Of a stretch of 32,066 nucleotides of DNA, positions 1 to 32,066 are shown in pieces. Both the position numbers and the translations under genes were made by a program. Numbering within the stretch: the first letter of the stretch is position 1; the number at the start of each line of letters is the position of its first letter. The DNA comes from Opitutia bacterium (GTDB lineage Bacteria; Verrucomicrobiota; Verrucomicrobiia; Opitutales; Seribacteraceae), in contig PBLJ01000013.1 of NCBI GenBank assembly GCA_002721705.1, positions 1-32,066 on the forward strand, in the 5' to 3' direction. The notes beneath the pieces are model-generated. The model was not told the DNA's origin, did no database searches, and worked only from the letters and a program-made list of their open reading frames with translations.

Positions 1-2298
1 GGCATCGGCGGGACTTGAGAAATCGGGGGCGGACTGGAAAGTAAGCACGCCCGTACTGGACACGATGCTGAAACTCGCCTGATCCGCTCCGCCACTAATG
101 CTGTAGGTCAAGGAAGCCCCCTCGGGATCGTTCGCCGTCACGGTGGCCGCCGAGGTTTGCCCTTCCGACACGCTGACCGATGCCGTGGCGTTACCTTCCA
201 GACTCGTGATCACCGGCGCCTCGTTGACGTCGGTCACGGTCACCGTGATAATTTGGGAATCGGTGTTGGCCCCATCGCTGGCGGTGACGTTCACGACGTA
301 GGTGTTGTCGCTGCTTGGAGCAGTCGGATTCTCGAAATCGGTGGCACTGGAGAAAGTCAGGACTCCGGTTCCCGACACGATGGAGAAAACCGCCTGGTCA
401 TCGCCACCGGTTATACTGTAGGTCATGTTTTCGCCGTCCGCATCGGTCGCCGTTACCGTGGTTACCGCCGTCTGGTTCTCCGCCATGCTGACCGAAGCAG
501 TCGACCCGCCGCCGTTGGAAGAGATCACGGGGTTATTGTCGTTGACCCCCTGAATCGTGACTTCTACAGCGATCGTGTCGATTTGGATGCCATCACTGAC
601 CTGGATTACGAAATTGTCGGTTCCATTATAATCGGCGGTTGGAACGTAAGTGAAGGTGCTGGGAGAAGTTCCCGTGCCCGAAACCGTGGCGGTACCATGA
701 GATGCTTGAGCGTACACTCCCCAGACCAAGGTAGAGGAAGACGTATCAGAGTCCGTTGCCGCTACTGTTGGGGCCGACCAAGCGGTCGGAGAACCATCTT
801 CCGACATAGTGACGGTCAAAGGCCCCACGCCCTGCGTTATAACGGGCGGGTCGTAAGCGGTTACCGAAATAGTTACGGTGTTTGCGCTGGCTGCCTCCAA
901 GCTGCCATCACTGGCCTTGTAGGTGAAGGTGTAAGTCCCCGTGGAAACACCCGTGGCATCGTAGGTAAAGGAACCATCGGCACTGAGGGCAAGCGTTCCT
1001 GCGGATGGATTGCTGGCGAGGAAGGCGCTCAGCGCATCGCCATTGGGATCCGAATCATTGGCTAAAACTCCGGTCGATGCAGGTACTGTGAGCGTTGAGC
1101 CAGGGGCAACGCTGTAGGAACTGTCATCGGTTCCGGTTGGGGCTCCGTTCACCTTGATGCTGACGGTAGCCAAGTTGGAATCCAAACTGCCGTCGTTGAC
1201 CTTGTAGGTGAAAGTGTAGGTGCCAGCGGAAACTCCCGTGGCGTCGTAAGAGAAGGCTCCGGTGGAATTGAAGTCCAAGGTGCCGGCCGATGGATCCGAC
1301 AGTTTGGTCGCGGTCAAGGAATCGCCGTCAGCATCGGTGTCATTGGAAAGCAAGCCCCCGAGGGCGCTTAAGTAGAGATCGCGGGCATTTTCGGCCGTCA
1401 GAGTCTTGTGCTCCCAGATGGCAAGTTCGTCGAGGAAACCCGAATAAACAGTCTTGGAGTAAGCTCCTTTACCCACATGAATGTCATATCCGCTGAAGTC
1501 GAAATCGGAAGACAGCCCGAAGTCAAAGTTCTTCATGGTCTCACTCTTTGCTGCTCCACCCAAACTACCGCCGTCGACGTAAAAACCGCTGACATCATTC
1601 GCATTGTCCCAAGATGCCACCACGTGGTGCCATTCCGAATCGTTGTAGGTATTGGTTGTGAGGAACTCAACAATTGGAACATCGTTCTCAGAGACACGAA
1701 AAATAATCTTGCCATCAACCAGGCCAACAAGGACAGAGGTTCGATAATAGGAAGCCGGCTTGTTCGAAGAACTTTTAGCGCTGATGCCAGCGAAAAGAGC
1801 ATCCGGTGCTTTATTGCCATCATCAGAATCGGAAGTATCTCCACCCGGACTAGCAGTCTTGAACCAAAAGCTGATAGCCCCCATGTCACTGCCCCAGCCA
1901 CTGGTAGGCGAAATCAAGGAATTCATATATCCAGATGTGCCAGCCTCCGCACCAAAGCCGAACCAAGTATTGGTATCGGCAAATCCCTTGAAACCATTTG
2001 AGGAGCGCAAAGTGGGGGTTTCATTTTGTCCATAAGCAGAAGCGTATGTGTGAATGGCGGCAGAAGAAATGGAATCGGAGCGGTCTATAGCTGCCGAGGT
2101 TGTATTGGGGGTCGAATCGTCGAATCGCCAATAGAGCGACGGATCCTGCGCCGTCACGGTGTCAGGAAAACTGTCCCGGACAGTAAGGGTGCCACCTTCA
2201 TCCACGACGAACCTGTCATCGACCGCCACCGGGGGAGCGGCTGGGGCGATGCTCGCGAAAAACGCAAAGGAAGCGAAAACGAGGAGAAACGTTCTCAC
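1..2298 (-). CDS. Large secreted LamG/cadherin-like repeat protein (3' end outside window)
   Basis: An open minus-strand frame runs from a GTG at 2298 to the window edge without a stop, giving 766 residues of a longer protein. Residues 1-20 form a clear signal peptide (MRTFLLVFASFAFF, with an APA cleavage site). A LamG/concanavalin-like domain spans about 53-310 (LYWRFDD near its start, FLDELAIWE at its end). It is followed by cadherin-like or tandem-95-type repeats at about 315-383, 383-480, 480-590 and 590-693, and a last one cut at 766. The last two share TVTA-D and TGVLTF motifs and are near-copies. Such proteins are exported and act as adhesins or matrix or polysaccharide-binding proteins; the ligand is unknown. 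There is no Shine-Dalgarno before the GTG. The start rests on the signal peptide, and in-frame TTG codons exist upstream inside repeat-like DNA. The C-terminal sorting signal is not visible. Confidence 0.85.
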   Translation of the reverse strand, partial: MRTFLLVFASFAFFASIAPAAPPVAVDDRFVVDEGGTLTVRDSFPDTVTAQDPSLYWRFDDSTPNTTSAAIDRSDSISSAAIHTYASAYGQNETPTLRSSNGFKGFADTNTWFGFGAEAGTSGYMNSLISPTSGWGSDMGAISFWFKTASPGGDTSDSDDGNKAPDALFAGISAKSSSNKPASYYRTSVLVGLVDGKIIFRVSENDVPIVEFLTTNTYNDSEWHHVVASWDNANDVSGFYVDGGSLGGAAKSETMKNFDFGLSSDFDFSGYDIHVGKGAYSKTVYSGFLDELAIWEHKTLTAENARDLYLSALGGLLSNDTDADGDSLTATKLSDPSAGTLDFNSTGAFSYDATGVSAGTYTFTYKVNDGSLDSNLATVSIKVNGAPTGTDDSSYSVAPGSTLTVPASTGVLANDSDPNGDALSAFLASNPSAGTLALSADGSFTYDATGVSTGTYTFTYKASDGSLEAASANTVTISVTAYDPPVITQGVGPLTVTMSEDGSPTAWSAPTVAATDSDTSSSTLVWGVYAQASHGTATVSGTGTSPSTFTYVPTADYNGTDNFVIQVSDGIQIDTIAVEVTIQGVNDNNPVISSNGGGSTASVSMAENQTAVTTVTATDADGENMTYSITGGDDQAVFSIVSGTGVLTFSSATDFENPTAPSSDNTYVVNVTASDGANTDSQIITVTVTDVNEAPVITSLEGNATASVSVSEGQTSAATVTANDPEGASLTYSISGGADQASFSIVSSTGVLTFQSAPDFSSPADA

Positions 2299-2330
2299 GC
2301 AGAGCCGAAAAGGGACAGAGACGGAAGATA

Positions 2331-2366
2331 CTGGATTGCCGCGTCGCTGGGCTCCTCGCAATGACA
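2331..2366 (-). repeat. Dispersed-repeat-like element with ATTGC/GCAAT inverted ends
   Basis: On the minus strand this reads TCATTGCGAGGAGC, then a short variable centre, then GACGCGGCAATCC. The inverted ATTGC/GCAAT ends could form a hairpin. The pattern resembles the short intergenic repeat that yields spurious small ORFs in many bacterial genomes. Only one copy is in this window, so repeat status rests on recall of the pattern and not on counting copies here. Confidence 0.5.
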
Positions 2367-2383
2367 AGGGGAGCAACCGAGAT

Positions 2384-2523
2384 AGTGCGGAGTGCGGAGT
2401 GTGGAGTGCGGTTACGTTCTTCCAATTCACGCTTTGTATTCCTCCGTGGCCCTGTGAGAGATTGGTTTCATGATATTTCCGCTTTATTCTTCGTTCCGCA
2501 CTCCGAATTCCAAACTTCGCACT
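2384..2523. repeat. Inverted arrays of a 7-bp unit flanking about 84 bp
   Basis: Four tandem heptamers of the form AGTGCGG (one is AGTGTGG) occupy 2384-2411. Four related heptamers in the opposite orientation (CCGCACT, CCGAATT, CCAAACT, TCGCACT) occupy 2496-2523. The two arrays are inverted relative to each other, with 84 bp between them. The right array touches the TGA stop of the 1634-residue gene. The block could fold as a long stem and act as a terminator or processing site between the two secreted-protein genes, or be a small non-autonomous repeat. No transposase is nearby. Confidence 0.6.
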
Positions 2524-5500
2524 CATTCCTCCGCGTTCCAGTCCATCCACTGGCCGGTGGCGTAGCGGAAGAGTATGGTGCGACCCGGGACGTTTTTCAT
2601 GAAGAGGTACCAGTTGCTTTCCTGCGGGCGGTAGAGGTAGGGGTAGACGTTTTTGCTGGTCCAGAGCCAGCCGAGGGACTGGGACCAGACCCAGATGCTG
2701 TCGGTGTCGTCGCCCGAGAGGTAGAGCCAGCCGAAGTCGGCGTGGTAGATCCAGTTTTCGTTGGCCCGGAAGAAGGAGCCGAACCAGGGGGACTCGCGCC
2801 AGTTCGGCGAGTCGGGCATGATGGCGGCGTTGCCAAGCAGGCCATCCGAGGAGGTCGCAGTCCTGAACTTGACCTGCTCCCCGTAGCTGATGCCTTCGGC
2901 GTTGCCGGCGTAGGCCCGGTAATAATAGTTTACGCCGGAAGACAGCCCAGTCGCCTTGTGGATGAAGAAACCGCCCTGCCCGCTTGGTTCGCCGGGGAAG
3001 GTGGTCACGCCGGCCTTGCCGCGTTCGGGATCGGGCGAGCGACTCAGGACGAAGCCGCCTTCCAGGAGGTCGAGTCCGCCGTCGTCGAGGAGGCTGCCAC
3101 GCAAACGGGCGGAGGCGGCTTTCACCTTGGTCGCGGCGAGGGTCTCCACACCGGGGATGAAGGCGTCGAGCACCTGCACGGTAAAGCTTTTGCGCTTTTT
3201 GAGGCCCTTGGCATCGGTCGAGCGCACACGAATATTGTAACTGGACTTGGTCTCGAAATCGAAGTTTTCCAAGGCATACAGGGCATTGCCCGCGATCTGG
3301 AAGGATGAGTTGTCTTGGCTGCCGCTGCCATCGACCAAGGCGTAGACATGGGTATCATTGTGGTCGGGATCCTCGGTGGAGAACACGCCGACGAGGGTGC
3401 CCTCGGGCTGGTTCTCGAGAATCGTACGGGGAGTCAGGGAAATTTCCGTGGGCGCCCAGTTGGGGCGCGACTCGGCCGAGGTCGGGTCGCTGCCCTCGGC
3501 TACTTCGTCGGCATCGGGGAAACCGTCGCCGTCGGTGTCGGAGTTGAGGTCGCTGGTGCCGAGGGCTTCTTCTTGGCCTTCGGTGAGTCCGTCTTGGTCG
3601 ACGTCCTCGTCGTTGTCGTCGAGGATGGTGAGGACGAAGGCCTTGGAGAAGGTCGCGTTGTGATCGTCGGTAACTTGGACGCGTATGCCGATAGTCGGGT
3701 CGCCGTCGCTGTTTTCGCCCTCGAAGTCATAGGTCACTCCGGTGACCAAGGTGCCATTGGCGTCGATTGCATACTCGGAATTCCAGTCGGCTCCTTCGCC
3801 GGCGACCAAGGTGTAGGTATAAGACCCGGTACCGGTGAGATCGTTGGGATCGGTGGCGTTAAACTCGCCCACGATGGCCCCGATGGGCTGGTTTTCGAGA
3901 ATGGTGAGGCTCGACAAGTGAAGATCGGTGGGAGGCTGGTTGGTGACTGCGAAGTGGGCGGTGACGGACCGGTTCTGGTCCATCAGCACGGTGGTGGTCG
4001 CGGCATTCGGGTCGGCGATGCCGGAACCGGTCCAGTGGGTGAAGTGATGGCCAACGTCGGGAATGGCGGTGATGCTGGCGTTGGCGTCATGGGAATAGGT
4101 ACCCGCCCCGGAGGCGGAGCCCCCTGCCCCACCGGTGGCGGTCAAGGCGTATTGGTTGATCGCGAAATTGGCCGTCACGCTGTGGTTCTGGTCCATCAGC
4201 ACGGTGGTGGTGGCGGCAGAGGGGTCGGCTATCCCGGAGCCGGCCCACGAAGTGAAGTGATAGCCGACGTCGGGCGTGGCGATGATGCTAGCGTTGGCAT
4301 CGGCCGAATAGTTGCCGTCGCCTGTGACGGAACCGCCGGCGTCGGCGGTTAGGGACAAGGTGTACTGGCTGGCCGGCGGCGTGTTTTCCATTTGGTAGAG
4401 GGCGGCAATCTCGACATCAGTCAGGGCCCGGTCGTAGATGCGAATTTCATCGAGGGCGCCGTTGAAGAAACCGCCACGCGAACCGGATGAGTGCTGGTTG
4501 AATGCGGCATCCTCATTGCCTGCTCCGATCGTGCCGAAGCGAGAGGTACCTGAGCCAAGGGCGCGGTTGCCATGAACCGAGGAGGAGCCATCAAGAACAC
4601 CATCGACGTAAAATTTCTTCAGGCTGGTTGCGGAGTCATAACTAACAGCGACCAAGTGCCATGCATTGTCGCTCACCACGGTTTGGCCGTAGCCGTCCGA
4701 CGTTCCCGAGGAAGAACCCCTTGAATCCGTAGTGGCGAGGTGCAGCTTGCCTGGGTTGCTGTCTACTCCCACTGCGAAGTGCCATACCTCGCTGCGGTCG
4801 AAACTGATAATGCGCTTTCGGCCCGTGCTTGCCGCCGTCTTTATCCATGCGGCTATGGTGACGGCGGGGATCTGGCCGGCTTGGGTATAGTTCAAATTCT
4901 TGATGGCGAGGTAGTCGTTGGCACCGTCGAGTTGGATGCCGCCGTTCACTTTACCCTCGACCCAAGTGGAGGGGCCGTTGCTCGCGTTGTAGAGGATGGC
5001 GTCGTAGCCATTGCCCGAGGAATCTGCCGCGGTCGATCCCGAGGTCTCGTCGAAGCGGTAATGGGCGACGAGGCCCAGGTCGAGTGGCGAGGAATTCCGG
5101 TCGCTGGCATTGCTGCCAAGCGAGGATTCCAATGAATCAATGAAGCCATCTCCATCCGAATCGGCGAGTTGAGGGTTGGTGGTGATCGTTTTTTCCAGAA
5201 CGTAGCCATTGGGTACGTGTCCTTGAATGTCATTCCACTTACCGAAATCCGCGTTGCTGGTATAAATATGCAAGTAATCTTCATTGGAGGAGTTATCCGG
5301 CTGACCGCTTTTCCAATTCGCATATCCCCAAGACTCGCCCGTCACCCATTGCCATTGCCCTTCTTGCACGGCATCCCAAGCGCCGAGCCAATCACCATGG
5401 TTGGCAACGGCGACGACCTTGGCGTTTTCTGCCGCGCTGGTGATGGTAGCCAAATGACCGCCCCTGCTTTCCGCATCCGATTTGGCTTGTGACCAGGTAA

Positions 5501-7427
5501 AAGATCCTGCGATTCGCTCGAAGAAGGAGTAACCGTCCATTTCCTGCTGGTCCGTAAGGCCGTCGCCATCCGAATCTTCACTGGTGAGGTCGGTCACGTT
5601 GATGGCAACGGCTTGGGTGGCAGAGACCGTGCCGTCGGACACGGTGACGGATACGGAATATACGTTGTTGCCTGCGGCGGAGGCGTTGGCCTCGTAGTCG
5701 GGAGCGGCGTTCCAGGTGAGCTCCCCGGTGTTTACGTTGAGGGTGAACTTGTCCGCGTCGGGGCCGGTTTTGGTATAGGTCAGGGCATCGCCGTCGGCAT
5801 CGGTGGCCCCTACGAGGAAGCTGGCCGAAGCATTGTTCTCGGCGGTGGTGAAGGTGGAGCCACCGGCAAAGACGGGAGCGTCGTTCACCCCGGCTACGTT
5901 GACGTCGAAGGAGTCGGCCACGACGAGCCCGTTGGAGGTGCCGGTCACCGTTACGGTGGCGGAGCCGTTTTGGTCGGGCTGGAAATCGAGGGTGAGGTAG
6001 TCACCCGCGATGGATAAGGTGACGAGGGAAGGGTCACTGGAACTGGCGGTCGTGGTGATGAGCGAGTTGTTGTTGTCTTCGTCGTCGAAAACGTCCGCCA
6101 AGGAGATGATGAAGTTGGAGGCGTCCTCGGTGGTGACGACGTCGGCCAGGGGGTTGAGCACGGTGGGCGCGTCGTCAACGACTTGCATGAAAGCCACGGT
6201 GAGGGTGCCGTTGCCGTCGGGAGTTCCGAAAAACGAAACGTCGAGGGTACCGTTGCCGTTGACCACCACGGTGGCCCCGAGGGTACCCGCGTCGGCCCCG
6301 GTGATGGAAATCGAAGGGGCGGGAGCAACATCGTTGAATCCCGAGCCAACCCCGGAGAGGTTGGCGGGAGCCTGCATCACTCCGTCGGCAATCGCCGCGG
6401 TGATGGCGCCGGTGCCGGAGGGGTTGCCCGTGAAGGAAAGTTCGAGGGTGCCGTTGCCGTTGATGGAGGTGGTGGCGGCGAGGGTGCCCTTGTCCGAGCC
6501 TGTAATGGTAACGGTAGGAGCGGCTTCGTTTGCCGAATAACCGGAACCGATGCCGGAGAGAGTGGTTTGCGGCAAAGCCAGGCCGCCGGGCGAAACCGAC
6601 ACGTCGACGGGGGTGGCGCTGCCGGCGTTGCCGGAGAACCCCATGTCGACCTTGCCGTCGCTGCCGCCGGCCGCGGCTCCCGCCACTCCGCCGACGGGAA
6701 CTCCACTCCGCGTGATGACCACTCCCGGTATCTCGTTTTCAAGGTAACCGGAGCCCTTGTCGTTGGCAGCCGGAATCTGGAAATAGGTGCCGTTGGCCGC
6801 GGAGACGGTATGAGTTCCCGTTTCGTCGGTGGCCGGCAAGGTGAAGGAAAGCGTACCGTCGCCAGCAACGGTCGCGGTGGTAGTGATGGTTGCTTGGGAA
6901 GGCTTGGTGACGGTGACGACGGGAGTCTCCGAAGTATCGTACCCCGAGCCTTGGCCGGTGAAGGAAGAGGTGGCGTAGTGCGGGGCGCCTGCTGCCACGG
7001 TAATATCAACGGCCGAATCATCGCCCGCATTGCCCGAGAAAGTGATGATGAGGGAACCGTTGGCTTGTCCCGTGGCGGTGGCGGTGATGCCGTTCACGAG
7101 TTGCCCATAGCGCTCCAGGGTGACTGCGGGCGTTTCCCCCTGGGCATAACCGCTCCCCGTGCCGGTGACGGTGGATATCACGCCGCCGGAGGGATAAAGC
7201 TGAAAAGTCGGCGTGCTGCCGCCCGGACCGGTGGCCTCGACCGTCTGGGCGCTCATGGAACCGGCAGCGGGCGTGAGCTGGAACGGGGTGACGGACCCAC
7301 CGTATTGCCCGGAAACGGTTTGGTTGGGGGTGGTCCCTCTGGAGCCGTTGACGGTAGCGGTATGGGTATTGTCGGCGAAAGTGGCAGCGGGAAGAAGCGA
7401 GGCAAGGAACAAGACGGGCTTGGTCAT
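2523..7427 (-). CDS. Giant secreted mosaic protein: GSGY repeats, cadherin, C-type lectin, LamG, InlB-like repeats
   Basis: The ATG at 7427 is chosen because it has a GGGAG Shine-Dalgarno 8 bases upstream and gives a clean signal peptide (MTKPVLFLASLLPAATFA); an ATG 26 codons earlier has neither. The product is 1634 residues. By rough residue position: five GSGY-type repeats of about 68 residues (90-410), a tandem-95/cadherin-like stretch (about 415-610), and a C-type lectin-like domain at 625-745 (GGHLATI, WLGAWD, NW-SGQPDN, YVLEK). Next come a DSDGDG calcium-type motif, LamG (785-1010), two InlB-like bacterial repeats (about 1017-1155), two cadherin-like domains separated by thrombospondin-type-3-like DSDGDG motifs, and an Fn3-like domain (about 1420-1520). 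The last ~100 residues are very aromatic (NWIYHADFGWLYL, SLGWLWT). It is probably an exported adhesin or carbohydrate-binding surface protein; the ligand is unknown. Confidence 0.9.
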   Translation of the reverse strand: MTKPVLFLASLLPAATFADNTHTATVNGSRGTTPNQTVSGQYGGSVTPFQLTPAAGSMSAQTVEATGPGGSTPTFQLYPSGGVISTVTGTGSGYAQGETPAVTLERYGQLVNGITATATGQANGSLIITFSGNAGDDSAVDITVAAGAPHYATSSFTGQGSGYDTSETPVVTVTKPSQATITTTATVAGDGTLSFTLPATDETGTHTVSAANGTYFQIPAANDKGSGYLENEIPGVVITRSGVPVGGVAGAAAGGSDGKVDMGFSGNAGSATPVDVSVSPGGLALPQTTLSGIGSGYSANEAAPTVTITGSDKGTLAATTSINGNGTLELSFTGNPSGTGAITAAIADGVMQAPANLSGVGSGFNDVAPAPSISITGADAGTLGATVVVNGNGTLDVSFFGTPDGNGTLTVAFMQVVDDAPTVLNPLADVVTTEDASNFIISLADVFDDEDNNNSLITTTASSSDPSLVTLSIAGDYLTLDFQPDQNGSATVTVTGTSNGLVVADSFDVNVAGVNDAPVFAGGSTFTTAENNASASFLVGATDADGDALTYTKTGPDADKFTLNVNTGELTWNAAPDYEANASAAGNNVYSVSVTVSDGTVSATQAVAINVTDLTSEDSDGDGLTDQQEMDGYSFFERIAGSFTWSQAKSDAESRGGHLATITSAAENAKVVAVANHGDWLGAWDAVQEGQWQWVTGESWGYANWKSGQPDNSSNEDYLHIYTSNADFGKWNDIQGHVPNGYVLEKTITTNPQLADSDGDGFIDSLESSLGSNASDRNSSPLDLGLVAHYRFDETSGSTAADSSGNGYDAILYNASNGPSTWVEGKVNGGIQLDGANDYLAIKNLNYTQAGQIPAVTIAAWIKTAASTGRKRIISFDRSEVWHFAVGVDSNPGKLHLATTDSRGSSSGTSDGYGQTVVSDNAWHLVAVSYDSATSLKKFYVDGVLDGSSSVHGNRALGSGTSRFGTIGAGNEDAAFNQHSSGSRGGFFNGALDEIRIYDRALTDVEIAALYQMENTPPASQYTLSLTADAGGSVTGDGNYSADANASIIATPDVGYHFTSWAGSGIADPSAATTTVLMDQNHSVTANFAINQYALTATGGAGGSASGAGTYSHDANASITAIPDVGHHFTHWTGSGIADPNAATTTVLMDQNRSVTAHFAVTNQPPTDLHLSSLTILENQPIGAIVGEFNATDPNDLTGTGSYTYTLVAGEGADWNSEYAIDANGTLVTGVTYDFEGENSDGDPTIGIRVQVTDDHNATFSKAFVLTILDDNDEDVDQDGLTEGQEEALGTSDLNSDTDGDGFPDADEVAEGSDPTSAESRPNWAPTEISLTPRTILENQPEGTLVGVFSTEDPDHNDTHVYALVDGSGSQDNSSFQIAGNALYALENFDFETKSSYNIRVRSTDAKGLKKRKSFTVQVLDAFIPGVETLAATKVKAASARLRGSLLDDGGLDLLEGGFVLSRSPDPERGKAGVTTFPGEPSGQGGFFIHKATGLSSGVNYYYRAYAGNAEGISYGEQVKFRTATSSDGLLGNAAIMPDSPNWRESPWFGSFFRANENWIYHADFGWLYLSGDDTDSIWVWSQSLGWLWTSKNVYPYLYRPQESNWYLFMKNVPGRTILFRYATGQWMDWNAEE

Positions 7428-7707
7428 TAGTGCCGCTCCCGAGCGAGAGCGCGCCGACGCACGCGCGTGAAGGAGATTCAAACTGTAGTGGGCAAACATG
7501 TGCACAAGGGGTATTAGCGAAAATCGCTGAAAATTAACATTTTATTATGAAAAAGTTTTAGTTCAAGAATGGATTCAAACCTCGAACGAAAGGGGCAACA
7601 AGACCCTGAAGTCGCTAACCAGCAATGGGTTGCGAAGGGAAACTCACCTCAAAAGCCAAGAAAGCCCAATGGCTTCGCGACCAGAACGAGGCAAAGGCTT
7701 GGTCAGC
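7428..7707. other. 280-bp intergenic region with an AT-rich core and a small palindrome
   Basis: No credible gene is present. The stretch 7530-7575 is much more AT-rich than its surroundings and probably holds the promoter of the downstream giant gene, but no -35/-10 pair with good spacing stands out. A perfect short inverted repeat AGCGA-AAA-TCGCT lies at 7516-7528, about 90 bases upstream of the ATG at 7427, and could be an operator or a leader hairpin. Confidence 0.4.
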
Positions 7708-8241
7708 CTATGCGAGACGACCGCCCGGAGGATCGGGATCGGCGGAAGGGTCACCGCCGCGAGGACCTGAGGGCGGCGGCGGCTGGGCAGGAGGCGGCGG
7801 CTGGGCAGGAGGCGGTTGCTCGGGCTCGATCGGTGGCGGCACGTCGCCTGCGGTGGGAGGAGCTTCCTCGACGCCGTGAAACTCGTTGATCTCTTCCTTG
7901 TTGGTAAAGCGATTGAACTGAGCGCGATCGGCGGGTGGTTCGACGAGCTTCTGTAGTAAATCTTCGTTTTCGCGGTCGAGGTAGAAGATTTGCATGAGCT
8001 TGGCATGCGAGGCGTTCACCAGCTCCTTGCAGTCGCCGAAGGGGGAAAAGTTCTCAGGTTGCAGTTTCTTGAGCGAGGCCAGCGACTCGTCAAGCATGGG
8101 CAGTACCTGGTGTTTGCGGGTGAGGATTTCCTCGGCGGGAAGGGTCTTGTGCTTCTTGAGCCAGGAATTCTCCTCGATGAGGAGGGTGTGCACGTTCGTG
8201 CAAAGCTCGAGGTGCCGCCGGAGTACGTCTTCGGGTTCCAT
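7708..8241 (-). CDS. Small helical protein with proline-rich tail, possibly FlgN-like
   Basis: The product is 177 residues. Residues 1-105 look all-helical with heptad-like hydrophobic spacing (TLLIEENSWLKK, LPMLDESLASLKKLQ, YLDRENEDLLQKL). The tail from about 125 is a low-complexity proline-rich segment with two PPPPAQ-type units. There is no signal peptide, so the protein is probably cytoplasmic. The helical half has the length and E-N-L pattern of FlgN-type export chaperones for flagellar hook-associated proteins, but this is only a resemblance. It is the third gene of a same-strand unit, 48 bp after the TPR gene, and its ATG at 8241 follows that stop directly. A flagellar role would fit the Maf and nonulosonate genes nearby, yet no other flagellar structural gene is in view. 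Confidence 0.7.
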   Translation of the reverse strand: MEPEDVLRRHLELCTNVHTLLIEENSWLKKHKTLPAEEILTRKHQVLPMLDESLASLKKLQPENFSPFGDCKELVNASHAKLMQIFYLDRENEDLLQKLVEPPADRAQFNRFTNKEEINEFHGVEEAPPTAGDVPPPIEPEQPPPAQPPPPAQPPPPSGPRGGDPSADPDPPGGRLA

Positions 8242-8289
8242 GATGCGGGAAGAAGCAGGCAGGAGGTACCGGAAAGATTCCCCGGACGG

Positions 8290-10290
8290 TCAAGGGCGCG
8301 AACGAGCCGCGGCCTTGAGGAGCAACTTGTCGGCCGCGGTTGCCCAACCTACGAAATTGAGCCGGTTCTTGGCCATGTCGCGGACCAACTGGACGTTTAC
8401 GTTTTCCGCCTCGCCAATGGGTGCCTCGACGAGCTCGGTATATACTCGGCGAGCTTCGCCGACGTGTCCGAGGCGTTCGTGACAAAGCCCCATTTGATAG
8501 CGAATGGGGATTTTCCAGGAAGGCTCGTCGTCGATCTCGGAAAGGGCTTGGTAGACGCGCAGGGCCTTGAAGTAGTCGCCCTCCTCGAAAAACTCGTTGG
8601 CCAAGTAATTCCCGGTCTTTTTCTTCCAGAAGTTCCAAAGCGCAATATCCCTGGAGACTTGGACGGTGTCGATTTTGCGCTGGGGATTATCCAAGGCCTT
8701 GTCAATCTCGATGGGATTATAGGGAGAGGTGCGGAGCAAGGCTTCCACTTGCTTCAGGGCATCGTCCTTTTCATGCAACTGGTCATGGGTGAGGGCGAGG
8801 AGGTAATAACTTTCGGGCACGTACTGGCTTTCGGGAAACCGTTGGGCGAAACCGCGGAGGTCGTGCCTGACCTTGGCCAAATCGGCTTCGGGAGCCTTAC
8901 CGGGTTCATACTCGGGCCTGAGATGCTTGCGTTTGGGATCGTCCTTCATTCGCGCTTCATGCCGCAGGTTCATGCGCGCTCTTTGGTAGTGTGCATAGGC
9001 ATGCTTGAAGAAGGCGCTGCCCTTTTGTATTTCATGCAACCGAGAGACCTTGAGCAGGCGTGAAAAGTATTTTATGGCGTTGTCGTAGTCCTCCATGTCG
9101 AGGTGAGTCTCGGCGATTTCCAACATGGCTTCGTCGGCTATGCGCTTGAAGGCGAAAGCCTTTTCCTTGGGGACGGCCAAGGTGGCGTTGAGGCCGTCGT
9201 AGAACTTGTTCTTGGCCATCCGGAAAGCGCCTATTCGACGATAGATGCGACCGAGCTCGATGTGCATCTCGGCTATGGTGGGCATATCCTCGCCATTCTC
9301 GAAGGGATACTTGGCATCCGAGGCGAACTCCTCGAGGCAACGCTCTCGCGTTTTGGCGGCTTCCACCCACATTTCACATCTCTCGAACATCTTGACGAGA
9401 GCAAGCAGCAGATCCCTGCGGTATTGCTTATGTTCCGGCTCTCCCAGCTGAACGAGCACCTTGTTGCAATAGTTCACGGCTCTCTCCACGGAGGCATTGG
9501 GTCCAGGGTAACCAGTTCCGGAATGAGCCATCCTGGTGTGCTGGATGGCCTCGCGAATTTTCTCTGCAAGTTTACCGTCCAAACGGTCTCCATCAAGAAC
9601 GACGTAGGGTTCGTCCTCGGGATCCTCTTTCACCTCGGAACTATCCATCATAGGAATTTCCCGTGTCGAGTAGGTAGGGGAACTGGAACCATCGTCACGC
9701 GGGTCCTGCGCTCCGGCCCCCGGGGCAACGCTCCCCGAATCGGGATCGGGAGTTCCTTGGCCAGCCCCGGAATCCGGGTTTGGCAAGAGATCCACGGCAT
9801 CCAAACCCGAGCCTGAATTTCCCTGACCTTCAAATCCTTCCGGCAAACGTTTTACGTTTCTGAGCATTTGCTCGAGGCTCATCGCTTCGTAGCGACGACG
9901 TTGCTCGTCGATGGAAAGCGCATCGAGGGGATCCACGGCCATGGCTCCGGACGAACTTCCTGAAGTCACGACGCGCGGGGTGGGTTCGGGATCGATGGGG
10001 GGATCGACTGTGCCCTCCTCCTCTTCTTCCAAGTCAAGAAGGCGATTGGGCATCAAGGCATTCTCGGAACGGAAGGGTTCGTTGCCGTCCTTGGCGGGAG
10101 GGGTTACGTCGTCGGCAGGTTCAACGGATACCTTGTCGTCGAAACTATCGTCTTCGAACGACTGGAGCAGTTCCCCGCTATTCTTGAGAAAGTCGTCGAC
10201 CTCGTCGTCGTTTACTTGGCCAAGAGCAACGTAAGCGCAAGCAATGACCGGAATCGATGCAATGAAATACCAATAGGTCGGGATTCTCAT
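8290..10290 (-). CDS. Membrane-anchored or exported TPR-repeat protein
   Basis: The start is the ATG at 10290, preceded by AGGAG at 9 bases. It gives 666 residues and places a hydrophobic segment at residues 5-22 (YWYFIASIPVIACAYVAL), either a signal anchor or an uncleaved signal. Residues about 23-260 are acidic, rich in D, E, P, G and S, and probably disordered. From about 265 to the end come helical TPR-like repeats, e.g. AEMHIELGRIYRRIGAF, IAETHLDMEDYDNAIKYF, YYLLALTHDQLHEKDDAL and YQMGLCHERLGHVGEARRVY. TPR proteins are protein-interaction scaffolds, and its partner is not evident. It begins 16 bp after the upstream proline-rich gene and is followed after 48 bp by the small helical gene, so the three are probably co-transcribed. 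No enzyme motif was seen. Confidence 0.8.
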   Translation of the reverse strand: MRIPTYWYFIASIPVIACAYVALGQVNDDEVDDFLKNSGELLQSFEDDSFDDKVSVEPADDVTPPAKDGNEPFRSENALMPNRLLDLEEEEEGTVDPPIDPEPTPRVVTSGSSSGAMAVDPLDALSIDEQRRRYEAMSLEQMLRNVKRLPEGFEGQGNSGSGLDAVDLLPNPDSGAGQGTPDPDSGSVAPGAGAQDPRDDGSSSPTYSTREIPMMDSSEVKEDPEDEPYVVLDGDRLDGKLAEKIREAIQHTRMAHSGTGYPGPNASVERAVNYCNKVLVQLGEPEHKQYRRDLLLALVKMFERCEMWVEAAKTRERCLEEFASDAKYPFENGEDMPTIAEMHIELGRIYRRIGAFRMAKNKFYDGLNATLAVPKEKAFAFKRIADEAMLEIAETHLDMEDYDNAIKYFSRLLKVSRLHEIQKGSAFFKHAYAHYQRARMNLRHEARMKDDPKRKHLRPEYEPGKAPEADLAKVRHDLRGFAQRFPESQYVPESYYLLALTHDQLHEKDDALKQVEALLRTSPYNPIEIDKALDNPQRKIDTVQVSRDIALWNFWKKKTGNYLANEFFEEGDYFKALRVYQALSEIDDEPSWKIPIRYQMGLCHERLGHVGEARRVYTELVEAPIGEAENVNVQLVRDMAKNRLNFVGWATAADKLLLKAAARSRP

Positions 10291-10306
10291 GATGAGTAGC
10301 TCCTTT

Positions 10307-10876
10307 TTACTTGATGCGCTTGATGTAACGCGTCTCCGTCTTGGATTTGAACACACCCGCGGAAGGCGCCTGCGAATGCGGCATTTGAAAAGGCACTACG
10401 ACGTGATGCTCCAGACCGGAAGCGGAAGGGTTCTTTGCCCGCAATTCCAGCAACTGTATGACCTGATCCGTGGTAGTGATGCGCGAACCCACTTGAGGGA
10501 CCAGCACGGAAGGAGATCCGAGTGGATCCGGAGCGGGCACGGAAAGGACGGGGGCCGGCGGGTCAACCGTGACCACTGGCTCGAGCGCTGGCTCAGGCGT
10601 TGCCGTACTGTTGGCCTCTTCAGCGAAACCCGGGGGAGGAGGAGGAGCCTTGATCAAGGGAAGGTCAGTCAATACCTTGGGAGCCTTGGTGACCAGCATC
10701 ATGCGGTCGGCGGGCAGGGCATCGATGCCGAAGGACAATTCAATGGGCAGGGCATGCCTCAAATACCCGTTGCTCTGCTTCTTCTCTTTGGAGTCGGGCC
10801 CCAAGGCGAGGAGTGCGGATGGGAAAAAAGTGGCCACCAAGAAGAAGGCGGTGAGGAGTCCTTGTTTGGTCTTCAT
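10307..10876 (-). CDS. Exported proline-rich protein of unknown function
   Basis: The product is 189 residues with a convincing signal peptide: MKTKQ, then a hydrophobic core GLLTAFFLVATFF, ending PSALLA before LG. The mature part has a moderately conserved-looking block (HALPIELSFGIDALPADRMM) and then a long proline/alanine-rich linker (about 75-125). The basic C-terminus ends in RYIKRIK. No known domain was recognised. It is first of a three-gene minus-strand unit; its stop is only 16 bp from the start of the TPR gene, which suggests the two products work together in the envelope. The 88-bp gap upstream (10877-10964) is AT-rich and may carry the promoter, but no clear elements were found. 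Confidence 0.7.
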   Translation of the reverse strand: MKTKQGLLTAFFLVATFFPSALLALGPDSKEKKQSNGYLRHALPIELSFGIDALPADRMMLVTKAPKVLTDLPLIKAPPPPPGFAEEANSTATPEPALEPVVTVDPPAPVLSVPAPDPLGSPSVLVPQVGSRITTTDQVIQLLELRAKNPSASGLEHHVVVPFQMPHSQAPSAGVFKSKTETRYIKRIK

Positions 10877-10964
10877 GCGCGAAGTAAGAAATAAATAAGA
10901 TCGTATCTACAGGTTAAATGATCGGTCGCTCCAACGCAAACTTTACTCAAATGGACGATTTTTC

Positions 10965-11528
10965 TCAAAATTTTCCCCATTTCTCATCGAAACCAAGCTG
11001 ATGCACCCGATGAGTCTTCAACAAATCCTCTTCATGATGGACGTCGATTTCGGAAATGCGATCGTCCTCGAAACGCGTGGCGGTGATATCGAAGGGGTCA
11101 CCATAGTTCTCCAAGCGTTCGCGGGTCTGGGCCCAAACGGCGAAAGGCACGGAGAGGGCTTCGCCGGTTTGCCCGGCCAACTCGATGGCGCGGGACACCA
11201 CGTCCGTGTCGCAAATGGGGAAATTGCAATTGTAGTTTACGTGAAGGTCGCATGGATAATGCTCGAGGAGGTGTTGAAAAACGGGAATGGAGGCGACCTT
11301 GTCCCCGGCCAACTCCTCGGGTCTGCGCAAAATTTCCGCCCCCGTGTCGAAGCAGGTTCGGGCAACCAACTCGCTTTCGGTCGAAACGACCACTTGGTCG
11401 ACCTCGGAACAGTCCTGCAGAAAGGCCACTGCTCGACGCACCAAAGGCACGCCGTCGAAGGGCAAGAGGTTCTTGAAGGGCAAACGCTTGCTTCCCAGGC
11501 GAGCGATCACTGAACCGACGATCCTCAT
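10965..11528 (-). CDS. CMP-nonulosonate cytidylyltransferase-like protein (PseF candidate)
   Basis: The product is 187 residues. The N-terminus MRIVGSVIARLGSKRLPFKN carries the nucleotide-binding loop of acylneuraminate cytidylyltransferases (A-R-x-G-S-K-R-x-P-x-K-N). VVVSTESE and DVVSRAI follow at the expected places, and DVHHEEDL near the end matches the closing D-x-x-x-x-E-D-L motif. In the pseudaminic pathway this enzyme (PseF) activates the nine-carbon sugar with CTP. At 187 residues it is shorter than the roughly 230 usual for PseF or NeuA, so an SpsF-type relative is also possible. It is transcribed divergently from the pseC-led operon across a 102-bp spacer, which supports a shared pathway. 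No frameshifted extension was found. Confidence 0.75.
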   Translation of the reverse strand: MRIVGSVIARLGSKRLPFKNLLPFDGVPLVRRAVAFLQDCSEVDQVVVSTESELVARTCFDTGAEILRRPEELAGDKVASIPVFQHLLEHYPCDLHVNYNCNFPICDTDVVSRAIELAGQTGEALSVPFAVWAQTRERLENYGDPFDITATRFEDDRISEIDVHHEEDLLKTHRVHQLGFDEKWGKF

Positions 11529-11630
11529 GAAAGGCGCCCCAAGTCAGGTAAAAAGTGAGTCATTTTCATCCCACTGCATAGCAATTCCGATTCCATCTCG
11601 CAACGAAAACGCTTGAAAGAGGGTTTTCCC

Positions 11631-12824
11631 ATGGATTCCCTAACTACCTGCATGGAGACGATCCCTTATTCCAGACAGTGGATCGACGAGGAAGACGTGG
11701 AAGCCGTCTGCCGCGTCCTCCGCTCCGATTGGGTAACCCAAGGCCCTACCTTGGCAAGCTTCGAGAACGCCTTGGCCAAACGGGCGGGCGTGAAGCGAGC
11801 AGTGGCGGTTTCCCACGGAACGGCGGCCCTGCACCTGAGCTATGCGGCTCTTGGGGTCGAGAAAGGTTCCGTTGGCATCACAACCCCCATCACTTTTGCC
11901 GCGACCGCCAACGCTTTCCGCTACTGCGGCGCCGAAGTTCGGTTCTGCGACGTGGATCCGCTCACCGGCAACATGGATCCCGCTTCGCTTTCTCAAGTCA
12001 TCGAGGAAACGTCGCTCGATCGCGATAAAACCAACTTGGTCGTTCCCGTGTCTTATGCGGGACGGTTGGCGCCTCTTGATAAAATCGAGGAAGTGGCGAC
12101 GAAGGCCGGTTGCCAGGTGGTGGAGGACGCCGCCCACTCGCTCGGCTCCTATGGGCAGGGGGGCATGAGCGCGAGCGCATCGTGCGAGAATAGTGTCTCT
12201 GCGGTCCTGAGCTTTCATCCAGTCAAGCATCTCTGCACCGCGGAAGGCGGAGCGGTGGTGACCAACGACGATGCCTTGGCCGAGCGGATGAGTTGCTTGC
12301 GAAGTCATGGCATCTCCCGTTCCTCGATCGAGGGAGAGAACAGCACGAACATGCCCGGGTGGCATTACGAACAAAAGGAGCTGGGATGGAACTACCGCAT
12401 GACGGACTTGCAAGCGGCCCTTGGCTTGGGGCAGTTGGACAAACTTGATTTTTTCCTGGAAAGGAGACGGGCCTTGGCCTCCCGTTACGGAGAAGCCCTC
12501 GCCCAAGCTCCTTTCAGTGAGTTCCTCGATCTTCCTCCTTCGGAAGAAGGTCATGCCCATCACCTCTACGTCGTGTTGTTCAAGGATCCCGCTCTTCGGG
12601 ATTCTTGTTATGAGTTTCTGAAGAAACGAGGTATCCATTGCCAAGTTCATTACATCCCGGTCTACCGCCACCCTTACTACGAGGGCATCCTCGGCAGGCA
12701 GCGCCTGCCTGGGGCCGAATCCTTTTTTTCCCGTTGCCTCAGCATTCCCTTGTTTCCCAAGATGACCGACGAAGAGCAAGAACGGGTGCTGGAGGAACTC
12801 GCGGCCTTTCACGGCGCCGCTTGA
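11631..12824 (+). CDS. pseC: PseC-type UDP-amino-sugar aminotransferase (DegT/DnrJ/EryC1 family)
   Basis: The ATG at 11631 has AGAGGG 7 bases upstream and gives 397 residues; a TTG 18 bases earlier is less likely. The product is a PLP-dependent sugar aminotransferase that in the pseudaminic pathway aminates C4 of the PseB product using glutamate. Visible family features are IPYSRQ-I-EED at the N-terminus, SHGTAALHL, PITFAATANA, EDAAHSLGS and the PLP-lysine motif SFHPVKHLCTAEGGA with the lysine at about residue 199, then RSHGI and NYRMTDLQAALG. The SFHPVKH form is typical of PseC and related NDP-sugar transaminases. It is the first gene of a plus-strand operon with the GNAT and ATP-grasp genes; 11 bp separate it from the GNAT start. 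A legionaminic-type or other amino-sugar pathway cannot be fully excluded, but PseB and PseI partners favour pseudaminate. Confidence 0.9.
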   Translation: MDSLTTCMETIPYSRQWIDEEDVEAVCRVLRSDWVTQGPTLASFENALAKRAGVKRAVAVSHGTAALHLSYAALGVEKGSVGITTPITFAATANAFRYCGAEVRFCDVDPLTGNMDPASLSQVIEETSLDRDKTNLVVPVSYAGRLAPLDKIEEVATKAGCQVVEDAAHSLGSYGQGGMSASASCENSVSAVLSFHPVKHLCTAEGGAVVTNDDALAERMSCLRSHGISRSSIEGENSTNMPGWHYEQKELGWNYRMTDLQAALGLGQLDKLDFFLERRRALASRYGEALAQAPFSEFLDLPPSEEGHAHHLYVVLFKDPALRDSCYEFLKKRGIHCQVHYIPVYRHPYYEGILGRQRLPGAESFFSRCLSIPLFPKMTDEEQERVLEELAAFHGAA

Positions 12825-12835
12825 AACCGTTTTTC

Positions 12836-13423
12836 ATGAGCGCCACGGGATACAGCTTGCTGGAGGGCTTCGACGGAAGGTTCCGGGAATACGAGATCAC
12901 CTCCGTGAGGATGACGGACGCCTTGCCCATCATGCGGTGGAGAAACGAGCAAATCGACGTCCTGCGCCAATCCGCTCCACTTGAGCCCGATGAACAGCTC
13001 CGTTATTTTCGCGAAGTGGTGGCACCCACGTTCGGGATGGAACGACCTCCCATGGTGATCCTCGCGTACCTGCTGAACGGAATCCTCATAGGATATGGCG
13101 GCATCGTCCACCTGGACTGGAAAGCGAAGCGGGGAGAGGTTTCCTTCCTGCTTAATCCCGAACGGACGGAGGACAAGCAATCGTACGGCCGTGAAATGGG
13201 CGTTTTCCTTACTCTGCTGAAGCGGCTGGCGTTCAAGCAGCTCGAGCTCAACCGCCTGACCACGGAAGCCTACGGAAACCGCACTTGGCACGTGCAAGCG
13301 ATCGAGGCCAATGGTTTCAAACAGGAAGGTATCCTCCGCAAGCATGTCTGCAAAGGAGGAGAGATGGTGGACGCTCATCTCCACGGATTTCTCCGCGAGG
13401 ATTTCAAAGAAGATGAGTTCTAG
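12836..13423 (+). CDS. GNAT-family N-acetyltransferase, probable PseH-like amino-sugar acetylase
   Basis: The ATG at 12836 lies 11 bp after the pseC stop and gives 195 residues; longer in-frame extensions overlap pseC and are not needed. The protein fits the RimJ/RimL-type GNAT fold: an N-terminal MRWRNEQI motif, strands VILAYLLNGILIGYGGIVHL and RGEVSFLLNPE, an acetyl-CoA-loop region SYGREMGVFLTLLKRLAF, and the closing AIEANGFKQEGILRKHV. In pseudaminate synthesis PseH acetylates the C4 amino group made by PseC, and the position right after pseC supports that job. Substrate choice cannot be read from the sequence. It overlaps the ATP-grasp gene by 11 bp, so the three genes are translationally coupled. 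Confidence 0.8.
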   Translation: MSATGYSLLEGFDGRFREYEITSVRMTDALPIMRWRNEQIDVLRQSAPLEPDEQLRYFREVVAPTFGMERPPMVILAYLLNGILIGYGGIVHLDWKAKRGEVSFLLNPERTEDKQSYGREMGVFLTLLKRLAFKQLELNRLTTEAYGNRTWHVQAIEANGFKQEGILRKHVCKGGEMVDAHLHGFLREDFKEDEF

Positions 13424-14396
13424 CCCGCAAACGCCGGCCCCTCGTATCCTGTTTACCAGTTTGTCGAGGAAGACGTCCCTCTACGATTTCGTGCTCGAGC
13501 AAGCTCGCGCTTTCCATCCGGAAGCAGAGGTGATCGGTGGAGACAGCAACCCCGATTGCCCGGGACGGACAAGGGTCGAGGAATTTATCGAAACCCCTCC
13601 CTTGGACCAAAGTTCAGCCAACGAATTCGCCGACTTTTGCGCAGAAAACGGTTTCACTCACTTGATACCCACGCGAGACGGCGAGTTATCGTTTTTCGCG
13701 GAAGCTCGCGACGTTTTGCTGGCAGCGGGAGTGCCTGTCATGGTCAGTCCGCCGGACACCGTGATGGTCTGCCTGGACAAGTTCCTATTCGCGTCCAAGG
13801 CAAGCGAACTGGGATTTCCCGCGATCCCAACCGCGGAGACCCCTTCGTCGCTGGAGGCGGAACGTTTTGTCGTGAAGGAACGTCATGGTTCCGGTTCACG
13901 TGGAATCCATCTCGGTCTCTCCGCGGAAGAAGCGGCCCAACGAGCAAGCGGCATGGAAGCACCTGTTTTCCAGCCTTACTTGGAAGGAAGGGAGCTAAGC
14001 GCCGACCTTTACGTCGATCGATCAGGCCAAACCCGCGGTGTCGTTCTTCGCTGGCGAGACTTGGTGGTAGACGGCGAATCAAAGGTAACCACCACCTTTC
14101 GCAAAGTCGAATGGGAGCGAGATCTTGGAGACCTCGCCGCCGGCATCGGTTTGCGAGGCCATGGACTGGTCCAAGCAATCGTGGACGAGGAATACCAATT
14201 GCGCGTCCTCGAAACCAATGCTCGCCTTGGAGGCGCCACTCCCCTCGCCCTCTCCTGCGGCCTGCAAAGCATCGAATGGTTCCTGAAGGAATCGGCCGGT
14301 CAGGACCTGGAGACTGTCGAGCCCTTCACTTTCCCCTCAGGCCACCGGCTGGTCCGGGACGAGGAAGGTCGCGACGAGTTCAGCGGCATGGAGTAA
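13413..14396 (+). CDS. ATP-grasp carboxylate-amine ligase-like enzyme in the nonulosonate cluster
   Basis: The ATG at 13413 overlaps the end of the GNAT gene by 11 bp and gives 327 residues. The N-terminus PRILFTSLSRKTSLYDFVLEQ and THLIPTRDGELSFF form a pre-ATP-grasp domain. The core has FVVKERHGSGSRGI (nucleotide-binding lysine and flexible loop), FQPYLEGRELSADLYVD, and the metal-binding motif VLETNARLGGATPLALSCG. These match carbamoyl-phosphate-synthase-like ATP-grasp proteins, which join a carboxylate to an amine or other nucleophile through an acyl phosphate. The substrate is unknown. Operon position after pseC and the acetyltransferase suggests it decorates the nonulosonate or its precursor, for example by adding an acyl or aminoacyl group; that is inference. 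It converges on pseI with only 15 bp between the stops. Confidence 0.85.
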   Translation: MSSSPQTPAPRILFTSLSRKTSLYDFVLEQARAFHPEAEVIGGDSNPDCPGRTRVEEFIETPPLDQSSANEFADFCAENGFTHLIPTRDGELSFFAEARDVLLAAGVPVMVSPPDTVMVCLDKFLFASKASELGFPAIPTAETPSSLEAERFVVKERHGSGSRGIHLGLSAEEAAQRASGMEAPVFQPYLEGRELSADLYVDRSGQTRGVVLRWRDLVVDGESKVTTTFRKVEWERDLGDLAAGIGLRGHGLVQAIVDEEYQLRVLETNARLGGATPLALSCGLQSIEWFLKESAGQDLETVEPFTFPSGHRLVRDEEGRDEFSGME

Positions 14397-14411
14397 AGGA
14401 GCCTTCCTCGC

Positions 14412-15458
14412 CTATACCCAGTCGGCCTCGCCCAAGGGGTGCCCAATCGAAAAGTCGCCGGTGGCCGATTTGCCAAGAATTTCTTCCCAACGGGCAGGAT
14501 CCAAGCCGTCCCCCGGTCGCGCCACGCGCAGGTTCTCGCTGGTGAGAGTTTCTCCTCTGCGAATCGGCTGGGCCACCAAGATGGATCGACGAAACCGGCG
14601 AACAGGGGAATCCGGCTCGACCCCTGCCCGAGAAGACCCTAGGGCGGCATGCGCCAAACGCACCGCTGCAGTCATTTCCTTGAACTCGTCGGGTTCCATG
14701 GAAAACCCTGCGTCAATCGCCCCATCTTCTCGGCCGAGAACCAAATGCTTCTCAATCAACCTAGCTCCCAAGGCAGTAGCCGCGACCGCAGCCAAATGTC
14801 CGGGAGAATGATCGGACAAGCCGACTTCCACCTCGAATTCGGCAGCCATCTCGGGCATGGCGGAGAGGTTGAAATTCCGAGGATCGGCGGGATACTCACT
14901 GACGCACTGGAGCAACAGGACGAGAGGGCAGCCCTCCCCTTTCAAGGTTTCCACCGCGGAAGCGATCTCCGAATGAGTCGAAACCCCCACGCTGGCCGCC
15001 ACGGGTTTACCCGTCCGGGCAACCTTACGCAACAACGGCGCATGGTTGAGCTCGAAGGAAGCGATCTTGTGCAAGGGCGGGTCAATGGTGTCCTCCAGGA
15101 AATCGACCGCCGTTTCGTCGAAAGGCGAACTGAAAAGGAACAGGTCGCGTTGGGCCGCCTTCTCGGCCAAGGGCCCATGCCAATCCCAAGGAGTCATGGC
15201 CTCCGAGTAGAGATCGTGCAGGTAGCGACCCGCCCAAAGGCCTTCCTCGATCAGAAAACGATCGTCGCGAGCCTCCACCGTAATGGTATCCGGACGGTAG
15301 GTCTGCAGCTTCACGGCATCCGCTCCGCTGTCCGCGGCGGCGTCGACGAGGTCGTAGGCTCGCTCGAGGTCGCCCCCATGGTTGCCGGAAAGCTCGGCCA
15401 CGAGGAAAGGAGCCGCTTTTTCGTCGGATAAACGATCTAGGCAAACATCGGGAGTCAT
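14412..15458 (-). CDS. pseI: Pseudaminic acid synthase (NeuB/PseI family)
   Basis: The product is 348 residues, the usual size. This enzyme condenses phosphoenolpyruvate with a six-carbon 2,4-diamino sugar to make a nine-carbon nonulosonate. Visible features are FLVAELSGNHGGDLERA (PseI-type; NeuB proper has AEIGxNHNG), GADAVKLQTYRPDTIT, SSPFDETAVDFLE, KIASFELNHAPLL, EYPADPRNFNL, GLSDHSPG and EKHLVLGREDGAIDAGFSMEP. The C-terminal SAF (antifreeze-like) domain runs from about 285, with RRSILVAQPIRRGE. The AELSxNH and DGAIDAGFS patterns favour pseudaminic over sialic or legionaminic acid synthase. The usual STGM loop reads ASVGVS here. It follows pseB after 25 bp on the same strand, so pseB-pseI is an operon. 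Confidence 0.92.
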   Translation of the reverse strand: MTPDVCLDRLSDEKAAPFLVAELSGNHGGDLERAYDLVDAAADSGADAVKLQTYRPDTITVEARDDRFLIEEGLWAGRYLHDLYSEAMTPWDWHGPLAEKAAQRDLFLFSSPFDETAVDFLEDTIDPPLHKIASFELNHAPLLRKVARTGKPVAASVGVSTHSEIASAVETLKGEGCPLVLLLQCVSEYPADPRNFNLSAMPEMAAEFEVEVGLSDHSPGHLAAVAATALGARLIEKHLVLGREDGAIDAGFSMEPDEFKEMTAAVRLAHAALGSSRAGVEPDSPVRRFRRSILVAQPIRRGETLTSENLRVARPGDGLDPARWEEILGKSATGDFSIGHPLGEADWV

Positions 15459-15483
15459 CGCGGGCGGGACCGACCCCGAAACC

Positions 15484-16482
15484 TCAGGATCCGGTCTTTT
15501 CGGGCAAGTAATCGCTCAAGAGCTTGGCCAGCCTTTCGCGATCGAGAAAGTTTTCGTTGCGATCGCTGGAATAGCAAAACCCTGTGGAACAAGAAGCGCC
15601 TCCCAGAATGCCGATCCTATTCCCCCAAAAGGCCTGTACCGGCTGAATCACGAAATGGGTGTCGAAATCCAAGACGTTGTGGGCCTCGTCCTCGGGAATG
15701 AGGACTTCGTGCATTTTCTCGCCGGGTCTCAACCCGATTTCGTCCCATTCGCAATCGGGAGCCAAGACCTCGATGAGATCCTCCAGCGAACAACTGGGAA
15801 TTTTCGGTACGAACAATTCTCCGCCCACCATGCGAACCAAGGACTGCTGAACGAAACTGACGCCCTCGTCGAGGCTAAGCAAAAAGCGGGTCATCTTCGA
15901 ATCCGTCACCGTCAGCTTGCCCGTTTCGCGTTGCTTGACGAACAGGGGAATGACACTACCCCGACTACCGATGACGTTGCCATAGCGAACCACGGAAAAA
16001 ATAGTTCCCGAGTCGCCGGCGTAACTGTTGGCCGCGATGAACACCTTGTCGGAACAAAGCTTGGTGGCCCCGTAGAGATTGACCGGATTAACCGCCTTGT
16101 CGGTACTCAGGGCGATCACTTTCTCGACCCCGCAGGTAAGCGATGCCTCCACCACGTTCATGGCCCCGTCGATGTTCGTCTTGATGAACTCGTGTGGGTT
16201 GTATTCCGCCGCGGGCACTTGCTTGAGAGCCGCCGCATGGACGACGTAGTCGACTCCCCGCATGGCGCGTAGAAGGCGTTGGCGATCTCGCACGTCACCT
16301 AGGAAAAAACGCAGGGCGGGATCCTGAAATTCGGGTTTGGCCGACATTTCCGACTGTTTCCACTCGTCGCGTGAATAAATGATCACGCGCCGCGGTTCGT
16401 AATCGCGCAAAACACTCTGGATGAAACGAGAGCCGAAAGATCCCGTTCCACCCGTAACCAAAATTGACTTTCCGTTGAGCAT
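15484..16482 (-). CDS. pseB: UDP-GlcNAc 4,6-dehydratase (inverting), PseB
   Basis: The chosen ATG at 16482 begins MLNGKSILVTGGTGSFGSRF, the standard PseB N-terminus; a TTG three codons earlier is also open. The product is 332 residues. It is a short-chain dehydrogenase/reductase that converts UDP-GlcNAc to the 4-keto-6-deoxy L-arabino sugar, the first pseudaminate step. It shows the NAD(P)-binding GGTGSFG (residues 11-17), HAAALKQVP, and the catalytic T-D-K (about 127-129) with Tyr137 and Lys141 in the YGATK motif. SVVRYGNVIGSRGSVIP and the LRPGEKMHE loop follow. The TDK triad and the SRGSVIP segment distinguish PseB from ordinary dTDP-glucose dehydratases. It starts a two-gene minus-strand operon with pseI and is divergent from the Maf gene. 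No Shine-Dalgarno is evident. Confidence 0.94.
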   Translation of the reverse strand: MLNGKSILVTGGTGSFGSRFIQSVLRDYEPRRVIIYSRDEWKQSEMSAKPEFQDPALRFFLGDVRDRQRLLRAMRGVDYVVHAAALKQVPAAEYNPHEFIKTNIDGAMNVVEASLTCGVEKVIALSTDKAVNPVNLYGATKLCSDKVFIAANSYAGDSGTIFSVVRYGNVIGSRGSVIPLFVKQRETGKLTVTDSKMTRFLLSLDEGVSFVQQSLVRMVGGELFVPKIPSCSLEDLIEVLAPDCEWDEIGLRPGEKMHEVLIPEDEAHNVLDFDTHFVIQPVQAFWGNRIGILGGASCSTGFCYSSDRNENFLDRERLAKLLSDYLPEKTGS

Positions 16483-16509
16483 GAAGGACAAACGACAATA
16501 GTGATTCCC

Positions 16510-16536
16510 TTGCGAAAGTCCATCCTATTGCGAAAG
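16510..16536. promoter_or_regulatory. Two direct copies of a 9-mer in the pseB/maf divergent spacer
   Basis: TTGCGAAAG occurs at 16510-16518 and again at 16528-16536, an 18-bp period of just under two helical turns. It sits between the divergent pseB and Maf starts. Paired direct repeats in a divergent spacer are often regulator half-sites, but with only two copies this is weak evidence. Confidence 0.35.
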
Positions 16537-16562
16537 GAGAAGGAAAACCCGGGAATCCGAGT

Positions 16563-16591
16563 TTGACGCGGGCGTCGGGGCAGACGATACA
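16563..16591 (+). promoter_or_regulatory. Candidate sigma70 promoter for the Maf gene
   Basis: TTGACG at 16563-16568 is followed after exactly 17 bases by GATACA at 16586-16591. The -35 matches consensus at 5 of 6; the -10 is weak (3 of 6). Transcription would then begin close to the second in-frame ATG at 16600, giving an almost leaderless message. This is a consensus-scan judgement only. Confidence 0.3.
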
Positions 16592-18156
16592 TGAGCGTCA
16601 TGCCCACTCACTGGCTGTCTGAAAACGATACTCCCGGATCCACCACCGCCGTACTTCTGGGTCCCGTCGATGCAACCGAACTAAAGACTCAGTGCGAGAA
16701 ACACCCCGCCGGCGTGCTTTGGATCGCGGTGGAAGGCGACGCCCAAGCGCCCTCACTGCCTCCCTCGAACCTCACGCAGGTAATGGTAAACGCATCGGGC
16801 GGCCATTTTCCTCAAGAAACCCTGCAAGATTTTCTCGGCCTCAATTACGAGGTCATGCCCAGTGTCAGGGTGAGCTCCGCTATTAATCCCGACAGCCCCG
16901 TCTACCTGAACGCGTTGAACCTCGTCATGCAGCAAACGGAGGCGACCTTGCGGGCTCGGCGCACCCGTTCGGAAACCGGCCCTTTGCGCCAGCAAAACGT
17001 TTTCCGCAACCTCCCGGGGTACCTGCAGGCAAGGGTGCCGGGCTCTTGGCGAGGGGCGGCGGAAGGCTCCTTGGCGGTAGTAGTCGGGGCGGGGCCCTCC
17101 CTGGACGTCACCCTACCCCTTCTGGTGGAAACGTGCAGCGATGCGGTGGTCATTGCCGCCGACAGCGCCATCAAGGCCTTGGCCAAGCATGGGGTTTCGC
17201 CGGACTTGGTGGTGAACATGGACCCGGAGAAAACACTCGCCAGCTGCGACTCCTCGACCCTTTGCCCTGGCATCGCCGTCCTCTCTTCTCAATCTCATCC
17301 CAGTTGGCGAGCTGCATGGAGAGAAAACGTCCGCTATCTTTCGGGCCGTGTCCTGACGGAGGACTGGCTGGCAGTGAAAGGAGTCGCCAAGACCGATTTA
17401 CTGGCAGTCAACAACGCCGGACTCTCCGCCTTCCTGCTGGCGGATTACCTGGAGGCATCCGTCGTTTTGCTGGCAGGTATGGATCTCTCGGGCAGCGATG
17501 ACGGCAAACGACGCTACGCCGAGTCGACGGGGAGAAACGCGCAGGTGGGCATGGCCGCGCATTATAAGAAAATACCCGGCAACCACGAAGATACCGTATC
17601 GACTCCTTTTCTCTCGGACTGGAGTGAAACGAACGAGCATTGCGCCGCGATTGCGCGAAGAAGGCAGGTGGTGAATCTCAACGATCGGGGGGCGCGGCTG
17701 GAGGGATCCACGCTGATTCATCCGGACAAATTCGAGGAACTGGAAAACGCCTTGTCGGAAAACCTCACCCCCTTCGATCGAACAGGCAATAAGTTAAGCC
17801 AGGAACAAGATCGAGCGAACTCCTGGGATCAAGCCCTGCGTTCCACCTTGGCCAACCGTTGCGATGAGATTGGGCGCCGCCTGCAACCATTGCTCTCGGG
17901 AACCCACTCGCGCATCGACAAATTGCGTTTCCTTCGTGAATTGATGGCGAATCAGGAGCTAGCCACCTTGCTGGGCGATTTCTCCTTTGCCGTCATGCCC
18001 GGCATCATGCCAGGCAAAGAGCCTAGCGAAAGCCAGCTCGACCTTTGGCTCCGCCAACTCCGTCAGACGTTGTGGATACTGGAAGACGCCTTGCTGGAAA
18101 ACGACGCCCCGGAGGAATTCCTGAGACGGTTCTTGGCCGAAAGCCTGACTTCCTAG
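16591..18156 (+). CDS. Maf/DUF115-family motility accessory factor (putative flagellin nonulosonate transferase)
   Basis: The product is 521 residues from the ATG at 16591; a second ATG three codons later (16600) is also plausible. The family signature is VVVGAGPSLD at about residues 162-171, then VVIAADSAIKALAKHG, SPDLVVNMDP, and later LLAGMDLSG, the core of the MptE-like/DUF115 domain. In flagellated bacteria Maf proteins transfer pseudaminic or legionaminic acid onto flagellin in the cytoplasm, which is the expected use of the sugar made by the neighbouring pse genes. The C-terminal ~170 residues are helical and without recognised motifs. It is divergent from pseB across a 108-bp spacer and converges on the aminotransferase gene, sharing a CTAG where both stops lie. 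No flagellin gene is in this window, so the acceptor is inferred. Confidence 0.88.
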   Translation: MSVMPTHWLSENDTPGSTTAVLLGPVDATELKTQCEKHPAGVLWIAVEGDAQAPSLPPSNLTQVMVNASGGHFPQETLQDFLGLNYEVMPSVRVSSAINPDSPVYLNALNLVMQQTEATLRARRTRSETGPLRQQNVFRNLPGYLQARVPGSWRGAAEGSLAVVVGAGPSLDVTLPLLVETCSDAVVIAADSAIKALAKHGVSPDLVVNMDPEKTLASCDSSTLCPGIAVLSSQSHPSWRAAWRENVRYLSGRVLTEDWLAVKGVAKTDLLAVNNAGLSAFLLADYLEASVVLLAGMDLSGSDDGKRRYAESTGRNAQVGMAAHYKKIPGNHEDTVSTPFLSDWSETNEHCAAIARRRQVVNLNDRGARLEGSTLIHPDKFEELENALSENLTPFDRTGNKLSQEQDRANSWDQALRSTLANRCDEIGRRLQPLLSGTHSRIDKLRFLRELMANQELATLLGDFSFAVMPGIMPGKEPSESQLDLWLRQLRQTLWILEDALLENDAPEEFLRRFLAESLTS

Positions 18157-19385
18157 TCGTTTTCCCGCGCCATCTCGGCCAAGGCCGCCTCGGCGGCCAC
18201 CAAGGCCTCGTCGATGGCAGCCTCGTCGTGAGCTCCGCAAAGGAACCAATTGTGATGAGGATGAAAAAACAGCCCCTTCTCGGCGCACGATTCACAAAAT
18301 CGCTGCATCGAATATAGGTTTTCGTCTTCCTCGAAACAGGGAAACGGCATGGCTGGCGGCCCCGTCATGGTCAAGGGAAGGCCATGTTTGCTCGCATGCT
18401 CCTCCAGTCCCGAGCCCAATCGACGGCCAAGCTGGTCCAGCTTTTCAACCACTCCCCTGTCGGGTCCCAATTCCAGGCATTTCAACGCAGCCGCCATCGC
18501 AACCGCGTCGTTCCAGCAACTGCCAGTCAAGAACACCTCGCGAGCGGCGCGTCGGAATTCCTCCCGTCCCAAGCAGGCGGAAATGGCATACCCATTGCCT
18601 AATGCCTTCGAATAACAAGAAAGGTCCGGGGTGAATCCAAAGGCGCGATGAGATCCGCCATCGTGTAAACGAAAGCCAGCTCGCACGTCGTCGAGGATCA
18701 GGGCGATGCCTCTCGAGCGACAAGCTGACTCCACCTCTTCCCAAAAGCCGTCCGCAGGCATTTCCGAGGCCCCGAAAGCCGCATGATGATAAGGGGTCAA
18801 GATGACTGCGGCGATCTCTTCCCCACATTCCTTCAACAAGGAATGAAAGCCATCCAAGTCGTTCCAGGCGAATTCCCGGATGGCGGCGCGATCCTCCGGG
18901 ATGCGTCCCCCGAAACCCGGGTCGCACCAAGCATCCACGCCATGGTAAGCCCCTTTTGCCTTCAAGACGATGCTGCGGCCCGTGTGCTCACGAGCAACCC
19001 GAGTGGCCCAAGTCGTGACGTCGGATCCATTCTTCGCGAAAACCGCCCACTGGGCGAAATCGATCCTCTCGGTCAAGGCTTCGGCGAGCTCGACCATACG
19101 CTCGGTCGGCTGGTTCAAGACGGCTCCCTCACGGCGCTGACGTTCCGCCGCTTCCTCAATCTCGGGATCTCCAAAGCCGAACAGAGACGAGCCGTATCCG
19201 CACAAAAAATCAAGCCACTCATTGCCATCCACGTCCATGAAGCGGCAACCTTTGCCGGACGCAGCGTAATTCGGAAAACTACCCGGCAAGCCACCAGCGG
19301 GGGCGAGGTGACCGTAGATGCCTCCCGGCACCACTTTCGCGGCTCGCAGAAACAACTCCTCCGATCGTGACCTTTCGCGTTTCAT
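18153..19385 (-). CDS. Class III PLP aminotransferase (glutamate-1-semialdehyde aminomutase-like)
   Basis: The ATG at 19385 lies 1 bp beyond the stop of the preceding gene and gives 410 residues; a 36-codon upstream extension inside that gene is unlikely. Motifs match the HemL-like fold: AAKVVPGGIYG, GNEWLDFLCGYGSSLFG, FAKNGSDVTTWATRVAREHTGR, GAYHGVDAW, ILDDVRAGFR (PLP-ring aspartate) and the PLP lysine in CYSKALGNGYAI at about residue 260. True HemL has different substrate-loop residues and usually stands with heme genes. This member belongs with versions found in surface-sugar and secondary-metabolism clusters, so the substrate is open: an amino transfer or 1,2-amino shift on an unknown compound. 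It ends tail-to-tail with the Maf gene and is last of a coupled operon. Confidence 0.85.
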   Translation of the reverse strand: MKRERSRSEELFLRAAKVVPGGIYGHLAPAGGLPGSFPNYAASGKGCRFMDVDGNEWLDFLCGYGSSLFGFGDPEIEEAAERQRREGAVLNQPTERMVELAEALTERIDFAQWAVFAKNGSDVTTWATRVAREHTGRSIVLKAKGAYHGVDAWCDPGFGGRIPEDRAAIREFAWNDLDGFHSLLKECGEEIAAVILTPYHHAAFGASEMPADGFWEEVESACRSRGIALILDDVRAGFRLHDGGSHRAFGFTPDLSCYSKALGNGYAISACLGREEFRRAAREVFLTGSCWNDAVAMAAALKCLELGPDRGVVEKLDQLGRRLGSGLEEHASKHGLPLTMTGPPAMPFPCFEEDENLYSMQRFCESCAEKGLFFHPHHNWFLCGAHDEAAIDEALVAAEAALAEMAREND

Positions 19386-19386
19386 T

Positions 19387-20076
19387 TCAAGTCGGGAAAA
19401 CCAAGTTCCGAGACGCTCTGTCCGCGACGTACCCGACAGCCTCGGCAAGCGGAATGCGTCCCCGCACCTCGATTTCCCCGTTAGCCGGAGCAACCAAGGG
19501 ATCCAGGCCCGTTTCCACCGCTCGAACAGCTACCTCCAAGTCGCGAAAGGTAACGCGAGCGTCTGCATCCTCCGAAGGCTCGCCGGATCCGGACCGGTAA
19601 CCTCCTGCATCCATGCGAAACCAAGCCGAGACGTCGGTATTGGCGACCGTGAAGGAGACGCAGCCGGAACTTTCCCTAGCCATCGCCTCGACGCATTTCA
19701 AGTCCAACGCGGCATAAGCTTCGGCCGCCGCCAATCCCGCCCGTAAGCCGACCGCGGCCTTGACCTCGGGCCCGCACCCGCCTTGCACCGCCGAAGTCAT
19801 GCCCCGCAAGACCCCGACCGCCCGAAGGCTTTGCACGGGGCTCGACAAGAAAGGCCCGATGCGTGGCCACGCAAACCCTGTCGTGACCGCCTCGAGAAAG
19901 GTCGCTTCATCGGAAAAGCAAAGCCCCCCGGGCATAATGCGGATTTCGCCGAGTTCGGTTTGACTGGCCTGCAGGCCAAAGCCTTTCCCAAGACGCCGAG
20001 ACCACTCCTCCGAGGAAGCTTCCAACACATGCCTGTATGCGGTGGCCAAAAGGGAACGATCGTTTGCCATGATCAT
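19387..20076 (-). CDS. SCP2-like sterol/lipid-carrier-domain protein
   Basis: The product is 229 residues (or 227 from the ATG at 20070). The N-terminal ~125 residues are not recognised; they contain MPGGLCFSDEATFLEAV and a glycine-rich stretch. Residues about 130-220 follow the SCP2 pattern: CVSFTVANTDVSAWFRMDAG, DADARVTFRDLEVAVRAV, and ANGEIEVRGRIPLAEAVGYV, i.e. a beta-sheet half, then a helix, then the G-x-I-x-x-x-G-x-x-x-L closing motif. SCP2 domains form a hydrophobic pocket that holds lipids or other apolar ligands. Its ATG overlaps the stop of the glycosyltransferase by 4 bp (ATGA), and its own stop is 1 bp from the aminotransferase start, so the three are strictly coupled. A lipid-related function is inferred from the fold and from the MGDG-synthase-like neighbour. 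Confidence 0.7.
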   Translation of the reverse strand: MIMANDRSLLATAYRHVLEASSEEWSRRLGKGFGLQASQTELGEIRIMPGGLCFSDEATFLEAVTTGFAWPRIGPFLSSPVQSLRAVGVLRGMTSAVQGGCGPEVKAAVGLRAGLAAAEAYAALDLKCVEAMARESSGCVSFTVANTDVSAWFRMDAGGYRSGSGEPSEDADARVTFRDLEVAVRAVETGLDPLVAPANGEIEVRGRIPLAEAVGYVADRASRNLVFPT

Positions 20077-21206
20077 CGAGAGGCAACGATTGAGTGGAGC
20101 TTTTCAAGCAAGCGCAAGGGTGTTTCGTCCGAGGCATAAGCCACTGGCCTCGTCCCCTTCGAGAAATACCGGTGGACCTCGCCCGGGTTTTCACAGGTGG
20201 GAACCAATCCCGTCCTCTTTTTCCAGAGGTTCAAGTTGTTCTGCTCCTGCGGCATGATGCCTCCGGACACGTCGAACAGCATGGGAGTGCCGCAAACAAT
20301 CGCTTCGGAAGTGGTGCCAGCCCCGGGGCGGGCGTAGAGCAAGTCCGCGGAACGAAGCAAAGGCGCCATCTCGGAGGCCCCGATGGTAGGCAAGGCCCGC
20401 AAAGTAAACCCATGGCCTTCAGGCAAGGCTTCCAAATTTCGCAAAGTACGATCGTTCGATCCGCAAAGGGCCACCACTTGGGCCGGTTTGCCCATGGAGA
20501 GGAAGGGTCGGGTCGCCTTGAGATGACGGTTCACGCCATTCGCGCCGGTGCCGAGAACCAAAAGAGGCAACCACGGGTTCAAGTCCCATTTGCGACGCAC
20601 GAAGCTGGCTTCATCGTCAGGTGGCAACCTGTGATAGAAAGAGGGCCGCAGGAGAAAGCCTGATCGAAACGTCTTGCTTGCCTGCATGCCGCGACTGCGG
20701 GCGGCTTCGCAAGTTTCCTCGACCGGACCCACGAAAAGATCGGCCTCGGGATTGATCCAGTGTCGACTGAAGCCAGGTCCGTCGGCCAATTCGCCGCAAT
20801 AGATCACGAAAGCCGGTGGTTTGGACGCCATGGCCTGCATGGCAAGGTCGCGATAGCCATGGTTGAGGTGCGCATGAACGCTGAAGACGACGTCGGGCTC
20901 GAAAGAACGGACGATCTTACGAAAACCGCGACTGCCCAGGATGCTCCCGGCGTTGCGATGCAAGTTCGCTCTCTCGAGAAAAGGGAAGTATAGCTGGTGA
21001 AGTCGCGGACAGGTTTTCTGTATGGCGTTGTACAGCCAAGTCCCCAAACGGTAGAACCTGGAACCGTCTTCAAGAGGTCGAACAATACGCACTTCCGCCT
21101 GCAAGCCGGCTTGCTTGGCAGCCTCGCTTTCCGCCCAAAGCCGCAAGGCTCGAGCACGAGAGTCATGTCCGCCGCCGGTGCTGGATGTGAGTACGAGTAT
21201 CTTCAA
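20073..21206 (-). CDS. GT-B glycosyltransferase, MGDG synthase/GT28-like
   Basis: The product is 377 residues from a TTG at 21206, the only sensible start: translation begins MKILVLTSSTGGGHDSRA, the family N-terminus. MGDG synthases and processive diacylglycerol glucosyltransferases share the S-x-T-G-G-G-H motif (lipid-acceptor loop). They also share the N-terminal domain with FEPDVVFSVHAHLNHGY and a C-terminal UDP-sugar-binding half, here LLVLGTGANGVNRHL, VVALCGSNDR, LRSADLLYARPGAGTTSEAIVCGTPML and MPQEQNN. The family puts a hexose on a lipid at the membrane face. Which lipid and sugar cannot be read here. The GT-B fold is shared with PseG, but PseG N-terminal motifs are absent. It starts 32 bp after the DUF1015 stop and overlaps the SCP2-like gene by 4 bp. 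Confidence 0.82.
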   Translation of the reverse strand: MKILVLTSSTGGGHDSRARALRLWAESEAAKQAGLQAEVRIVRPLEDGSRFYRLGTWLYNAIQKTCPRLHQLYFPFLERANLHRNAGSILGSRGFRKIVRSFEPDVVFSVHAHLNHGYRDLAMQAMASKPPAFVIYCGELADGPGFSRHWINPEADLFVGPVEETCEAARSRGMQASKTFRSGFLLRPSFYHRLPPDDEASFVRRKWDLNPWLPLLVLGTGANGVNRHLKATRPFLSMGKPAQVVALCGSNDRTLRNLEALPEGHGFTLRALPTIGASEMAPLLRSADLLYARPGAGTTSEAIVCGTPMLFDVSGGIMPQEQNNLNLWKKRTGLVPTCENPGEVHRYFSKGTRPVAYASDETPLRLLEKLHSIVASR

Positions 21207-21238
21207 GGAAAGAAAGGGTTTGCACCTTCTCCGGGGGA

Positions 21239-22489
21239 TTAGCCACTCTCCAGTGAACGAACCACGAGCCCACTACGCAGCTTAGGTTCAAACCAAGTTG
21301 TCTTGGGAGGCATGATTTGGCCGGCGTCGGCGATGGCCAGCAAATCCTCCATGGAAACGGGATGCATGAGGAATGCAACCGCCATTTCTCCCGAGTCCAC
21401 TCTGCGAGCAAGTTCGAGAGGCCCGCGTATACCGCCTACGAAGTCGATGCGCTTGTCGCGCCGCAAATCGGCAATTCCCAAAATATTGTCGAGAACCCGT
21501 TCCGACAACAAGGTGACGTCAAGTCGCCCGATTGGATCGGTCCTGTCCCAACTGCCATCCTTAACCTGAAGCTTGCGCCAATGGCCGCCCAAGTAGAGTC
21601 CGAACTCACCCCTTCCTGCGGGTCGCACCGGTTCCGCCATGGGCTCCCCTACCTCGAATTCCCCCGCAAGTTGCCCTAGAAATTCCTCCTCGGACAAGCC
21701 GTTGAGGTCGCGGACAACCCGGTTGTAATCGAGAATCTCGAGTTGGTCGTCGGGAAAGACGACCGCTAAAAGATAATTGTACGCCTCGTTGCCGTGGTGG
21801 TCGGGGTTGTTTTCACGGCGTTCCTTGCCCACGCGGGCAGCGGCTGCAGTGCGATGATGGCCATCGGCCACGTAGAAAGAAGGCACTTCGGCAAAAAGCG
21901 ATTCCAATCGGGAAGTGGTTTCGGCATCGTCCAAGGTCCACCATTCGTGCGTCACAGCGTCCTCGGCAGTGAAGGAAAATTCGGGAACGGCTTGCGTGCG
22001 GGAGGAGACCAACTCGTTGATTTCGGCTTGGGATGGGTAAGCGAGAAAGACCGGTTCCGCTTGGGCGTTCAGCTCCCGCACGTGGTTTACGCGATCGTTC
22101 TCCTTGTCCGGTCTGGTCAATTCATGCTTCTTGATAAGGTCGTTGTAGTAATCCTCCACCGAGGCCTGCCCCACCACGCCGGTTTGGCTTCGTCCGTTCA
22201 TGGTCAAGCGATAGAGGTAAAAGCAAGGTGCGGAATCCTGCCTGAAATGACCTTCCGCCTGCAAACGATCCCAGTTCGCCCGCCCCTGTTGATATACTTC
22301 TTGTGAATAGGGATCTACTCCGTCCGCCAGTTCAATCTCCGGTCGAATGACGCGGAGAAAGGAAAGTTCGTTGTCACCGGCCAATCCCTTGGCCTCGACA
22401 GCGTTGACGACATCGTAGGGAGGGCATGCCACGGCGGGCGCGCTCTCAGGCTGGGGACGAATCCCTCTAAATGGTTGAAACACGGACAT
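21239..22489 (-). CDS. DUF1015 family protein
   Basis: The ATG at 22489 gives MSVFQPFRGIRPQPE, the family N-terminus; a 16-codon upstream extension looks like a false signal sequence. The product is 416 residues, the usual length. Family features are VACPPYDVVNAVEAK, NELSFLRVIRPE, PCFYLYRLTMNGRSQTGVVG, KKHELTRPDKENDRVNHV, FYVADGHHRTAAAARV and YNYLLAVVFPDDQLEILDYNRVV. The ADGHHR motif resembles the active-site region of ParB/sulfiredoxin-like proteins. The function of DUF1015 is not established; it is widespread and often lies near serine-biosynthesis genes, which is not the case here. It follows the groEL terminator, so it probably has its own promoter in 22490-22580, and it heads the minus-strand run into the glycosyltransferase operon. 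Confidence 0.88.
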   Translation of the reverse strand: MSVFQPFRGIRPQPESAPAVACPPYDVVNAVEAKGLAGDNELSFLRVIRPEIELADGVDPYSQEVYQQGRANWDRLQAEGHFRQDSAPCFYLYRLTMNGRSQTGVVGQASVEDYYNDLIKKHELTRPDKENDRVNHVRELNAQAEPVFLAYPSQAEINELVSSRTQAVPEFSFTAEDAVTHEWWTLDDAETTSRLESLFAEVPSFYVADGHHRTAAAARVGKERRENNPDHHGNEAYNYLLAVVFPDDQLEILDYNRVVRDLNGLSEEEFLGQLAGEFEVGEPMAEPVRPAGRGEFGLYLGGHWRKLQVKDGSWDRTDPIGRLDVTLLSERVLDNILGIADLRRDKRIDFVGGIRGPLELARRVDSGEMAVAFLMHPVSMEDLLAIADAGQIMPPKTTWFEPKLRSGLVVRSLESG

Positions 22490-22580
22490 AGCTGATACGG
22501 AACTGAACAAGCAAAGGGTAAGAGCGAAGACAAGCAAATGCGATGCAAAGTCGAAATTCAGGCACCGGGTTTACCATCAC

Positions 22581-22615
22581 AAAAAAAGGAGGCGCTCGCA
22601 AAAACGAGCGCCTCC
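22581..22615 (-). terminator. Rho-independent terminator after groEL
   Basis: A perfect 11-bp stem (GGAGGCGCTCG pairing with CGAGCGCCTCC, 22588-22598 and 22605-22615) with a 6-base loop is followed on the minus strand by seven T residues (22581-22587). It lies 26 bp past the groEL stop and ends the groES-groEL transcript. Confidence 0.95.
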
Positions 22616-22641
22616 CAAATTAAGTCGTACCTGACAAGGGT

Positions 22642-24285
<1,644 letters not shown>

Positions 24286-24330
24286 CTAAATTTAAGAATT
24301 AAGTGATTTACGTTGAGATAAGTTGCGGGG

Positions 24331-24627
24331 TTATCCGATGATGCCGAGAATGTCGTCCTCTCGGAGCAACTGATAGACTTCATCGTCAAACTTGACTTCG
24401 GTTCCACCGTACTTGCTGACCAGTACGACGTCGCCGACCTTGACCTGAAAGTCCTGGGCATTGCCATCGTCGTCTTGCTTACCGGTTCCAAGCGCGACTA
24501 TTTCGGCTTGTTGCGGTTTTTCCTTAGCGGAATCGGGGATAATGATCCCGCCCTTTACTTGCTCGTCTTCCTCTACGGCCTTGACGAGGACGCGATCACC
24601 CAACGGAGTGATGTTCGGTTTACTCAT
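24331..24627 (-). CDS. groES: Co-chaperonin GroES (10 kDa)
   Basis: The product is 98 residues, normal for the family. GroES is the seven-subunit lid of the GroEL chamber. It shows [17 protein letters not shown], the mobile loop [50 protein letters not shown] and the C-terminal EDDILGII. It is first in the groES-groEL operon and lies 92 bp downstream of dnaK on the same strand. The start at 24627 has no Shine-Dalgarno and sits behind an A/T-rich leader. A GGTTGT-GTG-ACAACC palindrome lies about 53 bases upstream and might be regulatory. Confidence 0.98.
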
Positions 24628-24679
24628 TTTGATTCGTTATTGTTTGGTTGATATTATTAGTGCGATGGAAGGTCCCTCA

Positions 24680-24694
24680 GGTTGTCACACAACC
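24680..24694 (-). promoter_or_regulatory. Palindrome upstream of groES
   Basis: GGTTGT-GTG-ACAACC (minus-strand reading) is a perfect 6-bp inverted repeat with a 3-base centre, between the dnaK stop and the groES start. It may be an operator or a small hairpin at the end of the dnaK transcript. No T-run follows, so it is not a classical terminator. No second copy was seen upstream of dnaK. Confidence 0.35.
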
Positions 24695-24719
24695 AGTCGA
24701 AGAACCATGAAAGTGGGGG

Positions 24720-26684
24720 TCAGTCCTTTTTTTCCTCGTCGACAACTTCGAAATCGGCTTCCACGACATCCTCGTCCTCGGAGGAATCAGGCCCTTCCTT
24801 TTCATCGGAGTCCTCTCCAGGGGCATCCGTTCCCGTTGCCCCCTCGGCAGCGCCTCCCTCGGAATCGGCGACGTCTTGGTAGAGCTGTTGCCCTATGGAT
24901 TGCAATATTTCCATGAGCTTCTTCTTTGCCTCGTTCAACTCATCCACCGCGGCGGTTTCATTTTCGAGGACTTTCTTGGCCTCCCCCAAGGCTTCCTCAA
25001 GGGGCTCCTTTACTTCCGCCGTCAACTTGTCACCCAATTCGGAAATTTGCTTTTCGGCCTGATAAACGATGGTGTCCAACTCATTCCGGGCCTCGACTGC
25101 CTCTTTTTTCCGCTTGTCGTCGGAGGCATGCTTCTCGGCTTCCTTCTTGAGCCTCTCGACCTCGTCCTTATCCAAGCTGGAAGATCCCGTGATGGTAATC
25201 TTCTGGTCCTTCCCGCTACCTAGGTCCTTGGCCGTCACGTTGATGATTCCGTTGGCGTCGATGTCAAAGGTTACCTCAATCTGCGGAACCCCTCGGGGAG
25301 CCGGGGGAATGCCATCCAACTTGAAGGTGCCGATGACCTTGTTGTCATGGGACATGGGACGCTCGCCTTGCAACACAACGATGTCAACCGCCGGTTGGCT
25401 ATCCGCAGCCGTGGAAAAGGTCTGCGTTTTTTTGGTCGGAATCGTGGTGTTGCGCTCGATCATGGCGGTGCATACGGCGCCCGCGGTCTCAATGCCAAGA
25501 GTCAAGGGAGTCACGTCGAGCAAAAGAACGTCGCTGACGTCGCCTTCCAGGACAGCTCCCTGGATGGCTGCACCAATGGCAACCACCTCATCTGGGTTAA
25601 CGCCTTGGTTGGGATCCTTGCCAGCGAATTCCTTGGCCAACTCGACCACTCGCGGACTGCGCGTCATACCACCGACCAGGACAAGGTTGTCGATGTCGCT
25701 GGAAGAAATTCCCGCGTCCTTGAGGCATGCTTCGAATGGCGTGCGGGTTCTTTCGTAGAGATCCTCGCAAATCTGCTCGAGTTTGGCTCTGGTCAAGGTG
25801 ACGTTGAGGTGCTTGGGACCGGATGCATCGGCCGTGATAAACGGTAAATTAACGTCGGTGGACTGAGTGGACGACAGGGCGATCTTGGCCTTTTCGGCCT
25901 CTTCCTTGAGCCGTTGCATGGCCTGCTTGTCGGAAGTGAGGTCGATGCCTTGGTCCTTCTTGAATTCTTCGATTAACCAAGTAATGATCTTGTTGTCCCA
26001 ATTGTCTCCTCCTAGCAACGTATCTCCATTGGTAGCCTTTACTTCGAAAACACCGTCGCCGATCTCAAGGATGGAAATGTCGTAGGTTCCGCCACCTAGA
26101 TCGTAAACCGCGATGGTTTCCTCGTCCTTCTTGTCCAAACCATAGGCCAATGAAGCAGCCGTTGGTTCGTTGATGATTCGCATGACCTCCAACCCGGCGA
26201 TTGCACCTGCGTCCTTGGTCGCTTGCCTTTGGGCATCATTAAAATAGGCGGGCACGGTGATAACGGCTTTAGTCACCGGATCACCAAGGTAGGCTTCGGC
26301 ATCGGCCTTCAACTTGGCAAGGATCATGGAGGAGATTTGCTCGGGCATGAACGCCTCCTTCTTGCCATCCACTTCGCATTCAATGGCGGCAGCGCCATTT
26401 TTCCCTTCAATCAAGTTGTAGGGAAGTTTGTCGGCTTCTTCCTCCATTTCGGAAAACTTGCGGCCGATAAAACGCTTGGCCGAAAAGATGGTGTTTTCCG
26501 GATTCGTGATGGCCTGTCGCTTGGCCACTTGACCAACAAGACGTTCACCGGTTTTGGTGAAGGCCACGATGGATGGGGTGGTACGAGCGCCTTCCGAATT
26601 CGGAATCACGGTCGGTTCACCGCTTTCCATTACGGCCATGCAAGAATTGGAGGTGCCGAGATCAATGCCTAGAATTTTGCTCAC
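24720..26684 (-). CDS. dnaK: Chaperone DnaK (Hsp70)
   Basis: The product is 654 residues from a GTG at 26684 ([18 protein letters not shown]), typical length. DnaK is the ATP-dependent Hsp70 that binds exposed hydrophobic segments. Nucleotide-domain motifs are [10 protein letters not shown] (phosphate 1), [15 protein letters not shown] (phosphate 2), the connect motif around [20 protein letters not shown], and [12 protein letters not shown] (adenosine). The linker and substrate domain follow from about 385 ([27 protein letters not shown]). A helical lid and an acidic tail ending in [14 protein letters not shown] close the protein. There is no Shine-Dalgarno. grpE, dnaJ and hrcA are not adjacent. 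The 172-bp region to rbfA includes tandem 12-mers that may belong to its control. Confidence 0.98.
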
Positions 26685-26806
26685 GACAAAGTATTAGCAA
26701 AAGCCGCGCCAACACACACCTAAGTTCTGAAGGGACTGTTTAACAACACTTTATATAACTAAGTAGAGTTCCAAGCAGCGTAAGTCGCACAGAGGTGAGC
26801 GACACT

Positions 26807-26830
26807 ACGTCGCACTTGACGTCGCACTTT
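26807..26830 (-). repeat. Tandem 12-bp repeat upstream of dnaK
   Basis: ACGTCGCACTTG and ACGTCGCACTTT abut at 26807-26818 and 26819-26830 (11 of 12 identical). A further GTCGCAC lies at 26784-26790. They sit between the rbfA stop and the dnaK start, roughly 120-145 bases upstream of dnaK, and are plausible binding sites for a heat-shock regulator. No CIRCE inverted repeat is present. Confidence 0.5.
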
Positions 26831-26856
26831 GCCGCAAAAGTCTCTAGCGAAGATAT

Positions 26857-27243
26857 CTAGGAAGAGGATTCTCCCGTTGGAGGAAACGTATGGTCCGTTG
26901 CCGCCGAGGGGTCTTGCAGGTCATCGAGAACCCGAAGCACTTCATTTCCCTTTTCAATCGAATCGTCGCGGACAAAGCGGAGTTTGGGCAAATATTTCAA
27001 GACAATGCGCTTCGAAATGGCTTGATGGATCTCCTTGGATTTCGAGCGAAAGAAAATTTCCGCCAGACGAGCCTGCTCTTCACCTCCGAGGACTGAATAC
27101 AAAATCCTTCCACTTCGCAGGTCCGGAGCGATCCGGGCTGCAACGACGGTTATAAAAGTTCCCTCGGATCGATAGCGAACGTGGATGAAGTCACTGACCT
27201 CACGCCTGATCAACTCATTCACTCTCTCGCCGCGGAGCCCCAT
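26857..27243 (-). CDS. rbfA: Ribosome-binding factor A (RbfA)
   Basis: The ATG at 27243 gives 128 residues (a TTG 9 bases earlier is also open). RbfA binds the immature 30S subunit and helps 16S rRNA 5'-end maturation, especially in the cold. The pattern RGERVNELIRREVSDFIH at the N-terminus, the middle VAARIAPDLRSGRILYSVLG, and KYLPKLRFVRDDSIEKGNEVLRVLDDL at the C-terminus are standard for the family. The ~18-residue tail after that is variable. It lies 40 bp after infB on the same strand, in the conserved nusA-infB-rbfA order. Confidence 0.93.
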   Translation of the reverse strand: MGLRGERVNELIRREVSDFIHVRYRSEGTFITVVAARIAPDLRSGRILYSVLGGEEQARLAEIFFRSKSKEIHQAISKRIVLKYLPKLRFVRDDSIEKGNEVLRVLDDLQDPSAATDHTFPPTGESSS

Positions 27244-27283
27244 GACAACCAAGCTAGTTTAAACCAAAGAAAAGCGGCGCCGG

Positions 27284-29614
27284 CTACAGGGTGGGAAAGA
27301 TCTTCTCTATCCCGTAGCACTCCAAGACGTCGTTTTCCTCGTATCCATCAAATCCATCAAGGCGGATTCCACACTCGAATCCTGCCTTGACCTCTCGCGC
27401 GTCGTCCTTGAAACGGCGCAAAGTTGAAACCTTTCCTTCGTAAATCACTTCATCTCCACGAAGAAGGCGTGCTTGCGAGTCCCGAATGATGGATCCTTCG
27501 ACGACCATGCTGCCAGCGACATTGCGGCCTCTGCCCAATGGGAAAAGCTGCCTTACCTCCGCTCGACCGATTATTTTCTCGACCAATTCGGGGTCAAGCA
27601 ACTCGCTCATGGCCTCCTTGACGGCATCGATCAGCTCGTAGATGATGTTGTTTTGATAAATCTTAGTTCCATGGTGCTTGGCCAGTCCCATGACACCGTT
27701 GTCCATTTTGACGCCAAACCCAATGATTGCGGCGTCGGAGGTGTTCGCCATTACGACGTCGTTCTTAGCTATGGGTCCGACGTCGACCTGAACGGCCTCA
27801 AAATCAACTTTCTCGCCGCCAACATCCTGCAGGGACGCGAGCAAAGCCTCGAGCGATCCCTGCACGTCGGCTCGCACCACTGCTCGGAAAACCTTGCGCT
27901 CAGTTTGGGCAATGGCGCTGAACAATGCTTCCACGGAGCTTTCGGCAACCTTTTGTCCCAGTCCCGCCTCGGAGATCGAGGAGTCTCGGGCATTCAGTTC
28001 GGCGGCGACCTTGGCGGCCTTTTCGTTCTTGGCGTATTGAAAGTGTGCTCCGGCTTCGGGAACGTCATTCCATCCCATCACTTTCACGGGAGTTGAAGGG
28101 GGCGCTGTCTTAATGGCCTCTCCTCTTTCATCCATCATCGCCCTGACCTTGCAATACATATCGCCACAAACCAATCCGTCACCTGTCTTCAGCGTTCCTT
28201 TTTGTACGATGACAGTGGCGGTTGGGCCGCGTCCTTGCTCAATTTGGCCTTCGACCACGACCCCTTCGCAAACGGCGTCGGGATTGGCCTTGAGCTCCAT
28301 GACTTCGGCCTGGAGTAGAATGCTATCGAGCAGGTCTTCGATTTTGTCACCGTTCAACGCGGATATCTCGACCGCTAAAGTTTCGCCGCCCCAATCCTCG
28401 GAAGCAATGCCGCGGTCTTGCATCTGCTTCTTGACCTCGTCGACGTTGGCGCCTTTGACGTCTATCTTGTTGATGGCCACGACGATGGAATTCTGGGCTT
28501 TTTGCGCGAAACGAAGCGCTTCCTCGGTCTGCGGCATGAAACCGTCATCCGCCGCAACTACGAGAACCGCGATGTCGGTAACGTCGGCGCCTCGTTCTCG
28601 CATCTTGGAAAAGGCAGCGTGACCAGGGGTATCGATGAAAGTGATCTTGTGACCATCTCGATCCACTTGGTAGGCGGCGACGTGTTGCGTAATTCCGCCA
28701 GCTTCGCCTGACACGACGTTGGCTTTGCGAATCGTGTCCAGCAAGGTGGTCTTGCCATGATCCACATGCCCCAAGATACAAACGACGGGAGGTCGTGGAA
28801 CGAGCAAGCTCTCGTCATCCTCTTCCAGTTCCTTGACTTTTTCCTTGGCGACGGGTTCCTCGGTGGCAGTTTCTCCGCGATGGCGAATTTCCAGTTCAAA
28901 GCCATGCGCCTCAGCCAAGGTGTGGGCTACCTCCTCGTCGATGCTCTGGTTCATGGAGGCGAAAATGCCTCGTTCCATCAACTCGGAAATCAATTTAAAA
29001 GGCTTCAGTCCGATGATGCCTGCAAAGTCACGTACGACAATGGGAGGCTTGACCAGTATCTTACCGGCTTGCGGAACAGCTTCCGAATCGGCGCTCGCAG
29101 CGACGTCATCGCCCTTGTCATCGGCAACCTCAGGCCCCGATTCAGTCGGAGGAGCAGGCGGGGCGGAAGAAGGCGGCGGCGGCGGCGGCGCTTTACCTGA
29201 GGCGGGGGGAACTTCCGGTTCCTCCGCGGACGACGCTTCCTCATCCTGGGTTGCCGACGGGTCCGACGTCTCGGTAACTCCACCCGCTTCCAATTCCTTT
29301 TGTCGACGCTCCTCCTCGACTTGTTGCGCGCTCTTGACGATTGCTCCCAAGGGAGGGGCTGAAGAAGTGGGTTCCGGATCCGAGACTTCTTGGGTCGACT
29401 CTTCTTCCACCACAGGTTGCTCGGTCGCCTCGGGCTCTTCGTTCGATTCCTCGACCTCGGGCTTTGAGAATTCCTCGATGAAAGATTCCGCGGATATATT
29501 GTCGATCGTGCTGGAAGCGCTCTTCACCTCATAGCCTCGCTCGGCAAGGATATTGAGGATCTCCTTGCTCTCCATGCCGGTCTGCTTGGCAATGGCGTGG
29601 ATACGAACGCTCAT
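27284..29614 (-). CDS. infB: Translation initiation factor IF-2
   Basis: The product is 776 residues. IF-2 is the GTPase that brings fMet-tRNA to the 30S subunit and promotes subunit joining. The N-terminal IF2_N domain ([20 protein letters not shown]) is followed by a long acidic, proline-rich linker (about 50-190, including a PPPPPP run). A second IF2_N-like segment ([20 protein letters not shown]) comes at about 200. The GTPase domain begins near 277: [12 protein letters not shown] (G1), DTPGHAAF (G3) and NKID (G4). It is followed by EF-Tu-like domain II, IF-2 domain 3 and the C-terminal domain with [13 protein letters not shown] and [11 protein letters not shown]. It lies 49 bp after nusA. 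There is no Shine-Dalgarno; the leader ends AAATTTAA just before the ATG. Confidence 0.97.
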
Positions 29615-29663
29615 TTAAATTTGCGGAGGTGCGTGGTTGTAAATCGAGATAGAAAAATAGTGA

Positions 29664-30914
29664 TCAATCCTTGGAAGTATTGAATGCCGTGACCTTGTCG
29701 AGTACTCCGTTGGCTTCTTCCTCGGAAAAACCGGCATCCTCCAAGTCAGATGCCGTAACGCCCTCGAAAGCCTCGGCGCTGATCAGGCCAATCCCGACCA
29801 ATCGGGTCGCAATTCCCTCATCGATTCCAAGACCGGTAAGCCCTGCTTCCGCCTTGGCCATGCGTTGGTCAAACCCAACTTCTTTCTTTTCCTCCTTCTC
29901 GATATCGAGACGCCAACCGAGTAACCTTGAGGTAAGTCGCGCGTTTTGGCCACGACGCCCGATCGCGATCGACATATCGTCCTCGGCCACTTCGAAATAA
30001 ATGCGACGAGCATCCTTGTCCAAGCGAACGTTTTTCGGGACTGCGGGCTTCAGGGCCTCGTGAAGCAATTCATTGGGGTCTTCGTGATGGCGAATGATAT
30101 CCACTTTTTCGCCCCCCAACTCACGCACGATGCTCTTCACTCGGGCTCCGCGAGCACCCACGCAAGCACCGACCGGGTCCACCTTGACGTCGTTGCTGCG
30201 CACACAGACCTTGGTCCGATAACCGGGCTCTCGAGCCATTGCGGCGATGACCACGGTATTATCCGCGATCTCCGTGATCTCGACCTCGAAGAGCCGGTGC
30301 ACGAAACGAATGTTGGATCGACTCAAGACGAGTTCGGGGCCACGACTGGCTGTATCAATGTTGAGCAAAAGGCAACGAATGCGCTCCCCGGGAACGTAAT
30401 CTTCGCCCGGGACGCGTTCCCTATGCGGCAAAATGGCTTCCGCCTTACCTACTTCAACGATCAAGTCACCTCGTTCCCGCCGACGTACCACTCCGGTAAC
30501 CAAATTGCCGACTTGGTCGCGGAATTCGTCGTAAATCATCTCCTTCTCGAATTGACGGAGACGCTGCTTGATCGCCTGCTCGGCCGTCTTGGCCGCTATG
30601 CGACCCAAATAGGCAGGCTCCAGTTCGCGCTCGATGCTGTCCCCGATTTTGGGGTCATCGGCGTAGAGACGAGCCTTGTCCAAAATAATTTGGGTGGCAG
30701 GGTCGGAAACGAAGTCGACCACTTCAAGAATGGTCCAAGCCTGCAAAGCGCCTGTTTTGGAATTGATTTCGACCCGAATTTCAGGACCTCCACCTTCAGG
30801 GCCCCGGGAGGCGGAACTGATAATGGCTGACGAAATCGTCTCGATCATATCTTCTCGACTGATCCCCTTCTCTTTCTCCATGTACTCGAGAACGGCAAGT
30901 ATTTCAGTGCTCAT
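29664..30914 (-). CDS. nusA: Transcription termination/antitermination factor NusA
   Basis: The ATG at 30914 (AGGT 5 bases upstream) gives 416 residues; the 31-codon upstream extension runs back through the terminator hairpin and is rejected. NusA binds RNA polymerase and nascent RNA to control pausing, termination and antitermination. Domains in order: N-terminal RNAP-binding domain ([20 protein letters not shown]), S1 domain ([20 protein letters not shown]), and KH domains with [24 protein letters not shown] and [22 protein letters not shown] helix-hairpin-helix C-terminus ([21 protein letters not shown]) closes it. It is first in nusA-infB-rbfA; rimP, usual upstream, is replaced by DUF2851. 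A promoter and a hairpin precede it, suggesting a regulated leader. Confidence 0.96.
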
Positions 30915-30940
30915 GACGACCTGACTGTTGAATGCTAAGA

Positions 30941-30968
30941 AAGAAAAAGAGCGGGAAACCCCGCCCTT
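30941..30968 (-). terminator. Terminator-like hairpin in the nusA leader
   Basis: On the minus strand AAGGGCGGG pairs with CCCGCTCTT across a GTTT loop (one G-T wobble), followed by TTTCTTTC. It ends 26 bp before the nusA ATG. It could terminate the DUF2851 transcript or act as an attenuator, because a promoter candidate lies upstream of it. Confidence 0.75.
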
Positions 30969-31002
30969 CGTTAATACTCGAAAGGTAAGTTGTAAATCAC
31001 AG

Positions 31003-31032
31003 AGCATAAGCCGTCTGCGGCGGACAAGTCAA
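31003..31032 (-). promoter_or_regulatory. Sigma70-type promoter for the nusA-infB-rbfA operon
   Basis: TTGACT (revcomp of 31027-31032; 5 of 6 to consensus) is followed after 18 bases by TATGCT (31003-31008; 4 of 6), or after 17 by TTATGC. It lies just inside the spacer after the DUF2851 stop. Predicted RNA would start near 30996 and run through the hairpin before reaching nusA. Confidence 0.6.
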
Positions 31033-31040
31033 TCTTCGAA

Positions 31041-32066
31041 TTAGGCCACCAAGGGCATATCGCCGGTCAAGATACCAAGCCCTCCCTGCACCCACCCATT
31101 ACAAGCCGATCCGGCATGTTTGCCGGTCAAACCGAGTTCCCGCAACAATCTCGACAAGCATTCCGGGGCATTGCCCGCATACCAGTGAAACCACCAAGCG
31201 AAAAGTTCTTTTCCCGTATCCGCCGCAGCGAGGGGCAACAAGCCGTCGATCACCCAAGTGTGAAAGCGTCCGCCGCCAATGGCGCCGCCCATGGAATCAA
31301 AATTCAATTGATCCCTTTTCCGAGGCATATTGACCCGCTTGCGAAATCGAGCTGTGGGTTCGCGCTCTCCTCCTGGGAATAAATCCAATGAAAACGCGCG
31401 TGCGCGAAAAGGCCAATCGGGAATGCGAGAGGCCAGGTTGCAATACTGGCGCAGTCTAGTTCGAGGGTGATTCGCAGGTCGTACTCCGGCCAGCTTCCAT
31501 TCCGTTTTTCTAGAAAGGAATAAAAGGTCCGGGTCGGGAGAATTTTCCGCGAATTCTCCCAAAGGATGATGCAAGGCAATCGAAGCCATTGGTGAACGGT
31601 TTCGTTGGTACCCTAAAACCTCCAACAAGGACTGGTGGCATGCATCCTCCCAACTCGTTCCACCTAAACGCTTTGCAGCCAACTTCACCTTGTGCTTCCA
31701 GCGCATTCCGGCAACCTCTCTGAAACGACTTGCCCGCTCCATCTCGGACAACCTCGAGAGACTTTCGAAAGGATTGGTCGCAAGGACACCTCCCAATTGC
31801 CTGATCGCTTCCCGTTCCGCATACTCCTCGAGACCGCAATCCATCGCCTCCAACAAGGCGCAGGCGACGGGACGTTTTCCCGTTGTGGTAACGGCAACGG
31901 TTTCGCCTGCAACCGGCGGAAAAAGGACTAGGTGAAGGACAACCGAGGCAAAGGCAGGGTCGAGGTGGTGTCCATGTTCACGCCAATTGCGTGAGCGGAA
32001 ATGCACTTCCACGTCGCCTCGAAAAGTTTTCCCCTCTATCTCGATGAGGGCGTCCAGAAAATCAGG
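31041..32066 (-). CDS. DUF2851 family protein (5' end outside window)
   Basis: The frame is open to the right window edge (341 residues visible). The first 18 visible codons (PDFLDALIEIEGKTFRGD) already belong to the family pattern GPDF-A-I-I-G----GDVEVHFR, so the start is upstream. Characteristic segments are GDVEVHFRSRNWREHGHH, VVLHLVLF, RFREVAGMRWKHKVKLAAK, ACHQSLLEVLGYQRNRSPM, LAGVRPANHPRTRLRQYC and the C-terminal NGWVQGGLGIL. The function is unknown; GDVEVH and HH residues in the N-terminal half give a possible nuclease-like metal site, which is only a guess. It precedes nusA on the same strand and is separated from it by a promoter and a hairpin, so it is likely a separate transcription unit. 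Confidence 0.9.
   Translation of the reverse strand, partial: PDFLDALIEIEGKTFRGDVEVHFRSRNWREHGHHLDPAFASVVLHLVLFPPVAGETVAVTTTGKRPVACALLEAMDCGLEEYAEREAIRQLGGVLATNPFESLSRLSEMERASRFREVAGMRWKHKVKLAAKRLGGTSWEDACHQSLLEVLGYQRNRSPMASIALHHPLGEFAENSPDPDLLFLSRKTEWKLAGVRPANHPRTRLRQYCNLASRIPDWPFRARAFSLDLFPGGEREPTARFRKRVNMPRKRDQLNFDSMGGAIGGGRFHTWVIDGLLPLAAADTGKELFAWWFHWYAGNAPECLSRLLRELGLTGKHAGSACNGWVQGGLGILTGDMPLVA

What the first reader, a model, noticed from the sequence alone, without database searches (positions are those of the whole stretch)
18153..21206. Coupled lipid-glycosyltransferase / SCP2-like / HemL-like aminotransferase module
Three genes are joined by a 4-bp overlap and a 1-bp gap. A diacylglycerol-type GT28 enzyme, a lipid-pocket SCP2-like protein and a class III aminotransferase have no standard joint pathway. 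Their tail-to-tail contact with the Maf gene hints at a glycolipid or an aminated lipid-linked compound, possibly linked to surface or flagellar modification.
Basis: partly seen in the sequence, partly recalled or inferred. Interest (0 to 1): 0.6.

Follow-up and report, generated by a model that had tools for sequence, protein, structure and literature searches.

The report
Conserved lipid glycosyltransferase–carrier–aminotransferase operon
Three tightly packed genes, for a lipid-sugar transferase, a tandem lipid-carrier protein and an aminotransferase of the kind that acts on sphingolipid-like molecules, form a real, widely conserved unit in this bacterial order and probably help make a sugar-bearing aminolipid of the cell envelope, a pathway not described in the papers I could search.

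Summary
The trio is real: the glycosyltransferase (GT) and carrier genes overlap by 4 bp, carrier and aminotransferase (AT) are 1 bp apart, and the AT stop overlaps the Maf stop. It is conserved in order across the family and many other Opitutales families.

The AT is not HemL. It groups with FumI, which moves the C2 amine of the sphinganine analogue hydrolysed fumonisin; the genome has a separate HemL. The middle protein is a tandem SCP2-fold protein. The GT is closest to MGDG synthase and processive diacylglycerol glucosyltransferase.

SCP-AT is the older core: adjacent in 58 of 68 testable loci over many phyla. In Opitutales the trio tracks an SPT-like oxoamine-synthase cluster (ACP, KAS, SDR, GT4). 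It lies beside that cluster in three genomes; families without the trio carry a related GT inside it.

Flagellar and pseudaminic-acid neighbours are real but limited to this family.

Best reading: a glycosylated, sphingolipid-type aminolipid pathway; substrate and product are inferred. In other phyla the pair often travels with a split transketolase, hinting at an alternative sphingoid route.

The parts
20073..21206 (-). GT: MGDG-synthase/UgtP-like glycosyltransferase, 377 aa, first gene of the trio (TTG start)
   Evidence: NCBIfam diglucosyl-DAG synthase 51.6 bits, far below its 500-bit cut-off; GGGHD, HAHLNHG, ARPGAGTTSEA, MPQE conserved; best PDB MGD1 4wyi 1e-32, processive DAG glucosyltransferase 9wde 6e-25
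19387..20076 (-). SCPa: tandem SCP2-fold lipid-carrier-like protein, 229 aa; ATGA overlap with the GT stop
   Evidence: 3 of 25 orthologues match PF02036, best 4.8e-6; AF2 pLDDT 94.1, pTM 0.90; Foldseek top hits SCP2 proteins, E 5e-5; N half homologous to C half, hhalign E 9.5e-15
18153..19385 (-). AT: FumI-like class III aminotransferase, 410 aa (ATG at 19383-19385; PLP lysine in YSKALGNG; HPHHNWF motif)
   Evidence: (FumI 6hbs 449 bits vs HemL 236)
16591..18156 (+). Maf/PseD-like gene, tail to tail with AT; context only
   Evidence: neighbour across much of family f1, absent in genus g2 loci and outside the family
15484..16491 (-). PseB, UDP-GlcNAc 4,6-dehydratase (inverting); context only
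   Evidence: TIGR03589 482.7 bits, above the 407.75 cut-off
14412..15458 (-). PseI, pseudaminic acid synthase; context only
   Evidence: TIGR03586 414.2 bits, above the 340.25 cut-off
21239..22537 (-). DUF1015 protein, upstream of GT, same strand, 32 bp gap; family-specific neighbour
   Evidence: PF06245 1.4e-106; upstream of GT throughout the inspected f1 loci, not seen outside f1

Best explanation
The trio is a lipid-modifying operon working in, or next to, a sphingolipid-type (alpha-oxoamine synthase) glycolipid pathway. Inferred order of events: an SPT-like PLP oxoamine synthase with its dedicated ACP-dehydratase, KAS and SDR makes a long-chain amino-ketone or amino-alcohol. The tandem SCP2 protein holds a long-chain intermediate and presents it to the FumI-like aminotransferase, which exchanges a keto and an amino group on the chain (alanine/pyruvate type chemistry). 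The MGD1/UgtP-like glycosyltransferase adds a sugar from a nucleotide donor to the lipid. The product would be a glycosylated aminolipid of the envelope. Shown by computation: operon structure, conservation, family assignments, the SCP2 fold, the FumI relationship, and co-distribution with the SPT-like cluster. Inferred: that the AT substrate is a lipid ketone/amine, that the carrier feeds the AT, that the GT acceptor is the same lipid, and the product.
For: AT profile hits FumI (6hbs) at 449 bits against 236 for the best HemL and shares its HP(H/Y)HN(W/M)FL.AH, DDVRAGFR and KNGSD motifs; FumI falls among the AT family and HemL outside. FumI moves the 2-amino group of hydrolysed fumonisin, a sphinganine-like chain, to pyruvate (PMC2933618). 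SCP2 fold. GT closest to MGD1 and processive DAG glucosyltransferase. SCP-AT adjacent in 58 of 68 loci with room upstream. The trio lies divergently beside ACP-KAS-SDR-GT4-SPT-like genes in G093, G095 and G109. In families without the trio, a 33-40% identical GT sits inside that cluster (L193-L197). Co-distribution outside family f1: SPT-like gene in 21/21 AT genomes vs 20/71 others; any GT vs SPT-like 37/40 against 4/52. Own genome lacks the cluster, but its syntenic contig C54 (16,362 bp) ends about 0.9 kb past the conserved block, and its genus mate G001 has the cluster.
Against: The oxoamine synthase scores below every curated cut-off (355-370 bits vs 640 for SPT, 316-329 vs 426 for BioF), so serine/acyl condensation is not proven. 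The cluster is absent from the window's own assembly. Only three genomes place trio and cluster side by side. Genomes are related, so the Fisher values overstate independence, and SPT-like calls were separated from KBL-like ones by score and span, partly by hand. SCP-AT also occurs without the GT in other phyla, so the AT role need not be sphingolipid synthesis. FumI is catabolic and a long branch. The L127 contig has HemB directly upstream of SCP-AT.
Confidence: 0.5

Rival explanations
1. Surface or flagellar glycan module: the trio helps modify or anchor a pseudaminic-acid-type glycan (flagellin or polysaccharide), with Maf, PseB and PseI as true partners.
For: In family f1 the locus reads FlgK-like, FlgL-like, FliW, CsrA, DUF1015, GT, SCP, AT, Maf, PseB, PseI in several genomes; in genus g2 the trio runs straight into PseB-PseI on the same strand. 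The genome has 8 flagellin-type hits. IMCC26134 (L155) has RmlD-like and GDP-Man/NDP-sugar dehydratase genes after AT.
Against: No Pse or flagellar neighbours beside the inspected trios outside f1. Two f1 genomes without flagellin hits (G002, G017) still have the AT. The carrier fold and the FumI relationship point to a lipid rather than a sugar substrate.
Confidence: 0.2
2. The AT is a glutamate-1-semialdehyde aminomutase for heme, and the other two genes are incidental.
For: Fold-level similarity to HemL; HemB directly upstream of SCP-AT in one contig, L127.
Against: Scores at about half of the HemL cut-offs or less; a separate HemL in the own genome and second HemL-range matches in most trio genomes; HemL outside the clade at 100/100; the HemL C-terminal region is replaced by HPHHNWF.
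Confidence: 0.03
3. Catabolic module: the AT deaminates long-chain amines such as sphingoid bases or related natural compounds, as FumI does, with SCP as substrate scavenger and the GT unrelated.
For: The closest characterised enzyme, FumI, is degradative (PMC2933618); SCP-AT occurs without the GT in several phyla.
Against: The GT overlaps the carrier gene and is co-conserved with it in Verrucomicrobiota; no dehydrogenase, ligase or beta-oxidation genes were seen to recur beside it; near-universal presence in family f1 fits a core function better than a catabolic trait.
Confidence: 0.12
4. Ordinary glycerolipid glycosylation (MGDG/DGDG type), with the AT and SCP serving something else.
For: GT best matches are MGD1 and processive DAG glucosyltransferase; a GpsA-like gene lies shortly upstream of GT in L082 and L085.
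Against: GT and AT presence almost coincide (53 both, 2 GT only, 6 AT only); related GTs lie in the SPT-like cluster.
Confidence: 0.12

Closest known systems
FumI, aminopentol aminotransferase of Sphingopyxis (PDB 6hbs/6hbv)
   Same: Class III fold, shared PLP lysine region, DDVRAGFR and HPxHN motifs, 449-bit profile match; grouped with the AT family in the tree
   Different: FumI is catabolic, acts on hydrolysed fumonisin, and is a long branch
SCP2-type lipid carriers (PF02036; UbiJ, human SCP2, Yarrowia SCP2)
   Same: Fold of the C-terminal half, C-terminal helix, weak PF02036 matches in some orthologues
   Different: Two homologous halves in tandem, highly divergent, adjacent to a class III aminotransferase in most genomes
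MGDG synthase (MGD1) and processive diacylglycerol glucosyltransferase (UgtP/YpfP)
   Same: Full-length profile match, conserved donor-site and N-terminal GGGH motifs
   Different: PF06925 and PF04101 matches stay under their cut-offs; linked to an oxoamine-synthase cluster rather than to glycerolipid genes
Bacterial sphingolipid clusters (Caulobacter spt-acpR-cerR-aasR; SgaAB PKS-type sphinganines)
   Same: SPT-like oxoamine synthase with a dedicated ACP and a reductase
   Different: Here with KAS, an ACP-FabZ fusion and two glycosyltransferases, and with the SCP-AT pair; cerS and aasR were not searched for
HemL (glutamate-1-semialdehyde aminomutase)
   Same: Class III fold, about 30% identity
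   Different: Separate gene in the same genome, different C-terminal motif, outside the AT clade

Membership tests
HemL / GSAM | Score above the NCBIfam equivalog cut-off | tested here: not met
   196.7 vs 527.3 (TIGR00713); 204 vs 398 (PRK00062)
HemL / GSAM | Sole HemL-type gene of the genome | tested here: not met
   separate HemL at G000:C24 groups with HemL 6w80
FumI-like class III aminotransferases | Sequence clade with FumI apart from HemL | tested here: met
   HemL outside at 100/100, exact position of FumI inside uncertain (long branch)
FumI-like class III aminotransferases | Activity on a long-chain C2 amine with pyruvate | not testable with these tools
   Needs enzyme assay
SCP2 lipid carriers | SCP2 fold | tested here: met
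   pLDDT 94; the matches with E<1e-3 are SCP2 proteins or alkylsulfatase-type proteins carrying an SCP2-like domain
SCP2 lipid carriers | PF02036 match of the window protein | tested here: not met
   none for the window protein; 3 of 25 orthologues match, best 4.8e-6
MGDG synthase / UgtP glycosyltransferases | Pfam/NCBIfam curated cut-off | tested here: not met
   PF06925 21.1 vs 25; PRK13609 51.6 vs 500
MGDG synthase / UgtP glycosyltransferases | Full-length profile homology to solved members | tested here: met
   4wyi 1e-32 over profile 1-374
SPT-based sphingolipid pathway | Serine palmitoyltransferase over cut-off | tested here: inconclusive
   best family is SPT (336-394 bits) but the cut-off is 640
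SPT-based sphingolipid pathway | Dedicated ACP next to the synthase | tested here: met
   ACP or ACP-FabZ in the cluster of relatives
SPT-based sphingolipid pathway | Ceramide synthase (cerS) and acyl-ACP synthetase (aasR) | not tested
   No search made for these genes
Flagellin glycosylation (Maf/Pse) | Linked to Maf/Pse genes beyond close relatives | tested here: not met
   only in family f1

The most novel reading that the evidence does not exclude
A second, SPT-independent route to sphingoid-type bases. In Bacillota, Bacteroidota, Myxococcota, Bdellovibrionota and Actinomycetota relatives the SCP-AT pair is joined by a split transketolase and, in nearly all, a second tandem SCP2 protein (13 loci). 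Transketolase could move a two-carbon ketol unit onto a long-chain aldehyde to give a 1,3-dihydroxy-2-ketone, and the FumI-like AT would aminate C2 to a sphinganine-like 2-amino-1,3-diol. 8 of 13 such genomes show no SPT-family match at E<=1e-50, against 0 of 11 SCP-AT genomes without the transketolase (Fisher p 0.002; draft genomes, related taxa). The Opitutales trio would be the glycosylating variant of the same enzyme core.
Probability: 0.12. Interest if true: 0.85.

Novelty: new variant of a known kind. Interest (0 to 1): 0.6.

Why it matters
SPT-like genes were recently counted in Verrucomicrobiota genomes from the Black Sea (PMC11334938), but what these bacteria build with them is unknown to me. 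The trio names three concrete candidates (a glycosyltransferase, a lipid carrier and a lipid aminotransferase) for an aminoglycolipid pathway in an abundant marine order. A tandem-SCP2/FumI-like pair conserved over many phyla suggests a general lipid-amination step with its own carrier. If the transketolase version makes sphingoid bases, organisms without SPT could make such lipids, which would change how sphingolipid capacity is read from genomes. FumI-type enzymes also have practical use in removing fumonisin, and this family widens their known natural context.

Tried and rejected
HemL assignment: rejected. Hopanoid side-chain amination: squalene-hopene cyclase occurs in the own genome but in only 4 of 59 AT genomes and is slightly anti-correlated. 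PseG as identity of the GT: no PseG model appears among its NCBIfam matches, and the full-length match is to MGD1/UgtP. Nonulosonate amination (AT as a Pse/Leg enzyme): not supported outside f1. Second-SCP (SCPb) orthologue in Opitutales: only weak hits, nearly all back to the trio's own SCP. Literature searches for a transketolase-aminotransferase sphingoid route, a class III AT-SCP operon and Verrucomicrobia sphingolipid clusters found no description; the library is open-access only, so absence is weak evidence.

Full report
Observation. On the minus strand, GT (20073-21206) and the carrier gene (19387-20076) share 4 bases, the carrier stop and the AT start are one base apart, and the AT stop overlaps the Maf stop. 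The AT most likely starts at ATG 19383-19385 (410 aa), where its orthologues start; the TTG at 19493 is only the first start codon of the open frame.

Conservation. Searching 134 genomes of the order, AT orthologues (at least 43% identity) are in 59, trio-type GTs in 55, and both in 53. The carrier diverges fast, yet is detected in 54 genomes, nearly always next to AT or GT. Gene order GT>SCP>AT holds in the family and in several further families; in families f22, f3 and f11 GT+SCP and AT lie apart. In 80 AT loci drawn from a collection of one genome per species, the carrier lies directly upstream of AT in 58 of 68 with enough sequence, and the GT is also there in 33 of these; by record title these 33 are Verrucomicrobiota.

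Aminotransferase. HemL models score well below cut-off. The profile of 28 orthologues finds FumI (6hbs) at 1e-133 and HemL only at 7e-69, and FumI shares the C-terminal HPxHN..L.AH and the DDVRAGFR motifs. In a maximum-likelihood tree, FumI falls within the family and HemL, including the one from this genome, lies outside at 100/100; FumI is a long branch, so its exact place is unsure. FumI transfers the 2-amino group of hydrolysed fumonisin B1 to pyruvate (PMC2933618), and fumonisins are sphinganine analogues (PMC7711896).

Carrier. The window protein has no Pfam hit, but three orthologues match SCP2. AlphaFold2 with the orthologue alignment gives pLDDT 94, and Foldseek returns SCP2 proteins and SCP2-bearing alkylsulfatases. 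The two halves of the family are homologous to each other (E 9.5e-15), so it is a tandem SCP2 protein; in this family the N-terminal half is shortened.

Glycosyltransferase. The profile matches MGD1 end to end and processive diacylglycerol glucosyltransferase over most of its length, and MurG only weakly. Donor-site residues are conserved. The acceptor cannot be read from sequence.

Pathway context. In three genomes of families f21 and f24 the trio faces a cluster of ACP, KAS, SDR, GT4 and an SPT-like oxoamine synthase. In families f4 and f13 without AT or SCP, a GT 33-40% identical sits inside that cluster (L193-L197). In genomes with the trio elsewhere, the inspected clusters (L200, L203, L205, L209-L212) lack the GT. 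SPT-like genes are in 49 of 59 AT genomes and 24 of 75 others; outside family f1 the figures are 21 of 21 and 20 of 71. These counts ignore shared ancestry and rest on a score-based split of SPT-like from KBL-like proteins. The window's own genome shows no SPT-like gene, but the syntenic contig ends about 0.9 kb past the conserved block, some 3-4 kb short of where the gene lies in its genus mate, so an assembly gap is the simplest explanation. Dedicated ACPs for SPT are known in Proteobacteria (PMC11324152), PKS-type sphinganine synthesis with an SPT-active oxoamine synthase is known (PMC12134224), and SPT-like proteins have been reported in 22 Verrucomicrobiota MAGs (PMC11334938).

Flagellar and Pse context. 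In much of family f1 the trio stands between FlgK-like, FlgL-like, FliW, CsrA, DUF1015 on one side and Maf, PseB, PseI on the other. PseB, PseC and PseI in the window pass their equivalog cut-offs. Nothing of this appears beside the inspected trios outside the family, so I treat it as lineage-specific clustering, perhaps of envelope and surface functions.

Other phyla. In 13 loci the pair comes with both subunits of a split transketolase and, in nearly all, a second tandem SCP2 protein, in either of two orders. Eight of those 13 genomes have no SPT-family hit at E<=1e-50; all 11 checked SCP-AT genomes without transketolase do. This suggests, but does not show, that transketolase stands in for SPT.

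Verdict. The unit is real and conserved, the heme reading is practically excluded, and a lipid-amination/glycosylation role linked to a sphingolipid-type pathway is the best-supported explanation. Chemistry, direction of transamination and product remain inferred.

Noticed in passing
10965-16491: The window holds a near-complete CMP-pseudaminic acid set (PseB, PseC, PseI above equivalog cut-offs, PseH-like, PseF-like, Maf), but no PseG was seen among the proteins scanned; an ATP-grasp protein (13311-14396) lies in the cluster.
   Followed up: partly
10965-11528: PseF-like cytidylyltransferase is short (187 aa) and matches only positions 4-99 of the 222-position PseF model; the genus mate G001 has a clustered ORF of 185 aa (L064), so the short form is probably real.
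   Followed up: partly
L146:9029-13966; L183:5053-9768; L160:6522-11287: SCP-AT joined to a split transketolase and a second tandem SCP2 protein in several phyla.
   Followed up: partly
L074:1-8462; L067:12602-19901: In other genera of the family FlgK-like, FlgL-like (with CBM5/12), FliW and CsrA lie directly upstream of DUF1015-GT-SCP-AT.
   Followed up: yes
L071 (G023:C5): The Maf gene beside the trio is broken into three ORFs (160, 96, 127 aa), while the trio and PseB-PseI are open.
   Followed up: no
L086:7490-17925: SPT-like cluster of f24 is followed by KpsM-like, KpsT-like and Wza-like export genes, hinting that the lipid could anchor an exported polysaccharide.
   Followed up: no
L200:12732-13646: ACP-FabZ fusion protein near the SPT-like gene in the genus mate G001.
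   Followed up: partly
L127:6734-9774: HemB (ALAD) immediately upstream of SCP-AT in one contig; only case seen.
   Followed up: no
1-7505: Two very large repeat-rich proteins, probably surface or secreted; not annotated here.
   Followed up: no
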